Shown in pieces: positions 1 through 64,000 of a DNA stretch of 64,000 bases. The notes beneath the pieces were generated by a model. The model ran no database searches. It was given only the letters and a program-made list of their open reading frames with translations, and was not told the origin of the DNA. The stretch is from the NCBI RefSeq assembly GCF_003634935.1, contig NZ_RBXO01000001.1:2195501-2259500 (forward strand), read 5' to 3'. Numbering within the stretch: the stretch's first letter is position 1; each line of letters begins with the position of its first letter. The stretch comes from Saccharothrix australiensis. GTDB taxonomy: Bacteria > Actinomycetota > Actinomycetes > Mycobacteriales > Pseudonocardiaceae. The translations under genes and the position numbers were made by a program.

Positions 1-289
1 GGCGGACGGCAGCTGGGAGCTGGAAGCCGACCTACCCTCCGGTCCGTCGAAAGTTGACGCAGGTGACTCGACTTCAGGCGGTAGTGCGCACAACGCGGCG
101 AACGCATAGTGGCAGGCGTCGACGCTCGGGGGAGCGGTAGGTCGACCGAGGGGAACGCGGAGGCCCGCCCCGGCGGGTCTCCGCCAAACGCCCAGCTCAG
201 CGCTTTGATCGGCGAACACGGGGGGCCGTGACGGGGGTCGTTGTCGGGTGCGCTAAGCTATGCGCGCACCCCCGGAACGGGGATGTGGC
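1..289. other. Non-coding leader upstream of tRNA-Pro
   Basis: I see no convincing gene here. The stretch holds one GC-rich hairpin (157-184) and then the region from which the tRNA must be transcribed. The only open frame that starts in it runs straight through the tRNA and is a shadow. It should be chromosomal DNA flanking the left end of the integrated elements. Confidence 0.6.
157..184. terminator. GC-rich hairpin, probable terminator
   Basis: GCGGAG g CCCGCC cc GGCGGG t CTCCGC forms a near-perfect stem with a two-base loop. There is no long T-run after it, as is common in high-GC actinomycetes. It probably ends transcription of a gene lying left of the window. Confidence 0.55.
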
Positions 290-368
<79 letters not shown>

Positions 369-389
369 GATAGAGGGCGTAAGCCCAGA

Positions 390-427
390 TCAGGGCCTTG
401 GATCACTTCGGTGAGACAAGGCCCTGA
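390..427. terminator. Hairpin terminator after attL
   Basis: TCAGGGCCTTG (390-400) and CAAGGCCCTGA (417-427) form an 11-bp perfect stem followed by cccgttt. It sits 26 bases after the tRNA, inside the element, so it can end tRNA transcription and may also insulate the convergent integrase gene. Confidence 0.75.
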
Positions 428-483
428 CCCGTTTCAGGGCAGCGCTATCTCACAATTTCTCACGAACGCTCGTACTGCTTGCT

Positions 484-1653
484 TCAGCCCAGGAGTTCGT
501 CGAGCTGGTCGGCCGCTTGGCGCAGGTGCTCGACGTCGGGGTGGATGTAGACCCGCTTGGTGAAGCTGAGGTCCGCGTGGCCAGCCCAGGCGCTGACGAT
601 CACATCGGGGACGCCCGAGGTGGCCAGGTAGGTCAGGCAGGCGTGGCGGGCGTCGTAGGGCCGGACCTTCCTGACCTTCGCCTCGGCCATCAGCTTGTAG
701 ATGGCCCGCCGGAGCCGGTCGGTCTTCCAAGGCTGGCCCAGCTCGTCGACCAGCACGAACCCGGACCGCTCGTACAGCTCACCGGCTTTGATGGCCTCTG
801 CGGCCTGCCGGGCCTTGAACGCCTTGAGCGCCGCGTGCAGGGGCTTGGGGAGCGGGAGCTTGCGCTTGCCCTTCTCCGACTTGGGCCCCTTCTCCTCGAC
901 TTCGCCCTCGACCAGCGTCCTGGTCAGCTCGACCGACAGCGTCCCGGCGTCGAGGTCGACGGCGCTCCACCTGAGCCCGCACACCTCGGCTGGCCGCATC
1001 CCGATCAGCGCCAGGAGCACGGGCGCGTGGAGCCGGTGGTCGCGGATCGAGGCGAGGAACTCTCTCACCTCCGTCTCACTCCACGGCACCCGCTGGGCCG
1101 CCGCAGCCGCCGCCTTGCGCCGTGCTTCGCGTGGGATCTGCGTGTACTGGGCGACGTTGCGGACGACCAGCCTGCGCCGCAGTGCCACGTTCAGCGATGA
1201 CCTGAAGCGGCCCAGCGTGAGCTGGACGGACCGGACGCCGAGCCCGCTGCCGACCTTCCCGCCGCGCTTGCGGCCGGAGGTGAGCATCCAGCTCACCAGA
1301 TCGTCCACGTCTTCCTCGGTGACCGCTTGGAGCCGCTTGCCGCCGAGCCGCTCGCGTACCGGCAGCAGCGCGTCGGCGTAGTTGGCGGCGGTGGCCTTCT
1401 CGACGTCGACCGTCGTGGACTTCAGCCACGTGTCCAACCAGTCCGACACGGTCGTCTTGTCCGGCACGACGAACGCGCCCTCGTCGGTCTGGTGCTTGAT
1501 CTTGGCGTACTCGGCGCGGGCTTCCTTCTTGGTGCCGTAGGTTTTGGTGAGCTGCCTACGCTTGCCGGTCGCCGGGTCGCGCCCGATGTCGATCACGAAC
1601 CGGTACCTCGTCGTGCCGTCCTTCAACTCGACCTTCTTGATCGGGTCCCCCAC
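484..1653 (-). CDS. int: Tyrosine-type site-specific integrase of element 1
   Basis: 389-residue tyrosine recombinase that should insert and, with an excisionase, excise element 1 at the tRNA-Pro site. The N-terminal arm-binding region (about 1-60) is followed by a SAM-like core-binding domain. The catalytic domain carries the first Arg in a GMRPAEV motif, the box-II Arg336 in YDARH, His359 in AGHADLS and the nucleophile Tyr369 in RVYIH. The first box-II His is replaced by Tyr. The start is GTG with GAAGGAG about 10 bases upstream. The stop lies about 120 bp from the repeated attachment core, the usual layout. It is clearly a different subfamily from the integrase at 31385. Confidence 0.95.
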   Translation of the reverse strand: MGDPIKKVELKDGTTRYRFVIDIGRDPATGKRRQLTKTYGTKKEARAEYAKIKHQTDEGAFVVPDKTTVSDWLDTWLKSTTVDVEKATAANYADALLPVRERLGGKRLQAVTEEDVDDLVSWMLTSGRKRGGKVGSGLGVRSVQLTLGRFRSSLNVALRRRLVVRNVAQYTQIPREARRKAAAAAAQRVPWSETEVREFLASIRDHRLHAPVLLALIGMRPAEVCGLRWSAVDLDAGTLSVELTRTLVEGEVEEKGPKSEKGKRKLPLPKPLHAALKAFKARQAAEAIKAGELYERSGFVLVDELGQPWKTDRLRRAIYKLMAEAKVRKVRPYDARHACLTYLATSGVPDVIVSAWAGHADLSFTKRVYIHPDVEHLRQAADQLDELLG

Positions 1654-1671
1654 TGCGGTGGTGCTCCTTCG

Positions 1672-2256
1672 TTATCGGTCCCCCTCTGGTGGACCCAGAG
1701 GGGGCAACAGGCCAAGCTCACGAGCTCTGCGGATGTACCTCGCCACCTGCGGGCGAGAGCGGTTCATCGCGTGCCCCACCATGACCGCGGGCGACTTGCT
1801 GCCCGCTGCCAGTGCCTCGGTGTAGATCTGTGCCGCCGTGTGCGCGTCCCGGTCGGCTTGGCTGAGGCTGTCCAGCACCGGCGCCGTACCTGTGGATACG
1901 GCGCGTTCGCGATGTTCGGGCGGCAACGTCGCCAACCACTCCTCGCGAACCGAAGCCGGTACCACCGCTGCGTTCATCGCTTCCCGCAGCAGTTGGTCGA
2001 CCAGTACCTGCCTCAGCACGGACGTGGTGATCGGTGACCGGCTGTTCGACCTGATGCTCAGTTCGACAATCGCCGGTCCCGAATCCGCCGTCACCTGCAC
2101 CTCGATCCTCACAGCCGCCGGCGGGTCACCGAGTTGGATGTGGGCATCGAAGAAAGCGGGCACAGCGGTGTCGGGACCGGCTGGCAGGTATCCCCTGGAC
2201 TCCACCGGCTCGACCGACACCCAGTCGATTCGGAAGTTCTTCGGCAGGCGAGGCAC
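1672..2256 (-). CDS. Hypothetical protein with C-terminal helix-turn-helix-like segment
   Basis: 194 residues, GTG start, ending 18 bp before the integrase on the same strand, so the two are probably co-transcribed. I do not recognise a named family. The first 100 residues look like a beta-rich domain. The last 55 (SPAVMVGHAMNRSRPQVARYI) resemble a helix-turn-helix. The position between an Xre-type regulator and the integrase suggests a role in controlling integration or excision, but that rests on context only. Confidence 0.75.
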   Translation of the reverse strand: MPRLPKNFRIDWVSVEPVESRGYLPAGPDTAVPAFFDAHIQLGDPPAAVRIEVQVTADSGPAIVELSIRSNSRSPITTSVLRQVLVDQLLREAMNAAVVPASVREEWLATLPPEHRERAVSTGTAPVLDSLSQADRDAHTAAQIYTEALAAGSKSPAVMVGHAMNRSRPQVARYIRRARELGLLPPLGPPEGDR

Positions 2257-2351
2257 GACAGAACGATACGCATCCCTTCATGAGCGCTTACACCTCGTGA
2301 CGATATGGCTGTGACAGTGACATGTCAACGCAAAGGATCTATCTTGGCGGC

Positions 2352-2615
2352 ATGAGTACGGGGGGATTGACGCTCGCGGACCGCGTTGCGGAGCTGCGCG
2401 AGTGGATCACAACTGGGTATGCGCGCGACCTACGTGTCGCTGCTGGACTGAGCCAGGCGCTGGCGGCTCAGGACTGCGAAGTAACGGCGTCCACTGTGCA
2501 CCGTTGGGAGACTGGCGACCGGTTGCCGCGTGGCCGCAACATCACCGCCTACCACGCCTTCCTGGCTCGCTTGGTCGAGCGGCAGCGGCAAGGGGGCGAG
2601 TCCGGTGGGGAGTAG
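2352..2615 (+). CDS. XRE-family helix-turn-helix regulator
   Basis: A small protein with a cro/C1-type HTH: LRVAAGLSQALAAQD is the first helix pair and VHRWETGDRLPRGRN the recognition end. It is divergent from the gene at 1672-2256, so it may control the integrase side of the element. ATG at 2352 is chosen because the in-frame ATG at 2322 lacks a ribosome site, but AAAGGA (2332-2337) is rather far away, so 2322 (97 residues) remains possible. It overlaps the next gene by 11 bp. Confidence 0.8.
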   Translation: MSTGGLTLADRVAELREWITTGYARDLRVAAGLSQALAAQDCEVTASTVHRWETGDRLPRGRNITAYHAFLARLVERQRQGGESGGE

Positions 2616-2832
2616 GCACGAGGCCAAGCGACGTCCGACCCTGGCGGAGATCAAGGCGACGTGGCCACCGGCCGTGGACGTTCCGACCGCTGCGACAGCG
2701 TTCGGGATGAGCCGTAGCAAGGCGTACGAGCTCGTCGCGCGCGACGAGTTCCCCGCCAAGGTGGCCAAGTACGGCGGCCGGATCATGGTGATCACGGCGT
2801 CGCTCGTGCGCACACTGTCCGCTGAGGACTGA
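2605..2832 (+). CDS. xis: Excisionase-like MerR/HTH protein
   Basis: 75 residues from GTG 2605, which has AAGGGGGCGAG just upstream. A longer frame opens at 2530 but has no such site and lies inside the preceding gene. The core (VPTAATAFGMSRSKAYELV, then FPAKVAKYGGRIMV) is the helix-turn-helix of small Xis/AlpA-like proteins. In AICEs such proteins steer the integrase toward excision. The gene sits directly before the RepA-like ATPase (4-bp gap), which suggests one excision and replication transcript. Confidence 0.82.
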   Translation: MGSRHEAKRRPTLAEIKATWPPAVDVPTAATAFGMSRSKAYELVARDEFPAKVAKYGGRIMVITASLVRTLSAED

Positions 2833-2836
2833 CGTC

Positions 2837-4027
2837 ATGGCTGAGTTCGGGGGACAAACTCCGCCTGGCGCGCACGAGGAACCACCGACCCGGCGCCTGC
2901 GGTTGAGGTCGGCGAACGAGGTCGAAATCAGGCATACGCGGTTCGCGTGGCGGGAGTACCTACCTGTCGGCGAGGTCGCCCTGCTGGTCGGCAAACCCGG
3001 CGTCGGCAAGAGCACGGTCGTCGCGGACCTGGCGGCGAAACTGACCACAGGACAGCTCGACGGCGACTTCACCGGCGAGCCGCAGCACGTCCTCTACTCC
3101 ATCACGGAGGACTCGGAATCCACGCTCAAGGCCAGGCTCATCGCGGCTGGGGGAGACCCGCAGCGGCTGCACCTGGTCGACGTCGTCTACGGCGATTCAC
3201 GCGACGGCACGCCGCTCATCGTCAACCTCGACCTGGATGCAGTGCGCGAGGTCGTCGAGGCGCGGAGGCCCGCTCTCCTCGTGCTGGACGCGCTCAACTC
3301 GTCCCTGTCCGGACAGCTCAACGACAACTCCGTCGTGCGCCCGCAGCTGGAAAAGTTGAGGCTCCTGGCGCACCAGACCGGCACGACCGTCCTGGGCATC
3401 GGGCACTTCCGGAAGGCGACAGCGGGCGTCGATCCGGTCGACGCCATCGGCGGAGCCGGGGCCTACACGCAGGTTGTCCGGCACGCCTTGGGATGCGCTG
3501 CGGAGGACGAGGACAACTTCGTCCTGTCGGTCATCAAGTCGAACGTGGTGTCCGTGTCCAGCGTCCCGTCGCTGTCCTACAGGACCATCTCCGCCACCGT
3601 CATGGCCGACGACGGCGGTGAGACTGCGGTCGGTCGGATCGTCTGGCAGGGGCACTCGACGGCTTCGGTCGTCGACCTCCTCCAGCGCTCCGCGTACGAC
3701 GACGGGGACGAGCGCGCCGATGCTGCCGCGTGGCTCACCGACTACCTGAGGGAGCGCGGTGGTGAGGCGCCGGTGCTGGAGTTGTTGGACGAAGGGCACC
3801 AGGCCGGCTTCTCCAAGGACGCCCTGAAGCGTGCCAAGACCAGAGCCAGAGTGCGCTCCGAGAAGGCCGACTTCGGTGGCGGCTGGGTGTGGCGGATTAG
3901 CCAGACAAGGCACGAAGGGAGCACCCAAGGGAGCGAAGGGAGCAGTACCGGCGACACCGCTCCCTTCGCTCCCTTCGTGCGCTCTTCGCAGCACGACGAC
4001 GACCAACTGCCGCGGTCAGCAAGTTAG
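2837..4027 (+). CDS. RepA-like AAA/RecA-fold ATPase
   Basis: 396 residues. The Walker A motif is GKPGVGKST at 52-60 and Walker B is LLVLD at about 147-151, followed by a GIGHFRK motif typical of RecA-fold hexameric helicases of the RSF1010 RepA type. The likely role is DNA unwinding during replication or transfer of the excised element. The C-terminal third (from about 275) resembles a winged helix (FSKDALKRAKTRARV) and ends in a low-complexity tail. It lies 4 bp after the excisionase-like gene and is followed by mobC after 95 bp. Confidence 0.85.
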   Translation: MAEFGGQTPPGAHEEPPTRRLRLRSANEVEIRHTRFAWREYLPVGEVALLVGKPGVGKSTVVADLAAKLTTGQLDGDFTGEPQHVLYSITEDSESTLKARLIAAGGDPQRLHLVDVVYGDSRDGTPLIVNLDLDAVREVVEARRPALLVLDALNSSLSGQLNDNSVVRPQLEKLRLLAHQTGTTVLGIGHFRKATAGVDPVDAIGGAGAYTQVVRHALGCAAEDEDNFVLSVIKSNVVSVSSVPSLSYRTISATVMADDGGETAVGRIVWQGHSTASVVDLLQRSAYDDGDERADAAAWLTDYLRERGGEAPVLELLDEGHQAGFSKDALKRAKTRARVRSEKADFGGGWVWRISQTRHEGSTQGSEGSSTGDTAPFAPFVRSSQHDDDQLPRSAS

Positions 4028-4122
4028 GGATCCGGTTACCGGATTCCGATGCCGCAGCCAAGCGCTGCGGTCGGCGTCCCGGCCGTGCAGGGGGCACGCC
4101 CGGCTACTCATCGGGGGAACTG

Positions 4123-4527
4123 ATGACGCAACGGAAGGCGCGGCGGCAGCGTCGCGTGACGGGCGGCTCGGCCGTCAGCATCCACGTCCGAACTACGGTC
4201 ACGACGTACACAGCTCTCGTCGCACGTGCGGCGGTCGCGGGCCTGTCGATCCTGCGCTACCTGGTGGAGTCCGCGCTGCGCGACTCGACCACCGGCTGGA
4301 GCTTGCGCGAGCAGCGCTGGTGGGCTGAACGACTCGACACCGTCGAAACCCGGCTCATTCGCATCGGCACCAACCTCAACCAGATGGCCACCGTCGCCAA
4401 CAGCACCGGCGACCTACCACCGGAGCTACCCGTCGCGCTGGCCTACTTCACCGCGACGCTGGAGCAGCACCGGGCCGTGCTCGCGGCTATCGACCCGGCC
4501 GACTCGTCACGTGAGCGCGAGCTGTGA
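4123..4527 (+). CDS. mobC: MobC-like relaxosome accessory protein
   Basis: 134 residues with the conserved MobC signature RIGTNLNQMATVAN at about 84-97. An N-terminal part (VSIHVRTTVTTYTALVARA) fits a ribbon-helix-helix DNA-binding fold. MobC proteins bind at oriT and help the relaxase nick DNA. The stop codon overlaps the relaxase start by 4 nt (GTGA), so the two are translationally coupled. The 95-bp gap before this gene is a reasonable place to look for oriT. Confidence 0.88.
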   Translation: MTQRKARRQRRVTGGSAVSIHVRTTVTTYTALVARAAVAGLSILRYLVESALRDSTTGWSLREQRWWAERLDTVETRLIRIGTNLNQMATVANSTGDLPPELPVALAYFTATLEQHRAVLAAIDPADSSREREL

Positions 4528-6047
4528 TTGCGAAGGCTCCGGCGAAGGGCAAGTACGGCAAGGACACCTACGGTCTGCTGCGCTACCTGTTCGGTCCCGG
4601 CAAGAGCAACGAGCACACCGACCCACACCTGGTCGCGACGTGGGATCCGGAGTGGCTGGAGGGTGGCGCGTTCGCCGAGCGTCACCGCGGCTGGCTAGCC
4701 CGCCTCGCCCGTGAGATCGACGCGCCGATGACCGGGCACGAGGTGGACCTGGAGGGTGGTCACGTCTACCACTTGGTGTTGTCCATCCCCAGCCAGGATG
4801 GCCGGCTCGGCGACACACGTTGGCGCGAACTGGTAGAGGAGGCCATCGACCGAATGGGCTTCGGTCCGACCGACGACGGCCGGGCCGGGTGCCGTTGGGC
4901 CGCGGTGCACCACGGCCCGAGCAAGGAGGGCAACGACCACGTCCACGTCGCCATCAACCTAGTCCGCGGTGACGGCACGGTCGCTGGCACCTACCGCGAC
5001 TGGCCGCGCTGGCGGCAGTGGTGCCTGGAGGTGGAGCAGCGCCTCGACCTGACCCGGACCTCGCCATCGGACAAGACTGCGGCAGTGCGTCCGACTCGTG
5101 CGGAGGTGGAGAAGGCGGCTCGGACCAGACGGCCAGGTGCGAGCCGCGACGCACTGCGCAAGGCGGTCCGTGCCGCCGCTGCTGAAGCAGCCTCTGCTCG
5201 CGAGTTCATCGCGCTACTGGAACAAGTGCCCTTGGTCTCGGTGCAGGCTCGATGGAGTTCGACGGGTGAGCTGACTGGCTACCGGGTAGGGATGTTCGCG
5301 GACCGGAGCACTACCTCCGCCGACGGCAGGGTGTGGTTCGGCGGTGGCAGTCTCGCGTACGACCTGTCCGCGCCGATGCTCGTCGCACGCTGGGCCGGCG
5401 TTAACGACTCGACCACCGTGTCCCTTGCGACGCGCCGTGACCGAGACGTCGTACTGCTCAGAGCAACCCAGGTGGTGGATGCCGCACAGCAATACTTAGC
5501 GGCAAGCGTGGCGGCTGGTGACGTATCCATTGCAAGCGACGACGGCGACATCATCCATGCCACGGAGGACGTGCTGATCGCCGTGGCTAGATCTCTCAGT
5601 GGTCCGAGTTCCAATGCTATCGCCGAGGCGGCCGATGCCTACGAGAAGGCGGCTGTGGCACCACGGCGACTGGGACCGCCGTACTGGTCGGGCATGGCCG
5701 CTGACCTCCGCGCGGTCGCCCGCGATGTGATCAGGATAGGGCTGCAGAGCAAGCGAGTTACCACAGGAGCACTGGTTACGGCACTGTTGTCAGCGCTTAT
5801 GTCGCTGGTGCTTGAAGTGGCGACCTGGTGGCAGCTCAGCCACCGACCGGCGCAAGCTGCTGCCGCCCACAGTGCTGCCGTCATGATCGAGGATCACGGC
5901 GCAACTCTTCCTACGTGGCAAGTCTCGAACCGGAGCAGCCTCGGAGCATCTCGACCAACTGCAGCACTGAAACGTCCAGACCTCCTGCCTCGCGCGCCAA
6001 AGCCGACTCTTCGAGATCCGGGTCTATCTCCGAGACGTACGCGCTGA
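4524..6047 (+). CDS. mobA: MobA/VirD2-family relaxase
   Basis: 507-residue mobilisation nuclease that nicks at oriT and leads single-stranded DNA into the recipient. The N-terminal motif YGLLRYLFGPGKSNEHTDPH is typical of actinobacterial relaxases. The metal-binding histidines are visible in GHVYHLVLS (80-88) and DHVHVAINL (138-146). A hydrophobic stretch at about 413-430 looks like a single membrane helix and is unusual for a soluble relaxase. The GTG start overlaps mobC. An FtsK/TraB-type translocase, which normally moves double-stranded DNA, is also present at 26536, so this element carries both kinds of transfer gene. Confidence 0.9.
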   Translation: MIAKAPAKGKYGKDTYGLLRYLFGPGKSNEHTDPHLVATWDPEWLEGGAFAERHRGWLARLAREIDAPMTGHEVDLEGGHVYHLVLSIPSQDGRLGDTRWRELVEEAIDRMGFGPTDDGRAGCRWAAVHHGPSKEGNDHVHVAINLVRGDGTVAGTYRDWPRWRQWCLEVEQRLDLTRTSPSDKTAAVRPTRAEVEKAARTRRPGASRDALRKAVRAAAAEAASAREFIALLEQVPLVSVQARWSSTGELTGYRVGMFADRSTTSADGRVWFGGGSLAYDLSAPMLVARWAGVNDSTTVSLATRRDRDVVLLRATQVVDAAQQYLAASVAAGDVSIASDDGDIIHATEDVLIAVARSLSGPSSNAIAEAADAYEKAAVAPRRLGPPYWSGMAADLRAVARDVIRIGLQSKRVTTGALVTALLSALMSLVLEVATWWQLSHRPAQAAAAHSAAVMIEDHGATLPTWQVSNRSSLGASRPTAALKRPDLLPRAPKPTLRDPGLSPRRTR

Positions 6048-6200
6048 GCTGCATGTGCACTGAAGCAGATGATGTTGAGGTCGTAGCTGCCAGTTGCTGA
6101 CCATCGGACGATATGGGCCCGAGCAGGTGGAATTGGATAGATGTATAAAGCATGTATTCCGCGTTAGGGCGACTGAACGGAATTGTCGGTGGGGGGTCGT

Positions 6201-7379
6201 ATGCTCGCTGCGTCCGCGCCAATCCCCGACCCTGGGCGCGACGGGACGACTACAGATGATCTTGAAAGGTGTGAAGTGGCGGCTCGCGATTATCTTGAGG
6301 CAACCAAAAAGGCTCTGTTTGCTCTCAGTCTCGGGCGGTGTTACGAGCCGAAGTGCGACAAGCAAGTCGTGAGAATGGCCGACGACGGCACCCCCATACT
6401 CCTGGTGCAAATAGCGCACATACGTGCGGCCAGCAAAAATGGTCCCAGGTATGACGGCGGCATGAGCGACGACGAGCGTCGCTCTTTTCCGAACCTTCTC
6501 CTCCTTTGTGCATACCATCACGGCTTGGTGGACGGCAAGCAGACGGGGTTGAAATACTCCGTAGAAGAACTCGAGCGCTGGAAAAAGGAGCGTGAAGGAA
6601 ATCTGGCGAAAGATTTGAAGTCGCTTACCGAGGATGCGCTTGGTGAACTGCTCAGCAAAAGCCTGACCGAAATAATGAGCGAGACTAAGGCTGTATTGCT
6701 GGATGCGATTGCAAAGGTCGAGGATGTTACGGGCGAAAGCGTTGAGTTGCTTCGCATCCTCGTCGAGGAAACTTTCAATCGCCCATATCTTGACTCCGAT
6801 TCGATTGCTTCCTTGGCTTCCTCTGCTCGCGTTCTTGAAACTCTTCCGGACTATATCCCGGCTCTGCAAGAGTCGTCGTATTCGCTTCGCTCGCTGCCTG
6901 ATTATGCGTGGATGCTAGTCGACTCTTCTGGTGGCCTGCACAATCTGCCTGACTATGTTCCCATGCTACTGGAGTCAACGGAGAAGCTGTCAGTTCTCCC
7001 TGATTATGCCCACATTGTGGCGGATTCTGCGAAGATTCTCGTCAACCTTCCGGACCATGCCACTCTGCTGGAATCGGCAGTTGAGTCAATGAACAGGGCG
7101 GCTAATCGCATCGAGAATTTGCTGTATGCTGCCAGTAATCTGGAAAATCCAGACTACCTTCAGAGACTTGATGTGGCGGCGAATGTGCTAACGGCGACCT
7201 CCTCTAAACTCAAGGGCAACGTCGATGAGATGCGCAGTGCTGCGAAGTTGGCACTGGATGCGACAACCGTCAGAACTCCGGACCGGTTCGTGTATTTTCG
7301 CAACGGCGCGATAACGGGTGCGGTGCTGATGGCCCTGATTTTTGGATTTATATGGTACATGGTTACGCACCCGGCTTGA
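6201..7379 (+). CDS. HNH nuclease with five 17-residue repeats and C-terminal membrane helix
   Basis: 392 residues from ATG 6201, preceded by GGGGGG five bases upstream; an upstream in-frame TTG (6183) is less likely. An N-terminal HNH-type domain has Cys47 and Cys52, His73 in IAHIRA, and Cys103 with His106/107 in CAYHHGLVD. Residues 212-296 are five consecutive 17-residue units, each with LPDY or LPDH at positions 4-7. A transmembrane helix (about 372-389) precedes a two-to-three-residue tail. The gene is visibly richer in A/T than its neighbours, which suggests recent acquisition. I know no named family with this architecture. A membrane-tethered nuclease or defence effector is an inference. 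Confidence 0.88.
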   Translation: MLAASAPIPDPGRDGTTTDDLERCEVAARDYLEATKKALFALSLGRCYEPKCDKQVVRMADDGTPILLVQIAHIRAASKNGPRYDGGMSDDERRSFPNLLLLCAYHHGLVDGKQTGLKYSVEELERWKKEREGNLAKDLKSLTEDALGELLSKSLTEIMSETKAVLLDAIAKVEDVTGESVELLRILVEETFNRPYLDSDSIASLASSARVLETLPDYIPALQESSYSLRSLPDYAWMLVDSSGGLHNLPDYVPMLLESTEKLSVLPDYAHIVADSAKILVNLPDHATLLESAVESMNRAANRIENLLYAASNLENPDYLQRLDVAANVLTATSSKLKGNVDEMRSAAKLALDATTVRTPDRFVYFRNGAITGAVLMALIFGFIWYMVTHPA

Positions 7380-7387
7380 TTGCAAGC

Positions 7388-8266
7388 TCACGTCACGGGA
7401 GACCACGCCCAAGGTCGAGCTGCCTTCTTTCGCAGGCAGCTAATGCGTAGGTTGGCCTCTTCGTGTGCCGCGGGGTACCCAGCTGCGCGCTGAGCGACGT
7501 ACAGCGCCATGCGCAGTTCGCGGATGTCGCGGAGCAGTTCGAAGCCGGACCACGTGGTGACGTCGTGGCCGTAGCGGTCGCAGAAGTCGCGGTAGTTCTC
7601 TGCGGTGATCCAGTCGAAGCTGGTGTGCTTGATCGCGGTGCTGACGAGGTCCCACTCGGGTGGGCCGACGGAGCAGCGTTCGAGGTCGAGAAGCACCACC
7701 TGTCCGTCGTCGGTGGCCACCACGTTGCCGACCCAGGCATCGCCGTGCACGACACAGCGCGGCAGGCCAGGAGGCAGGTTGGCGTAGCGGGTCTGGAGCG
7801 ACACAAGGTGTTCGCGGAGCCAGGTCCGGTCTTCGTCGGTGAGCGTGGTGGCCGCGTCGATGCGCTCGGTGAGCCGGACGAACGGGTCCAGGTCGCCGAT
7901 GGGCAGGTCGGTGGGGACGGGGAGGTCGTGGAGCCGGCGGATCGCTGTGGCGACCTCAGCGGGAGTGCCGTGTCGGTGAGGAGGCAGCTCCTCCCAGAAG
8001 GTCACAGCCCTGCCCTCCGCCTGCACCGGCTGTGCGATGTCCTTCAACGCTCGGACGGCCGGGATCTCGTGCTCGGCAAGCCACTGCGCGATGCGGACCT
8101 CACGAGTGGCGGCGGCGAGCTGGCCGGGCCTGGCGATGCGCGCCACGACGCCGCCTGGCAGGCGGAACATGGCGTTCTCGCCCAGCCGGATCGGCTCGGC
8201 GTCGGTGTGGTCGAGGCCGACCTCTGCGCAGGCAGCGGCCAGCACGGACGAGTGGTCGCTGCTCAT
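7388..8266 (-). CDS. Aminoglycoside phosphotransferase (APH)-like small-molecule kinase
   Basis: 292 residues of the APH/choline-kinase fold. The catalytic loop HGDAWVGN is at 174-181 and the metal-binding Asp lies in LLDLE at about 194. Substrates of this family range from aminoglycosides to homoserine or sugars, and nothing here fixes which. The start overlaps the stop of the regulator gene at 8263 by 4 nt (ATGA), so the two form one operon reading away from the lanthipeptide genes. Confidence 0.85.
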   Translation of the reverse strand: MSSDHSSVLAAACAEVGLDHTDAEPIRLGENAMFRLPGGVVARIARPGQLAAATREVRIAQWLAEHEIPAVRALKDIAQPVQAEGRAVTFWEELPPHRHGTPAEVATAIRRLHDLPVPTDLPIGDLDPFVRLTERIDAATTLTDEDRTWLREHLVSLQTRYANLPPGLPRCVVHGDAWVGNVVATDDGQVVLLDLERCSVGPPEWDLVSTAIKHTSFDWITAENYRDFCDRYGHDVTTWSGFELLRDIRELRMALYVAQRAAGYPAAHEEANLRISCLRKKAARPWAWSPVT

Positions 8267-9609
8267 CGTGCCACCACCAAGGTCGTGATGCGGTGCCGCA
8301 GGGCCTCAACCGCGGGGATGCTCCGGTGCCGCTGGCCGTAGCGAGCCAACTCCCGCAGGTCGTCCATGGCGCGGTTGGAACGGATGGTTCCGGCGGCGTC
8401 CAGTGCCGCTGAGCCGATCACCGCGGCCTCGCGCGGGTCGCCGGTGGCCATCGTCAGCGAGGCCAGCTTGATCTGCGAGATGGTGCGCGAGCGGGCATAG
8501 GCAGCGGTGTGCCCAGCCACGGCCGTGGAGAGCCGGGCGGTGGCTTCGGCGGGGGAGCGGCCCTGGACGGCGATGTCGAACAAGGCGTGGCCGGTGTCGC
8601 CCGCGTGCTGTGCGGCGTCGTAGTACCGCATCCACGACGCGTCGTTGCCCGGGTTGCTGTGGGTGAAGTGGTCGTCGGCGGTGCCGACGGCGACGAGCGT
8701 CTCCCGGACGCGGCCCATCTTGGCCAGCGCTCGGGCATGGGCGGTGTGGAGCATGGCCCGCTCGGTGGCAGTGAGCCGGTCGGAGCGGACGAGGGCGTGC
8801 TCGGTGAGCGTCAGGCCCTCGTCGGGCTTGCCGATCCAGATGGCTTGCCGGGCCATCGAGGAGAGGATCTTGGCGCGGAGGTGCCAGTCCTCGGCCTCCT
8901 CGGCGCAGGCCAAGGCGAACTGGAACACGCGGCGGGCGTCGTCGTGGGCGTAGGCGTCGAAGGCCATGAAGGCGCAGGTGTGGGCGAGGTAGCCGACGGC
9001 GCTGTGCAGCGGGCCGTGCAGCTTGGCGGGGTAGTTGGCGCCGAGCAGGTCGGCGGAGAAGCGGAGTTGGGCGAGGACGGCTTCGCGGGCCAGGCCGCCG
9101 CCGTAGGTGTGGTCCCACCCGGCGAACACGCGTGCCGCGGTGTGGATCTGCTCGATCTCGGTCTGGCCGACACGGGCGGGGGCCGTGGTGGGCTGGGTGC
9201 CCTCCAGCAGGGCGGCGACCGGGGCGAGCGCAAGGGAGCCGACGCCGAGGGCGGCGGTGCGCAGGAACTGCTTTCGGTCCACGGTCGCCAGCTTTACCAC
9301 CGTGCGACGGCGATTGCTGAAGCCCAGTGCGGCGTCGCTGGAGGCACCCAGGGTGACGCGCAGGGCCTCCCGGTAGAGCGCGCTCGGCCAGCGGATGTCG
9401 CCGCGTTCGAGCTTGCCGATGTAGTTGGCGTCCAACTCCACCTTGCGCTGGTGGTGGTGCCAGACGTAGGCGTTGACCAGGTCGGCAAGTTCCTGCCGGG
9501 ACAGGCACTCGTCAGGCTGAGTGGGCGAGGCGGTGCGTTCCCGCGCCTGCCGCAGCCGATCGTTCGCCTTGGGCACTGGTCCAGCCTCCCCGAGTGTGAC
9601 CCGGGCCAT
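8263..9609 (-). CDS. XRE-type regulator with TPR-like C-terminus
   Basis: About 448 residues from ATG 9609 (MARVTLGEAG). A much longer frame upstream has no homology-like content and is rejected. The N-terminal HTH spans roughly residues 25-85 (LSRQELADLVNAYVW and ANYIGKLERGDIRWP). A hydrophobic segment follows (RKQFLRTAALGVGSLALAP) and then a long helical, TPR-like region rich in Ala. This domain order is common in actinomycete regulators near secondary-metabolite genes. It is transcribed divergently from the DUF4254-like gene, and the shared region 9610-9741 is the likely control point. Confidence 0.82.
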   Translation of the reverse strand: MARVTLGEAGPVPKANDRLRQARERTASPTQPDECLSRQELADLVNAYVWHHHQRKVELDANYIGKLERGDIRWPSALYREALRVTLGASSDAALGFSNRRRTVVKLATVDRKQFLRTAALGVGSLALAPVAALLEGTQPTTAPARVGQTEIEQIHTAARVFAGWDHTYGGGLAREAVLAQLRFSADLLGANYPAKLHGPLHSAVGYLAHTCAFMAFDAYAHDDARRVFQFALACAEEAEDWHLRAKILSSMARQAIWIGKPDEGLTLTEHALVRSDRLTATERAMLHTAHARALAKMGRVRETLVAVGTADDHFTHSNPGNDASWMRYYDAAQHAGDTGHALFDIAVQGRSPAEATARLSTAVAGHTAAYARSRTISQIKLASLTMATGDPREAAVIGSAALDAAGTIRSNRAMDDLRELARYGQRHRSIPAVEALRHRITTLVVAR

Positions 9610-9741
9610 CGTGGCACGCACCGTGATCTGACGGGTACTGCTCCCCAGAAGGGGAGGATCGCAACCCTCCCCGAATCCTCCCCTTGACATCCTCCGTTCC
9701 CGGTGCCCGCATCGGTGCTGACAGCGGGCACGGTTGGTGGC

Positions 9742-10293
9742 ATGACGGAGACCCCGCTTGAGCAGGGCAGGACGATGAACGCTGCCGGCGTCATCCCGCG
9801 CGCCTCGCTGGTAATCCGGGCCTTCAGCAGTCCCCGCGAGGTCGACGGCGATCACCCGGTGCTCGCCGTGGGGGCGTACTTGGGAGCTGAGCACTGGGCG
9901 CGTACCGAGGCTCAGCGGATCGTCAGCGACCCGTGCAGCGATGACCATGCGATCGCCGCAGCTCTCCGCGCTCTCCATGACCACGACGTCACCCGATCGA
10001 GGCTCGCCGAGCAGATCGACGTCTGGGCGACCGGGCAGTTCGGCGAGTCCGGCGCGCGGCTACTGCACACCGAAAGTCTCGGGCAGTTGGTCGACCGGCT
10101 GGCCGCACTGTGGGCGTGGTCCCGGCTGTTGGCCGAGGACGACGACCCGGCCGCACGCGATCCGGCGAAGCTGGTGCTGCACCGGCTGGGCGAACTGTGC
10201 ATCGGCTACGACGACCTGGTGACCGATCTGTTGAGCGGTCGGCGGCGGCTGCCGGTCTACCAGGCGCTCACTGGCCATGACGTGGCCGCGTGA
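9742..10293 (+). CDS. DUF4254-like protein
   Basis: 183 residues from ATG 9742; a GTG at 9703 in frame is possible. The segment LHTESLGQLVDRLAAL and the later LLSGRRRLPVYQALTGHDV match what I recall of the DUF4254 family, helical proteins of unknown biochemistry found near actinobacterial biosynthetic loci. It starts a rightward cluster with the next small gene (3-bp gap) upstream of the lanthipeptide precursor. A role in that pathway is only suggested by position. Confidence 0.72.
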   Translation: MTETPLEQGRTMNAAGVIPRASLVIRAFSSPREVDGDHPVLAVGAYLGAEHWARTEAQRIVSDPCSDDHAIAAALRALHDHDVTRSRLAEQIDVWATGQFGESGARLLHTESLGQLVDRLAALWAWSRLLAEDDDPAARDPAKLVLHRLGELCIGYDDLVTDLLSGRRRLPVYQALTGHDVAA

Positions 10294-10296
10294 GGC

Positions 10297-10596
10297 ATGG
10301 ACGGGACACGCGGTGTCGTCGCAGTCGTCGTGGCGACCGACAGCCCCGCCGGCCGTGTCGCAACGGCCATCGACGACCTCACCGCTCACCTGCCGACCGC
10401 CGGCCAGCAGTCCTCCTGCTCTGTCTGCTCAGCCCGGTCGTGGCCGTGCCCTCCGTTCCACGACGCGGCGCATCGGGTGATCGCTGCAGGCGTCCGGCTC
10501 GCTGACTTGGTGCCGGTCGACCTCCACGCGCGGCTGTGGCCGCCGACTGCTTCGCAGCAATCCCGCTGGTTCAACGAGGAGAACCCCGATGTCTGA
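10297..10596 (+). CDS. Small hypothetical protein
   Basis: 99 residues, starting 3 bp after the previous stop, so it is probably co-translated with it. It contains four cysteines clustered at about 40-51 (SCSVCSARSWPCPPFHDAAH), which suggests a zinc-binding knuckle. No family is recognised. Codon use fits its neighbours. Confidence 0.6.
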   Translation: MDGTRGVVAVVVATDSPAGRVATAIDDLTAHLPTAGQQSSCSVCSARSWPCPPFHDAAHRVIAAGVRLADLVPVDLHARLWPPTASQQSRWFNEENPDV

Positions 10597-10691
10597 AACG
10601 CAGGTCACCGTTGGCGGCGCTCCGACTGGCGTCGAATACGGAGATCAACATGCGCGGCGTGGACCACCGCCCAACGCAGCCGGTAGCTGAC
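10590..10691 (+). CDS. Possible 33-residue peptide
   Basis: ATG 10590 follows a strong GAGGAG ribosome site (10577-10582) and overlaps the end of the preceding gene by 7 nt. The 33-residue product (MSETQVTVGGAPTGVEY start) has no Cys, so it is not a second lanthipeptide precursor. It may be a leader peptide or the stub of a truncated gene. Confidence 0.35.
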
Positions 10692-10767
10692 GGGCCTCCC
10701 ACGACCGCGAACGGCCGGCACGCGGCAGCTGGCCGGCGGTCGCCCGTCGCCCTGCCGAGGGCCACAT

Positions 10768-10808
10768 GAGCGTGGACGCGTCGACCTCGACGCGGCGCGT
10801 CCACGCTC
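10768..10808. terminator. Hairpin between upstream operon and lanthipeptide precursor
   Basis: GAGCGTGGACGCG (10768-10780) and CGCGTCCACGCTC (10796-10808) are perfect 13-bp inverted arms around a 15-base loop. There is no T-run. It probably separates the 9742-10691 transcript from the precursor gene, whose promoter would then lie in 10809-10900. Confidence 0.6.
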
Positions 10809-10904
10809 CGATCCGCAAGCCCCCCGCTCACCAAGAAATGACGGTCCGGTCATCCGTGAGCCGTCACACCGATTTCCACATCCGCACAACCTTTGGAGCA
10901 CATG

Positions 10905-11087
10905 ATGACGGCACTGGCTCTCGTCCCCCCGATCGACACCGCGGTGACCGGCGCGGCGAACCTGGACCCCGAGTTCGACTTGGACCTGCGGGTGTCCACC
11001 GACGCGTTGCCCGCCGGCGTCGGCAGGTGCGCGACCGACGACGGGTGCGACCCGACCTGCGCCTCGTCCTGCATCAGCAACGCATGA
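10905..11087 (+). CDS. lanA: FxLD-family lanthipeptide precursor
   Basis: 60 residues, ATG 10905 six bases after GGAG; an ATG at 10902 is directly adjacent. The leader carries the FDLD motif (24-27) that names the FxLD family, followed by LRVSTDA. The putative core has four Cys (42, 48, 52, 56), Ser/Thr at 44, 51, 54, 55 and 58, and an Asp-Asp-Gly at 45-47. After dehydration by LanB and cyclisation by LanC, up to four thioether rings could form. The Asp46-Gly47 pair is the obvious target for the accompanying isoaspartyl-type methyltransferase. The leader-cleavage site cannot be set from sequence alone. Confidence 0.9.
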   Translation: MTALALVPPIDTAVTGAANLDPEFDLDLRVSTDALPAGVGRCATDDGCDPTCASSCISNA

Positions 11088-11098
11088 GTTGAGTCGTC

Positions 11099-11135
11099 GC
11101 GGTCGGGCTGGGCACGGGTTGCCCGGTCCGACCGC
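11099..11135 (+). promoter_or_regulatory. Stem-loop between precursor and lanB (attenuator)
   Basis: Outer arms GCGGTCGG (11099-11106) and CCGACCGC (11128-11135), with inner arms GGGCA (11110-11114) and TGCCC (11120-11124), fold into one long hairpin 11 bases after the precursor stop and just before the lanB ribosome site. Such hairpins commonly let the precursor be made in excess over its enzymes. Confidence 0.7.
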
Positions 11136-11151
11136 CGCCTTGGAGGGCCAA

Positions 11152-14100
11152 ATGCCCACTTCGAACACAACTCCGCTCTACCGGAACCAAGGGGTTGGCC
11201 TGCTGCGCGCGGCGGCGATCCCGTTGCACGAGGTGCCGTCGCGGTGGCCCAACCTGGTCGACACCGAGATGTGCAAATCGTGGCTGAGTGAAATCTGGTC
11301 ACGACCGGACTTGGCCGAGGCAATCGGTGCCGCCAGTCCTGGGCTGGCAACGCGGGTTCAAGGTTTACGCGAGAACCCCGCCGCTACGAGCAAGCAGGTG
11401 CGCCGCGCCACCCTGGCTACGGTTCGATATTTGCTGCGCGCGGTCAGCCGGCACACGCCGTTCGGGCTGTTCGCAGGCGTGGCACCGGTCGCGCTGCTCG
11501 ACGCGTCGTCCAGCGGCGTGCAGACGCGTTGGGGAGGCGCTCACCGCGTGATCGCGCGCGTCGACACAAGCTGGCTGGCCGACGTGATCGACCAGCTCGA
11601 AGCGCGACCCGAGCTGGTGAAGCGCCTGGACGTGGTGTTCACCGATCTCGCCGCCGAACGCGGTCTTCGGTTGGAAGCACCGCATGGGCCTGCCAAGACC
11701 AGCATCCGCCGCACCCGTGTCGTCGACGTGGTCCGTGAGGCCGCCTCCAAGCCGATCAGCTTTGGCGAACTCGTCACCACGGTGCTCACCGCCTTCCCAC
11801 AGGCCGATCCCACCGTGGTCAACGACACTCTAGTCGCGCTGGTCCACAAAGGATTGCTCATCACGTGCCTACGCGCCCCGATGACGATCACTGATCCACT
11901 GGAGCACTTGGTTCGCCGCCTGAGGGGAGCACGAGCTGACACCCTGCCCGAGACTGCACCCGTGCTGCGTGAGCTGGAAGCGATCCACTCCGAACTCGTT
12001 CGGCACAACCAGGCGGGTGCCACACGTGCAGCGCAGGTCTCCATGCGGGCGAAACTCAGCAGCCGCATGAGGACGATCTCCTCAGCCGGGCGAGTTCCCT
12101 TGGGACTCGACCTGCGCCTGGACGTCGGAACAGCCCTGCCTGAACAGGTGGTCAACGAGATTGAGCGCGCCGCCGACGTCCTGGTACGGCTGAGCAACCA
12201 GCCAACTGGGCAGGCCGTGTGGCACGAGTACTACACCGCGTTCTGCGCTCGCTACGGGACCGGAACCTCGGTGCCGCTGACCGACGTAGTCGATCCGGAT
12301 GCCGGGCTCGGCTTCCCAGCCGGCTACCTCGGTAGCCCGCACCCCATGCCGCCGGACTCGGGATCACCACGCCACGAGATGCTCTTGACGTTGGCTTGGA
12401 ACGCGGTCGTCGACCGCGCCGACGAGGTGGTCCTCACCGACGAGATGATCGACGCGCTGACCGTGGGAGGCAGCTCTGCGCAACGCCGCATCCCGCCGCA
12501 TGTCGAACTCGCCGCCCGCATACAGGCCACCGGTCCGGACGCGCTCCAGCGCGGCGACTACACGTTCACCGTGGCGCCAGGCCGCTCGGCTGGGACGTTC
12601 ACCTCCCGATTCACCGGCGTGATCGACGGCTCCCAGCTGAGTACGACGTACGCGACCATGCCGACCGCTGTGGAGGGTGCCCTACCGGTGCAGCTCTCGT
12701 TCCGGCCGGTCTTCCCGAACGCCGAAAACGTGTCGCGCGTCCCGGTCTACCTGCCGCACGTGCTCCCGCTCGGCGAACACGGCGGGAGCAGCCACGCCGC
12801 AGTCGTGAGCCTGGACGAGCTCGCTGTGACCGCCACCCACCACGGCCTCCACCTGGTCAGCCGGTCGCGGAACGAGGTGGTCGAACCGCAGGTGTTCCAC
12901 GCGCTGGCGCTGGACAAGCAGGCCCCACCGCTGGCGCGGTTCCTGGCCCACCTGCCTCGTGCGCTTACCGCAGCGTGGCACGAGTTCGACTGGGGACCGC
13001 ATGCGGACCGGCTGCCGTTCCTACCCAGGGTGCGCTACCGCCACGCTGTGCTCAGCCCAGCGCGCTGGCGCCTCGGCACAACCGACTTGCCCAGGACCAC
13101 CGACAACGACCAGTGGAGGACGGCGCTCGAACACTGGCGGCAACGCTTGCGCTGCCCCAGCACGTTGGAGTTGCGCGACGGTGACCGCTCGTTGCGGCTC
13201 ACCCTGGATGAGCCGGTGCACGCCGAGGTGCTCCGCACCCACCTGGCCCGCCACGGGCAGGCGATCCTGGTCGAAGTCGCCGACCAGACCCTGCTCGGCT
13301 GGGCGGGCGGCCACGTCCACGAGATCGCTGTGCCACTGGCCTCCATGCGACCACCGACACCCTCTCCGCACGTCGCAGCCTTGCCACTCGTGACCAACAG
13401 CGACCACGGGCATCTCCCCGGCACGGCGGACTGGCTGTACGCCAAGCTCTACACCCATACCGACCGAGTGAACGAGATCGTCGCCCACCGGTTGCCACAG
13501 CTCCTTAAAACCACCGGATCGGCAGCACGAGCGTGGTACATCCGCTACCGCAGCCCGCAGGAGAACGACCACCTGCGGCTGCGCCTGCGCACCTCCAGCC
13601 GGGAAGAACACCTGCGAACCGTGGCTGCGGTCGGTGAGTGGGCTCAGCAACTCCGCCACGACGGCTTCGCCTCGCGCCTCGTCCTGGACACCTACTTGCC
13701 CGAGACAGGTCGTTACGGGCCCGGCCCGGCGATGGAAGCGGCCGAGGAGGTGTTCATCGCCGACTCGACTGCGGTCTCCAGCCAACTGCGGCAACTGCCT
13801 GACGCCGTCGTCGCTCCCGCCGTCTTGGCCGCAGTCGGCATGATCGCCATCGCGGACGGTTTCCTCGACAGCCGTGAACGGGCTCTGCGCTGGCTGCTCG
13901 ACCGTCCTGCGCCGGGAACTGCGGACCGTCACCACACGGTGAGTGTGATCCGCTTGGTCTTGGCCGAGAACCTTCGCGAACTGCCGGGTTGGACGGATGA
14001 GCTGACTCAGGCGTGGAAGGTCCGAGCTGCTGCCATTGCCGCCTATCGCAAGCAGTTGCCCGCTGAGATCGACGCCGATGCGGTGCTGGAGTCCTTGCTG

Positions 14101-14208
14101 CACATGCACCACAACCGGGTTCTCGGCGTTGATCGAGTGAGCGAGGCATCCTGCCGCCGCGTGGCCCGCCAGGCCGCCTTGGCTTGGCGCGCCCGAGGTG
14201 TTCGGTGA
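11152..14208 (+). CDS. lanB: Full-length LanB lanthipeptide dehydratase
   Basis: 1018 residues from ATG 11152, preceded by TGGAGGG; the in-frame TTG at 11089 lies inside the hairpin and is rejected. The glutamylation domain occupies roughly residues 1-700 (early motif TPFGLFAGVAPVALLD). From about 760 (WLYAKLYTH, later WYIRYRSPQENDHLRLRLR) comes the SpaB_C elimination domain. LanB uses glutamyl-tRNA to activate Ser/Thr in the precursor and eliminates glutamate to give dehydroalanine or dehydrobutyrine. Both domains are on one chain, as in class I lantibiotics. The stop overlaps the lanC start by 4 nt. Confidence 0.93.
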   Translation: MPTSNTTPLYRNQGVGLLRAAAIPLHEVPSRWPNLVDTEMCKSWLSEIWSRPDLAEAIGAASPGLATRVQGLRENPAATSKQVRRATLATVRYLLRAVSRHTPFGLFAGVAPVALLDASSSGVQTRWGGAHRVIARVDTSWLADVIDQLEARPELVKRLDVVFTDLAAERGLRLEAPHGPAKTSIRRTRVVDVVREAASKPISFGELVTTVLTAFPQADPTVVNDTLVALVHKGLLITCLRAPMTITDPLEHLVRRLRGARADTLPETAPVLRELEAIHSELVRHNQAGATRAAQVSMRAKLSSRMRTISSAGRVPLGLDLRLDVGTALPEQVVNEIERAADVLVRLSNQPTGQAVWHEYYTAFCARYGTGTSVPLTDVVDPDAGLGFPAGYLGSPHPMPPDSGSPRHEMLLTLAWNAVVDRADEVVLTDEMIDALTVGGSSAQRRIPPHVELAARIQATGPDALQRGDYTFTVAPGRSAGTFTSRFTGVIDGSQLSTTYATMPTAVEGALPVQLSFRPVFPNAENVSRVPVYLPHVLPLGEHGGSSHAAVVSLDELAVTATHHGLHLVSRSRNEVVEPQVFHALALDKQAPPLARFLAHLPRALTAAWHEFDWGPHADRLPFLPRVRYRHAVLSPARWRLGTTDLPRTTDNDQWRTALEHWRQRLRCPSTLELRDGDRSLRLTLDEPVHAEVLRTHLARHGQAILVEVADQTLLGWAGGHVHEIAVPLASMRPPTPSPHVAALPLVTNSDHGHLPGTADWLYAKLYTHTDRVNEIVAHRLPQLLKTTGSAARAWYIRYRSPQENDHLRLRLRTSSREEHLRTVAAVGEWAQQLRHDGFASRLVLDTYLPETGRYGPGPAMEAAEEVFIADSTAVSSQLRQLPDAVVAPAVLAAVGMIAIADGFLDSRERALRWLLDRPAPGTADRHHTVSVIRLVLAENLRELPGWTDELTQAWKVRAAAIAAYRKQLPAEIDADAVLESLLHMHHNRVLGVDRVSEASCRRVARQAALAWRARGVR

Positions 14209-15374
14209 TCGCATTGACCGATACCTCGCTGCTGGCCGCGCAGCCACGTTGGGGACAGGACTTGAGCAGAGGTGCGGCGGGAATCGCCCTCCTGCACCTG
14301 GAGAACCGTCAGTGGGACACCGCTCAGCCGTGGCTGCGCATGATGACCGAGCACCCCGTAACTGCTAATCCCGCCTCCTCCGGCTTGTACCGAGGAGGAC
14401 CAGCAGTCGCCTTCACCCTGCACGCGGCTCGTTGGTCGGTAGGGAGACCGATCTTTCCGACTGCACTGCAAACCCTCGATGAGCACATCAGGACCCTCGC
14501 GCAACAGCGCCTCTCCGTCGCTCATGACCGCATAGATCGTTGCGAGCTTGGCGAGGTCCGCGAGTTCGACCTGATCAGCGGTCTGACCGGGATCGGCGCG
14601 TATCTCCTGCACGCCCACGGCGACACCGACCTGCTGCGCCAGGTATTGGCCTACCTCGTTCGGCTGACTGAACCCGTGGTCGTCAACGGCGAGCAGATGC
14701 CTGGCTGGTGGAGCAACGGGCCAGGTGAGCACCGAGAAGACCGTTGGTCGGGCGGGCACGGCAACCTGGGCATCGCCCACGGCATCACCGGCCCACTCGC
14801 CTTGCTGGCCATCGCCGCGCGACGCGGCACCGCGGTCTCCGGTCAATTCGAGGCGGTGGAGCGGATCTGTACCTGGCTCGACGACCTGCGCCAAGGCTCG
14901 ATGGACAACCCGTGGTGGCCTGGCATCGTGTCCCGCGCCGAACACCGGGATCGCACCGTTCGCCAGCGCGGTCCACAGCGCCCGTCCTGGTGCTACGGCA
15001 CGCCGGGCATCGCCCGTGCCCAGCAGTTGGCAGCCCTCGCCTTGGAGGACCAGGCTCGCCAACGCGCCGCTGAACAGGCCCTCGTAGGTTGCGTAAACGA
15101 CGAACACCAGCTCGCGCAGCTGCACGACGCCTCGCTGTGCCACGGCTGGGCCGGACTCCTGTACGCCGCTTGGCGCATGGCAGCGGACGCCACCGACGAT
15201 CGCTTGGCCGCCAGCCTGCCCGCGCTGCGCACCCGTCTGCACAACCACCTCGACCACCACGGTCCGCCGACCGCACCCGGCCTGTTGGAAGGCATCACCG
15301 GAGTTCTCCTGGCCGCCCGAGCTGGCACTGCACCAGTCACCCGATGGGATGCCTGCCTGCTGCTCAACGGTTGA
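14205..15374 (+). CDS. lanC: LanC-like lanthipeptide cyclase
   Basis: 389 residues from GTG 14205, which overlaps the lanB stop (GTGA). A TTG at 14184 is in frame but would read back into lanB. LanC adds cysteine thiols to dehydrated residues to close lanthionine rings. Zinc ligands are visible: Cys263 in WCYGTPG, and Cys312 with His313 in LCHGWAG. The (S/G)GGHGN..IAHG repeat of the alpha-toroid is present at about 180-195. Length is normal for the family. Confidence 0.92.
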   Translation: MIALTDTSLLAAQPRWGQDLSRGAAGIALLHLENRQWDTAQPWLRMMTEHPVTANPASSGLYRGGPAVAFTLHAARWSVGRPIFPTALQTLDEHIRTLAQQRLSVAHDRIDRCELGEVREFDLISGLTGIGAYLLHAHGDTDLLRQVLAYLVRLTEPVVVNGEQMPGWWSNGPGEHREDRWSGGHGNLGIAHGITGPLALLAIAARRGTAVSGQFEAVERICTWLDDLRQGSMDNPWWPGIVSRAEHRDRTVRQRGPQRPSWCYGTPGIARAQQLAALALEDQARQRAAEQALVGCVNDEHQLAQLHDASLCHGWAGLLYAAWRMAADATDDRLAASLPALRTRLHNHLDHHGPPTAPGLLEGITGVLLAARAGTAPVTRWDACLLLNG

Positions 15375-15446
15375 CACCCGCCGCAACCCAGCGCCGTGCC
15401 CGGCGCACGCCGCTACCATCCGCCCGCCCGCACCGAGAAGGAACTG

Positions 15447-16646
15447 ATGAACACCACCACCGACTCCTCGCATGAGGCCCTGCGCGCCGCGATGGTCGAC
15501 CGCATCAAGGCCGCTGGCCACGCCCGCACCGCCGCGGTGGAGCAGGCCCTGCGCGAGGTTCCCCGGCACCGCTTCGTGCCCGCCACGCAGCTCACCGACG
15601 CCTACGCGAACCAGGCCGTGATCACCAAGCGCGCCGCCGACGGCGCCGCCCTGAGCTGCGCATCCGTGCCCACCGTGGTCGCCATGATGCTCGACCAGCT
15701 CGACGTCCAGCCCGGCCACCGCATCCTGGAAATCGGCGCCGGTACGGGCTACAACGCCGCCCTGCTCGCCACGCTGACCGGCCCGACCGGTCACGTCACC
15801 ACCGTCGACATTGACCCAGAGGTCACCGCAGGTGCCCGCGCGGGCTTGGGCGTCACCGGCTTCGCCGATGTGGAGGTGATCACCGCCGACGGCTCCCTCG
15901 GGGCACCTGACAACGCACCCTACGACCGGATCATCGTCACCGTCGGGGCGTTCGACATCCCACCCGCATGGCGCGAACAGCTGGCTCCCGGCGGTCGCCT
16001 GGTCGTCCCCCTGCGCTGGCGCGGCCAGACGCGCAGCGTCGCCTTCGTCCGCGACGACGACCTGCTGCGGTCGGACTCGGTCAAGCTGTGCGGCTTCGTG
16101 CCCATGATCGGCCAGGACAGTGAGCGCTCCGCCCACCTCGACGACGATGAGCAGGTCACCCTGTACTGGGACGCCGACCAGGACATCGACCCCGAACTCC
16201 TGCACGGCGTCTTGAGCACGCCGAAGACCGAGGTCTGGTCCGAGGTCACGGTGGGCGACTCAGAGCCCTTCGACGGCGTCTGGCTCCGCATGACCGCCAC
16301 CGAACCAGCCACTTGCCGCATCGCCGCAGGCCAGACCGCGGTCGACAGCGGCGTGTGCACTCCCGCCATCCCCAGCCGCAGCCCCGCTCTCGCCGAAGGC
16401 GACTCTTTGGCCTACTTCACCTACCGGCGCGTGGACCCGGATCAGAGCGGCGGCGCCCGCGCCGAACTCGGTGCGATCGGCCACGGTCAAGCTGGGGAAC
16501 GCCTCGCGCGGAAGCTGTCCGATCAAATCCGCGCGTGGGGTACCAATCGCACTGGCGAGCCGGTCGTGATCGCCTACTCCGGTGAGCACCCCGTAGAAGG
16601 TCTTGTCATCAACAAGCGGTGGACTGAATTGATCATCGAATCCTGA
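15447..16646 (+). CDS. Protein-L-isoaspartate-type O-methyltransferase, FxLD system
   Basis: 399 residues from ATG 15447 with GAAGGA upstream. The SAM-binding motif ILEIGAGTGYNAALL lies at about 93-107 and TVDIDPEV follows. The catalytic core is PIMT-like, while the C-terminal half (about 210-399) is an extension found in the lanthipeptide-associated branch. In the characterised member OlvSA, methylation of an Asp in the ring peptide leads through a succinimide to isoaspartate. The same reaction on the DDG of the precursor is the natural prediction. It is separated from lanC by 72 bp and probably shares its transcript. Confidence 0.9.
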   Translation: MNTTTDSSHEALRAAMVDRIKAAGHARTAAVEQALREVPRHRFVPATQLTDAYANQAVITKRAADGAALSCASVPTVVAMMLDQLDVQPGHRILEIGAGTGYNAALLATLTGPTGHVTTVDIDPEVTAGARAGLGVTGFADVEVITADGSLGAPDNAPYDRIIVTVGAFDIPPAWREQLAPGGRLVVPLRWRGQTRSVAFVRDDDLLRSDSVKLCGFVPMIGQDSERSAHLDDDEQVTLYWDADQDIDPELLHGVLSTPKTEVWSEVTVGDSEPFDGVWLRMTATEPATCRIAAGQTAVDSGVCTPAIPSRSPALAEGDSLAYFTYRRVDPDQSGGARAELGAIGHGQAGERLARKLSDQIRAWGTNRTGEPVVIAYSGEHPVEGLVINKRWTELIIES

Positions 16647-17001
16647 TTCGTGCACTCTTGAGCCGACGATGTGCCTGCAGGTGCAGCGGCCTGATCTGCG
16701 TCTTCTGGCGTGAGGCAGCCGAGGTGACCCGTAGCGCGGCTCGTGGGTTCTAATGTTGTAGTGCTGGCGCCGTGCTTTGGGTGTCCGGTGGAACCGCCCC
16801 GACTATTCGAACCTTCGACGTATCGAAACTTGCATGTAGAGCAATCATTTTGATCTTGCAGAGTTTGGGCGGCGCAAAATTGTCGGGGGTCGTGTTTATC
16901 GTCATCCCGTGATGCAACACGGCCGACTTGCGTTCGAGGAGATCCCTGCTCCCGTCGCGGTGACGGCTCGTGCGGATACGTCAACGAGATGAGGCGCAGT
17001 A
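16647..17001. other. Intergenic region before first CBASS operon
   Basis: No full gene. The stretch is more A/T-rich than its flanks, especially 16830-16905, as expected for a promoter of the operon starting at 17002. A 26-codon frame (16912-16992) ends just before the operon's GAGG ribosome site and could be a leader peptide. The segment 16680-16800 looks like scrambled coding remnants, but I cannot name the source. Confidence 0.5.
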
Positions 17002-17964
17002 GTGGACCTGACCAAGGCTTTCGACACCTTCCAGCAGACTGTCAACGCCGACATCGAGCAGGTGAGGCTGGCCCGCGAGCGACGGGATGCCTTCAAGGGC
17101 GCGCTCAAGGGGGAACCGGGTGTACTGGAGGTGTTCGGTTCCGGCTCGTTGGCGCGCAGCACCCAGCTCAAGCCCGTGCACGACGTCGACCTGATCATGG
17201 TCTTCGACGCGGCCGCGTACCCGGAGTGGGGGCAGCCCGGCGACTCCTCGGCGGGTGCCTTGGAGGTGGTCCGCGAGATGGTCAAGAGGTTGTTGGGCGA
17301 TAGCGGCGGGACCGTCGAGGAGCTCGTCCGCTTGGCCAAGCCGCGCGATCGCGCCGTCAAGTGCTTCATCGACCCGCCTGAGCAGGATGACGCGTTCACG
17401 GTGGACGTCATGCCCGTGTTGCGCCAAGCGGACAACACCCTACTGGTCCCCAGCAAGCGGAAGGAGTGCTGGAGCACTGCTGACCCGGAGTACCTCATTG
17501 CGCAGGTCAAGGAACGACAGGAGAACTGGTCGTACTTCCGCCCGACGGTGCGCGTGCTCAAGCTGTGGCGCCACGGCGTTCCCACCAAGGTCAAGTCGCT
17601 GGTCATGGAGGTGCTCGCCCTGAAGTGCCTCCCCACTGACACGACGCGGCCACAGGCGTTGAAGGCGTTCTTCACCGCCGCCGCGGTCGAGGTCAACTAT
17701 GGCGTGGTGGACCCGGCCGGGCACTGTGGCGTGATCCAGCCTGACCTCGACACCGAGGCGCTCCGCACCGCCTTGGAGTCCGCGCGTGACATCGCCGAGG
17801 AGGCATGTGCGGCCGCAGCCGATGGCGACAGCGACGGAGCGGCGTTGCTCTGGCGGGAGTTGTTCGGGGATGACCTCCCAGCCCCGGAGGAGAAGAGTTC
17901 GGGGACCGCTGCCGGTTCCTTCCTGTACGTCCCGCGGCCGGTCGTGGACGCGCCCCAGGGCTAA
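17002..17964 (+). CDS. CD-NTase (CBASS nucleotide cyclase), operon 1
   Basis: 320-residue nucleotidyltransferase of the SMODS type, expected to make a cyclic di- or trinucleotide after phage infection. The active site is GSGS (46-49), Asp61 and Asp63 in DVDLIMVF, and the third acidic residue Asp135 in FTVDVMP. The GTG start follows GAGG by seven bases. The chain ends in ...APQG. A terminal Gly is what type II CBASS E1/E2 enzymes conjugate. The genes that follow encode E2, E1 and JAB proteins, but no effector, which is unusual. Confidence 0.9.
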   Translation: MDLTKAFDTFQQTVNADIEQVRLARERRDAFKGALKGEPGVLEVFGSGSLARSTQLKPVHDVDLIMVFDAAAYPEWGQPGDSSAGALEVVREMVKRLLGDSGGTVEELVRLAKPRDRAVKCFIDPPEQDDAFTVDVMPVLRQADNTLLVPSKRKECWSTADPEYLIAQVKERQENWSYFRPTVRVLKLWRHGVPTKVKSLVMEVLALKCLPTDTTRPQALKAFFTAAAVEVNYGVVDPAGHCGVIQPDLDTEALRTALESARDIAEEACAAAADGDSDGAALLWRELFGDDLPAPEEKSSGTAAGSFLYVPRPVVDAPQG

Positions 17965-17967
17965 CCG

Positions 17968-18510
17968 ATGAACACCAACGGCGAAGTACCCGTTTCCTGG
18001 TGGGAGTGCGAGCCCCGGCGCCTGGCTCGTGATCAGCACGAAGTGGCCAAGCTGTTCCCCGAGCTGACGTGGTGCGGTGAAGGAGCTGGCCGCTGGGAAG
18101 GGCGGCTGCCCAGGTGGCCGTTCCACCGGCCCGAGCCCACAGGCCTGGCTGAACTGGTCGGGCAGGACGGCATGCCGATCAGGGTGCAGTACGGACATGC
18201 CTACCCGATGGTGCCACCGGCGATCTTCCCGCTCGACCCGAAGCCCGAACTGATCGAGTACAGGCAGACCCGGTTCCACGTCATGGGTGATGGCAGCCTG
18301 TGCCTGTTGCAGGACTACTCGACGTGGACCGGCCGGCAGTCGGTGACCGAGCTGCTGCTGAAGGCGGCGGGCTGGCGCGTCGAGTACGCGCTGCTCAAGA
18401 GCGGTGTCATCGAATCCATGACGATCAACGGCATCGTCAACGACGCCAGCCGCGATCACCTGGTCGAGCAGGCGCTCGAAGAGCTCTCCCCTGGTGGAGG
18501 TCAGGCGTGA
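17968..18510 (+). CDS. E2-like ubiquitin-conjugating-type protein (separate Cap2 E2 half)
   Basis: 180 residues, starting 3 bp after the CD-NTase. The E2 fold is indicated by YGHAYPMVPPAIFPLDP and by the catalytic cysteine Cys112 in GDGSLCLLQ, the same motif as Cys84 (DGSLCLWTD) of the fused protein at 22261. In type II CBASS the E2 is normally the N-terminal half of Cap2. Here it is an independent gene overlapping the E1 gene by 4 nt. Its expected role is passing the activated CD-NTase C-terminus to a target amine. Confidence 0.87.
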   Translation: MNTNGEVPVSWWECEPRRLARDQHEVAKLFPELTWCGEGAGRWEGRLPRWPFHRPEPTGLAELVGQDGMPIRVQYGHAYPMVPPAIFPLDPKPELIEYRQTRFHVMGDGSLCLLQDYSTWTGRQSVTELLLKAAGWRVEYALLKSGVIESMTINGIVNDASRDHLVEQALEELSPGGGQA

Positions 18511-19794
18511 ACGACCTGCTCGTGCTCGTCCCGGGCGAAGCGGCTCGCCGCATGAAGGAAGGTGGTCAGTGGGGCCAGATCACCTTCCGGGTATCGGATC
18601 CGGACAACGTCGGCGCGGTGATCGCGGTGTCGGACGGCTTTAACCCGGTGATGCCCACCCCGCTGCATTCCGCCAACCACTTCCTCAGCGCTGGGGACGC
18701 CCGAGGGCAGCACCGCTGGTACCGGGCTGCGCCCGCGCTGCACCTCCTGTGGTGGCACGCGCGCAACACCGGCCGGGAGATCTCCCTCAAGGCTTTCAAG
18801 GAGAACGTCTTCGGTCGCTGGTTGAACCCTTCGGCCGTCGAGGACTACGTGGCGTTGACCGTGTCAGCGGAAGCACCGGCTGAGTTCCCGGACATCAACA
18901 TCCCCGAAATGGTTGCCTGGTACGTCATCCCGGCCGCCGCACGCCCGGTAGCCATAGACGTGGTGTCCGCTGAACACGGCTTCCCACAGCTGGCCGGACA
19001 CTGGCCGGTTGCCCACTTGGAAGAGAAGTCGGTCATGCTCGTCGGGGTGGGCAGCATCGGCGGAGCCGGCGCCCACGCCCTGGCCAGCTACGGCGTCGGG
19101 CGCATCGTCCTCGTCGACCCCGACCGCCTGCTCAGCCACAACGTGGTGCGCCACGTCTCCTCGGTCAAGCACGTCGGCAGGCTGAAGGTCGACGCGGTCA
19201 AGCAGGAACTGGCCGAGGCGTGGCCAGCCACTCACGTGGACACGCTGCCCGTGGACGTCATCGCCGCGGCGCACCTGATCAGACCTCGTCTTCGGGATGT
19301 CGGCGTCGTGCTGTGCACGGCCGACGGCGTGGCAGCGCGTCGTGTCGTCAGCCACCTGGCGCGACGCGCACGGGACTGACGCCGTTCTCGCCTGCGTACT
19401 CCAAGACGGCGCGGTCGGCGAGATCATCCGGCTGCGCCCCTGGGCCGACCACGGCTGCCTGACCTGCCGTCGCGAGGCGCTCGTAGCCCGAGGAGCGGTG
19501 GATCCCGAACCCGCCCTCGACCTGGGGTACGGCACGGGGACCGCGCACCGGCCGATGACTGCCGTCGGAGGGGACCTGCACCTCGTCGGCCAGATGGCTG
19601 CCAAGGCCGCCGTGGCCACGGTGCTGGAACGGAAAGGTCATTCCGACCAGAAATTGCCCGGTGAGCACGCCATCTTCGGGCTGCGCCCGACACTCGGCTG
19701 GGCTCCCCCGTTCGACCTGGACCGCAACGGCGACATCCGCTGGCTGCCGCACAGCCCTCCTCGCCCGGGTTGCCCCACTTGCGAAGAGCCGTGA
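18507..19794 (+). pseudogene. E1/ThiF-like activating enzyme, frameshifted (separate Cap2 E1 half)
   Basis: The GTG start overlaps the E2 stop, with GGTGGAGG upstream. Frame one runs to a TGA at 19377-19379 and includes the adenylation motif VGVGSIGG and VLVDPDRLLSHNVVRH. The protein clearly continues in the +1 frame (GTDAVLACVLQDGAV..., then CLTC and CPTC cysteine pairs) to 19794, where the stop overlaps the next start by 4 nt. One extra base at about 19366-19371 explains the break. No slippery heptamer or stimulatory hairpin is obvious, so mutation or assembly error is likelier than programmed frameshifting. If real, operon 1 lacks a working E1. Confidence 0.85.
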
Positions 19795-20306
19795 ACGATG
19801 CCAACCCCGGTGCTGTGCGGCGGATCGTGATGGCTCCGGACAGCGCCCGAACCATCCGCCGGACCGTGACCGAGGCAGACGACGGTGCTGAGACCGGCGG
19901 GATCCTTTTGGGACGCGTCGAAGATGACGGCACGGCACACGTGCGGCAAGCAGGTACCCCTGGGCCAGCGGCGATACGGACCCCGAACTACTTCCTGCGC
20001 GACCTCGCGCATGCCCAGCACTTGGCGGAAGCCGCTTTTCGCACTGACGGCAGCATCTGGATCGGTGAGTGGCACACGCATCCCCGTGCGGACGCCGTGC
20101 CGAGCCCACGCGACCTCCTCACCTACTCCACCCTGCTGGCCGATCCTGCGCTCGCTTTCGACGTCGTGCTCGCCATCGTGATCGGCCCCCTCTTGCCGGC
20201 AGCGACCACCCGTGTTGTGGGTTGGGCCTGCACCACGACGGGGGTGACAGCTGTGCCGGTCGAATCCGAAGTCCTGCTCATCCCGGAGGAACTTCGAGGT
20301 ACGTGA
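19791..20306 (+). CDS. cap3: JAB/JAMM deconjugating protease (Cap3-like), operon 1
   Basis: 171 residues from GTG 19791, overlapping the true C-terminus of the E1 gene by 4 nt. The JAMM metal site is complete: Glu34 in ETGGILLG, then His95 and His97 in EWHTHP, Ser105 and Asp108. Cap3 proteins remove the CD-NTase from its conjugates and so limit or recycle activation. It ends 21 bp from the convergent effector gene of operon 2, and there is no room for an effector of its own. Confidence 0.88.
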   Translation: MNDANPGAVRRIVMAPDSARTIRRTVTEADDGAETGGILLGRVEDDGTAHVRQAGTPGPAAIRTPNYFLRDLAHAQHLAEAAFRTDGSIWIGEWHTHPRADAVPSPRDLLTYSTLLADPALAFDVVLAIVIGPLLPAATTRVVGWACTTTGVTAVPVESEVLLIPEELRGT

Positions 20307-20327
20307 CCGAGTGAAGCGGGTGGCCCG

Positions 20328-21800
20328 TCAGCTGTCCACCTCGAACGCCGTGGTGTACCCCCGGTGCCCGCCGAGGTGTTCGTAAACGGTGGTGACCCGC
20401 GTGCGGTTCCACCTGTGCCCGAGCAGGAGCGCGAGACCGCCTGGACCTGCCATGAAGAGGTGGATGCGTTCGGTGCCCGGCAACTCGTCGAGTTCCTCGC
20501 GGACCAGGTTCCGGATCGCTTCTGCATAGGCGACGGCTTGCCCCGCACCGGCGATGGACTGGTCGTCGCTCCCCCCACCTGGCTGGATGGTGAGCAGGCG
20601 GCTGGCTCGCACGCTGTTGTCCTTCAGGTACGCGATCACCGCTGAGGTCGGGTCGACGGCGACCCCGATGGCGACGGCCAGGTCGTTACCGAAGTCCAAT
20701 TGTTGTCGTCGGAGTTGCGGCGCGGGGATGGCAGCCTTCAGTGCATCTGTGGACCACAGCTCGCCGCCCTGGAGGTATCGCAGGGTGTGGCCGCGTACAC
20801 GGGGGAGCGCGGCGCCAACGCGGAAGAACGTCGCTTGGCGCATGGCACCCCCGATGAGGGTGGAGCGCCAACCGTCCCTCTCCAGTGCTGCGGCGGCGTC
20901 CATGATCTCCTGCTCCATCCGAGCCCAGTCCGAAGCGCACCGCGGTTGAACGCGAACCTGGGCGTTGTCACCGTCGAACAGATCCACCCAGTTCAGGGCG
21001 ATGGTGGCGTCCTCGGCATGGGGATCGGCATCTATGGCTTGGACGAGCAAGATCGCTGATGGAGGCGTCGGATGCAGGGACTCCACCGTGCTTCGGATGT
21101 CCTCCTCGGGGATGATCCGCTTGCCGCCGGTAACCCAGCTCGCAACGGTGTTCAGCCCGTGCTGAAGGGAAGAGGCACTCCCGTCAAGGCCGGCGGCGAC
21201 CATCAACGTGCGGACGTGGTCTTCCTCGGCGCTGACCGTCCTCCCGGTGACGAATTGCAGGTGCTCCAGCATCGAGAGCAGTTCGAGGCGGCTTGCACCG
21301 ACGTGACCCGCCCATCGGTCCACAGCTCGCCCGGCTGCGCTCGTCAGCTCCGTATGGCCCGCGTACGGCATCAGCAGGTCGGTGCGGCCGTCGACGTGCC
21401 CGAGCAGCGGGTCGGCGTGATCCAGGGCCCGGTTGGTGATCAAGCGCAGGACGGGGGTTGCACCGCTGCCGCTGAGCTTGACGTAGCTGTCGTACATCTT
21501 TTGCAATAACGACTTGCTCTTGCCGGACGTGGCGGTGAGGTAGCCCTCGTTGACCAGGTCGGCTGGGTTGGTCGCCCACTTGACCTGCGCGAGAATGTCA
21601 GGCTCTCCGGTGCTGCTGCGCAGGACCACGTCGTCGAAGTTCCCCGCGTCGTTGATCTCCACCTCCACCTGCGAGAAGCGGCGCTCAGGGCCGATCACGC
21701 GCATGGCGGCCCCCCACACGAACAGGTCCTGGAACCTGTCCCCGTTGCGTCGAACGCCGGACCTGGACGGTGGACCCGCTGCTGGGCGCTGCCCGTTCAT
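20328..21800 (-). CDS. cap4: Cap4-like effector: PD-(D/E)XK nuclease fused to SAVED sensor
   Basis: 490 residues from ATG 21800, sharing one base with the Cap3 stop (TGATG); longer upstream frames are rejected. The N-terminal nuclease domain shows FDDVV (55-59) and ILAQVKW (69-75), the D...QxK pattern of Cap4/DUF4297 endonucleases. The C-terminal half has the SAVED pattern (LAVAIGVAVD..., IAYLKDN, IHLFMAGPGGLALLLGHRWN, TVYEHL). Binding of the cyclic nucleotide to SAVED should switch on double-stranded DNA cleavage. It is the last gene of operon 2 and the only clear effector for the two CD-NTases. Confidence 0.88.
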   Translation of the reverse strand: MNGQRPAAGPPSRSGVRRNGDRFQDLFVWGAAMRVIGPERRFSQVEVEINDAGNFDDVVLRSSTGEPDILAQVKWATNPADLVNEGYLTATSGKSKSLLQKMYDSYVKLSGSGATPVLRLITNRALDHADPLLGHVDGRTDLLMPYAGHTELTSAAGRAVDRWAGHVGASRLELLSMLEHLQFVTGRTVSAEEDHVRTLMVAAGLDGSASSLQHGLNTVASWVTGGKRIIPEEDIRSTVESLHPTPPSAILLVQAIDADPHAEDATIALNWVDLFDGDNAQVRVQPRCASDWARMEQEIMDAAAALERDGWRSTLIGGAMRQATFFRVGAALPRVRGHTLRYLQGGELWSTDALKAAIPAPQLRRQQLDFGNDLAVAIGVAVDPTSAVIAYLKDNSVRASRLLTIQPGGGSDDQSIAGAGQAVAYAEAIRNLVREELDELPGTERIHLFMAGPGGLALLLGHRWNRTRVTTVYEHLGGHRGYTTAFEVDS

Positions 21801-22264
21801 CAAGCCTCCTGTCCTTGCCGTGCCGCTGTCGGGGCACGAGTGGTGGGGTGCGCGCCTCGGTGCGCGACAGTGATCTCGATCAGGCCGTCGGTCCGGTGGA
21901 CGACGAGGACCAGCGGCTGCTCGTAGGCGATCGACGCCCGCCGTATGGACGTCAAGTCCTGGCCGCTCGTCCCATGCCCTGCCGGGTGGCTGTGCCAGTC
22001 GCCCACGTACCCGAGCCACGGGTGTTCGTGCTCGGCAAGTGCCATGTCGAGGGCGGCCTGTGCTGAACTCTCGTCCCTGCTCCAGGAGTTCGTCGTTGCG
22101 TTGGGGTCGGGTACCTCGATGGCGTACCGGATGACCACTCGGCCGCTGACCCACCAGCCCAGCAGCAACCCCCCGGTCTCCCGCGGGTGCGCGGCTGAGG
22201 CCAACTCCGAGATCGTGGTCGCTGCGTCAGCGTGCACCTCGGCCTGGGCCTTCCGGGGCTTCAT
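21800..22264 (-). CDS. cap3: JAB/JAMM protease (Cap3-like), operon 2
   Basis: 154 residues. The metal site is intact: Glu29 in ETGGLLLG, His91 and His93 in DWHSHPAG, Ser100 and Asp103. The start overlaps the Cap2 stop by 4 nt (ATGA). It should cleave the bond that Cap2 makes between the CD-NTase C-terminus and its target. It shares fold and active site with the operon-1 protein but little linear sequence, so the two operons are not a recent duplication. Confidence 0.9.
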   Translation of the reverse strand: MKPRKAQAEVHADAATTISELASAAHPRETGGLLLGWWVSGRVVIRYAIEVPDPNATTNSWSRDESSAQAALDMALAEHEHPWLGYVGDWHSHPAGHGTSGQDLTSIRRASIAYEQPLVLVVHRTDGLIEITVAHRGAHPTTRAPTAARQGQEA

Positions 22265-23793
22265 GACGCCGCATCTTGCAGGACGTCACTGGTCATCGTG
22301 CCGATCCGGTTGTAGAGCGGCTCAGGTTGAGGGCGCCGCACGACGGCAATGCTGGCGGGCAGTTCACACGTCAGCAAGGCAGCGCCGACGACGACCTGGT
22401 GCGCGAGTTCCGCTGCGGCCACCACCGCGCCTGGTGGCGTCGGCGAAACCGCGCTGCCGCAACCACGCTCTTGGAGCCGGGTGCCGCTGTCGAGGCGGGG
22501 AAGAGCGGGGAGGTACCTCTCGCCGCTGCGGAGCGGCATCCGATCCACCCTGAGGACGTCACCATCGCGCTGCACGCATGCCGAGACCACCGCGTGCCCC
22601 GTCGAACGGCCCATCGACTCGGCCGCCGTCGCCAACAGGCTGCTCGCATAGCCGCTGCCCGTGGCGTCCAGCACCACTTGGTGGTCGCGAATGAGGTCTT
22701 CCGCTTCCTCCAGGTCGTCAAGACGGCCCCAGGGGAGGTGGATACCGGTGACGTCGGGATCGACAGCCCTCAGACACGCCCGTACCGCTTCGGTTTTGAG
22801 CCAACCGACGTACCCGTTGCCAGCGAGGTGCCGCACCACGTTGCCGGGGCGGAGGCGTTCGCCGTCGACGAGCGTTAGCCTGCGCGCACCCGCGCGGAAC
22901 AGCGCGTCGGCCGCGAAGGAACCTATTGCACCGCAACCGACGATAGCGATTCGAGTGGTCGACAGCTCCGGAGCAGCCGAGCCTGCACGCATCATGCGCG
23001 TCGCAGCGCTGACATCGGCGCTCTCACAGGCGGTCACCTGGATGGCGTCCGACGACTTTCGAACCCTCACCACGAGGACGCCTTGCCTCGTGCCGCGCAC
23101 GTAAAGGAAGAGGATGTGGGTAACGACACCGACGGCGATCAACCGCCTCACCTCTACGGCACGAGGGCCGAGCGCGACGGCAACGTCGTCCCAAGACCGC
23201 AGGGGCCGCGTGATGCAGCCGATATCGGCCACCCATGCCAAATTGCGGTCCTTACGCCGCGCGTCGAGGTCGCCGACTCGCCGGCGCTCGTTCGTGATCG
23301 AGATCGTATGCGGGTTCGGTCCAGGCCCGGTGCGCACGGCGCGGTCGATTGTCAAGGCGGAAGCGTCGTAGAGCACCAGCCTGCGATCGGCGTGCTCCTG
23401 TTTCAGGTAGCGCTCCAGGTCGCAGTCGTCATCGCCGGGCCAACCGGCCGCAGTCTTGCAAAGCCAGCCACCGATGCGGTCCAGCAGTACGTCCGGGACC
23501 AACCAGGGAGCCTGGTCGACCGCCCAATCATCCGTCCAGAGGCACAAGGAGCCGTCAGCATTCGCGTGGAACGTGGTCTCGAACGGCGCTCCTGCGTCCA
23601 GCATGATCACCTTGGGAGGTAGGAATGGGAAGGTCGGCCCAGGTCGGATCTCCACACGAGCAATGTTCGTCTGGTCAGCCGTCGAGCGGTGCCACGGTAC
23701 CGGGCCACAGAGGTGATCACCGTCGTCAGTGAACCCGAGTGCCACCAGTCCTTCCCGCCACTGGTCCGCAGCCGCCGCAAAGGGGCTGATCAT
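22261..23793 (-). CDS. cap2: Cap2: fused E2-E1 ligase-like enzyme, operon 2
   Basis: 510 residues. The E2 domain occupies about 1-140 with catalytic Cys84 (DGSLCLWTD). A linker domain follows to about 275. The E1/ThiF adenylation domain has VGCGAIG at 285-291 and VDGERLRPGNVVRH, with a later cysteine in ERGCGSAV that may carry the thioester. Cap2 activates and conjugates the CD-NTase C-terminus, priming cyclic-nucleotide synthesis. Both flanking junctions are 4-nt ATGA overlaps. Comparison with operon 1 shows where that operon's E1 lost its frame. Confidence 0.92.
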   Translation of the reverse strand: MISPFAAAADQWREGLVALGFTDDGDHLCGPVPWHRSTADQTNIARVEIRPGPTFPFLPPKVIMLDAGAPFETTFHANADGSLCLWTDDWAVDQAPWLVPDVLLDRIGGWLCKTAAGWPGDDDCDLERYLKQEHADRRLVLYDASALTIDRAVRTGPGPNPHTISITNERRRVGDLDARRKDRNLAWVADIGCITRPLRSWDDVAVALGPRAVEVRRLIAVGVVTHILFLYVRGTRQGVLVVRVRKSSDAIQVTACESADVSAATRMMRAGSAAPELSTTRIAIVGCGAIGSFAADALFRAGARRLTLVDGERLRPGNVVRHLAGNGYVGWLKTEAVRACLRAVDPDVTGIHLPWGRLDDLEEAEDLIRDHQVVLDATGSGYASSLLATAAESMGRSTGHAVVSACVQRDGDVLRVDRMPLRSGERYLPALPRLDSGTRLQERGCGSAVSPTPPGAVVAAAELAHQVVVGAALLTCELPASIAVVRRPQPEPLYNRIGTMTSDVLQDAAS

Positions 23794-24824
23794 GCGTACC
23801 GATCTTGCCCCGCCGGCACGGCCGGGGCTCCCTTGACCAGTGCGCGACCTGAAGACTTGGTGGACCCGTCGGGGTTGCAGTAGTCGGGTAGGGGGAACAC
23901 GTGCTCGGGCTCTTCGATGTCCTGCGTTTCACCCAGCAGGTCTCGCCATAGCACTGCGGACTTACAGGGGTCCTCTTCTTCGAGTGCCTTCTTCGCCAAC
24001 GCAGCCGCTTCAGCGATCCTCTCGGCCGCTGCCTCGATCTGCTCTGCCGTTGCCTTCGTCTTGATCGTGCGATCGTCGAGGGTGGGGTCGTCCGGTCCCT
24101 CATCCACGTAATCGGGTAGTCGTTCGGCGATCCCTCCCAGGATCACGGACAAGTAACTGGCGATCGTGCTCTCGTCGGGCTGCAAGTCTTGGAAGGCGTG
24201 GTAGGTGAGCACTTCGAAGTAGTAGCCGCCAGGCTGGTCGTCCACCCAGGTTCGCCGAACCTGTCGAATGAGCTTCACCATCGGCATGTAGATGCCGCTC
24301 TCATCGTCGTTCGGGTTGAGCAGGAAGTCTTTGTTCGCGGCTGTCGTGAGCTCAGCCATCTTGATCGGGTTGGTCTCGACCCAGCTCGCCCGACCGTCGT
24401 CTTCGATCTTCTCCGGGATCTGCCAGTGGTCATCCGGGTGGTACACGCAAGGGCGGGCGATGACTACGTCGACCGACAGGTCGAAGTCGGGGAACTTGAT
24501 CATCACAGAGCGGTGCTGGCGCTCCACGCAGTCCGGGAAGGCTTCCTCCAGGACTTCGGTCACATGATCGAGTATGTCTCCCGGGCGCAGCGATGACGTC
24601 GCCTTGGTCAGCCGGGCGAATACGTCGACATCCTTGACCCGCTTGATCGACACGTGCCGACCGTACGACCCGATCAGGAACGTCGATACGCCCAACTTCT
24701 TCAATCGGTCGTCTGCCTCCAGCGCCTCGGTGACCTGCTTGTGCGCTTCCTGGGCGTTCTTCGCGTCCTCCTCCGGTTCGATCTGGCTCAGTGCAGCTTT
24801 GAACGACTTGGCGAGGTTTGCCAC
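23790..24824 (-). CDS. CD-NTase (CBASS nucleotide cyclase), operon 2
   Basis: 344-residue SMODS-type nucleotidyltransferase. Active-site residues are GSYGRH (52-57), Asp65 and Asp67 in KDVDVFA, and Asp119 in LSVDVVIA. A helical C-terminal domain (about 240-300, AEQIEAAAERIAEAAALAKK) resembles the OAS1-type C-terminal fold. The chain ends in a flexible tail ...GQDRYA, the part expected to be conjugated by Cap2. It is the first gene of a tight four-gene operon read leftward from the 24825-25237 region. Confidence 0.9.
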   Translation of the reverse strand: MANLAKSFKAALSQIEPEEDAKNAQEAHKQVTEALEADDRLKKLGVSTFLIGSYGRHVSIKRVKDVDVFARLTKATSSLRPGDILDHVTEVLEEAFPDCVERQHRSVMIKFPDFDLSVDVVIARPCVYHPDDHWQIPEKIEDDGRASWVETNPIKMAELTTAANKDFLLNPNDDESGIYMPMVKLIRQVRRTWVDDQPGGYYFEVLTYHAFQDLQPDESTIASYLSVILGGIAERLPDYVDEGPDDPTLDDRTIKTKATAEQIEAAAERIAEAAALAKKALEEEDPCKSAVLWRDLLGETQDIEEPEHVFPLPDYCNPDGSTKSSGRALVKGAPAVPAGQDRYA

Positions 24825-25237
24825 TCACTGCTCCCTCCCCTTTAGTGACACTTGCGATCGGGTGAGCGCAAGAAGTGTCACCGCTGAGTGGTTGCTTGAT
24901 GATAGCGACGTCCTACGGCGATGCAATGGTCGTGACGCTGATCACATGGACGGATACGTAGGGTGAGGACGGATCGGTGTACATTATCCGGAATAGCATC
25001 ACTCTGGTAATAGTGGTCAACTGTAGATGGCGATTATTATTGGTTGATCACCTCGGAGGGTGAACGATTGATCCGTTGTGATTGGTGCGGATGGACAGTC
25101 CAGAAGTGTCTGGGGTGTTTGCCTGCCATGATGATCGGCATGAGTTCGACAGCTACCCTCCGTGAGTCATCGGCGACAAGCAGCCGCTGTGCAGTCTGAA
25201 CTTGGTTCGTGTCGGCCCTTGGCCGCTCGACGTGGGG
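24825..25237. other. Divergent control region between CBASS operon 2 and the CARF-like gene
   Basis: 413 bp without a supported gene. It contains the inverted repeat at 24845-24881 and an A/T-rich middle (24980-25060), expected for back-to-back promoters. An alternative TTG start (25202) of the rightward gene falls inside it. Confidence 0.55.
24845..24881. promoter_or_regulatory. Inverted repeat in the CBASS operon-2 leader
   Basis: GTGACACTTGCG and CGCAAGAAGTGTCAC are inverted copies apart from a three-base bulge, centred 39 bases upstream of the CD-NTase start. It could be an operator for a dimeric repressor or an RNA hairpin restraining translation. No dedicated regulator (such as CapW or CapH) is encoded next to it. 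Confidence 0.55.
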
Positions 25238-25993
25238 ATGAGCATGAGGGTCTTGATCTGGGCGGGGGATCGCATCTTCGGTGCCAGACGCCACCTGGAG
25301 AGCGTGTTCGTCGCAGTCCTGCTGATTCCCGTAGTGCCTGACCTGTTCGTCGACTGGCTCGGCGACCCCGGACGACCTCAACACAATGGTGTGCTGCGCG
25401 TACTGGCCGTGATCACTGTCTTCACCCTCGCGGTCCTGATCGGCGTCGCCAGCAACGCCTGGGTACGTCGTCGTGGCGAACGTGCTCGTAGGCCTTTCAC
25501 CCCTCTACCAGCCGCTGACGTCTTGGTTCTGCCGATCAGCGCTCGTTCGAACCCGTACTTGCGCAACCAGCGCCGTGACCGAGCGCCGGAGGTCCCGGAG
25601 TTCCTCTGCGAGGAGAGCACGCCTAAGACGGTCGTCGGCATCTTGACCCCCCGAACCGCGCCGATGGCAGATGGCGTCGCGACCGAGTTGGCTGCTGACG
25701 GCATCGCGTTCCAGCCCGCCCTGATCGACGACGCACACAGCCCGGTCGCCGCGGTCGAAGACTGCGACAAGGTCCTCGACCAACTCCGCGCCCTTGGCGT
25801 CCCTGCCGATCGCGTGCTCATCGATGTCACCGGTGGCAGCGTCCCGCTCACCCTCGCGATGATGCGCGTCGCCGGGATCCTTGGTGCCCGCTGCGTCTAC
25901 GTGTCCGCTGACGTTGATTCCGACGGCCGCCGCGTCCCCTACAGCCAACGTGGGCACGCCTTCGACCCTCGAGCCATCACGGGTGACGCCTGA
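25238..25993 (+). CDS. Two-helix membrane protein with CARF-like sensor motif
   Basis: 251 residues from ATG 25238 (ATG 25244 is better spaced from GGGG; TTG 25202 is less likely). Two hydrophobic helices (about 20-41 and 51-74) are followed by a Rossmann-like domain. Its segment VLIDVTGGSVPLTLAMMRVA, with DVTGG at 196-200, then GARCVYVSAD, is the pattern of CARF domains that bind cyclic oligonucleotides. Membrane-CARF effectors are known from type III CRISPR systems, but no cas genes are present here. Its place next to CBASS operon 2 suggests a second, membrane-acting effector. That role is inferred. Confidence 0.8.
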   Translation: MSMRVLIWAGDRIFGARRHLESVFVAVLLIPVVPDLFVDWLGDPGRPQHNGVLRVLAVITVFTLAVLIGVASNAWVRRRGERARRPFTPLPAADVLVLPISARSNPYLRNQRRDRAPEVPEFLCEESTPKTVVGILTPRTAPMADGVATELAADGIAFQPALIDDAHSPVAAVEDCDKVLDQLRALGVPADRVLIDVTGGSVPLTLAMMRVAGILGARCVYVSADVDSDGRRVPYSQRGHAFDPRAITGDA

Positions 25994-26091
25994 GTCGTCG
26001 TACCTGGGCGAGCACCGAGTGGCGCGGTTGGCTGCGACGCCCCGTGTCCCGGAGCAGTCAGGTTGTCGGACGTCGTTGGCAACCTGAAGCG

Positions 26092-26568
26092 ATGTACAGC
26101 TACTTGAACCCTGGGCCGACGCCTTCTGCTGCGAACCCCGCCACGGCGAAGCTGATGCGGCGTGTCAGGAGGTCGGGCACGAAACCGGAGTTGGCGTTGC
26201 GCAGCGCGCTGCATCGGAAGGGACTGCGCTTCGTCGTGGACCGCTCACCACCCGGGACGGATCGGCGCAGGCGGGTTGACATCCTGTTGCGCGGTGCCCG
26301 CATCGCCTTGTTCGTCGACGGTTGCTTCTGGCACTCCTGCCCGGTGCACGGCCAGCTCCCGCAGAGCAACCGAAAGTGGTGGAGGCTGAAGCTGAGGGGG
26401 ATCGCGTTGCGTGACCGCGACACGGACGCCCGGCTCGCCAAGGCGGGGTGGTTGGTGGTCCGGGTGTGGGAACACGAAGACCTCGCGGAGGCCGCGCAAC
26501 GCGTGTTCGAACTCGTCGCGATGCGCACCGCCCGGTCAGCCGTTGACCCCACTCATGCAGGTAGCTGA
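26092..26568 (+). CDS. vsr: Vsr-like patch-repair endonuclease
   Basis: 158 residues from ATG 26092. Motifs of the very-short-patch-repair family are clear: MRRVRRSGTKPELALRSAL, VDILLRGARIALFVDGCFWHSCP and WLVVRVWEHED. Vsr nicks beside T:G mismatches left by deaminated 5-methylcytosine and normally sits beside a cytosine methyltransferase, but none is present in element 1. In defence islands Vsr-like proteins also occur as restriction-type nucleases. Its 3' end overlaps the convergent translocase gene by 33 bp. Confidence 0.88.
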   Translation: MYSYLNPGPTPSAANPATAKLMRRVRRSGTKPELALRSALHRKGLRFVVDRSPPGTDRRRRVDILLRGARIALFVDGCFWHSCPVHGQLPQSNRKWWRLKLRGIALRDRDTDARLAKAGWLVVRVWEHEDLAEAAQRVFELVAMRTARSAVDPTHAGS

Positions 26569-28983
26569 ATTCGGTCCTCGCGCCTGCCAAGGGTGGAGGG
26601 GTGGTTTGGGGTCAGCCCGGCCCGCTGTGCCAACCTTCGGCGACGTGCTGAGGAGTCGGAGCAAGGCCCTCGACGGGCCTGTGCGGGACGTTCTTAAGCA
26701 GGAACCGCGGTTGATCGGCACAGTGGAACGTTCCCCGTCGTGCCAGGTCAATGCCGTTCCGGTCGTTGCTGCGGAGTTGGAACGGCCAGGCGGGGTCGGC
26801 ACAGCTGTGCCGACCCCGTTCCGGCCTAAGCTGCCGTGGATGACAGCGCGGATCATGTCCAGGTCGGCCACGCTGACCGGGTTGTCGTGGCCCGGCATCC
26901 GTCGCTTGCCCGCTGAGGGAACTCCGGCGGCGCGCAGTGCCTCACCGAACGCCTTGACTTCCCAACCGATACGCCCGGCCAGCTCTGATCGAGCCACCAG
27001 GCCGTGTTCGTCTTCGCTGATCACCTTGGCCAGCAGCGTCAGCACTTCCGGTGATTCGCGTCCTGGCTCGGCACCTGCGAGTTCTGGTGCACCGGCGGTG
27101 GCGGTGGCAACCTCGGTGGCCAGGCGTGCGGCTGCCGTCGGATCGAGCACCGCCAGGTCGTGCTCTCCGGAGGCGTCCCCGGTCAGCGTCCCGGCCTGCT
27201 CGCGCAGCACTCGGCCGCGTTCGCAAGCGGCGCGGATCGCGGTGATGTGCAGCAGGTGCGTGCGCACAGTGACCGCCTCCCCGGCTGACAGCTCGGTCTC
27301 GCCATCGGCACCCAGCAGCAGGCCGACACCCTTGTGGCTGGTCAGTAGCTTGGAGGCGTCCATGCTGGCCCTGTAGGTGCCCGCGCCCAAGATGGTCTCC
27401 GATGCCTGCCAGGTCATGGTCTTCAGCGCGAATCGCGTCCCGAGCTGGCCGCGCAGCCCGTCTGGGATGACCTGGGCGTCGGGCTTCTGGGTGGCCAGGA
27501 TCAGCGAGTAGCCCGCGGCTGGGCCGGTCTTGGCGATGTAGGTCAGGAGTTCGCAGATGCGTGCGCCCACTTTCTTGCCCTTGGGGTTGTCGTCGTCCAG
27601 CGGCACGTCCAGGCCGAGGAAGTTCTGGACCTCGTCGATGCCGATCACGGTCAGCGGCATCCGGTGGGTCGGGTCGCGGGTGATCTCCGGGGTGACCTTG
27701 GATTCGGGGCACAACTCGTCATCCATCTCGGCGAGCCGGTCGAACCGGTCGGCCACGTCCGCCGCGCACTCTTCCAGCACGCGAATCAGCCGGCGGGCGT
27801 CGGTCTCACGGGAGCCTCGGATGAAGCGGTGTGCCACCTGTTCGAACGGGCGGAAGTCCTTGCCGCCCTTGCCGTCGGCGATGATCAGTCGCACGTGCGG
27901 GTCCAACGCCGCGGCGGTGAGCGGCAGGCGGGCGACGAACGTCTTGCCCTGGCGAGGGATCGCGCCGATCAGCAAGGAAGTCCACACCACCGGCAAGTTC
28001 ACGGTCGTGCCGCGGGCGGTGGTGCCGAAGGGCACTGGCTGCCACAGGTCCCAGCTGGGCGCTGACGCGAGGGGACTGGGGATCGGGTCGGCGGCGTACG
28101 GGTCGGCGTCGCCCACCCACAGCGCCAGTCGCCCGGCGTGGCCGTCGTCGCCCCGGACGCGTTCCACGATCAGCCGCACCTCGTCCACCGCCAGCGCCGA
28201 GGCCAGGGCTTCCCGCTTACCGATCACGTCGGACGCCTTGCGCGACGGCGGCAGGTCGAGAGTCAGCGCCCACCCGGCACCGTCGTGGCGCGGCGCCTTG
28301 ACCAGCATCAGCGACTCGTCGCGGCCGATCAGCTTGGCGTCTCGGAAGGCCACCACCAGGTGGTCGCCGTTCATCAGCCACGCCAACGACCGGGAGCCCA
28401 AGCGGGTGCTGCGTCCACCCGCACCCTCCCGGCGTCGACCGGCCGCCGCCAAGACCACAGACATCACGCTGGCAGAGACCACCAGCGGCAAGGAGCCAAC
28501 AGTCAGTTCAGCGACCAGGCTGGCAAGGCTGACCGCGCTCACCGCCACCAGGGAGATCACGCCCCGACGGCGGCGGACGACGGCGATCTCCTGCCACTTG
28601 TCGGCCAGCCGGTCGGCGGCCTTGGACGCCTCGTAGAAGTCCGTTACCCGTACCCACGCCCACCAGGCGCGGGCCGATACCGCCAGGCCGCGCCCAACCG
28701 CCGCCGGGTAGCGCATCGGCACCAGCAGCGCTTGGTTCACCAGTTCAACCCCGGCCTGGCGGGCAGACTCGGGGGTCTGCCACTGGGCGGGCAGGCGGGA
28801 CACCGCCGACTCGGCCAGGCGGTGGACGCGGGAACGCTGGTACTCGGCTTCGGTGATCAGCTCGCCGTCCAAGGCAGGTACGGCTGCTTCCACCGCACCT
28901 GCGTTCTCGGCGTTCTCCTCGACGGGGGCGTTCGGGAACGGGATCAACTCGCCGCCCCTGTCGCCCTGCATCGTCAGGCTCAT
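26536..28983 (-). CDS. FtsK/SpoIIIE-type conjugal DNA translocase (TraB-like)
   Basis: 815 residues. Two membrane helices are at about 150-200 (ISLVAVSAVSLASLVAEL and LPLVVSASVMSVVLAA). The motor domain has Walker A GAIPRQGKT (340-348) and Walker B VIGIDEVQ (about 445-450). The C-terminal part from about 650 contains a winged-helix-like segment (LAGRIGWEVKAFGEALRAAG). TraB-type translocases move double-stranded DNA between mycelia and are the hallmark of AICEs. The last about 90 residues are low-complexity and contain a 28-bp palindrome, so the reading frame may have been extended by later sequence. It overlaps the next upstream gene by 4 nt. Confidence 0.9.
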   Translation of the reverse strand: MSLTMQGDRGGELIPFPNAPVEENAENAGAVEAAVPALDGELITEAEYQRSRVHRLAESAVSRLPAQWQTPESARQAGVELVNQALLVPMRYPAAVGRGLAVSARAWWAWVRVTDFYEASKAADRLADKWQEIAVVRRRRGVISLVAVSAVSLASLVAELTVGSLPLVVSASVMSVVLAAAGRRREGAGGRSTRLGSRSLAWLMNGDHLVVAFRDAKLIGRDESLMLVKAPRHDGAGWALTLDLPPSRKASDVIGKREALASALAVDEVRLIVERVRGDDGHAGRLALWVGDADPYAADPIPSPLASAPSWDLWQPVPFGTTARGTTVNLPVVWTSLLIGAIPRQGKTFVARLPLTAAALDPHVRLIIADGKGGKDFRPFEQVAHRFIRGSRETDARRLIRVLEECAADVADRFDRLAEMDDELCPESKVTPEITRDPTHRMPLTVIGIDEVQNFLGLDVPLDDDNPKGKKVGARICELLTYIAKTGPAAGYSLILATQKPDAQVIPDGLRGQLGTRFALKTMTWQASETILGAGTYRASMDASKLLTSHKGVGLLLGADGETELSAGEAVTVRTHLLHITAIRAACERGRVLREQAGTLTGDASGEHDLAVLDPTAAARLATEVATATAGAPELAGAEPGRESPEVLTLLAKVISEDEHGLVARSELAGRIGWEVKAFGEALRAAGVPSAGKRRMPGHDNPVSVADLDMIRAVIHGSLGRNGVGTAVPTPPGRSNSAATTGTALTWHDGERSTVPINRGSCLRTSRTGPSRALLRLLSTSPKVGTAGRADPKPPLHPWQARGPNSATCMSGVNG
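26791..26818. repeat. 28-bp perfect palindrome in 3' part of the translocase gene
   Basis: CGGGGTCGGCACAG is followed immediately by its reverse complement CTGTGCCGACCCCG with no spacer. A spacerless palindrome is a poor hairpin and a good protein-binding site. The transfer locus clt, or an operator for the plasmid-type regulators of the element, are candidates. Confidence 0.7.
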
Positions 28984-29966
28984 GCAGCACCCCTGCGGAG
29001 GGCATCACGGACTTCGCGGGCCGTGTCGGTTCCGCATCCCAGCGCCTCCCGCAGCCGCGTGGCGGACGGGTCGGCGGACAGCCGGCCGGAGGCGATCATC
29101 CACCGAGCGCGGTCTACCAGTAGGGCCACTCGGTCGCCGGTGGTCCCGCGCTGTGCCGCAGCGGTGCCAGGCGCGTTTTGCCTGTACTCCGGGCTGGTGG
29201 GGGTAGGAGTAGGGCCTACCGGTAGACCGTGGTCGAGGTCGGTGAACGCCGTCCAGATGATCGGCAGCACCGCCACGGCGCCGACCGCGACCAGTGGGCC
29301 GATGGCGTGGGCCAGGAGCTGCATCGGGTCGAACCGCGCCCACGGCACCGACACCCACGGCAGGTACGGCCACACGTTGAGCGTCAGCGTCACCGCCAGC
29401 GCCCCGTACTCGACCACCGCCAGGTGCGGATGGTGCAGTACCCGGCCACGGGTCGCGAGGAATGCCCGTGCGCCGACGACCACCAGCAGCACCGCCGAGA
29501 TGACCGGTTCGACCGCCCACGCCCCCCACCACGCGGCGGTGCGCTCGACCATGCCGCGAGTGAGCGTGTGGTGCACGCCCGTAGTCGACCATCCCAATGC
29601 CCCGACCAGCGCGGCCAAGGCGACGACGGTGAGCACCAAGCGCACCCGTGACGCCTGCCAGGCCCGTGCGGCCGGGTCCTGGGCGAGGGCGTGGAGGCGG
29701 GCGGCCTCGGCGGCGCGCTTGCGGCTGCGTCGAACACGCCCGGTGTCCACCAGCAGCGGCGCCGCGTCGGCCTGCAACTCCAGCAGGACGTGGGCCTCGT
29801 CGACCTCGGCACGGAGGTCCCGGACCCGCTTGGTGGCTGGTGCGACAGCGGGTGGAGCCTGGTCGGCGGCGGCCGGGGCGTGGGCGGCGACGTACTTCTC
29901 CAGTTCGGCCACAGCGCCCTCCACGTCGTCGTCGTTCGGCTCGGGGAAGGGCATGGAGGTGTTCAT
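28980..29966 (-). CDS. Spd-like multi-pass membrane protein of the transfer region
   Basis: 328 residues. The N-terminal 110 are charged with coiled-coil-like Ala/Glu/Arg runs. Four hydrophobic helices follow (about 108-125, 150-170, 185-205, 218-240). The C-terminal 60 look soluble with an HTH-like end (TRLREALGCGTDTAREVRDAL). Proteins of this shape (DUF2637 or SpdB-like) accompany TraB and help spread the element within the mycelium. It overlaps both flanking genes by 4 nt. Confidence 0.78.
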   Translation of the reverse strand: MNTSMPFPEPNDDDVEGAVAELEKYVAAHAPAAADQAPPAVAPATKRVRDLRAEVDEAHVLLELQADAAPLLVDTGRVRRSRKRAAEAARLHALAQDPAARAWQASRVRLVLTVVALAALVGALGWSTTGVHHTLTRGMVERTAAWWGAWAVEPVISAVLLVVVGARAFLATRGRVLHHPHLAVVEYGALAVTLTLNVWPYLPWVSVPWARFDPMQLLAHAIGPLVAVGAVAVLPIIWTAFTDLDHGLPVGPTPTPTSPEYRQNAPGTAAAQRGTTGDRVALLVDRARWMIASGRLSADPSATRLREALGCGTDTAREVRDALRRGAA

Positions 29967-30169
29967 CGCTGCACTCCGCAGTCCTCACCGGGGCACTCCA
30001 CGATGTGCCAGGTGCGACGCGCGGCGGCGCTGCGGCCCGACAGCAGGTTGGTGGCGTCGCGCAGCCCCTCGGCGGCGGTCCGATCCTCCAGGCAGTGCGG
30101 CGAGGAACGCCAGCCGTTGGGGTGAGCGAGGCTCGGCGGCTCCTTGTAGAACAGGTGCACCCGGCTCAT
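29963..30169 (-). CDS. Small hypothetical protein in transfer operon
   Basis: 68 residues from ATG 30169 (MSRVHLFYKEPP), which overlaps the stop of the preceding HTH gene by 4 nt; the longer frame to 30241 is not needed. Two cysteines near the C-terminus (VECPGEDCG) suggest a small metal knuckle. No family is recognised, but the overlaps on both sides support it as a real member of the operon. Confidence 0.68.
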   Translation of the reverse strand: MSRVHLFYKEPPSLAHPNGWRSSPHCLEDRTAAEGLRDATNLLSGRSAAARRTWHIVECPGEDCGVQR

Positions 30170-30795
30170 CGGGCACTCCCGTTTCGCGGTGGTGCACAGC
30201 GCGGGCACGGCACCGACCGCGTGCGGTCCTCGTCCAGCCACACGACGCGGGCGCTGACCGGGTCGGAGTCGCGGGCGTCACACTGCCCGCACACCGGTGG
30301 CACCGCCGAGCGCCCCGTCGGGGGCGCGCTCGGCGCGGGACGGTTATCTGGACGGTTGAAGGACGGTTTGTGCGTCGTGGTGACGCCCCCGCTGGTCGCT
30401 GCTGACGCCCCCAGGCGCTTCTGCTGACGCCCCCTGCTGGTCAGAGGGGCGTCATCCTGACGCCTCTCGCCAAGGGCTGTGGACAACCTGGTGGACAGCG
30501 CGAGGTTGTAGACCTGGGGTCGCGCGTTGGCTTCCGGGATCTTGGCGTCGCGCACGTGGGTGTTGCCCGGCCTGATCAGGCCCAACTCTTCCAGCGACCG
30601 CAGCGAACGCTGGATGGTACGTCGGGACAGGCGGGTGTAGCGCATCATCCGCTCGACCGACGGGAACGCGTCGCGACCGTCGGGGCCGGCGTGGTTGGCG
30701 AGTGCGATCAGCGTGATCGCCAGCGTCGAGGCGTCCTTGCGGTCGGTGGGGATGGGGGCGTGGTTGAGCGCCCAGCTGATGGCTTCGACGCTCAC
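30166..30795 (-). CDS. Helix-turn-helix protein (HTH_36-like), probable element regulator or replication protein
   Basis: 209 residues from GTG 30795, overlapping the previous stop by 4 nt. The N-terminal winged helix is clear (SVERMMRYTRLSRRTIQRSL, then LEELGLIRPG), a pattern found in plasmid replication initiators and in element regulators. The C-terminus has a CxxC...CxxC zinc-ribbon-like pattern (VCGQCDARDSD, PCPRCAPP). The middle is disordered. Confidence 0.8.
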   Translation of the reverse strand: MSVEAISWALNHAPIPTDRKDASTLAITLIALANHAGPDGRDAFPSVERMMRYTRLSRRTIQRSLRSLEELGLIRPGNTHVRDAKIPEANARPQVYNLALSTRLSTALGERRQDDAPLTSRGRQQKRLGASAATSGGVTTTHKPSFNRPDNRPAPSAPPTGRSAVPPVCGQCDARDSDPVSARVVWLDEDRTRSVPCPRCAPPRNGSAR

Positions 30796-31100
30796 CAGGC
30801 ACCGTCCACGGCGCGTGCGCGGTAGAGAAGGCTGGCGACGGTGCCGACCACCGAAATGTCGTGGGTGGCCAGCCATTCGATCACGTGCCGGTCGTGCTCA
30901 CCCAGTTCGACGCCGTCCAGCGGCTCCAGGAGAGCGGTGACGCGGTCGGCGTGGCGATGAGCGTGCAGTTGGTCAGTGGTCTCGTCCGGCTGCTGGCTGT
31001 CGAAGGTCCCGCTGTCCTCCATGTCGAAGGGCGGGCGAAGGCGCCGCGGTGGCCGTCGGAGCGGCGTAGTCGTGGGGCTGGGGAAGTGGGTGGTGCTCAT
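30792..31100 (-). CDS. Small hypothetical protein, first gene of the right-end operon
   Basis: 102 residues, ATG 31100. The N-terminal 45 residues are Pro/Thr/Arg-rich and probably disordered. The C-terminal half (HDRHVIEWLATHDISVVGTVASLLYRAR) is helical. No family is recognised. It heads the leftward operon of the translocase, whose promoter must lie in the 153 bp between it and the attachment repeat. Confidence 0.65.
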   Translation of the reverse strand: MSTTHFPSPTTTPLRRPPRRLRPPFDMEDSGTFDSQQPDETTDQLHAHRHADRVTALLEPLDGVELGEHDRHVIEWLATHDISVVGTVASLLYRARAVDGAW

Positions 31101-31253
31101 CGTGAACAGGACCTCTGGTGCTCGGGTCCCGTCTCACAGGCGTCTCACGGACCTGTTGGACGGGGCCGGACTGGAGGCCCTGACCTGGACTGCCGCCGGA
31201 CTCGACCAGCCACAACGGACCGGGCAGGACCACTGTGGACACCCCTTGTCCCG

Positions 31254-31300
31254 CTGGGGGTCAAGGGGTCGCAGGTTCAAATCCTGTCGTCCCGACGGTC
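31254..31300 (+). repeat. Attachment site copy 2 (junction of elements 1 and 2)
   Basis: Identical over 47 bp to 322-368. It serves as the right end of element 1 and the left end of element 2. Only the anticodon-loop-to-3'-end part of the tRNA is present, so it does not make a tRNA. Confidence 0.93.
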
Positions 31301-31303
31301 ATG

Positions 31304-31339
31304 ACCAGCGGGTTTGCCTTTCGAGGCAGACCCGCTGGT
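31304..31339. terminator. Hairpin terminator after attachment copy 2
   Basis: ACCAGCGGGTTTGCC (31304-31318) and GGCAGACCCGCTGGT (31325-31339) pair with one G-T, followed by gtcgtttt. It lies four bases after the attachment repeat, mirroring the hairpins after the other two copies but unrelated in sequence. Confidence 0.82.
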
Positions 31340-31384
31340 GTCGTTTTCGGCTGTTGTGGTCGCAATGTGGTCGCGCCCTGCGAG

Positions 31385-32545
31385 TCAGGCGACGTCGGCC
31401 TCGTTCAGGGCGTGGGCGACGGCGTCGTGGGCGACGTGGCGTAGCAGATGGCCGTAGATTTCGGTGGTGGACAGGGTCGAGTGACGTATCGCGCGGGAGA
31501 TCACGGCGAGCGGCACGTTCGAGTTGAGCATGGTGGTGGCGGCGAAGTGCCGTAACTCGTGCACGCGGATTCTGGGTAGTCCGGCGGCATTGGTGAGTTG
31601 GTGGAAGTGGTGGAGTACGTATTCGGGCCGTAGCGGCCTGCCGTCGGATCGGTGGAAGACCAGGTCGTCGCCGGGTTGGCGGAGCCGTTGGTGGCGGAGG
31701 GCGGTGATGACGCGGTCGGACAGGCCGATCCAGGTGCGGCTGCTCTTGGTCTTGGGTGTGGTGAGGACCGGTGTGGTGTTGTTGATGTTGGACAGGGTGT
31801 AGCGGATGAACGCCACGTGGTCGTCGAGGCTGATGTCGTCCCAGTGCAGGGCCAGCGCCTCGCCTTTGCGTAGTCCGGTGCCGATGATGACCTCGAACAG
31901 GTCGGTGAGCGGGTCGTCGTGGTCGTGGCAGTAGCGCAGGAACCGTGCTGCCTCGCTCGGTGACCAGCAGGTGGGTTCGTACTTCGGTGGCCGCGGTACG
32001 AGGGCGTAGCGGGCTGGGTTGTGCGCCAACCGCCGCTGCCGGACGGCGTCGGTGAGGGCGCTGGACAGGGTGGCGCCGCAGCGCCGCAGGGTGATCGGAC
32101 CTCGTCCGGCGGCCAGTTGGTTGTCGATGAACAGCGCGATGTGCTGGTGGTTGAGCGTGTCCAATCGCACCGCGCCCAGGGCGGGGACGAGGTCCTTACA
32201 GACGTAGTCGTGATAGCGCGCCGTGGTCGTCGGCTTGAGCGTCAACGTCTTGTCGTGCAGCCAGGTGGTCAAGTAGACGGCGACGGTCTGCTTGTCGTCG
32301 GTGACGATGCCGGTCCGCTCATACTCCAACACCTTGCCCAACGCCGCCTGAGCTGCTGTCCTGGTGGCGAAGCCGCTGCGCGGCATGGTCCGCCGACATC
32401 CGTCCAACGATGGCAGGTCGACCGCGAACGCCCATCATCCGTGCCTGCCGCCCGCCAGTTCGGGGCACCGGGCGCCGAGCTGCCTGCCTCCGTTATCCCG
32501 ACAGCCGCACCGCCGGTACACACGCCCACGTTGAGGGTTACTCAT
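31385..32545 (-). pseudogene. int: Tyrosine integrase of element 2, interrupted by in-frame TGA
   Basis: From ATG 32545 the frame encodes the typical N-terminus (GRVYRRCGCRDNG, CPEL) and hits TGA at 32435-32437. It then continues in the same frame as WAFAVDLPSLDG... to a complete catalytic domain: first Arg in GTGLRKGE, box II HELRHFAATTML, HSTLSTTEIYGHL with the nucleophilic Tyr. Family members usually have Arg at the stop position, and CGA to TGA is a single transition. Translation from TTG 32407 would give 340 residues without the N-terminal domain, so activity is doubtful. It is a different subfamily from the element 1 enzyme, yet it uses the same tRNA core. Confidence 0.85.
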
Positions 32546-32556
32546 CATGACCTTCT

Positions 32557-32594
32557 CTCGTGTTCCACCTCCCGTGTTGGAGGTGGAACACGAG
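32557..32594. promoter_or_regulatory. Perfect 16-bp inverted repeat upstream of integrase 2
   Basis: CTCGTGTTCCACCTCC (32557-32572), six-base loop CGTGTT, then the exact reverse complement GGAGGTGGAACACGAG (32579-32594). It begins 12 bases before the integrase start, so it covers the promoter or leader of that gene. It could be an operator, an RNA hairpin that masks the ribosome site, or a terminator protecting the integrase from upstream readthrough. Confidence 0.75.
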
Positions 32595-33236
32595 CGTGCG
32601 CCGCATGCGACCACACCGCGACCACCGGCGTCGTCACTGCAGGTCTGGTTCACGACACTTGTCGACATGACAGCATCCGCTGGTTTCCGATGACATCGTT
32701 CGGGTCTTCCTCGTCGCGGGATGACGGCGTTACCGATGCGTGGTGAGGTGGCTGGCTGGGTTGACAATCCTGACGTAGACCCGCTTGAGGGTCACGGCGC
32801 AGTCAACGTTGAAGGAGTCGCAGGCCGACATGCCGGACGCCTGGGCGCACGCAGGAACCGCCACTTCCTCGCGACCAGGCGCCGGTGTCATCGCAGGATG
32901 GTTCCCGAGGTCACAACTTGTGCTCGTCCAGCAGTCGGGGGAGTCGGCATGGACAACCTCATCCGGGTCTACGCAGGTGAAGCCGGAGAAATGCCTTACC
33001 TCTCACAGTCACCGGTTGAGACCGCCTCCAGCTACAGCACGGAGGCCCGTTGTCCACGGTGACCAACGAGCCTCCGGCATGTGGAGAGACAGTCGCACCG
33101 AGCTGATCAGGCAACGCCAACACTTCGACAACCCGCGAAGCGTCACAACATCTCACTCGATCGAGTGAGGCGGGCGGGCTCTGACTGCGTGTCGCCACCA
33201 GATCAGCTGCGTTGGACTGCTACAAGCGAGTCCGAC

Positions 33237-33416
33237 CTACCTGCCGCGACGACGCCGCACCACCCCGCACCGGCGGATCACAACGGTCTTCGCCTGCCTG
33301 CTGGGGTTGGCCGGGGCAACTTCCGGCCTACGGAACCCCCTCTTCGGCACCCCGCGCGGGGGCCACGACCGCTTGAGCCGCTTGCCGTTGGAGCAGGTTG
33401 CCCTGGTGTTCGTCAT
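33237..33416 (-). CDS. Possible small basic protein
   Basis: 59 residues from ATG 33416, preceded by a strong AGGAGAAG site 2-4 bases upstream. The product is very rich in Arg/Lys (MTNTRATCSNGKRLKRSW start) with no hydrophobic core. It is divergent from the SARP-like gene. It may be a real peptide gene, or a chance frame with a good ribosome site. Confidence 0.4.
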   Translation of the reverse strand: MTNTRATCSNGKRLKRSWPPRGVPKRGFRRPEVAPANPSRQAKTVVIRRCGVVRRRRGR

Positions 33417-33631
33417 GGTTCTTCTCCTGGGATTCCTGGAATCGCCGACCGGTACAGGGTTGGACCGCGTCTTCCGATCGGCTCGGAGCGCAGCTTGGCA
33501 CACCTACCGCCATCCGCACCCGCGGCAAGTATGGGTGAAGTATGGGTTGAGACTTCGGGTACCGGCTGCAGAATCTGGTCGTGTCACTCCCCAGCCTGTT
33601 GGAACAACAGATTCCACACGTAGGAGAATTA

Positions 33632-36442
33632 GTGCGGATCCACTTGCTCGGGCAGTTCTCAGTGCACCGGGACGGGGTGGTAGTCACCATCAGGTCCCGG
33701 CCCAGGGTCGCGCTCGTGATCGCCCTGCTCTCGCCGGGACAGGAAGCGCCGAACGCCCGGATCGCCAAAGCCTTGTGGCCGAACGGACCTTCCAAGTCGG
33801 TGTCCGACGTGACCCGGGAACTGCGCGAAGTCCTGCCCGAAGTCAGGCAGAAACTCCAGGTCCATGGGAGGTGCGTGTTACAGCTCAACCCCGATGACGT
33901 CGACATCCTCCGCGTCAGGCGCAACGTGACCGCGGCCAAGCGCACGTCCGGGCGCGAGCGGCTGGACCTACTCCGAACCGCTGTGGCGGAGTGGCAGGGG
34001 CTGCCGCTGATGGGCCCGGAGTGGGACGGCTACGACCTGGACGCTGAACGGGAGCTGCTCGACAACGAATGGCTGAGCACCGTCATCGACTTCCTCCACG
34101 CCCTACAGGGCTGCAATGAGGACCTGGAGTTCGACCGGGAGCTCCGAAAGGCACTGGACCAGTGGCCGGCTGCACCCGCACTGATCAAGCTCAAGGCGAT
34201 GACCATGATCAACATAGGTAGACCGTCCGAGGCAGTGCAGTTCGTCCAGGACTGCATTCGTGACCACGGTGACGACCACGGTCAACTGGAGGAGTTGATG
34301 AACGAACTGACCCCGCCCGATTCCACCCGGCTCGAGCCGGTCGTGCCGAATCAACTCCCCGGGCAGCACGTGGACCTGCACTGCCGTGGACCGCTAGAGC
34401 AAGAACTGGACGACCGGCTACTCGGGGCAAACGAGCGCAGTGCCGCGGTTGTGGTGCTCCACGGCATGGCGGGGGTGGGCAAGTCCCAGCTCGCGAGGTC
34501 GTGGGCAGGTTCGAGGAGCGCACACTTCGACGGCGGGACCCTCTACGCCGAGTTACGGGGGTTCGGCCCCAAGGAAGCAGCCCGACCTCAAGAGGTGCTC
34601 GAGCAGTTCCTGGTCGAACTGGGGGTGGCCTCACCAGTCCGCACGCTGGACGGGATGATCTCCACCTTCCGCACGGCGACCGCAGGCAGGAACCTGCTCG
34701 TCGTCCTGGACAACGCCCGCGACGCCGACCAGGTCCGACCGCTGCTGCCCGGCATCGGCTGCACCGCCCTGATCACCAGCAGGATGCGACTCGACGGCCT
34801 CGTCGTGCACGAGGGAGCCGTGCAGTGCCTGGTCGAGCCGTTCGACGAGAACACCGCACGTGACGTTCTCGGACGCCTCGCCCGGCTCCAGTCCGACGGC
34901 AACCCGCTGGTGGCGGACATCGCCCGCTTCACGGGCGGACTTGCCCTCGCGCTCGCGATCGTCGCCGCGACGATCAGGACCCGGCCGGAGGACGACGGTG
35001 TGCTCCGGGGCATCCGCGACGGCTTGCGGGAGCAGCGGACCCGCCTGGACACGTTGAAGCTGGCCGGCGACGAGAACCTCGACATGCGTGCGGTCCTGTC
35101 GTACTCCTACGAACACCTGAGCGCCGACGCCAAGAGCTTGCTTTGCCTCATCGCCCATCACCCTGGCCCGACCATCGGCTCGGGCGCAATCTCCGCCATC
35201 GCCGAATCCGCCGTAAGGGCCAGGCTCGGCGAGCTCTCCGCACTGAACCTCATCGAAGAACCCGAGTTCGAGCGGTTCCGCGTCCATGACCTGATCCGGA
35301 CGTTCGCGCTGGAGCAGATCGACACACTGGACAGCCAAGCACGGGATCGGACCAGCCAACGGCTGCTGAGCCACCTGCTGCAGAACGCATGGACCTGTGA
35401 CCAGGTGCTAGTACCCGGCCGGAGGCTGCCGGTCGGCATTTCCGCCGACCTGCCCGTCGTCCGAGTCGCCACGATCGGCCAGGCGATCCGGTGGTTCGAG
35501 CAGGAACAGGCGACGATCAGCAGAGCCGTGGACCACGCCGTCGAGATCGGCGACGACCACCACACCTGGCTGCTCCCGACTGTCTTCGCCACCTACCTGT
35601 GGCACCGCAACCACTACCACGAGGCTGAACGCATCCTGGAACACGCGGGCATGGCGGTGGAGCGGCTACGCGGGGACGGTGGTGCGGGCGCAGTGCCGAC
35701 AGCGGCAGACGAAGCCTTCGTGTACAGACTCCTTGCGGGCTCCCGTCGCGGGATGCGATCCCCTAAGGCTCGGGGAGCGCAGGCCAGGGCCCTCCAACTG
35801 AGCCGGGACGCGGGTGACCGCTATGGAGTGGCCTACGGGCACATCGGATTGGCGGTGCTGCGAGGCGAGGAAAAAGACTTCGCAGGTGCGGTGTCCGAGT
35901 ACCGATTGGCGTTGGAAGCCTTCCGTGAGCTCGGCGAGCGGCTGGGCGAGGCTGATGCCCTTTCCGGATTGGCGATGACTCTCGTCGACCTCGGTCAGCT
36001 CACGGAGGCCGACGAGCACGTGACGGCGGCGCTGGCGATCTACGAACAGGTCCCCGACATCAATGCGCGGGCCAATGCCATGGTGGTCCTGGGAAGGGTG
36101 CACGCCGAGGAAGGCAACCTCGGTCGCGCCGCAGCTGTGTTCGACACGGCCGTCGCCGAGTACCGGAAGCTGGACCGGGCCAACCGCGAGGCGCCGACCC
36201 AGGTGCGCCTGGCCCAAGTCCTGCTCGCGGATCACCGGGCGGTCGAAGGACAGGCCGCTCTCGAACGTGCGCGCGAGCTCTACTCGGCACTGGCGGACGA
36301 GAAGGGGCTCGCCGAAGTCGAAAACCTCACTACGACATGGGGGCATGCTCCTGCCACTGGAGCTGCTCCCACCACCAACGCACCGGGTCGTGGCTCAGCC
36401 GAGGCGGAACAGGAGAAGACACGTTCGGCAGAACTGCAATGA
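33632..36442 (+). CDS. SARP-like STAND ATPase regulator with TPR repeats
   Basis: 936 residues from GTG 33632 with TAGGAG six bases upstream; GTG 33581 is in frame but lacks a site. The N-terminal winged helix and BTAD-like region (about 1-220) begins RIHLLGQFSV. The NB-ARC ATPase follows, with P-loop GMAGVGKSQLARSW at about 290 and LLVVLDNARDADQVRPLLPG. TPR-type repeats run from about 640 to 890. This is the domain order of AfsR-type activators, which are often tuned by Ser/Thr kinases, and a kinase gene is convergent with it (113-bp overlap). Confidence 0.85.
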   Translation: MRIHLLGQFSVHRDGVVVTIRSRPRVALVIALLSPGQEAPNARIAKALWPNGPSKSVSDVTRELREVLPEVRQKLQVHGRCVLQLNPDDVDILRVRRNVTAAKRTSGRERLDLLRTAVAEWQGLPLMGPEWDGYDLDAERELLDNEWLSTVIDFLHALQGCNEDLEFDRELRKALDQWPAAPALIKLKAMTMINIGRPSEAVQFVQDCIRDHGDDHGQLEELMNELTPPDSTRLEPVVPNQLPGQHVDLHCRGPLEQELDDRLLGANERSAAVVVLHGMAGVGKSQLARSWAGSRSAHFDGGTLYAELRGFGPKEAARPQEVLEQFLVELGVASPVRTLDGMISTFRTATAGRNLLVVLDNARDADQVRPLLPGIGCTALITSRMRLDGLVVHEGAVQCLVEPFDENTARDVLGRLARLQSDGNPLVADIARFTGGLALALAIVAATIRTRPEDDGVLRGIRDGLREQRTRLDTLKLAGDENLDMRAVLSYSYEHLSADAKSLLCLIAHHPGPTIGSGAISAIAESAVRARLGELSALNLIEEPEFERFRVHDLIRTFALEQIDTLDSQARDRTSQRLLSHLLQNAWTCDQVLVPGRRLPVGISADLPVVRVATIGQAIRWFEQEQATISRAVDHAVEIGDDHHTWLLPTVFATYLWHRNHYHEAERILEHAGMAVERLRGDGGAGAVPTAADEAFVYRLLAGSRRGMRSPKARGAQARALQLSRDAGDRYGVAYGHIGLAVLRGEEKDFAGAVSEYRLALEAFRELGERLGEADALSGLAMTLVDLGQLTEADEHVTAALAIYEQVPDINARANAMVVLGRVHAEEGNLGRAAAVFDTAVAEYRKLDRANREAPTQVRLAQVLLADHRAVEGQAALERARELYSALADEKGLAEVENLTTTWGHAPATGAAPTTNAPGRGSAEAEQEKTRSAELQ

Positions 36443-37262
36443 GCTCATCGCGAACCTCGGCCGCCGTGGGCCGGTCTGCCGGATCCCATTCGAGCATCGC
36501 AACACAGACCCGCTGCACAACAGGGTCGACGTTCACGAGCTTGTCGACCGGAAGCGGGCGACGAGCCATCACGTGACCGGTCTCGTTGAGGAACGGAAAT
36601 TCCATGGTCAACATCCGGAACAGCAAGCACCCAGCGGAGAAGATGTCGAGGCTGGTTTCGGCGACTCCATGGGAGGCAGCTTCCGGAGCGAGGTAACCAA
36701 AAGTACCCGCAGGCATCTCGGGCACTTCGCCAGAAGGCACGGAACTTCCCAGATCGATCAGAGTGACCACGCCCCGCCGGGAGATCAACGCGTTCTCCAG
36801 CTTGATGTCCCGGTGGACAAAGCCGCGCGAGTGGACCTGGTGCAGGACAGTGCACAACTGCACGAGCACCGCGGCCGAGCGAATCGACGAGACAGGCTGC
36901 GACCGGCCCACGAACTCACCGAGGTCGAACCCATCGACACGTTCCATGACGAAGTAGGTGCGCCCGAGGTGGTCCCCGAAATCGAGAGGAGTGACGACAC
37001 CGCTGATTCCGCCGAGAGATGCGCCCAGTGCGAACTCATGGTGGACATCCTCGCCATAGAGACCGTAGGTGTTGGTGGACTCGAGATACCGAGGTTGCTG
37101 AATCTTCAGGGCCAGCACAGCACCTGATTGCAGGTCCAAGACTTCATACACCTCTCCACCGGATCCTTCTCCCAATTCGGAGCGGACGCGGTAGCGCTCG
37201 CTGATTACATGACCTGGCGTGAACAAGGTGAACGCTCCGTTTCCGAACTGTGCTCTCAGCAC
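36330..37262 (-). CDS. Hanks-type serine/threonine protein kinase
   Basis: 310 residues, kinase domain about 24-285. The glycine loop is GEGSGGEV, the ATP lysine is in ALKIQQ, the catalytic loop is HRDIKLEN, the DFG motif is DLG, and APE is present. No membrane helix or sensor domain follows, so it is probably cytosolic. It overlaps the 3' end of the SARP-like gene by 113 bp and is divergent from the nuclease gene (start codons 26 bp apart), which places it as a possible regulator of both. DinG/pPIWI-RE loci do not usually carry a kinase. Confidence 0.88.
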   Translation of the reverse strand: MLRAQFGNGAFTLFTPGHVISERYRVRSELGEGSGGEVYEVLDLQSGAVLALKIQQPRYLESTNTYGLYGEDVHHEFALGASLGGISGVVTPLDFGDHLGRTYFVMERVDGFDLGEFVGRSQPVSSIRSAAVLVQLCTVLHQVHSRGFVHRDIKLENALISRRGVVTLIDLGSSVPSGEVPEMPAGTFGYLAPEAASHGVAETSLDIFSAGCLLFRMLTMEFPFLNETGHVMARRPLPVDKLVNVDPVVQRVCVAMLEWDPADRPTAAEVRDELIAVLPNVSSPVPPRLSHDPVRWWWEQLQWQEHAPMS

Positions 37263-37288
37263 GCGAACCCTACTCGAAAGGTGTGCAC

Positions 37289-38878
37289 ATGACTGGGTGG
37301 CAGCCGCCTGACGGCGTGTCAGGCGACTACTCCGCTATCAAGGTCTCCGTAGGCATGCTCGGGCCTCCGCGCTTTCGTTGCCCCGCCCGTGACGCGATGG
37401 CGGCGCGGCAGGGGTTGCGCGCCGAAACGTTGGTGCGCCGGAAGCCCGAATACCTTGAAGACTTCGCGAACGGTCCCTTCATGCGGGCGATGGACCTGAT
37501 CGAGTTCCATCGGAAGCCGGTCGACCAGGCGCTGCGGATGGCCTGCGCATCGACGGAGCCTGGCCGAGTAGTCCATGCATCCGTCGAACAGTGGGCCGCA
37601 CACGGAGTCTTCAAGTACTTGCGATCCTTCGCCGACGACTTCGAGGTGGTACCGGCCAAGGAGAACTGGCGCTACTTTCGGGAATGGAGTACCCCCGACC
37701 AGCGGGGTGTCAAGCGGTACGCGATCTCGGTGTGGGGGCGCTGCTACACCTCGCAAGACCACCGACTCCGCGAGCTTCGATTGCTCAGCAACCGGGCGGA
37801 TGGGCGGACGAGAACGGAGGCGGAAGTCGCCGTCGCGGCTCTGGTCCTCGCTTCGGCGCTGCCCCAGCCACTCCCAGAACACGTCCGGATCCGGCAGTTC
37901 GCACTGCTCGACGGCACGACGACCACTTTGTTCGACGGTTCGAGGCAGGCCGCGCTCGACCTCTACGACGTGGCGGGCAAGCCCGCGCTGGCAGGCATCG
38001 TGGACGCGCCTGGCGGTCTCGACTACCGGCCTGGCTCGGCCTGTGCGGACTGTCCGTTCGTGGCGGTGTGCCCTGTCCTGCCGCGCAGCGCGGGCGTGCT
38101 CGGTGTGCAGGACGACAGCAGACCACGGCGGACGTGGTCGCCGACGACCAGCCGCTCCTACCGGCGCTGTCCCGCACAGGAGTTCTCCCGCAGGCAGCGG
38201 CTACCGCTGGACCAGTCCATCGAACGAGGAGGATCCGCCGAGCGCGGTCGGGCCGTGCACCGGTACCTGGAGGACCTCCACAGTGCCGGAACAGCATCAC
38301 GTTGCGACTCCCGGATCCCTGGCAACTGGGTTCCAGACGGGTTCGAGCTGTCCGACAGAGAACGCGAACTGGGCGCGGAATTGCTTCGGCACCATGCCGA
38401 GGTGTGCCCCCTCACGCTTGCATCGTCGCCGGCCGACGTGCGGGTGGAACCGGACATCGTGTTTCACGACACCGACGCGGACACCATGGTGTTGGCGAAG
38501 CCGGACCTGCTCTATCGCGGCCGGGGTGGGTGGGTGTGGCGCGAGGTTAAGACATCGACGTCGACCGTGAGGCCATCCCGGTGGTTCGACTACTACCCGC
38601 AACTGGCGCTGGCCGTGGTCCTCGCTGCACGCGGCGATCTCGGGCCAGGTCGCAGCAGGGTCGAACTCGAAGTGCTACGTCCGTCCGGAGTGGACCTTGT
38701 CGTGTTCGACCCGGACACCCGACGAGTCCGAGCGGAGGCGGAATCTGCACTGCGGGAGCAGTTCCGCCCATGGCACCTGGACGACCGGTTCGCGCCGAAA
38801 CCCGACAACCACTGTCGTTCCTGCGAGGTCTCGCGCTGGTGCACCGCGGCAGACGAAGGGAGAACCGGCAATGATTGA
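37289..38878 (+). CDS. PD-(D/E)XK nuclease with two cysteine clusters, pPIWI-RE locus
   Basis: 529 residues from ATG 37289 with GAAAGG upstream. A RecB/Cas4-type nuclease core is seen late in the chain: LAKPDLLYRG, then WREVKTST at about 417-424. Two Cys groups, CADCPFVAVC (about 252-261) and CRSCEVSRWC (about 511-520), resemble iron-sulfur or zinc ligands of AddB/Cas4 proteins. It heads a four-gene operon with overlaps or tiny gaps. In the pPIWI-RE systems described by comparative genomics, a REase-family nuclease is a standard partner. Confidence 0.78.
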   Translation: MTGWQPPDGVSGDYSAIKVSVGMLGPPRFRCPARDAMAARQGLRAETLVRRKPEYLEDFANGPFMRAMDLIEFHRKPVDQALRMACASTEPGRVVHASVEQWAAHGVFKYLRSFADDFEVVPAKENWRYFREWSTPDQRGVKRYAISVWGRCYTSQDHRLRELRLLSNRADGRTRTEAEVAVAALVLASALPQPLPEHVRIRQFALLDGTTTTLFDGSRQAALDLYDVAGKPALAGIVDAPGGLDYRPGSACADCPFVAVCPVLPRSAGVLGVQDDSRPRRTWSPTTSRSYRRCPAQEFSRRQRLPLDQSIERGGSAERGRAVHRYLEDLHSAGTASRCDSRIPGNWVPDGFELSDRERELGAELLRHHAEVCPLTLASSPADVRVEPDIVFHDTDADTMVLAKPDLLYRGRGGWVWREVKTSTSTVRPSRWFDYYPQLALAVVLAARGDLGPGRSRVELEVLRPSGVDLVVFDPDTRRVRAEAESALREQFRPWHLDDRFAPKPDNHCRSCEVSRWCTAADEGRTGND

Positions 38879-39911
38879 ATCCCCGACCGACGCCACCGGC
38901 CTGCTCACACAGATCGCACGCGGTGTGGTTGCGTTGTCCGAACACAGTGATCGCAGCGGCTCGACGCCTCCGCCCTACCCGCCTGAGACGCAGAGCGCCC
39001 TCGATCAACTCGTGTTGTGGGCCCTACGGGAGAATAGGACCCCACCAGCTGGTGTCCCGGATCTCGTTTCCTGGTGCACTGGACGGACTCTCTCTCAGTG
39101 GGCCGCGACGGGCATCGGAGGGATCGCTGAACCCACCCAGCGTCTCGTGCACGAGGTAGCACAGACACCTACTCGAGCCTGCATGGAGATCACCGGCCAG
39201 GCGGAGTTCGCCGACCGCCTATTCGGCACGGCCGTCGCCGAACTCGATGCTGCGGGTGTTGCCCGCGTGCGGTCGTTTCTGCAGCGCAACGTGGTAATGA
39301 GCAACACCGGGCACCGCGACCTCATAAACTTCGACCCGAGGTCGACAGCGGTGGTCAAGGTTGTCCGCCATCTCTATGAGCCCGTGCCAACTCGATTGAT
39401 CTCGGCTGGTGAGATCGCCCTGTGTCCAACCTGTCGACTCCCCGCCCTGTCCGCGGACCTCCCCGAACACGGCACCATCTGGTGTGAAGCCGAAGTCTGC
39501 CCGCGTGACAAGCCGGTGACGTCCAGCCCGAGAGCAGCAGATGTCCTACTGCTCCACCGGGCACTGCGGCTGTTCCTCGCACTTCCCGGTCTGGTGGAAC
39601 GAAGTTGCCTCGAACGGCTGCGGGACGCGGGCACGCCGCTGTCGCCGCGTACCCCCGGCACCTATATCGGCCGTCTCGACGGAACCGATGGCATAGTCCG
39701 CTTCTACGACCGCACGTGCGCCACCCACTTGGCCGGGCAGGTGGTCAGAGACCAGGTCACCGTCGCGGTGCTCCCGGCCACCACCCTCGATTACGGGTTC
39801 CGTCGGGCCTTCGAGAACTTCCTCCCCGACGACACGGAGATCAGCTTGCTCTCGGACGAGGAACTCGTCCTCCGGAAGACCACGAAGGAAAAGGCTGATG
39901 CGAAGCGGTAG
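38871..39911 (+). CDS. pPIWI-RE locus accessory protein with zinc-ribbon-like cysteines
   Basis: 346 residues from ATG 38871, overlapping the nuclease stop by 8 nt, with GAAGGGAG upstream. A CPTC...WCEAEVC pattern at about 184-210 suggests a zinc ribbon. The rest is mixed helix and strand with no known catalytic motif. By position it could be the Y- or Z-type component of the three-gene pPIWI-RE island, but I cannot assign it from motifs alone. It overlaps the helicase gene by 14 nt. Confidence 0.68.
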   Translation: MIESPTDATGLLTQIARGVVALSEHSDRSGSTPPPYPPETQSALDQLVLWALRENRTPPAGVPDLVSWCTGRTLSQWAATGIGGIAEPTQRLVHEVAQTPTRACMEITGQAEFADRLFGTAVAELDAAGVARVRSFLQRNVVMSNTGHRDLINFDPRSTAVVKVVRHLYEPVPTRLISAGEIALCPTCRLPALSADLPEHGTIWCEAEVCPRDKPVTSSPRAADVLLLHRALRLFLALPGLVERSCLERLRDAGTPLSPRTPGTYIGRLDGTDGIVRFYDRTCATHLAGQVVRDQVTVAVLPATTLDYGFRRAFENFLPDDTEISLLSDEELVLRKTTKEKADAKR

Positions 39912-42900
39912 GACCACCCTCAAGCCCTTAATCGACGAACTGAAGGAAAAGGGCGGGCTCCGGCTCAAGGACGCCGAGCGCCTGTGCGAAGTCGAACTCG
40001 GGTTGTACCTGCTCTCGAAGATCGCACCCACCGAGCCGGCCGTCAGCGCCTGGACGTTGTTCAGCGGGTACCCATACGCGGCGACGCGCGGCCTGACCAC
40101 CGTCCCGGGTGCGGCGGAGGCGGTGCGGTCGGGACGGTTCGCCCTGTGGACGCTGTCCAGGCGGAGCTCCTGGCTCGAAGCCATGCAGCACTACCGCAAC
40201 CTGAACGCGAACGTACGAGCGTTCAGCATCCCCTCCAACGAGACAGCCGCAATAGTGCGGTGCACGGCAGGGATCGGCGACGACCGCTGGGACCTCTACG
40301 ACGAGCTTCTCGGCAACGCACCGCCGTTCGAGGGCGAAGCACCAACTTTCGCCACCGAGGGTGTGCATCGCTTTCTGGTCGGCAGGAGCAATCGCAAGGT
40401 GGTTCTGCCGGACATGTCGGCGCTCGACCGGCCAGCTGGCCACGACCTGCACCGTAAGCAGGTCAACGGAGGGGAGCCGATCCAGATCCTTTGGGAGGAT
40501 CTCGAAGCCACCGCCGCGACGATGGATGACCTCGAAGAGATCCGGATCGCTGACGAGTCCAAGCGTGGCAGATGGGTGCAACGCCTCGGCGAGGTGGAGT
40601 TGTTCCTATCCTCGGGGAAGAGCTTCCGTAAGAGGAGGCCGCGCCAGAAGTTCACGATCGACCGGCTTCAGCACCTGCTCGGCATAGTCGGTGCGGGGAA
40701 GAGCACGCTCCGCGACATCCTGACCATCCACCTGGTCAACCTGGGCATGTGCGTCACAGTGGTGGTCGGCGATGTCGCCGACGTGTTGAAGCTCGTCCGG
40801 CTGTACAAGCTCCACACTGACGGCTCGGCGGCTCCCGTCCTGGGTGCGAACGGGAAGGACCGCCACGCACGGCGGCTCCACCGCAGGTCGACCGGGCGGG
40901 GCAAGCAGAACCTGCTGGCGCACGACGATCAAGGATTCGAGTACCTGAGCACTTCGTGTGCACTCAACGCCTTGCTGGACGATGACGAAGAACCACTGGC
41001 GTTTAACCAGGCTCCCTGCACCCAGCTTCAGGCGAAGGGAAAGACCGACGAGGACGCTTCGCACACCACCTGGCTGCGAGGCAAGCGCGTGTGCCCCTTT
41101 TGGGCGAGGTGTCCTCGCCACCGGAGTTCCCACGAGCTCGTGGAGGCCGCCGCGTGGGTGGCCACGCCGGCGGGGCTCGTCGATGCCCGGGTTCCGTGGC
41201 CTCAGAACGGCGAACGAGTTCGCTACCTGGAATTGGCGTGCAGGCGCAGTGACCTGGTCATCGTGGACGAAGCAGACCGGGTGCAGATGAACCTCGACGC
41301 GCTCTTCGCTCCGGCCGCGCCGCTGATCGGAGTCGGGGACAGTCGGTCGCTTTGGGATGACCTGATGAAGCACAAGACCAATCAACTCCAAGAAGGCGAG
41401 CGCACACAGCTGTCCAACTCGGACGTCGAGAAATGGACAGCTGCCGTCAACACGATCACCACCGCCACTGATCGCCTCTATGCGATGCTCGTGAGCAGCG
41501 AGGAGCTGAGGGAGTGGGTGCGGGTCGGTTACTTCAGCTCGTGGACCTTGCAGCTCCGGCTGATCGAGGAGCGCTACCCCGCGATGGTCAGGGCCGAGGG
41601 GAACCCGGTCGACCGCCTCACCCGGCTGCTCGACGAACTGCGGGACAACCCGTTCGGTGACAGGCGACGCGCCGAGGTGCCACGGCTCATCGCACTGATC
41701 GCCGAACTGCTGCACACCCAGGACGAGACCTACACCCGCGAGAAGCTGCGGGACGAGACGGTGCGGATTTTCGACCTCTCCCCCGAGGTGGAACGCCGGC
41801 GGGGACTGGACGCGGCACGTGGTCAGCAGTTGGCGCGGAAGGGGAAGCAGAAGCGGCCGAAGCAACCGCCGGACGCCGAAACCTGGATGAAGCTGATGGT
41901 GGAGCGGTTCGAGTTCACGTTGCTGTTGTGCGCGCTGGAACCCAAGTTGGCGCTGATGAACGCGATGTGGCCACGAGTCGAGTCGGTGCTCAAGCTCGAC
42001 TTCAATGAGATGTATCAACGGCCGCGCGACTACGGTCCGATGGTCCCGGAGTCGCCGATGGGCAATCTGCTCGGCTTTCAGTTCATCCCGCACGGTCACG
42101 CCAGCGAGGGGGTGCAGAGCGGCGAGCTGCGGTACTTCCGGTGTAGCGGGGTCGGACGGGAGCTGCTCCGACGCATACCGGAGATCCCGGAGGCTGACGG
42201 GCACCCGCCGACCAATCTGCTGTTGATGTCCGGCAGTAGCTGGGCGGGCACCTCCAGCCGGTACCACATCCAGGTACCGGTGGGAATGATCATCAAACCT
42301 CCGGCGGCGACGGTCAAGGCAGTCGCGCGTGGCACCCACATGCGCGTAGAACTGCTCAAGGACAACAACGGCGTGCCGCTCAAGGTGTCGGGAGCAGGCG
42401 TGCTGCAACGACCCGAGGTTCTCCGCCGGATGGCGGTGAAGCTCGGTGAGGAGGATCACGGCGGTAGCAGACTCGAGCGCGAGCTCCGCTCGCTGCCCGA
42501 GAATCGGCGGCGGATCCTGCTCCTGGTTGGTTCCTACGAGGAGGCCGCGCTCGTCGCGGACACCCTGCACACCCTGACCCCTCGCTGGCGGGGGCAGGTG
42601 GTCCGCCTCGTATCCGACGACTACGAGACGACCGACGACCCCGAGGGCGACGACAATCACGCGCCTATCCTGCGCCGGGGTGACGTCGACACCCTCTTCG
42701 AAACATCGGCTCAGGTCCTCGTGGCACCACTGCTCGCCGTCGAGCGTGGGCACAACATCCTAAACGAGGATCAGGTGGCGGCGATCGGCACAGTCTATTT
42801 CCTCGCCCGGCCGAATCCACGCCCTGACGACCTGATGCTCGCGGTGCACACCGTCAACGACTGGATCCTGCGATTCGTCGCGGAGCCGACCGGCTTCGCG

Positions 42901-43320
42901 GAGGTGCTGCGCAACGCGACCAATCTCGCCGAGGGTGCGGCCGAGGTCCGCGCGCTGGGTCGGAAGGAGTGGTACAAGGCGCTCGCCCGACCCCTGGCCT
43001 GGAGCCGCCTCGGTGCACGACTGGACCCGGTGACCTGGGACCTGCTCGTCCTTACCTGGCAAGTCATCGGACGCCTGGTACGCGGCGGGGTGCCCGCCAA
43101 GGTGGTGTTCGTCGATGCGGCGTTCGTCCCGATGCACGCCGAGGGGCGGACGGCGGAAGAGGCACGTGAGACGAGCCTCCTGGTCAACATCCACCACGTG
43201 CTCGACCAATACCTCCGTCCAGGTAGCACCAACCGCGCCGACGAGCGCTTCATCGTCAAAGCCCTCTACCAGCCGCTGTGGGCCGCGTTGAGCAAATGCC
43301 TCGACTCCCTCACCGACTAG
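39898..43320 (+). CDS. DinG/XPD-like superfamily 2 helicase of pPIWI-RE system
   Basis: 1140 residues. The P-loop is GIVGAGKST at about 263-271 and the DEAD box VDEAD at about 454-458. Between them lie cysteines at roughly 354, 374, 399 and 405 (the last two in CPFWARC) that fit the iron-sulfur ligands of DinG/XPD enzymes. The helicase 2 half has LLLVGSYEEAALVADTL and a conserved late segment VTWDLLVLTWQVIGRLVRGG, the motif VI region. The N-terminal about 250 residues are specific to this family. DinG-type helicases are the constant partner of pPIWI-RE proteins and may unwind target DNA or RNA-DNA hybrids. Confidence 0.85.
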   Translation: MRSGRTTLKPLIDELKEKGGLRLKDAERLCEVELGLYLLSKIAPTEPAVSAWTLFSGYPYAATRGLTTVPGAAEAVRSGRFALWTLSRRSSWLEAMQHYRNLNANVRAFSIPSNETAAIVRCTAGIGDDRWDLYDELLGNAPPFEGEAPTFATEGVHRFLVGRSNRKVVLPDMSALDRPAGHDLHRKQVNGGEPIQILWEDLEATAATMDDLEEIRIADESKRGRWVQRLGEVELFLSSGKSFRKRRPRQKFTIDRLQHLLGIVGAGKSTLRDILTIHLVNLGMCVTVVVGDVADVLKLVRLYKLHTDGSAAPVLGANGKDRHARRLHRRSTGRGKQNLLAHDDQGFEYLSTSCALNALLDDDEEPLAFNQAPCTQLQAKGKTDEDASHTTWLRGKRVCPFWARCPRHRSSHELVEAAAWVATPAGLVDARVPWPQNGERVRYLELACRRSDLVIVDEADRVQMNLDALFAPAAPLIGVGDSRSLWDDLMKHKTNQLQEGERTQLSNSDVEKWTAAVNTITTATDRLYAMLVSSEELREWVRVGYFSSWTLQLRLIEERYPAMVRAEGNPVDRLTRLLDELRDNPFGDRRRAEVPRLIALIAELLHTQDETYTREKLRDETVRIFDLSPEVERRRGLDAARGQQLARKGKQKRPKQPPDAETWMKLMVERFEFTLLLCALEPKLALMNAMWPRVESVLKLDFNEMYQRPRDYGPMVPESPMGNLLGFQFIPHGHASEGVQSGELRYFRCSGVGRELLRRIPEIPEADGHPPTNLLLMSGSSWAGTSSRYHIQVPVGMIIKPPAATVKAVARGTHMRVELLKDNNGVPLKVSGAGVLQRPEVLRRMAVKLGEEDHGGSRLERELRSLPENRRRILLLVGSYEEAALVADTLHTLTPRWRGQVVRLVSDDYETTDDPEGDDNHAPILRRGDVDTLFETSAQVLVAPLLAVERGHNILNEDQVAAIGTVYFLARPNPRPDDLMLAVHTVNDWILRFVAEPTGFAEVLRNATNLAEGAAEVRALGRKEWYKALARPLAWSRLGARLDPVTWDLLVLTWQVIGRLVRGGVPAKVVFVDAAFVPMHAEGRTAEEARETSLLVNIHHVLDQYLRPGSTNRADERFIVKALYQPLWAALSKCLDSLTD

Positions 43321-43328
43321 GACAAACC

Positions 43329-45965
43329 ATGTACAACCAGATCAGGATCTGCGCGTTCGAGCACGATCCCTCGCGTGACCCGTGGGTCGAGCGATTTCAC
43401 GTGGCGAAGTTCGCCGAGCAGTGGCAGACCGAACTGACAGACCTGTACGCCCTCGGCTGGCGTAGCGCGGAGGCCATGGTCGGTCTGCCGGTCAGGCGTC
43501 TGAACCAGGTGTTGCGCGCCGTGGCCCCCGGGGTGCTGGCGACGGGTCGCGGCGCGGCGGCCGACCCGTCGGCACCCTGGATTTACACCGACGGCGAGGT
43601 GCCCGCCGAGGTCGTGCGGGCAGCGTTCCTGACCTGGGTGATGTCACTGCGACCCGAGCCCGAGCACCAAGCCGCACTGGACCGAGTGCTCGACTCGATC
43701 AGTGGTACCGCCATCCAGTGGCTGCCGGTGGAAGTGGACCTCACCTCGGTCGACCTGTCCGAGGGGGGAACCGCGCTACCACCGAGGAGGCTGTACTCCC
43801 TGCTTCCCGAACTGGTCGCAACGCGCTTGGCGCGGCGGTCGTTCCGCGCTCGGAAGTCGGACGGTGAAACCCGGTTCCGGGTGGTCAACCGCGATCAGGG
43901 AACCGAACTCGTGGCGTGGCCTCCGAGGTTCACCCCGTTCGACGGGGGTGGGCACTTCTTCTCGGCGGTCGTCAGGATCACCTGTCACACCGTCCCGTTC
44001 ACCGCCCGTCTGCGGGTGCATGTGTCCATGGGGATCCGGCGGTGGGTCGCGGGAGACCGGTTGTTCCTGCCGCACCGACGATCCGCGACCGCACTCGTGG
44101 ACACCCCGTTGCCCTGGGGCGACGGCGGGTCTGCAGCTCGGACCCGATTGTCGGTCAACAACATCCGCTACGACGCGCGGCAAGGGCGGGTGGTCTGGGG
44201 CCGCAACAGCCCCGTCGGGCTGCTCAGCGACCTCGATGTCATCGGCAGCTACCCGAAGGCCGAGGAGGTGATCTCCTCTCCGACGGCATGGCTGACAGGC
44301 AGGGAGGGGAAGGCGGTGGGCATCGTGTACAGCACGGCGTTGGAGACGACCCACGCCGTCGGCACGGGACTGATGCCCGACGAGCGCGCAGAACTCGACG
44401 AGTGGGTTGCCGAAGGGTTGAAGCCCCTGCTGCGGCGGGTGCCGGATCTGGTCCGGGTTCCTCGGGTGAGGAACAAGCCCGCGCTGCTGCCGGCGGCACC
44501 GAAGATTAAACCCGAGCAGCGGGAGAAATTCGACCGGCAGGTTGAAGCGGATCGACGGCGTGGATTGCGGGCCGCGTTGACCGGTGATCCGCTGCACGTG
44601 GATGTCGTGACGATCTTTCCCGAGTCGGCGGACCGGATCCTGCGCGAGTTTGCCCGCCAGCTCGGCTGCCCCGAGGAGCAGGTCACCACTGAGGTGAGGC
44701 AGCGGTGGTTCTTCGACGGGCTGGAAGTACGGCTCACCGTGTCGTCCCTCGGTGATCTCGCCCGCAAAGTCGATGTCCCGAAGCGCGGAACACCACAGCG
44801 CCCCGCAGCCGTGCGGGAAGCTCACCGGGCTCGACGGCTGGCGGCCGGCGCGGCCTTCCCTCGGCTCGACGCCCCCGCCATCGCCTTGGTCGAACTACCC
44901 GGTGGTGACCGCTTCACCGAGCCGGACTCCGATCCGAAGTCGACACTTCGGCTCGGGTTCGCTGACAGCGGGCGCCTCACGCAGTTCATCCGCCCCCTAC
45001 CTGGTTCGGGTGATGACGTCGATCAGCGAGTGCGGTCGGCATGCCTCGACGCATTCCGGCAGCTTGGCGTCTTCACCTCCGCAGAGCCGCGTACGAGATC
45101 ACCGCTACCGACCGGCTTGCAATACGTCGGTCTGTGGGTCGTCCGAGGAGCGCACGGCAGGCGACTCGTAGCGGTCCGGGTCCGACCCGGTGAAGAGGTA
45201 CACCAGGTCACCGCATGGGACGACAGGGTCAAGGACTGGGTTCCCTACCGGCGGTTCCTGTTGGCCTCGTCGACCGCAGATGCGTCGTTCGGCACCAAGG
45301 GCCAGCGGAACGCGAATGATGATCGGCTGGACGTGGAGCGGCGGATCAGGTCCATCCTGTACCAGTCCCGGGACCGCCCCACGTTGCTGTTGGTCAACAG
45401 TGGAAACCTCCGCGAGTCCTGGCCGTCGTTGGCCAACGGCTCTCTTATGAGGGACCACCTGGGTTTCACCGGCATCCAGGACCAGCGAGTGGGAGCATAC
45501 GGCGATGAACTCAGAGTGGTCCTAGTGCGTGACCGGAACAGCCGGGAGGAAGTGCCACAGTGGTATGCACCCACCCCCGAGGGAAAGCCCGCAGGCTTCG
45601 CTAGCGGACTGTGGTACCCCGGAGATGCGGCAGGCGACAACCGGGTCTTCGCAAGCACCGCGGACCTTCCCCGCAGCTTCCCGAAGACCCCGAGAGGGCT
45701 TCGGAAGCTCGGCGACGATGTGTCGTCGCAATACGGCGCGACCGTCTCGGCGTGGAACCCGCAGTACCTCGAGATCACTTCGCTGTGTGTTGCATCGGGT
45801 GATGCACGCTCGCCGGACAGCGCGGCGGAGTGGGCATCGGTCGCCCATCAACAGCGCTTCCACGACGAGTACGACCCGCTGGCCCAGCCCTTCCCCGTAC
45901 ACCTGGCCAAAAAAGCAGGAGAGTACTGCTTCTCTACCGGGTCGAACGAAGACGAGGCGGAATAG
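43329..45965 (+). CDS. pPIWI-RE protein (prokaryotic PIWI/Argonaute-like)
   Basis: 878 residues from ATG 43329, 8 bp after the helicase. The N-terminal half corresponds to the family-specific MID-like module. The C-terminal half is the RNase H-like PIWI domain: FASGLWYPGD, then SAWNPQYLEITSL at about 806-818 with the family Glu, and the closing PFPVHLAKKAGEYCF. The conserved Arg usually found before the WNP segment is not obvious here (VSAWNP). The family is proposed to use RNA-guided recognition to target plasmid or phage DNA. This identification rests on remembered motifs plus the helicase and nuclease partners. Confidence 0.8.
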   Translation: MYNQIRICAFEHDPSRDPWVERFHVAKFAEQWQTELTDLYALGWRSAEAMVGLPVRRLNQVLRAVAPGVLATGRGAAADPSAPWIYTDGEVPAEVVRAAFLTWVMSLRPEPEHQAALDRVLDSISGTAIQWLPVEVDLTSVDLSEGGTALPPRRLYSLLPELVATRLARRSFRARKSDGETRFRVVNRDQGTELVAWPPRFTPFDGGGHFFSAVVRITCHTVPFTARLRVHVSMGIRRWVAGDRLFLPHRRSATALVDTPLPWGDGGSAARTRLSVNNIRYDARQGRVVWGRNSPVGLLSDLDVIGSYPKAEEVISSPTAWLTGREGKAVGIVYSTALETTHAVGTGLMPDERAELDEWVAEGLKPLLRRVPDLVRVPRVRNKPALLPAAPKIKPEQREKFDRQVEADRRRGLRAALTGDPLHVDVVTIFPESADRILREFARQLGCPEEQVTTEVRQRWFFDGLEVRLTVSSLGDLARKVDVPKRGTPQRPAAVREAHRARRLAAGAAFPRLDAPAIALVELPGGDRFTEPDSDPKSTLRLGFADSGRLTQFIRPLPGSGDDVDQRVRSACLDAFRQLGVFTSAEPRTRSPLPTGLQYVGLWVVRGAHGRRLVAVRVRPGEEVHQVTAWDDRVKDWVPYRRFLLASSTADASFGTKGQRNANDDRLDVERRIRSILYQSRDRPTLLLVNSGNLRESWPSLANGSLMRDHLGFTGIQDQRVGAYGDELRVVLVRDRNSREEVPQWYAPTPEGKPAGFASGLWYPGDAAGDNRVFASTADLPRSFPKTPRGLRKLGDDVSSQYGATVSAWNPQYLEITSLCVASGDARSPDSAAEWASVAHQQRFHDEYDPLAQPFPVHLAKKAGEYCFSTGSNEDEAE

Positions 45966-47094
45966 TCGAGCCTGGCGGGGGCGAGCTGCCACGAGGAACC
46001 AGCTCGCCCTCGCCAGTGGCTCAAGGCGGTGCTGGCTGGTGGAAGCAGGTGCGACCCTGCCTGATGGTGCTGGTGCGAATGCTGGCTCTGCGCCGGGACT
46101 GGTGGCCACGGCGGCGCCTGCGCCGGGGCGGTCGTGGTAAACCCCACACGGCACCCAGTGAGGAATTTTCGCCAGGCCGGGCCGGTACGGCGTGGTGCCG
46201 GGTCGATGCCGGCGTCGTGCAAGATCTGCCAGACTGTCGAGCGGGCGTGTGGCCGAGTCCGGCCACCTCGCCCTGGATTCGGCGGTGACCTCATCGTGGG
46301 TTGTCCTTGGCGAGTCGCAGCACGAGCGACTTGACCGCCGCTCGTGTCGGTGGGCGTCCGATGCGTCGACGCGCGGAGTAGTCCACTTGCGGGCCACGAG
46401 TCTGCGGTGTCAGGCGAGCAGGCTGCCCGGAGTGACCCGAAAAACCTCCTACCACCAGCGGTGATCCACCAACCCGGACAGGTCGGCGAACCAGAACCGA
46501 TCGGCGGGCTCGTAGCGGACCGGACCCGCGAGCTGCCGGCGCAGGATCGCGTTCTATGCCGCAATACGAGCGTTCAGCGTCCTTGTCACCTCTCTATGCA
46601 GCACTGCTGACGGGATGATCAGCAGCTTCTCGGTCAGCTTGTACAGCAGGGACACGATCACCCGAACGTGCTCTCAAAACGCTGAAGCCCTCGCTCTACC
46701 AGCGATGATGACTTTTCGAGCGGCACAAGGTGGTCGGCTGTTCACAGCATGACGGGATAGGGCGATGCGCCGTCACCGATGCAGCCGACGACGTCGCCGG
46801 ACTCGTTGATGGCGAACGCTTAGGGAGGCACGACAGCAGGCGAGGGGAGCTTGCACTTCGTTGTGCTCGTTCCGGTCGTTGTACTGGCAATAGCATTAAC
46901 AGCGATCATAACTTCAACAGGCCGTCTACTGGCTCGTGACGGCCGAGTGAGCTGCGGTTACTCGCGCCACCCTGATGAGGCAGGCGTGGGCAGTACTGTA
47001 GCGACGTAGCGCGCACTGAAGTGCGCACTTGCTGTTAACGGCAGCTGCCTCCTACGGTCATAGCCATTGGCGAGATGCGGCAGGGGGTGGGCAC
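45966..47094. other. Gap between pPIWI-RE operon and methyltransferase
   Basis: Over 1.1 kb without an intact gene. The left half is a decayed transposase (about 46000-46580). From 46600 to 47094 I see no gene. The stretch 46860-46930 is comparatively A/T-rich and may hold the methyltransferase promoter. Confidence 0.55.
46000..46580 (-). pseudogene. Decayed integrase-core (rve-type) transposase
   Basis: Reading leftward, fragments in three frames join into a familiar actinomycete transposase: QLAGPVRYEPADRFWFADLS, then VTPGSLLA and WTTP, then VAGLGHTPARSTVWQIL and HDAGIDPAPRRTGPAWRKFLT. At least three frameshifts and the loss of the catalytic C-terminal half show it is dead. No inverted ends or target duplication are evident. 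Confidence 0.7.
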
Positions 47095-49344
47095 ATGGTC
47101 GGGCAGCAGGCTGCCGATGGTCAACTGGTGTCGCGGGCTGAGGTGGCTCGGCTCGCGGGTGTCCGGCGGCCGGCGGTGACGAATTGGGAGCGGCGGCACG
47201 CGGACTTCCCCCGCGCGGTCCGGTCCGGGGAGAACGAGTACTTCCGGCTCGCGGAGGTTGTCGCGTGGTTGGCGGGGCGGCCGGTGCCGTCCGGCGCGCT
47301 GGCTCAGGGCGAGGCGCTGGGGACGACGTATGGGGACCGGGTTCGGCGCAAGCTCGGCGCGGCACCGGTAGGGACGGGATCCGCGCCGTCGGTCCTCGTG
47401 GAGGAAGCGAGCCAGGAGGATGTCGTCAAACTCATCGGACCGCTGGCGGCCAGGGTTCGGGGTGCCGCGCCGATGGCGGATTACCTCAGCCTGATCTTCG
47501 CGTTGCTGTTGCTCCGCTCCAACGCGGCGACTCCGCCCCCGGCAGGCGTCGACACGGCGGATGCCGTCCGGCGGTGGCTTCGGTTCGTCGGTGACGCTGC
47601 CGACAAGGAATTGCGTCAACGCGGTCTGCAACCCGGGATGCTCCTGTCGGTGATGCAGTTGCAGCCGCGCCGTGACGACCTCGCGGAGGTCGTTCGGTTG
47701 TCCAGCCGGCTCGGACCTGCCGGCTTCCGGCGGCTGCTCGACCTGTACGAGGCGGATCGCCGCATCCCGCCGAGGGCGTCGTTCACTCCGCCGGGTGTCA
47801 CCCGACTGATGGCCGAGCTGGTGCTGCTCGACGCGGACGGTCCGGTCGACGTCTACGACCCGTATGTACGCGGTGGTGAACTGCTCGCCGCGGTCGTCGA
47901 GGCGAGCAGTGGCCGAGGCGGTGAGGTGCGGCCGGTCCTATTCGGGCGAGGCCGGAATGAGGAGTCACTCCGACTCGCCGGGGTAAACCTGGCCGTCCAC
48001 GGCACCTCGGCGCAGCTCACGACCAGCGCCGGGGCTCCATGGTGTGACCACCGTGGTCGCGAGCGGAAGGCGCACCTGATCCTGACCAATCCGCCGTTCA
48101 ACGACGATGAGACCGGGGCGGAGTGCGAGGTCGGCTGGACTTACGGCGATCCGCCGGCCGGCAACGCCAACTTCGCCTGGTTGCAGCACATCCTCGATTC
48201 CCTCGACGAGGGCGGTCGGGCCGTGGTGCTGATGCCCAACAACGCCGCCGTGTCCGAGCGCGAGCGGGTGATCCGGAAGGAGATGGTGGGGCGCAGTGTC
48301 ATCGAGTGCGTCATCGCCCTGCCGCCGCAGTTGTTCACGGGCACACCCATTGCCGCGGCCCTGTGGTTGCTGAGGACTCCGGCGGCCGAGCCGCGCGAGG
48401 TGTTGTTCCTCGACGCCGGGCAGCGCGGTGTGAAGAAGGCCGGTCGACGCACCCTCACCGAGCAGGACGTGACGGACCTGGTCCGCGCAGTGCGGGCGTG
48501 GCGGTCCGACTCGGTGGTCGAGGAGGGCGTAGCGGGGTCGGCCGGCCCGGACCGGATCGAGCTGAACGGCTACTCCGTGCACCCGTCGGACTACGTGAGC
48601 ACCGGGTCGGCACGTGCTCGTGCCGGTATCTCCGACGTGCACGGAAAGCTGTCCCGGCTGTACCACCTCGCGCGCGACGCCGACTCCCGGTTGGGCGAGC
48701 TGAACCTCGACCGTCTCGTCACCGGCCTGTCGAACCGCAACCCGAAGCCGTGGAAACGGGTGCCGCTCACATCGTTGTGCCAGATCCAGGCTGGGCCGTC
48801 CTATTCCCGGCTGGGTGCGCAGACGCGCACGGCGCAGGGCACGGTTCCGTTGGTGCTGCCCAAGCACATTCGTGATCGGCGCATCGTGGCCGCCGGTGAC
48901 GAACTGGTCGGCGAGGAAATCGCGGTGCGGCTGCCGAGGTTCCGCCTGGCGGCCGGGGACATCGTCTGCGTGCGGACCGGTTCGACCGGTGCTTCCGCCC
49001 TCGTGACCGAGGACCAGGCCGGCTGGCTGTGCACGACCAACCTCCTGCGGTTGCACGATCTGGACAGTGAGATCGACTCCCACTACCTGCTCGCATACCT
49101 GTCCTCGCCCGAAGTCGTCGAGTGGATCAGGAACCGCTCCAAGGCCGCCTCCGCGGTCACCTCCATCAACGTCGCCACCCTGGGGCAGTTGCCTGTCGTC
49201 GTGCCCCCGGAAGAGGAGCAACGCCGTATCGGCATCGCATTGACCGTTCTCGACGAGCAGATCGCCGCGTACCGAGAGCTCGCGGACACGACGCGTCGAC
49301 TGCACACCACCTTGTCGGATCACCTGCTGTCAACGCCGAACTAG
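47095..49344 (+). CDS. Fused type I-like N6-adenine methyltransferase and specificity subunit (HsdM-HsdS)
   Basis: 749 residues from ATG 47095. An N-terminal HTH (VSRAEVARLAGVRRPAVTNW) is followed by a helical region and then the N6-MTase core: VDVYDPYVRGGELL as the SAM motif and the catalytic NPPF at 332-335. From about 545 a target-recognition domain of the HsdS type begins (WKRVPLTSLCQIQAGPSYSRL), ending in a coiled-coil helix (LGQLPVVVPPEEEQRRIGIAL). No restriction (HsdR) gene is present, so it is an orphan. It might protect the element, or mark self DNA for the pPIWI-RE system next door. Confidence 0.87.
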   Translation: MVGQQAADGQLVSRAEVARLAGVRRPAVTNWERRHADFPRAVRSGENEYFRLAEVVAWLAGRPVPSGALAQGEALGTTYGDRVRRKLGAAPVGTGSAPSVLVEEASQEDVVKLIGPLAARVRGAAPMADYLSLIFALLLLRSNAATPPPAGVDTADAVRRWLRFVGDAADKELRQRGLQPGMLLSVMQLQPRRDDLAEVVRLSSRLGPAGFRRLLDLYEADRRIPPRASFTPPGVTRLMAELVLLDADGPVDVYDPYVRGGELLAAVVEASSGRGGEVRPVLFGRGRNEESLRLAGVNLAVHGTSAQLTTSAGAPWCDHRGRERKAHLILTNPPFNDDETGAECEVGWTYGDPPAGNANFAWLQHILDSLDEGGRAVVLMPNNAAVSERERVIRKEMVGRSVIECVIALPPQLFTGTPIAAALWLLRTPAAEPREVLFLDAGQRGVKKAGRRTLTEQDVTDLVRAVRAWRSDSVVEEGVAGSAGPDRIELNGYSVHPSDYVSTGSARARAGISDVHGKLSRLYHLARDADSRLGELNLDRLVTGLSNRNPKPWKRVPLTSLCQIQAGPSYSRLGAQTRTAQGTVPLVLPKHIRDRRIVAAGDELVGEEIAVRLPRFRLAAGDIVCVRTGSTGASALVTEDQAGWLCTTNLLRLHDLDSEIDSHYLLAYLSSPEVVEWIRNRSKAASAVTSINVATLGQLPVVVPPEEEQRRIGIALTVLDEQIAAYRELADTTRRLHTTLSDHLLSTPN

Positions 49345-49355
49345 GAAGGGCTGTC

Positions 49356-49565
49356 GTGTCAAACCCCAACTCGCGCCAGGTGCGCAACCTCTGGGTGCTG
49401 GTGTCCGTGCTCTTCTCCCTCCTGGTGGGTCTGGTGACCGGCGTGGTGAAGAACGCGACCGGTGCCGGTGTCGCCGAAGCTGTGCTGACCGGCGGATCCG
49501 CGTTCGCCGGCTCGATGGTGCTGTGCCTGGGCGTCCTCGCGTTCCTGCACCAGTTCGAGCACTGA
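49356..49565 (+). CDS. Small two-helix membrane protein
   Basis: 69 residues from GTG 49356, with TAGGAAGGG seven bases upstream and only 11 bp after the methyltransferase. Two hydrophobic helices (LWVLVSVLFSLLVGLVTGVV and AGSMVLCLGVLAFLHQF) flank a short loop. No family is recognised. Co-transcription with the methyltransferase hints at a joint, possibly defence-related, role. Confidence 0.7.
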   Translation: MSNPNSRQVRNLWVLVSVLFSLLVGLVTGVVKNATGAGVAEAVLTGGSAFAGSMVLCLGVLAFLHQFEH

Positions 49566-49939
49566 CCGGCCAGGGTCGGGGAAGCTCTACCCTTGGCCGG
49601 AGCTCCGGTCTGTCGGTTGTCCGGGATGGCCTGGGTCAGCGTTGATGTCGTTTCCCATTGGCCTGACCTGTGAGTTAGCCGCTGCGGTGCTGGCTCTTGG
49701 TCAAATCGTGTCGATGGAGGAAACGTGGTGGCCACAGCACTTCTGGTGGCGGTGACGACTCGGTCCCATTATTCCCACACGGGCGTTCGACGCTGGCCCG
49801 TCATGGGAGGAAGGTGGGAGGAAATTGGGAGAAGTCAAGGTGAAACAACAGGATCGAGCTGCGCTCAAGTGCATCTAACCGCACTGTCGCGACCTGTCAA
49901 TTCGATGTCTTCGCAGGTCGGTCCATGATCTGGTCCACC
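49566..49939. other. Right end of element 2
   Basis: 374 bp without a gene. It contains three near-copies of TGGGAGGAA (49804-49832) about 110 bp from the attachment core. These are candidates for integrase arm-type or excisionase binding sites. Confidence 0.5.
49804..49832 (+). repeat. Three TGGGAGGAA-type direct repeats near attachment copy 3
   Basis: TGGGAGGAA, TGGGAGGAA and TTGGGAGAA follow one another at 10-11-bp spacing, one helical turn. They resemble clustered binding sites for an integrase or excisionase beside the attachment core. Confidence 0.5.
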
Positions 49940-49984
49940 CTGGGGGTCAAGGGGTCGCAGGCTCAAATCCTGTCGTCCCGACGG
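49940..49984 (+). repeat. Attachment site copy 3 (attR of the array)
   Basis: 45 bp matching 322-366 with one difference (GGCTC for GGTTC in the T-loop region). It closes element 2. The mismatch may be the ancestral chromosomal sequence or a mutation tolerated because this copy encodes no tRNA. Confidence 0.9.
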
Positions 49985-49988
49985 CCAG

Positions 49989-50024
49989 GAGGGTCTTCGC
50001 AGGTCAGATACTGCGAAGACCCTC
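49989..50024. terminator. Hairpin terminator after attachment copy 3
   Basis: GAGGGTCTTCGCAG (49989-50002) and CTGCGAAGACCCTC (50011-50024) are perfect 14-bp arms with an eight-base loop, followed by ttcttgtgatttt. It is the best Rho-independent terminator of the three behind the repeats, and is plausibly the original terminator of tRNA-Pro before any element inserted. Confidence 0.85.
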
Positions 50025-50099
50025 TTCTTGTGATTTTGGTGAGTTCTTCGAGGTCGAGCACGTCGCTCAGCGACACCTTGACTCGGAAGGACTGCCGCG

Positions 50100-51058
50100 A
50101 TGCCCCTGCTGGACCTGGACAAGATCACCACCGGCCTGTCGAAGACCTGGGCCGGCTACCTGCGGGACTGGGGCCGGACCCCTGCGTTCGGCCAACCACC
50201 CGGAGACGACCCGCTACAACTACCTGCTCGCCGCCGCCCAGTTGGCGCGGTACCTGGCCGAGCATTCGTCCGACGCGGATGCCGACGACGCGGCCGACAA
50301 CCCGTGCGAGGTGAGCAAGGGCCACGTCGAGGCGTTCCAGGCGTGGATGATCGACACGCGCTCGGCGGCCACCGCGCTGAACCAGCACAAGGGCCTGCAC
50401 AGTTCTTCAAGTGGCTCATGGTCGACGAGGAGAACACCGACCGCTCGCCGATGGAACGGGTCAAGCAGCCCAAACCGACCAAGAAGCTCATCCCGATAAT
50501 CCGCGACGACGACACCAAGAAGGTCCTGGCGCCTGCAAAGCAAGGACTTCGTCCAGCTGCACGACGAGGCGATCATCCGCCTCTACTACAACACCCGGCG
50601 CGCGGCTGTCCGAAGTCGGCAACCTGACCCTGGCCGACCTGGACATGAACACCGACTCGGCGCACTACCACGGCAAGGGCAACAAGGACCGCCGCGTCCG
50701 CTTCGGCCCCAGGACCGCCCGCGCCCTGAGTCGCTACCTGTGGGCCCGCACCAGGCACAAGGGAGCCGACCTGTCCGACCTGTGGCTGGCCGACCGCGGC
50801 GTCCGCCGCCTGGCCCCCAACGGCATCAAGATCATGCTCAAGCGACGCGGCCTGGCCGCCGGACTGACCGGCGTCCACGCCCAACGCTGGCGCCACAACT
50901 TCGCCCATGAATGGAAGAAGGCCGGCGGAGACACCGGCGACCTCATGCTCCTGCTCGGCTGGACCTCCGAGGACATGCCCCGCCACTACGGAGCCGGCGC
51001 GGCAGCCGAACGGGCTCACGAAACGCAACTTCGGATGGGGATCGGTGAACGCGTCTGA
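50100..51058 (+). pseudogene. Third tyrosine integrase, multiply frameshifted
   Basis: Fragments in three frames join into a XerD-like integrase: LDKITTGLSKTWAGYLRDWGR, then ETTRYNYLLAAAQLARYLAEH, then FFKWLMVDEENTDRSPMERV, then LHDEAIIRLYYNTGARLSEVGNLTL with the first catalytic Arg, and finally HAQRWRHNFAHEW, LLGWTSEDMPRHYG with the Tyr. At least three frameshifts make it inactive. It points the opposite way from the other two integrases and ends next to a tRNA-3'-like scrap at 51063-51113, so it belonged to a different element. Confidence 0.82.
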
Positions 51059-51062
51059 TACC

Positions 51063-51113
51063 CGAGGTCGCCTCGCATGGGTGCGCAGGTTCGAATCCCC
51101 GGCGGGAGCACCA
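51063..51113 (+). other. tRNA 3'-end-like fragment beside dead integrase
   Basis: The segment contains a hairpin like a long variable arm (CGAGG tcg CCTCG), GGTTCGAATCC as in a T arm, and an ending in GAGCACCA. The T stem is mostly unpaired and the 5' half is missing, so it is not a functional tRNA. It may be the relic attachment site of the integrase just upstream. Confidence 0.35.
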
Positions 51114-51396
51114 AAGGATGGGAACAGGGTTGACCTTGGGATTCGTACTGGCAGCTTGGTTGTGGAGGCGCGCTTCGCGCTGGCGCGGCCGGATGTGTCA
51201 GGAGGCGGCGGAGGGTAGGTGCTGACCCGCTCGGCAGGACCAGTCGTTACGGACATGCCTAGCTCCGCGTGCCGTGAACGTCCGCTTCTGCCGAGGAGCG
51301 GATGTCCCTTGCAGCACCTGGCCCCGCTGCCCAGAGACGAATCGAACAAGTCCATGTCCTGCGCAGTAGGGGTTCGGAGCCGACTGGCACGGGGCC

Positions 51397-52410
51397 TTAC
51401 CGATATCCGTCACACGCGGACGGGCTTCGTCGGGCCGAATCCGTGAGCCGGTTGGCCAGTTCCGCGACGAGGTCACGGAGCTCGTCCGGTTGCTCGATGA
51501 CGAACGGCAGGTCCAGCGACGCGAGCACGGCGGGCAGCCAGTCGAGCCGTTCCGCGCGCAGTTCGACATGGGACCAGTACTGGGTCTCCGCGTCTGCGCT
51601 GCTCGCGGACGGCGACTCCGTCACGACCGCGACGCTGGCGGGAAGCCGGGTGTGGATCTGCTCGGCTGTCCCCTGGACCCACAGGGTCACCTCATACCGG
51701 TATGGAGCCGTGGCGAGTCCGGACAGGACGCGCCGCGCCGGATCGAGTCCGGCGGGCGGCTCGAACGAGCCGGGCAGGGTCCTTGCTCCGGCGATGCGAT
51801 CCAGCCGGAACGTCCGGTCCTCGCCGATCGTGGCGTCCATACCGGTCACGTACCACCTGCCCGAGTGGGCGACGAGCCCATACGGGTGCAGCGTGCGCTC
51901 GCTGTGTCGGCCGTCAGCGGCGGTGTACCGGATCGAGACAGGCCGGTGGTGGCTGACCGCGTCGGCGATCGAGAGCAGGACTGCGGTCTCGGGGGCGGTT
52001 GACTCGCCGGACGGAGCCGTGAAGGCGAGAGTGCCGAGCACGCTGTCGAGTCTGCGGCCGAGCCGCTCCGGCAGCACCCGCCGGATCTTGGCCGCCGCGG
52101 TCTCGCTCGCCGTGCCCGTGGCCGTCAGCAAGCCGACACGCTGGCCCGCGACCAGGCCGAGCAGCACGGCGAGCGCTTCCTCGTCGCTCAGCATGAGCGG
52201 AGGCATGCGGTAACCGGAGGCGAGCCGGTAGCCGCCGTAGCGGCCGCGCACCGACTCGACGGGCACGTCGAGGTTTATGAGGTGGTCGACGTAGCGCCGC
52301 ACAGTGCGCTCGTCGACCTCGAGCCGATCGGCGAGCTCGGCCACGGTCCGGATGCCGCCCGACTGCAGGAGCTCCAGCAGGGTGAGCACGCGGGCAATGG
52401 GTCGAGACAT
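51397..52410 (-). CDS. WYL-domain transcriptional regulator (DeoR-like HTH)
   Basis: 337 residues from ATG 52410; the upstream extension lies in the promoter region and is rejected. The N-terminal winged HTH has LLQSGGIRTVAELADRLEV and RTVRRYVDHL. The WYL domain (about 140-220, RYTAADGRHSERTLHPYGLVAHSGRWYVTG) follows, then the C-terminal WCX extension. WYL regulators sense nucleic-acid-like or other ligands and typically control the divergent gene, here the VOC protein 91 bp away. Confidence 0.92.
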   Translation of the reverse strand: MSRPIARVLTLLELLQSGGIRTVAELADRLEVDERTVRRYVDHLINLDVPVESVRGRYGGYRLASGYRMPPLMLSDEEALAVLLGLVAGQRVGLLTATGTASETAAAKIRRVLPERLGRRLDSVLGTLAFTAPSGESTAPETAVLLSIADAVSHHRPVSIRYTAADGRHSERTLHPYGLVAHSGRWYVTGMDATIGEDRTFRLDRIAGARTLPGSFEPPAGLDPARRVLSGLATAPYRYEVTLWVQGTAEQIHTRLPASVAVVTESPSASSADAETQYWSHVELRAERLDWLPAVLASLDLPFVIEQPDELRDLVAELANRLTDSARRSPSACDGYR

Positions 52411-52501
52411 GCCCGCAAGTCTCCCCTGGATACCGGGCGGGTTCTGTCCGGTATCCATCGTAGCGTGCGGTCGCAAGCACCGAACACCAGGAGAGAACCC
52501 C

Positions 52502-52900
52502 ATGGACTTCGTCTCGATCCGCATCATCACCGGCGACGTCGCCCGTCTTGTCGACTTCTACGAGCGCGCCACCGCAGTGCGGGCGAGCTGGGCCAACGAG
52601 GACTTCGCCGAGCTCAGCACCGCCTCGGCCACCCTCGCGATCGCCAGCACCCGCACCGTCGCCCTGTTCGCGCCTGGCGCTGCCCACCCGGCCGCCAACC
52701 ACAGCGTCATCCTCGAGTTCCTCGTCGACGACGTGGACAGCGTGCACCAGAACCTCACCGGCCTCGTAGAGGACTTCGTCAACGAACCCACCACGATGCC
52801 CTGGGGCAACCGCTCGCTGCTGTTGCGCGACCCCGACGGCAACCTTGTCAACTTCTTCACCCCCGTCACCCCAGCCGCCATCGAGAAGTTCGCCCGCTGA
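52502..52900 (+). CDS. VOC-family (glyoxalase/bleomycin-resistance-like) protein
   Basis: 132 residues from ATG 52502. The paired beta-alpha-beta-beta-beta modules of the vicinal-oxygen-chelate fold are visible: ITGDVARLVDFYERAT at the start, then LLRDPDGNLVNFFTPV at the end, with a likely metal-ligand Glu in ILEFLVDDVD. Members include dioxygenases, glyoxalases and drug-binding proteins, and the substrate is unknown. It is divergent from the WYL regulator, which probably controls it. Confidence 0.9.
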   Translation: MDFVSIRIITGDVARLVDFYERATAVRASWANEDFAELSTASATLAIASTRTVALFAPGAAHPAANHSVILEFLVDDVDSVHQNLTGLVEDFVNEPTTMPWGNRSLLLRDPDGNLVNFFTPVTPAAIEKFAR

Positions 52901-52986
52901 CACCAGCACAGCCGCGGCAGGCAGCGAGGCGGTCGCGCGGAAGAGGCACCCGCCGGACGAATAGCAGAACTCGCGACGCCCTGTCA

Positions 52987-54370
52987 GGGACTGTAAAACG
53001 AGCGCTGTAACTCGGGTTGAGGTGGGTTGCTTGCGTCCGGTGGCCAGGCGGCCGTCGAAGGCGATGTCGAAGGCGTTGAGGGCGGTCTTCCAGCGCATGG
53101 TCCAGCGTTTGCGGCCGGTGCCGGTCGGGTCGAGGCTCATGATTGCCGGGTGGACGCGTGTGAGCGCGGCCTGGTCGTCGGGGAGGTGGCCGCGGGCCTT
53201 CACGGCGCGGCGGATGCGGGCGTTGACCGACTCGATGGCGTTGGTCGAGCAGATCACCCGCCGGATCTCGACGTCGAAGGCGAGGAAGGGCACGAACTCG
53301 GCCCAGGCGGTTGCCCCACAACCGGACGATGGCCGGGTAGCGGGCACCCCATTCCCGGGTGAACTCGGCGAACCGTTCCTTCATCGCGGCCTCGGTCGGC
53401 GCGGTGTAGACGGGCTTGAGGGCCTTGGCCACGACGCCCCAGTGCCGGCGGGCGGCGTAGCGGAAGCTGCCGTGCAGCAGGTCCACGACGCAGGTCCGGG
53501 GCACCGCGCGGGGCCGGACGGTGCCGATGGCGTCGGGCAGGCCGGTCAGCCCGTCGCAGACCACCATGGGCACATCCGCCACGCCGCGATTGCGCAGCTC
53601 GGTCAACACGTGCAGCCAGTACTTGGCGCCCTCGCCGCCGTCGCCGGCCCAGAGCCCGACGATGTCGCGATGCCCCTCGCAGGTCACGGCCATGGCCATG
53701 TGGATCGGCCGGTTGACGACCTGGCCGCCGCGGATCCCGACGTGCACGGCATCGATGAACATCACCGGATAGACCGGGTCCAGGGGCCGGTTCTGCCACT
53801 CGACCATGCCCTCGGCCACCTTGTCGGTGATGGTCGAGATGGTCTGCCGGGAGACCTCGGCACCGTGGACCTCGGCCAGGTGCGCGCTGATCCCGCCGAT
53901 GGTCAGCCCTTGGCCGACAACGGGATGACCATCTCGTCAACGCTGGTCAGGCGCTTCCGCCGCTTGGCCACAATCCTCGGCTCGAACTCGGCGTTGCGGT
54001 CACGCGGCACGTCGATCTCCACCGACCCGACATCGGTGAGCACGGTCTTCGAGCGGGTGCCGTTGCGTAAGTTCCCCGTTCCGCGACCAGCAGGATCGTG
54101 CTTGTCGTAGCCCAGGCGGTCGACAATCCCGCCCTTCCAGGGCCGACTCCAACAGCCGCTTCGTCAGCTGCTGGAGCACCCCGCCCTCACCGGTCAACTT
54201 CAGCCCGCCCGGCCCGAGCCCGGCTGACCAACCGGTCGACCAACCGCTCGTCCAAGCCCTCCAGGGCGGTCTCGGGCATGGCGTCCTCAGCGTGCTCCAC
54301 GCCGGACACCATCCCGGTCATCAGGTGCGCATCCTTGAACAGGGGTTACACCACTTGCTTTACAGGTGCC
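52987..54370 (-). mobile_element. IS256-family insertion sequence (degraded)
   Basis: The left end near 52988 (gga CTGTAAAACGAG) and the right end near 54370, read in reverse (CTGTAAAGCAAG), are imperfect inverted repeats of about 23 bp. They enclose a Mutator-type transposase read leftward. No clear target duplication is seen. The transposase is broken, so the copy cannot move by itself. Confidence 0.78.
53010..54279 (-). pseudogene. IS256/Mutator-type transposase, frameshifted
   Basis: ATG 54279 begins MPETALEGLDERLVDRL. The protein then shifts frame several times between 54230 and 53900. Recognisable pieces are ISAHLAEVHGAEVSRQTIS, VYPVMFIDAVHVGIRGG with a catalytic Asp, VVCDGLTGLPDAI with the second Asp, and, after another shift near 53320, VEIRRVICSTNAIESVNARI with the conserved Glu region. 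The multiple breaks mark it as dead. Confidence 0.82.
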
Positions 54371-54397
54371 GTTCGACCTGAAGTGCGGGGCTGAGGT

Positions 54398-55099
54398 TCA
54401 GGTGTGGAATCGGGTGGTCTCGTCGAGTTCGGCGCGTGGCATCGTGATGGTGTTCGCTGGCGCGGAGGTGTCGGCGTAGCCGAAGGAGATGCCGAGCAGG
54501 ATCTTCCGGTCCTGGATGCCCAGTTCGGCGCGGATGGTGTCGGCGTAGAAGCTCAGGAGTCCTTGCGGGCAGCTGGCTATGCCGTACGCGGTCATGGTCA
54601 GCAGCAGCGTCTGCGTGTAGATGCCCACGTCGGCGGCCATGCGCACCTCAGCGTTGGGTGCGGTGAACAGCAGCGCGACGTGCGGGGCACCGTAGAAACG
54701 CAGGCTTTCGGCGTTGTAGGCATCACGTGCGGCGTGGTCTTCGCGGTGGATTCCCAGGGCCGCGTAGAGCCGTTCGCCCGAATGCTGGCGTCGTTGCTGG
54801 TAGGTGCCGCGGTAGAGGTCTTCGCTGTAGGGGAAGTCCAGGGAGAGGTTCTTCCGGGCGTGGGCGGTCACGAGTGCCTGCGCGAGGCGGTCCCGGGCAG
54901 CGCCGCTGACCACCTCGACGTGCCAGGGCTGGGTGTTTGAGTTGGACGGCGCCGCACCGGCCAGGGAGAACACGGCCCGCAGTGTCTGCTCGGGCACGGG
55001 GTCGGGGCGAAATGCGCGGGTGGCCCGGCGTCCCCGGATCAAACGTTCGGCGTACTCGGGCATGCAGTGGGTGACCACGGTCTCACTTCCACAGATCAT
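54398..55099 (-). CDS. Nitroreductase-family flavoprotein
   Basis: 233 residues from ATG 55099 (MICGSE); ATG 55063 (MPEYAER) is an alternative. The FMN-binding motifs are RRATRAFRPDPVP at the N-terminus and GAAPSNSNTQPWHVEVV, with GIASCPQGLLSFY and LLGISFGYAD late in the chain. Such enzymes reduce nitroaromatics, quinones or enones with NAD(P)H. It is divergent from the TetR gene, and the palindromic operator at 55109-55126 sits directly before its start. Confidence 0.9.
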   Translation of the reverse strand: MICGSETVVTHCMPEYAERLIRGRRATRAFRPDPVPEQTLRAVFSLAGAAPSNSNTQPWHVEVVSGAARDRLAQALVTAHARKNLSLDFPYSEDLYRGTYQQRRQHSGERLYAALGIHREDHAARDAYNAESLRFYGAPHVALLFTAPNAEVRMAADVGIYTQTLLLTMTAYGIASCPQGLLSFYADTIRAELGIQDRKILLGISFGYADTSAPANTITMPRAELDETTRFHT

Positions 55100-55108
55100 C
55101 GTTCCTAA

Positions 55109-55126
55109 GTAAACGGTGCCGTTTAC
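55109..55126. promoter_or_regulatory. TetR-type operator 1
   Basis: GTAAACGG TG CCGTTTAC is a perfect palindrome 10 bases upstream of the nitroreductase start. A related copy lies at 55161-55178. It is the expected binding site of the divergent TetR regulator. Confidence 0.82.
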
Positions 55127-55160
55127 CTCCTGGGAGGCTACCAGGGAGGACGCGACGGAG

Positions 55161-55178
55161 GTAAACGGAGGCGTATAC
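55161..55178. promoter_or_regulatory. TetR-type operator 2
   Basis: GTAAACGG AG GCGTATAC keeps the left half-site of operator 1 and most of the right. It lies 8 bases upstream of the TetR start, consistent with autoregulation. Confidence 0.72.
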
Positions 55179-55185
55179 TCAGGTC

Positions 55186-55767
55186 GTGGTCGAGCGGAAC
55201 CCGACTCCCCGCCGTGGACGCGGGGCACGCCAGCGCATTCTGTCCTCGGCCACGGCACTGTTCGAGGCGCAGGGGATCAACGCCACCGGCATGGAAGAGG
55301 TGGCGTCGAGGGCCCCGGTCTCGAAGCGCACCCTCTACATCCACTTCCCCACCAAGGACGACCTCGTGGTGGCGTACCTGCGGCACCTCACGGAGGCCGG
55401 ACTCACGATCGAGAGCGTGCTCGATCGGCGGGATCTCACTGCCCGGGAGCGGCTGCTCGCGTTGTTCACCGTGCCCGACAATGGCACCGGGCCCATCCGG
55501 GGCTGCCCGTTCGTCGATGCCGCTGCCGAGTTCCCCGACCCGGACAGCCCGGCACACGGTTACACGCGCCAGCAGAAGCAACGCTTCACCCAGCGCATCG
55601 TCGAGTTGGTGAACGAACTCGGCGCAGCACACCCCGACATCCTCGGTGAGCAACTCGCGATCCTCGCGGACGGAGCCGCCACCAGGGCAATGGTGCTCAA
55701 CGATCCCGCATGCGGTCGCCACGCCCGAGCAGCTGCGGAAGCCTTGCTCGACGCCGCCACCGCCTGA
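55186..55767 (+). CDS. TetR-family repressor
   Basis: 193 residues, GTG start. The HTH (ILSSATALFEAQGINATGMEEVA and VSKRTLYIHFPTKDDLV) is typical. The ligand domain is helical with a TetR_C-like end. The divergent arrangement with a nitroreductase and two shared palindromic operators indicates repression of both genes until a xenobiotic or quinone-like ligand binds. Confidence 0.92.
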   Translation: MVERNPTPRRGRGARQRILSSATALFEAQGINATGMEEVASRAPVSKRTLYIHFPTKDDLVVAYLRHLTEAGLTIESVLDRRDLTARERLLALFTVPDNGTGPIRGCPFVDAAAEFPDPDSPAHGYTRQQKQRFTQRIVELVNELGAAHPDILGEQLAILADGAATRAMVLNDPACGRHARAAAEALLDAATA

Positions 55768-55939
55768 CCTCGCCCGGGGCAAGGTCAGAACAACATCCGG
55801 TTGCCTCAAGCACGCACATGCCGCGAGCCGTGCGCCGGTGGCCTGGACTCCCGGTCGTGTCGAGGGGCGGTCTGCCGAGGGTTCCGCAGGGCAGTGGGCA
55901 CGCGGTGTCCCGTCGCGTGGGGCAGGATCGATCCAGAGC

Positions 55940-56183
55940 ATGAGTGACCTGGACCGGCTTGCGCTGCTGTGGGAGGAGCACGTGCGTGCGCCCTCGCCGC
56001 ACCTTCGTGGCGTGGACGTCGAGGGCGAGGACATGGTGCTGCTCGACGCGGACTCCGCCGGTTGCGTCTCCGGGTCGCTGTCGCGATCCACAACCGACGC
56101 CACGCGCCGAGGCGCTCACCGGTGAGGTGATCGCCTGGATCGATCCGCGCGGCACCACACCCCTGTACCCAGGAAGGACACTG
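55940..56183 (+). pseudogene. Truncated small conserved protein
   Basis: MSDLDRLALLWEEHVRAP... with VLLDADSAGCVS resembles a short actinobacterial protein of unknown function that normally continues for about 90 residues. Here the frame breaks after about 50 residues (near 56090), and LTGEVIAWIDPRG follows in another frame. It is probably a decayed gene. Confidence 0.5.
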
Positions 56184-56608
56184 GTGCGGTACACCGAGGT
56201 CGAGCAGAAGTACACGTTGCCCGACGCCGACGCCCTGAACGTCCGCCTGGTCGAGCTGGGGTCCACCGCCGGTGAGCCGTCCCGGCGGGTCGACGCCTAC
56301 TACAACCACCCGGCCAAGGACTTGGGCCCGGAGCGAGTCGTGGGTGCGGGGTGGTTCGGAAGCTGGAGCGTAACGTTGTCAGCGGTGTTGGCCGGTCTGC
56401 CGGCGAACCTGACCGGCGACGGCTCGAACGCAACGATCCGTCCGCCTGCCGACGCGGCCTTCGCGATGCACGGCGACACCATGCGAACCCGCATGGGCAG
56501 GCTCGCGACCGCTGGCCGATGTCAGTGGCAGGCCGGGCAATGTCACTGTCAACGGACAGGTGAATGCAGCAGAACTTCCATCTGCTGTCGTCCATGCCGG
56601 ATCGAGTA
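56184..56608 (+). pseudogene. CYTH-domain (class IV adenylate cyclase-like) fragment
   Basis: GTG 56184 starts VRYTEVEQKYTLPDADAL, including the ExExK-like signature of CYTH proteins, and keeps the family's sequence to DAYYNHPAKDL (about residue 50). After that the sequence is unrelated or scrambled, and the rest of the domain is missing. It is a truncated relic, probably formed by a deletion that also hit its left neighbour. Confidence 0.55.
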
Positions 56609-56650
56609 GGTCTTGCCGGTGGGCGAGCGAGCTCGCCCACCGGCAAGACC
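56609..56650. terminator. Perfect 20-bp hairpin terminator
   Basis: The 20-bp arm at 56609-56628 (GGTCTTGCC...GGGCGAGC) is followed by a two-base GA loop and its exact reverse complement at 56631-56650. It lies six bases past the stop of the leftward secreted-peptide gene and also faces the relic genes on the left, so it can act in both directions. Confidence 0.85.
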
Positions 56651-56656
56651 GGGTGG

Positions 56657-56998
56657 TCAACCCCGGGTTTCGACGATGAAGCCCGTGTTCTGGACCAGGT
56701 GCTCGCCGCATTCTCCGTAGACGAGCCAGGGGTTCGGGCGGGCGCCGATCCAGCCGCCGACCCGGTTGGAGCCGTCGGAGCAGTAGGTGATGGTGCGGAT
56801 CTGCCCTGACGCGACGGAACAGCCACCTGCCCACCGGTGGGGGTTGGGCTTGTGGAACCCGTAGCAGTTGTAGCTCGCGGCCGCGGTCGGCGGCGTGGAG
56901 GACGACGCCTCGGCGGGGCCGGCGACGGCCGGTGCCGCGCCGACCAGCGCGGCACCCGCCGTGGCCGCCAAGGCGAGTACGAGTTTGCGGTAGTTCAT
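56657..56998 (-). CDS. Secreted cysteine-containing small protein
   Basis: 113 residues. The signal peptide is clear: MNYRK, hydrophobic LVLALAATAGAALVGAAPAVA, cleavage probably after AVA-G. The mature part has four Cys (YNCYG, GGCSV, TYCSD, GECGE), which may form two disulfides. No catalytic motif is recognised. It is divergent from the AfsR-type regulator gene. Confidence 0.85.
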   Translation of the reverse strand: MNYRKLVLALAATAGAALVGAAPAVAGPAEASSSTPPTAAASYNCYGFHKPNPHRWAGGCSVASGQIRTITYCSDGSNRVGGWIGARPNPWLVYGECGEHLVQNTGFIVETRG

Positions 56999-57189
56999 GG
57001 GACTGCCCTTTCGTCATCGGTTGTTCCGGTCCGGCCGCGTGGCCGGCAGCGGTGGTCGGCGATCGGCTCGACCTGTTTCGGCTACCGGCAGCGACCTCGT
57101 TGCCACCGTGCACGTCCGAACGTGTGAACTTTCGGTGTTTTCCTCAAAACCGAAGGTCGGGGTGGCTATCACGGTGGTGGGGGTGCGGG

Positions 57190-59982
57190 GTGGCGGATGT
57201 GCGGGTGTTGGGCGAGTTGGCTGTGCACACGGACGGCCGTCGGCTGGATCTGGGGCCGGCCAGGCAGCGGTGCGTGTTGGCCGCCCTGGTGATGGACGTC
57301 AACCACGTGGTGCCGGTGGAACGCCTGATCGAACGGGTCTGGGGCGTGGATGCGCCGGCGCGGGCCCGGCCGACGCTGTTGACCTACCTCTCGCGGCTGC
57401 GGCAGACGCTGGCGGGCGTGGACGCCGTGGAACTCATCCGGCGGTCGGGTGGCTATCTGCTCACGGTCGAAGAGTCCGCGGTCGACCTGTATCGGTTCCG
57501 CGCCCTGTGCGACCGCGCCCGCGAAGCAGAGAGCGCTCAGGCAGTGCGGTTGCTGAACGAGGCGTTGGACCTGTGGCGAGGCGAACCCTTGTCCGGCCTG
57601 GCCGGAGATTGGGCGCTGGCCGAGCGTGACCGGCTGGCCCAGGAGCGGCTGGCCGCCCGGCACGACCTGGTCGACGCGAGGCTCCGGGACGGTCAGGGCG
57701 AGGAACTGGTGGTGGAGTTGGCCGCGCGGTCGGCGGAGCACCCGTTGGATGAACGGGTCGCGGCCCAGTACCTGCTGGCCCTGTACCGCGGGGGCCGGCA
57801 GGCCGACGCCCTGGCGCACTACCAGCGGGTTCGGGAACGACTGGTCGAGGAGCTGGGCACTGATCCCGGCCCCGCGTTGCAGGAGTTGCACCGACAGGTC
57901 CTGGCCGCCGCCCCGGCACTGCTCGCCGCGCCGGCGCGCACCGCGGCCAAGCGGGCGGTCGTGCCCCGACAACTCCCGGCCGCACCGGCATCGTTCGTCG
58001 GTCGCCGGGAGCAGTTGGACCGGCTCGATGCGGCCCTGCGCGCCACTTCCACGAGCACGGTGGTCATCTCCGCGATCGCCGGCGCGGGCGGTGTCGGCAA
58101 GACCTGGTTGGCCTTGGCGTGGGCGCACCACCACCTGGACCGGTTCCCCGACGGTCAGCTGTTCGTGGACCTGCACGGCTTCAGCCCCGCCGGGGAGCCG
58201 ATGGCACCGGAGGCGGCGGTGCACCGGTTCCTCGACGCCCTGGGTGTGGAGCCCGGTCGGATCCCACCGGACCCGGACGCGCAGGCGGCGTTATACCGCA
58301 GCCTGGTCGCTGACAAGCGGGTCCTGGTCATGCTGGACAACGCGGCCACCGTCGAGCAGGTCGTGCCGCTGCTGCCGGGCAGCCCGTCGTGCACCGTGCT
58401 GGTCACCAGCCGCAACCGGCTCGCCGGCCTGCTCGTCCGCCACGCCGCGCGGCCCCTGCACTTGGACGTCCTGTCCGACGCCGAGTCCCGCGCCCTACTG
58501 GTGGCGTCACTGGGCGAGACCCGGATGGCGGACGAGGGACCGGCCGTGGCGGAACTGATCGGGTTGTGCGGCGGGTTCCCGCTGGCGCTGAGCATGATCG
58601 CCGCCCATGCCGCCGCCGACCCCCGCGTGCCACTGGCCGACACCGTCGCCGAACTGCGCGAGTTCGGCCTGGACGCGCTGGACTCCGCCGACCCGACCGC
58701 GAGCCTGCCCGTCGTGCTGTCCTGGTCCCTGCGCCGACTCACCGAACAACAACGCACCGCCTTCGCCCTGCTGGGCGTCGCCCCCGGTCCCGACACCACC
58801 CTGCCCGCGACCGCCGCCCTCACCGGCCTGCCACCGACCGTGACGCGCAAAGCGCTGTCGGCGCTGGAGGAGGCGTCGCTGCTGGAACGGCGGCCGGGTG
58901 GCCGGTACGCGATGCACGACCTGGTCCGCGCCTACGCCGCCACCACCGCCCACACCCTGCCCGAGCACGTGCGGCACGAGGCCCTGGTGCGGGTGACGGA
59001 CTTCCACCTGCACACCGCCCACGCCGCCGACCGCCTCCTGAACCCCCACCGCCCACCCGCGCGGCCCGACACGCCCGCGCCCGGCGTCCACCCGCACCCG
59101 CTGTCCGACGCCGCGGCCGCGCTGGCCTGGCTGGAAGCCCAGCACGCCACCCTGCTCGCCACCCAACGCACCGCCGCCACCCTGGGCCGCCACCACGTCG
59201 TCTGGCACCTGGCCTGGGCACTGGACACCTTCCACTTCCGGCGGGGGCACCGGCGCGATGCGCTGGCCACGTGGCGGGCCGCGCTGGCAGCCGCCGAACA
59301 CCTGTCCGACCTCACCGCCCGCAGCCGTGCCCACCGCCTCTTCGGCAATGCCTGCGCCCGTCTGGGTCGGTACGGGGAGGCCGCCGGGCACTTGGACCGC
59401 GCCCTCGCCCTGGCCCGGCAGCACCACGGCCCCATCGAACAGGCCCTCACCCACTACGCGCTCACGGCCGCCTGGGAACGGCAGGGGGACGACCGGAGGG
59501 CACTGGAGCACGCCCGCCACGCCCTCGACCTCTACCGCACCCTCGACCTGCCGGTGTGGGAAGCGGACGCCCTCAACGCGGTGGGCTGGCTCGCCGCGCG
59601 GCTGGGCGAGTTCGACACCGCCCGCGACCACTGCCTCGCCGCCCTCGCCCTGTTCCGCCGCCACCGCTACACCGACGGCGAGGCGACCACCCTGGACAGC
59701 CTCGGCTTCATCGCCCACCGCACCGGCGACCACCAGCAGGCCCTGGACCACTACCACCAGGCGCTCACCCTGTACCGCGCCCTCGGCAACACCTACCACG
59801 TCGCCAACACCCTCGATCGCCTCGGCCAGCCCCACGCCGCCCTCGCCCGGACCGGCCAGGCCCAGGCGGTGTGGCGGGAGGCGCTTGCGCTGTACCGCGA
59901 CCAAGGCCGCGACGACGACGCCGACCGCGTCCAGAAGCGACTCGACGACCTCGCCCACACCAGTCCGAACGAAAGCCCTTGA
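57190..59982 (+). CDS. AfsR/SARP-family regulator (wHTH-BTAD-NB-ARC-TPR)
   Basis: 930 residues from GTG 57190 (VADVRVLGELAVHTDG); the longer open frame upstream has no homology-like content. The winged-helix DNA-binding domain is followed by the BTAD (to about 245, ending ELGTDPGPALQELHRQVL). The NB-ARC ATPase has P-loop GAGGVGKTWLALAW at about 300-313. TPR repeats start at about 680. Such proteins activate secondary-metabolite genes by binding direct heptamer repeats. The nearby monooxygenase and transporter genes may be targets. Confidence 0.92.
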   Translation: MADVRVLGELAVHTDGRRLDLGPARQRCVLAALVMDVNHVVPVERLIERVWGVDAPARARPTLLTYLSRLRQTLAGVDAVELIRRSGGYLLTVEESAVDLYRFRALCDRAREAESAQAVRLLNEALDLWRGEPLSGLAGDWALAERDRLAQERLAARHDLVDARLRDGQGEELVVELAARSAEHPLDERVAAQYLLALYRGGRQADALAHYQRVRERLVEELGTDPGPALQELHRQVLAAAPALLAAPARTAAKRAVVPRQLPAAPASFVGRREQLDRLDAALRATSTSTVVISAIAGAGGVGKTWLALAWAHHHLDRFPDGQLFVDLHGFSPAGEPMAPEAAVHRFLDALGVEPGRIPPDPDAQAALYRSLVADKRVLVMLDNAATVEQVVPLLPGSPSCTVLVTSRNRLAGLLVRHAARPLHLDVLSDAESRALLVASLGETRMADEGPAVAELIGLCGGFPLALSMIAAHAAADPRVPLADTVAELREFGLDALDSADPTASLPVVLSWSLRRLTEQQRTAFALLGVAPGPDTTLPATAALTGLPPTVTRKALSALEEASLLERRPGGRYAMHDLVRAYAATTAHTLPEHVRHEALVRVTDFHLHTAHAADRLLNPHRPPARPDTPAPGVHPHPLSDAAAALAWLEAQHATLLATQRTAATLGRHHVVWHLAWALDTFHFRRGHRRDALATWRAALAAAEHLSDLTARSRAHRLFGNACARLGRYGEAAGHLDRALALARQHHGPIEQALTHYALTAAWERQGDDRRALEHARHALDLYRTLDLPVWEADALNAVGWLAARLGEFDTARDHCLAALALFRRHRYTDGEATTLDSLGFIAHRTGDHQQALDHYHQALTLYRALGNTYHVANTLDRLGQPHAALARTGQAQAVWREALALYRDQGRDDDADRVQKRLDDLAHTSPNESP

Positions 59983-60255
59983 CCAGGCCGCCGAAGCAGC
60001 CCGACCACCAGGGGAGGAGGCGCGAGGGGGCAAAGCGGCTTGACGGCAGAAGAGGGACCTCGACGCGACGCATGACGACAGCGGAAGTCCGGACTCAAGC
60101 CGGGCACACAAAGCAAAGGGGCCACATTTTCGGGGAACAGCCTGGTGCCGGGGACGGCTGCCCACGCAACACCCGGCACGCAACCGTCCTCTGGGTCTGC
60201 TCCGCCGTGCGGAACGACCGACCGTCCGATCGCCCTCGGCCGGGCAGTGCCAGCC

Positions 60256-60545
60256 TCAGCCGGTGGTGCCGGCGTCAGCCTGCGTGAATCGGCCCGCCAG
60301 CGCTGTCGCACCGGCCAGGTACCGGTCCGCCTCGGCATCCCTGCCAAGCCCCGACAGGCGTCACCGAGGGCACTCAACGCGGTGTACTCGGCCCACTTGT
60401 CCCCGAGCCCGATAGCCGGTTCGAGGGCGGTGAGCAGGTGTTCGCGGGCGCTGGTGAAGCGGCCCTCGCGGTTGTCCAGCCGACCGAGCCCGATGCGCAC
60501 GATGGTCTCGCAGGAGGTGCCAACCAGCGCTGGGCCTTCCCGCTC
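60256..60545 (-). pseudogene. C-terminal remnant of a TPR-type regulator
   Basis: The minus strand encodes RIGLGRLDNREGRFTSAREH and then LGDKWAEYTALSALGDACRG. After one frameshift it continues GRDAEADRYLAGATALAGRF and ends at a TGA at 60256. This matches the C-terminal helices of XRE/TPR regulators. The N-terminal part is missing. Confidence 0.6.
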
Positions 60546-60664
60546 AAGACGACCTGAATGCCGTTGTCGACCAGGTACAGGACGGCGTCGACGATCACCC
60601 GGCGGCACCGTCGCCAGCTCGCCCCCGTGTTCCTGGACCGGATCGCGACAGTGACCTACAACAC

Positions 60665-60708
60665 ACGAACACGTTCGTGACGATCTAGTTCGTAACGAAC
60701 ATGTTCGT
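60665..60708. promoter_or_regulatory. Operator array ACGAAC-N2-GTTCGT
   Basis: Two perfect palindromes, ACGAAC AC GTTCGT (60665-60678) and ACGAAC AT GTTCGT (60695-60708), lie exactly 30 bp apart, about three helical turns. An extra half-site GTTCGT (60688-60693) sits between them. The array lies 90 bases upstream of the monooxygenase start and is typical of TetR- or MarR-type repressor sites. No cognate regulator gene is in the window. Confidence 0.78.
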
Positions 60709-60797
60709 CTAACCTGAGGTGCGTGAACTGGGAACCAGAGTCTCCGGGAACGTCCGGCGAAACCGGCACTGACCCCAACGACGGAAGGAGTTCCGTC

Positions 60798-62378
60798 ATG
60801 ACCACCACCACGCCGACAACCGAAACCACACCGGTGCTCGTGGTCGGCGGCAGCCTCGTCGGCTTGTCCGCCGCAGTTTTCCTCGCCTGGCACGACGTGC
60901 CGCTCGTCGTGGTCGAAAAGCACCAGGGCAGTTCACCGCACCCACGGGCGATCGGCTACACCACCCGCACCCTGGAACTGTTCCGCCAGGTCGGCATCGA
61001 GGTCCCGAGGTCGGCACAGGGCAGCGGCACACCGCGGCGCGCCCGAGTGGAGTCCCTGGCGGGCAAGTGGATCGAGGAATACCCCTGGAGTCCCGGCGGT
61101 GGCCCGAAGCCACGGGTCACGTACTCCCCGGTCGGCGCCACCGCCATCGCGCAGGACGAACTGGAGCCAATCCTGCGGGACCGGGCCCGCGACCTGGGTG
61201 CCGACCTGCGGCTGGGCACCGAACTGATCAGGTTCACGCAGGACGACGACGGGGTGAGCGCGACCCTCCGCCGCCGCGGTGACGGTCACGAACACGGGAT
61301 CCGCGCCCAGTACGTGATCGCCGCCGACGGCGCGACCAGCCCGATCCGCGAAGCCCTCGGTATCGGCCGAGAGGGCGAGGGCCTGTTGTCGGTGCAACGC
61401 TCGATCCTGTTCACCGCCCCGATCGACCACTACCTGGAGAAGGGCGTGGTGCAGTTCGAGATCGCACAACCCGACCTTCAAGTGTTCCTGACCACCTACT
61501 CCGACGGCCGGTGGGTGCTCATGCTCGGAGACGATGTCGACCGCACCGAAGACGAGCAGAAAACCCTGGTGCGCCAAGCGGTCGGGATTCCCGACCTGCC
61601 CGTCGAGTTGATCACCACCGGGCGCTTCGAACTCGCTGCGTTGATCGCGAAGCGATTCTCGGCCGGGCGGGTGTTCCTGGCCGGCGACGCCGCGCACCAG
61701 CTGCCACCCAACCGCGGCGGGTTCGGCGCCAACACCGGCATCGACGACGCCCACAACCTCGCCTGGAAACTGGCCGCGGTCCTGTCCGGGCAATCGGACC
61801 CGCGCCTGTTGGACACCTACGACGCCGAGCGGCGGCCGATCGCCGAACTGCGCCACGAGCAGATCTTCGCCCGCGCCGACTACAAGGGCTACCTGACCAC
61901 CCCGCGCTCGGACGTCCCGGTCCTGGACGACAACGCCATCGAACTCGGGCAGCTCTACCGTTCCGACGCCGTGGCCGGGGCCGGGCCCGAATTGCCGCCG
62001 GCGCAACGCCCGGACGAGTGGGCCGGTCAGCCCGGCACCCGCGCCCCGCACCTGCCGATCACCACCACCGACGGCCGGGGAACATCGACCCTTGACCTGT
62101 TCGGGCGCGGCTGGGTGCTGCTGTCGCAAGACCCGCGGTGGGCGCCCGCCACCCAGCAGACCGCCGACCACCTGGGCCTCCCGGTGCGTTTCGTGCACGT
62201 CGGCGCCGAGGTGGACACGACCGACCCACACGCGTTCCCGACCGCCTTCGGAACCGGTCCCCAAGGCGCCACGCTGGTGCGCCCCGACGGCTACATCGCC
62301 TGGCGCACGACCGATGTCCCGGTCTCCCCGGCCGAGACCTTGACCGACGTGCTCGCCCGGGTGGCCGCAGCCGGGTGA
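60798..62378 (+). CDS. FAD-dependent aromatic hydroxylase (class A monooxygenase)
   Basis: 526 residues from ATG 60798 with GAAGGAG seven bases upstream. The FAD fingerprint is LVVGGSLVGLSAAVFLAWHD near the N-terminus with VVVEK. The second FAD motif is VFLAGDAAHQLPPNRGGFG at about 293-311, and NTGIDDAHNLAWKLA follows. The C-terminal thioredoxin-like domain ends with VRPDGYIAWR. The closest known types hydroxylate polyketide or phenolic rings with NAD(P)H and oxygen. It sits with an MFS exporter and a second related gene at the edge, suggesting detoxification or tailoring. Confidence 0.92.
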   Translation: MTTTTPTTETTPVLVVGGSLVGLSAAVFLAWHDVPLVVVEKHQGSSPHPRAIGYTTRTLELFRQVGIEVPRSAQGSGTPRRARVESLAGKWIEEYPWSPGGGPKPRVTYSPVGATAIAQDELEPILRDRARDLGADLRLGTELIRFTQDDDGVSATLRRRGDGHEHGIRAQYVIAADGATSPIREALGIGREGEGLLSVQRSILFTAPIDHYLEKGVVQFEIAQPDLQVFLTTYSDGRWVLMLGDDVDRTEDEQKTLVRQAVGIPDLPVELITTGRFELAALIAKRFSAGRVFLAGDAAHQLPPNRGGFGANTGIDDAHNLAWKLAAVLSGQSDPRLLDTYDAERRPIAELRHEQIFARADYKGYLTTPRSDVPVLDDNAIELGQLYRSDAVAGAGPELPPAQRPDEWAGQPGTRAPHLPITTTDGRGTSTLDLFGRGWVLLSQDPRWAPATQQTADHLGLPVRFVHVGAEVDTTDPHAFPTAFGTGPQGATLVRPDGYIAWRTTDVPVSPAETLTDVLARVAAAG

Positions 62379-62393
62379 GCACTTCCCGTCCCG

Positions 62394-63821
62394 TCACGCC
62401 ACGTCCACGGCGCGTGCCGGATCGGATGCCACGGATGCGCGGCGTTGTGCGCGCACGAGCAGCACAGCCAGCACCCCGGCGGCCACGAACGCGCCGGTGC
62501 CGATCCCGATGTAGCCGAACACACCCGTGGCCGAGTTCGCCGCCGCGCCGCCGACGTCCACCCGGGTGGACCTGAGCACGGCCGCGCCGACGAAGTTCAG
62601 GATCACCGAGCCGATCGCGATCATCACCATGACCAGGCTGGACACCACCCCCTGCCGTTCGGCGGGCGCGAGCGTCGACGCCATGTTGAACCCGGACGTC
62701 ACCAGCGCGCCGGCGGTGAGGCTCAACAGGAAGGAGCAGACGACGGCGAGCGGGAGCGTCGCCACCGCGGCGAACAGCCCCAGCGTCCCCGCCAGCCCGA
62801 GCACGACACCGGCCACCAGCGTCGCGGCGGGTCCGACGCGGGTCGCGAGTGCGCCGGCGAGGGCGCCGCCGAGCACGATCCCGATGGCCGGTATGCCGTA
62901 CAGCATGCCCAGCGCTCCCTCGGCGGCGAGCCCGTACCCGAGTCCCTCGTCGGCCGACACGTCGGCGAGGAGGCTGAACAGTTGCAGCATGCTCTGGTAC
63001 GCGCCGGTGCCGAGGACGACCACCCCGAGCGTGAGCACCAGCGGCCTGCTGAGCTTGGTGATGTCCACCACCGGGTCGGGCGTCCGGTGTGCCAGCCTGA
63101 CCCAGCAGGCCAGCGCCACGGCGCCGGCCAGGAGGATCGGCAACGGGATGGCGCCGGTCCAGCCGAAATCTCCGCCGAGGCTGACGTAGGTGACCACCGC
63201 CGCGATACCGCCTCCGAGGAGGAGCGCGCCGGCGATGTCGACCCGGCCCGGGGTCCTGACCACCGATTCGGGGAGGAAGAACCGGACGAGGAGCGCCCCG
63301 GTCGCCGCGAAGACCGCCGACACGACGAACACGACCCGGTAGCCGTAGGCGTGCGACAGCGTCTCGAAGAGGAACGGGAACGCGATGCCGAACACCGCGT
63401 TGCCGGTGGTCACGATGCCGGTGACGATCATTCCGATGCGGGTCTCGCAGATGTCCCTGACGATCCCGACGGTCAGGAAGAGCGACGCCACCGCCGCGCC
63501 CTGGACCACCCGTCCGAGCACGAACACCCACAGGCCGGGCGCGATCATGCACACCAGGGCGCCCACACCGGCCAGGACCAACGTCCACACGAGCACCTTG
63601 CGCTTGCCGTGGATGTCGGCGGTCTTGCCGAGCAGCGGCGCCCACATCGCCCCGGCCAGCAACGCGCCGGCGTTGAGCCAGGCGGGCTGGTCGGTGCCGA
63701 AGTGGTCGAGCATCTGCGGGAGGACGATGAGCGGCGCCGTGATGACGGTGTCCACCATGACGTTGACCAGGATCAGGACGGCCGCCTGGCCGACGAGGCG
63801 CTTGTTCCACCGCGTGTGCAT
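62394..63821 (-). CDS. MFS drug exporter, DHA2-type
   Basis: 475 residues with about 14 hydrophobic helices. The loop 2-3 motif GKTADIHGKRKVLVW is the MFS motif A, and the N-terminal helices begin AAVLILVNVMVDTVITAPLIVLPQML. Such carriers export drugs or natural products using the proton gradient. The start overlaps the stop of the partial gene at the window edge by one base (TGATG), so they are one operon. It is convergent with the FAD monooxygenase (15-bp gap). Confidence 0.92.
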   Translation of the reverse strand: MHTRWNKRLVGQAAVLILVNVMVDTVITAPLIVLPQMLDHFGTDQPAWLNAGALLAGAMWAPLLGKTADIHGKRKVLVWTLVLAGVGALVCMIAPGLWVFVLGRVVQGAAVASLFLTVGIVRDICETRIGMIVTGIVTTGNAVFGIAFPFLFETLSHAYGYRVVFVVSAVFAATGALLVRFFLPESVVRTPGRVDIAGALLLGGGIAAVVTYVSLGGDFGWTGAIPLPILLAGAVALACWVRLAHRTPDPVVDITKLSRPLVLTLGVVVLGTGAYQSMLQLFSLLADVSADEGLGYGLAAEGALGMLYGIPAIGIVLGGALAGALATRVGPAATLVAGVVLGLAGTLGLFAAVATLPLAVVCSFLLSLTAGALVTSGFNMASTLAPAERQGVVSSLVMVMIAIGSVILNFVGAAVLRSTRVDVGGAAANSATGVFGYIGIGTGAFVAAGVLAVLLVRAQRRASVASDPARAVDVA

Positions 63822-64000
63822 CAGTAGGGCCTGACCCGGGTGCCGGTCGACCGGAACGGGGCCAGGTGCTCGATGACATCCTTCTCCCGGTCCGCGGGGA
63901 CGCGGGCGATGAGGTACCCGTCGGTCCTGATGAGGATCAGCTCACCGGGGTGGGGGTGGTAGACGCGCTGGAACTCGCCCTCGCCGTCCACAATGGCGCT
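63821..64000 (-). CDS. C-terminal end of a probable FAD-dependent hydroxylase (partial)
   Basis: The last 59 residues of a protein whose start lies beyond the window. The segment GELILIRTDGYLIARVPAD matches the end of the thioredoxin-like C-terminal domain of class A aromatic monooxygenases (compare VRPDGYIAWR in the gene at 60798). The stop overlaps the MFS start by one base, so enzyme and exporter are translationally coupled. Confidence 0.7.
   Translation of the reverse strand, partial: SAIVDGEGEFQRVYHPHPGELILIRTDGYLIARVPADREKDVIEHLAPFRSTGTRVRPY

Follow-up and report, generated by a model that had tools for sequence, protein, structure and literature searches.

An array of 10-bp repeats behind the translocase gene of a probable AICE as a candidate clt

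Described clt systems and the locus behind the translocase gene

TraB-type transfer relies on a single pump and a single address site to move double-stranded DNA, and the address is experimentally known for a few Streptomyces plasmids. In pSVH1 its 8-bp unit is GACCCGGA. According to the excerpted text of PMC3583192, pSVH1 TraB binds repeated 8-bp motifs via its C-terminal winged helix, the pJV1 clt is composed of nine 9-bp direct repeats, CCGCACA(C/G)(C/G), together with imperfect inverted repeats, and the pWTY27 clt, which is bound by TraA, occupies ~175 bp where traA ends, with 16 bp of it intragenic, and contains 7-bp direct and inverted repeats with the letters TGACACC and CCCGCCC. The sps site of pIJ101, as excerpts of PMC4170104 present it, is a short palindrome of 12 bp inside a coding region near the transfer genes, is bound by SpdA2 and acts on stability, not on transfer. 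Excerpts of PMC9513070, PMC3218068, PMC6722414 and PMC12857230 supplied further background. In the excerpts available from the open-licence literature searched, we recognised no description of an AICE clt motif.

The 64-kb stretch of DNA analysed here (the window) carries eight copies of a 10-bp repeat at 26626-26826 (minus strand), behind an FtsK/TraB-type translocase gene. Judged from the DNA letters, this array is likely to be the clt of an AICE translocase: the site is at or behind the translocase gene, its repeat copies include inverted repeats, and the translocase has a predicted C-terminal winged helix. As in pSVH1, short repeats of both orientations follow immediately after the translocase stop, and the two translocases are related (32.8% identity over residues 204-600). 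Behind pSVH1 traB one 8-mer occurs five times within 120 nt, above 200 of 200 shuffles and 43 of 43 control windows; the letters of this top 8-mer, CCGGGTCG, differ from those of the window's repeats, and pSVH1 is an autonomous plasmid with an experimentally proven clt, whereas the array in the window is predicted. The pJV1 letters CCGCACA are contained in GGTCCGCACA, the RQR-type repeat of the window's relatives, whereas the window's own copies have only GCACA in common with them. pWTY27 likewise has its repeats where the translocase gene ends, with other letters and on a theta-type plasmid. The pIJ101 sps resembles the locus in being a short palindrome in a coding region near transfer genes and differs from it in being no part of the array described here. 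If the reading as clt is true, the transfer address of an AICE could be read from sequence, and hence also the elements or chromosomal stretches that a given TraB mobilises; the arrays described below supply specific candidate addresses for three groups of translocases, along with a correlation between repeat letters and the wing of the winged helix.

A 28-bp palindrome within an array of 10-bp repeats

The translocase ORF of the window (26536-28983, minus strand, 815 aa) matched solved FtsK chains weakly yet specifically (best E 2e-5). Close relatives of the protein were found in the same genus and family, with identity of up to 97% over 385 residues; wider searches yielded relatives in two of three genomes of the genus of G045 and in 2 of 397 genomes of the order, all of them already known. 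The relatives' translocases end 97 codons before the window ORF, at the place of 26827-26829 (minus strand), where the window has TTA in the position of their stop codon. As far as the relatives reach, the gene thus covers 26830-28983 (minus strand), and the remaining 97 sense codons and stop (26536-26829, minus strand) have no protein counterpart in close relatives. The C-terminal extension that the earlier note had described as low-complexity is therefore a read-through of the 3' region. The TTA at the former stop may reflect either genuine mutation or an error in sequencing.

Within this read-through, at 26791-26818, lies CGGGGTCGGCACAGCTGTGCCGACCCCG, which is identical to its own reverse complement, perfect over 28 bp and without a spacer. 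No other perfect palindrome without a spacer is as long in the window (the runner-up has 18 bp), and base composition alone predicts 0.0012 palindromes of this length per 64 kb. With up to three mismatches allowed, its 26-bp core matches nowhere else in the window, and none of 100 shuffles contains a match. The palindrome is thus, as had been claimed, not a product of chance, whereas its location in translocase coding DNA applies to the window's ORF and not to the relatives, whose stop precedes it. Longer hairpin stems exist elsewhere in the window (20 bp at 56609-56650, perfect with a 2-nt loop, and 16 bp at 32557-32594), so that the palindrome is singled out not by stem length but by the repeat array that surrounds it.

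The palindrome is made up of two facing copies of the repeat GG(T/C)(C/T)(C/G)G(A/C)AC(A/G), copies 2 and 3 of the array, plus two bases at the centre and some complementary flanking bases. Copy 1 (GGCCGGAACG, 26817-26826), which begins 3 nt past the first base of the former stop codon, is on the minus strand, as are copies 2 (GGTCGGCACA, 26806-26815), 5 (26755-26764), 7 (26680-26689) and 8 (GGTTGGCACA, 26626-26635). On the plus strand are copy 3 (GGTCGGCACA, 26794-26803), which faces copy 2, copy 4 (26775-26784) and copy 6 (26713-26722). Copies 4 to 7 deviate from the consensus by one mismatch. Against the four consensus and four one-mismatch copies observed, shuffles of the window's 210 nt contain on average 0.03 and 0.89, respectively, and other 210-nt stretches of the window contain at most two and at most four.

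In the 260 nt behind the translocase stop of 20 distinct related elements we counted 98 consensus copies, using a consensus derived from these same 20 elements; 200 shuffles contain 1.27 on average and 5 at most. The narrower form GGTC(C/G)G(A/C)ACA occurs 30 times in 2,750 nt behind the stop in 11 loci including the window (250 nt per locus) and twice in 106,446 nt elsewhere, both of the latter being the halves of the window's own palindrome, tallied there with a stop offset of 246 instead of 291 nt. The first repeat copy lies at +3 to +7, counted from where the stop codon begins, in 16 of the 20 elements. Seventeen of them have a facing pair with a start-to-start distance of 12-14 nt; at up to one mismatch per site the pair is absent from L013, L020 and L043, which retain repeats, and in L011 it is displaced to +196, after an additional small ORF. 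An extra reversed copy is found 19-23 nt past the facing pair in 14 of the 17, and more copies follow in the remaining stretch. The letters GAGC(T/A)G appear at +75 to +97 in 12 of the 20 elements.

A wide distribution of the exact palindrome was rejected: its 22-bp core has no exact match in genome_contigs and its 20-bp core none in viral_contigs. In its own genome the 20-bp core is present once, with up to three mismatches allowed. The nearest copy, in L007, differs from the window in the centre. The search for the palindrome in related elements that the earlier note had proposed found the exact core in no other record scanned, whereas the repeat array is kept; the absence from relatives that the note had named as its refutation holds for the exact palindrome and not for the array. 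By this comparison, the conserved unit is the array of 10-bp repeats, not the exact palindrome; there is good support for the proposal that a transfer locus of the clt type lies at the translocase gene's 3' end, with the array in the place that the note had given to the palindrome. Array DNA had no plasmid relatives at E 1e-5, and relaxing the threshold to E 10 gave no more than short, weak matches. A search for a plasmid array with a string of repeat copies returned eight records and was discarded; the best place, the one of them viewed, is between metabolic genes and not in a tra locus.

Repeat letters, wing residues and other translocase groups

A winged helix, the proposed reader of the repeats, is predicted for the 75 residues that precede the former stop (26830-27054, minus strand), with a mean pLDDT of 92.6 and a pTM of 0.78; this model supersedes an earlier fold that included a disordered leader (mean pLDDT 68.2). 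Foldseek with the winged-helix model returned winged-helix regulators, some of them operator-bound, with a best E of 0.015 among the matches listed. By sequence the domain has no match among solved chains and no convincing match in Pfam. Its structural matches were to general winged helices and not to the FtsK gamma domain, with no E of 0.001 or lower among the best 50 of 1267 and of 1329 matches.

GGAAC-type copies occur in all eight elements with a GKRR, GKKR or PKRR wing and in one of nine with an RQR wing (Fisher p 0.0004, ignoring kinship). This comparison covers 17 of the 20 elements, the others being L034 (GKRR wing, three GGAAC-type copies) and L013 and L022, in which the wing is unread. 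The fifth repeat letter is C in none of 39 copies that accompany the first wing class and in 28 of 37 that accompany the RQR wing. The weakest cases of the GGAAC class are the window itself, with one GGAAC-type against three GCAC-type copies, and L007, with two against two. On a tree of the motor domains the wing type needs four changes, two of which are forced by well-supported branches, and the sister motors L012 and L020 differ in both wing and repeats. The repeat type tracks the wing in nearly all pairings and never goes the opposite way. The number of independent wing/repeat pairs is four on the whole tree and two on well-supported branches; these two agree, and because there are just two the agreement falls short of significance. 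It could stem from linkage of neighbouring DNA without any binding, and is suggestive of repeat letters that are specific to the translocase.

Arrays of other letters were seen behind more distant translocases. In 29 of 34 loci, an unbiased 8-mer repeat score over the 250 nt behind the stop was higher than in any of 200 shuffles, the exceptions being L003, L031, L041, L029 and L020 (91, 22, 3, 2 and 1 shuffles as high, respectively). Control windows can equal the locus score (for example 25 of 131 for L027 and 28 of 33 for L003), so that the score alone is no proof, and the same letters across relatives are the stronger evidence. In five loci (L003, L004, L005, L014 and L016) CCCGTC(A/C) occurs 18 times in 1,250 nt against 12 times in 21,415 nt elsewhere, with one copy each in L003 and L014, and in eleven loci a CTAGCGG-type motif occurs 51 times in 2,750 nt against 15 times in 161,124 nt elsewhere, with none in L031; both motifs were chosen on the data used for counting. 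Nine of these eleven loci belong to genera that we take to be Micromonosporaceae. By 8-mer score and motif count L003 and L031 have no array behind the translocase. The translocases of L003, L004 and L005 belong to the window's own genome, and L004 and L005 carry CCCGTC repeats behind them; different repeats thus occur in one host, which makes them element-specific and not host-specific.

The facing-pair pattern GGTCSGMACA-N(0-20)-TGTKCSGACC was found in 19 of 249 family genomes, against one of 249 for a control pattern. Six of its 22 places are behind a translocase of the window's type and 16 are away from it, which rules out the pair as a stand-alone clt detector: a lone pair is not diagnostic, and the array is. 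Of the 16, 14 were viewed, and 11 of these have no further copy within 300 bp, while L062 and L064 have one and L066 has two. At 1440-1560 of L066, at least four repeat copies and a GTGAGCTG box lie behind an unrelated regulator-like ORF, and the 3-kb L066 locus contains no translocase relative; this array is perhaps an orphan clt. Near-identical facing pairs occur in five other family genomes (L053, L055, L056, L057 and L063), four of them beside a regulator ORF that is GntR/MocR-like by eye, and these are perhaps a separate conserved hairpin, maybe a terminator.

Hairpin, host element and alternative roles of the repeats

Very probably the palindrome belongs to the address tag that allows the pump to recognise its own DNA for transfer from one bacterium to another; if the array is the clt, the palindrome would be its central facing pair of sites. 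In the model we propose, each 10-bp copy would be a binding site for the winged helix, and copies in tandem and facing arrangement would serve to load the translocase ring onto the excised circular element, from where the loaded ring would pump double-stranded DNA into the recipient. As the array adjoins the gene, reader and address would be inherited together. The hairpin of the palindrome may additionally end transcription.

It is unlikely that the palindrome merely ends transcription of the translocase operon. Such a terminator might serve both strands, given that the Vsr-type endonuclease gene vsr (26044-26568) points toward it. The hairpin is strong on both strands (-38.8 kcal/mol, z -5.4; plus strand -37.6, z -6.1) and lies directly behind the gene end in most relatives, as a terminator would. 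T runs behind the terminator stem may be dispensable in actinomycetes, and the palindrome has none; it is also not among the four terminator-like sites listed for 20000-33000. Termination accounts neither for copies that lie beyond the hairpin nor for the conservation of the repeat letters and their agreement with the wing, and L020 has repeat copies without a hairpin (z +1.2).

Still less probable is a replication origin whose iterons serve a replication protein of the element. Short repeats in both directions are typical of origins too, and an HTH_36 helix-turn-helix protein is encoded nearby, at 30166-30876, but the array is situated behind the translocase, ~3.3 kb from that gene. L020 has the array, whereas no relative of the HTH_36 protein was found in its 17-kb locus, and different translocases have different repeats. 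It is scarcely credible that the copies are operators at which a repressor controls a small ORF located past the array: such an ORF starts shortly past the last copies in L008, L009, L012, L015 and L044, but copies are kept in the window, L007, L041 and L047 with no small ORF visible (both by eye).

The array, which we regard as a likely clt, belongs to a probable AICE at 322-31304, with att copies at both ends, an integrase gene (484-1653) and the translocase gene near the far end. The att-like repeat of 51 bp is present in three copies (322-372, 31254-31304 and 49940-49990), the outer two 94% like the middle one, and the copy at 322-372 overlaps the end of a tRNA-Pro gene (290-364). The sequence features by which an AICE is recognised are thus present: an integrase, att repeats, one of them over a tRNA end, and an FtsK-type translocase between them. 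A second integrase gene (31385-32407) follows the middle att copy, so that there are probably two elements in tandem behind the tRNA-Pro gene.

Several further features of the window and its relatives were noted. A 75% relative of Vsr is also encoded behind the array of L007. Two convergent CBASS-like gene sets lie at 17002-24824, one on the plus strand (SMODS 17002-17964 and ThiF 18300-19379, with a JAB-type ORF at 19770-20306) and one on the minus strand (SMODS 23790-24824, ThiF 22261-23793 and SAVED 20328-22154). The ORF at 25202-25993 has a weak CARF-type match (TIGR02710, 25.4 bits, below the cut-off of 83.9). Lanthipeptide-type genes for a lantibiotic dehydratase, a LanC-like cyclase and a PCMT-type methyltransferase are located inside the element at 11089-16646. 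Strong hairpins adjoin two of the att copies, at 31304-31339 and 49989-50024.
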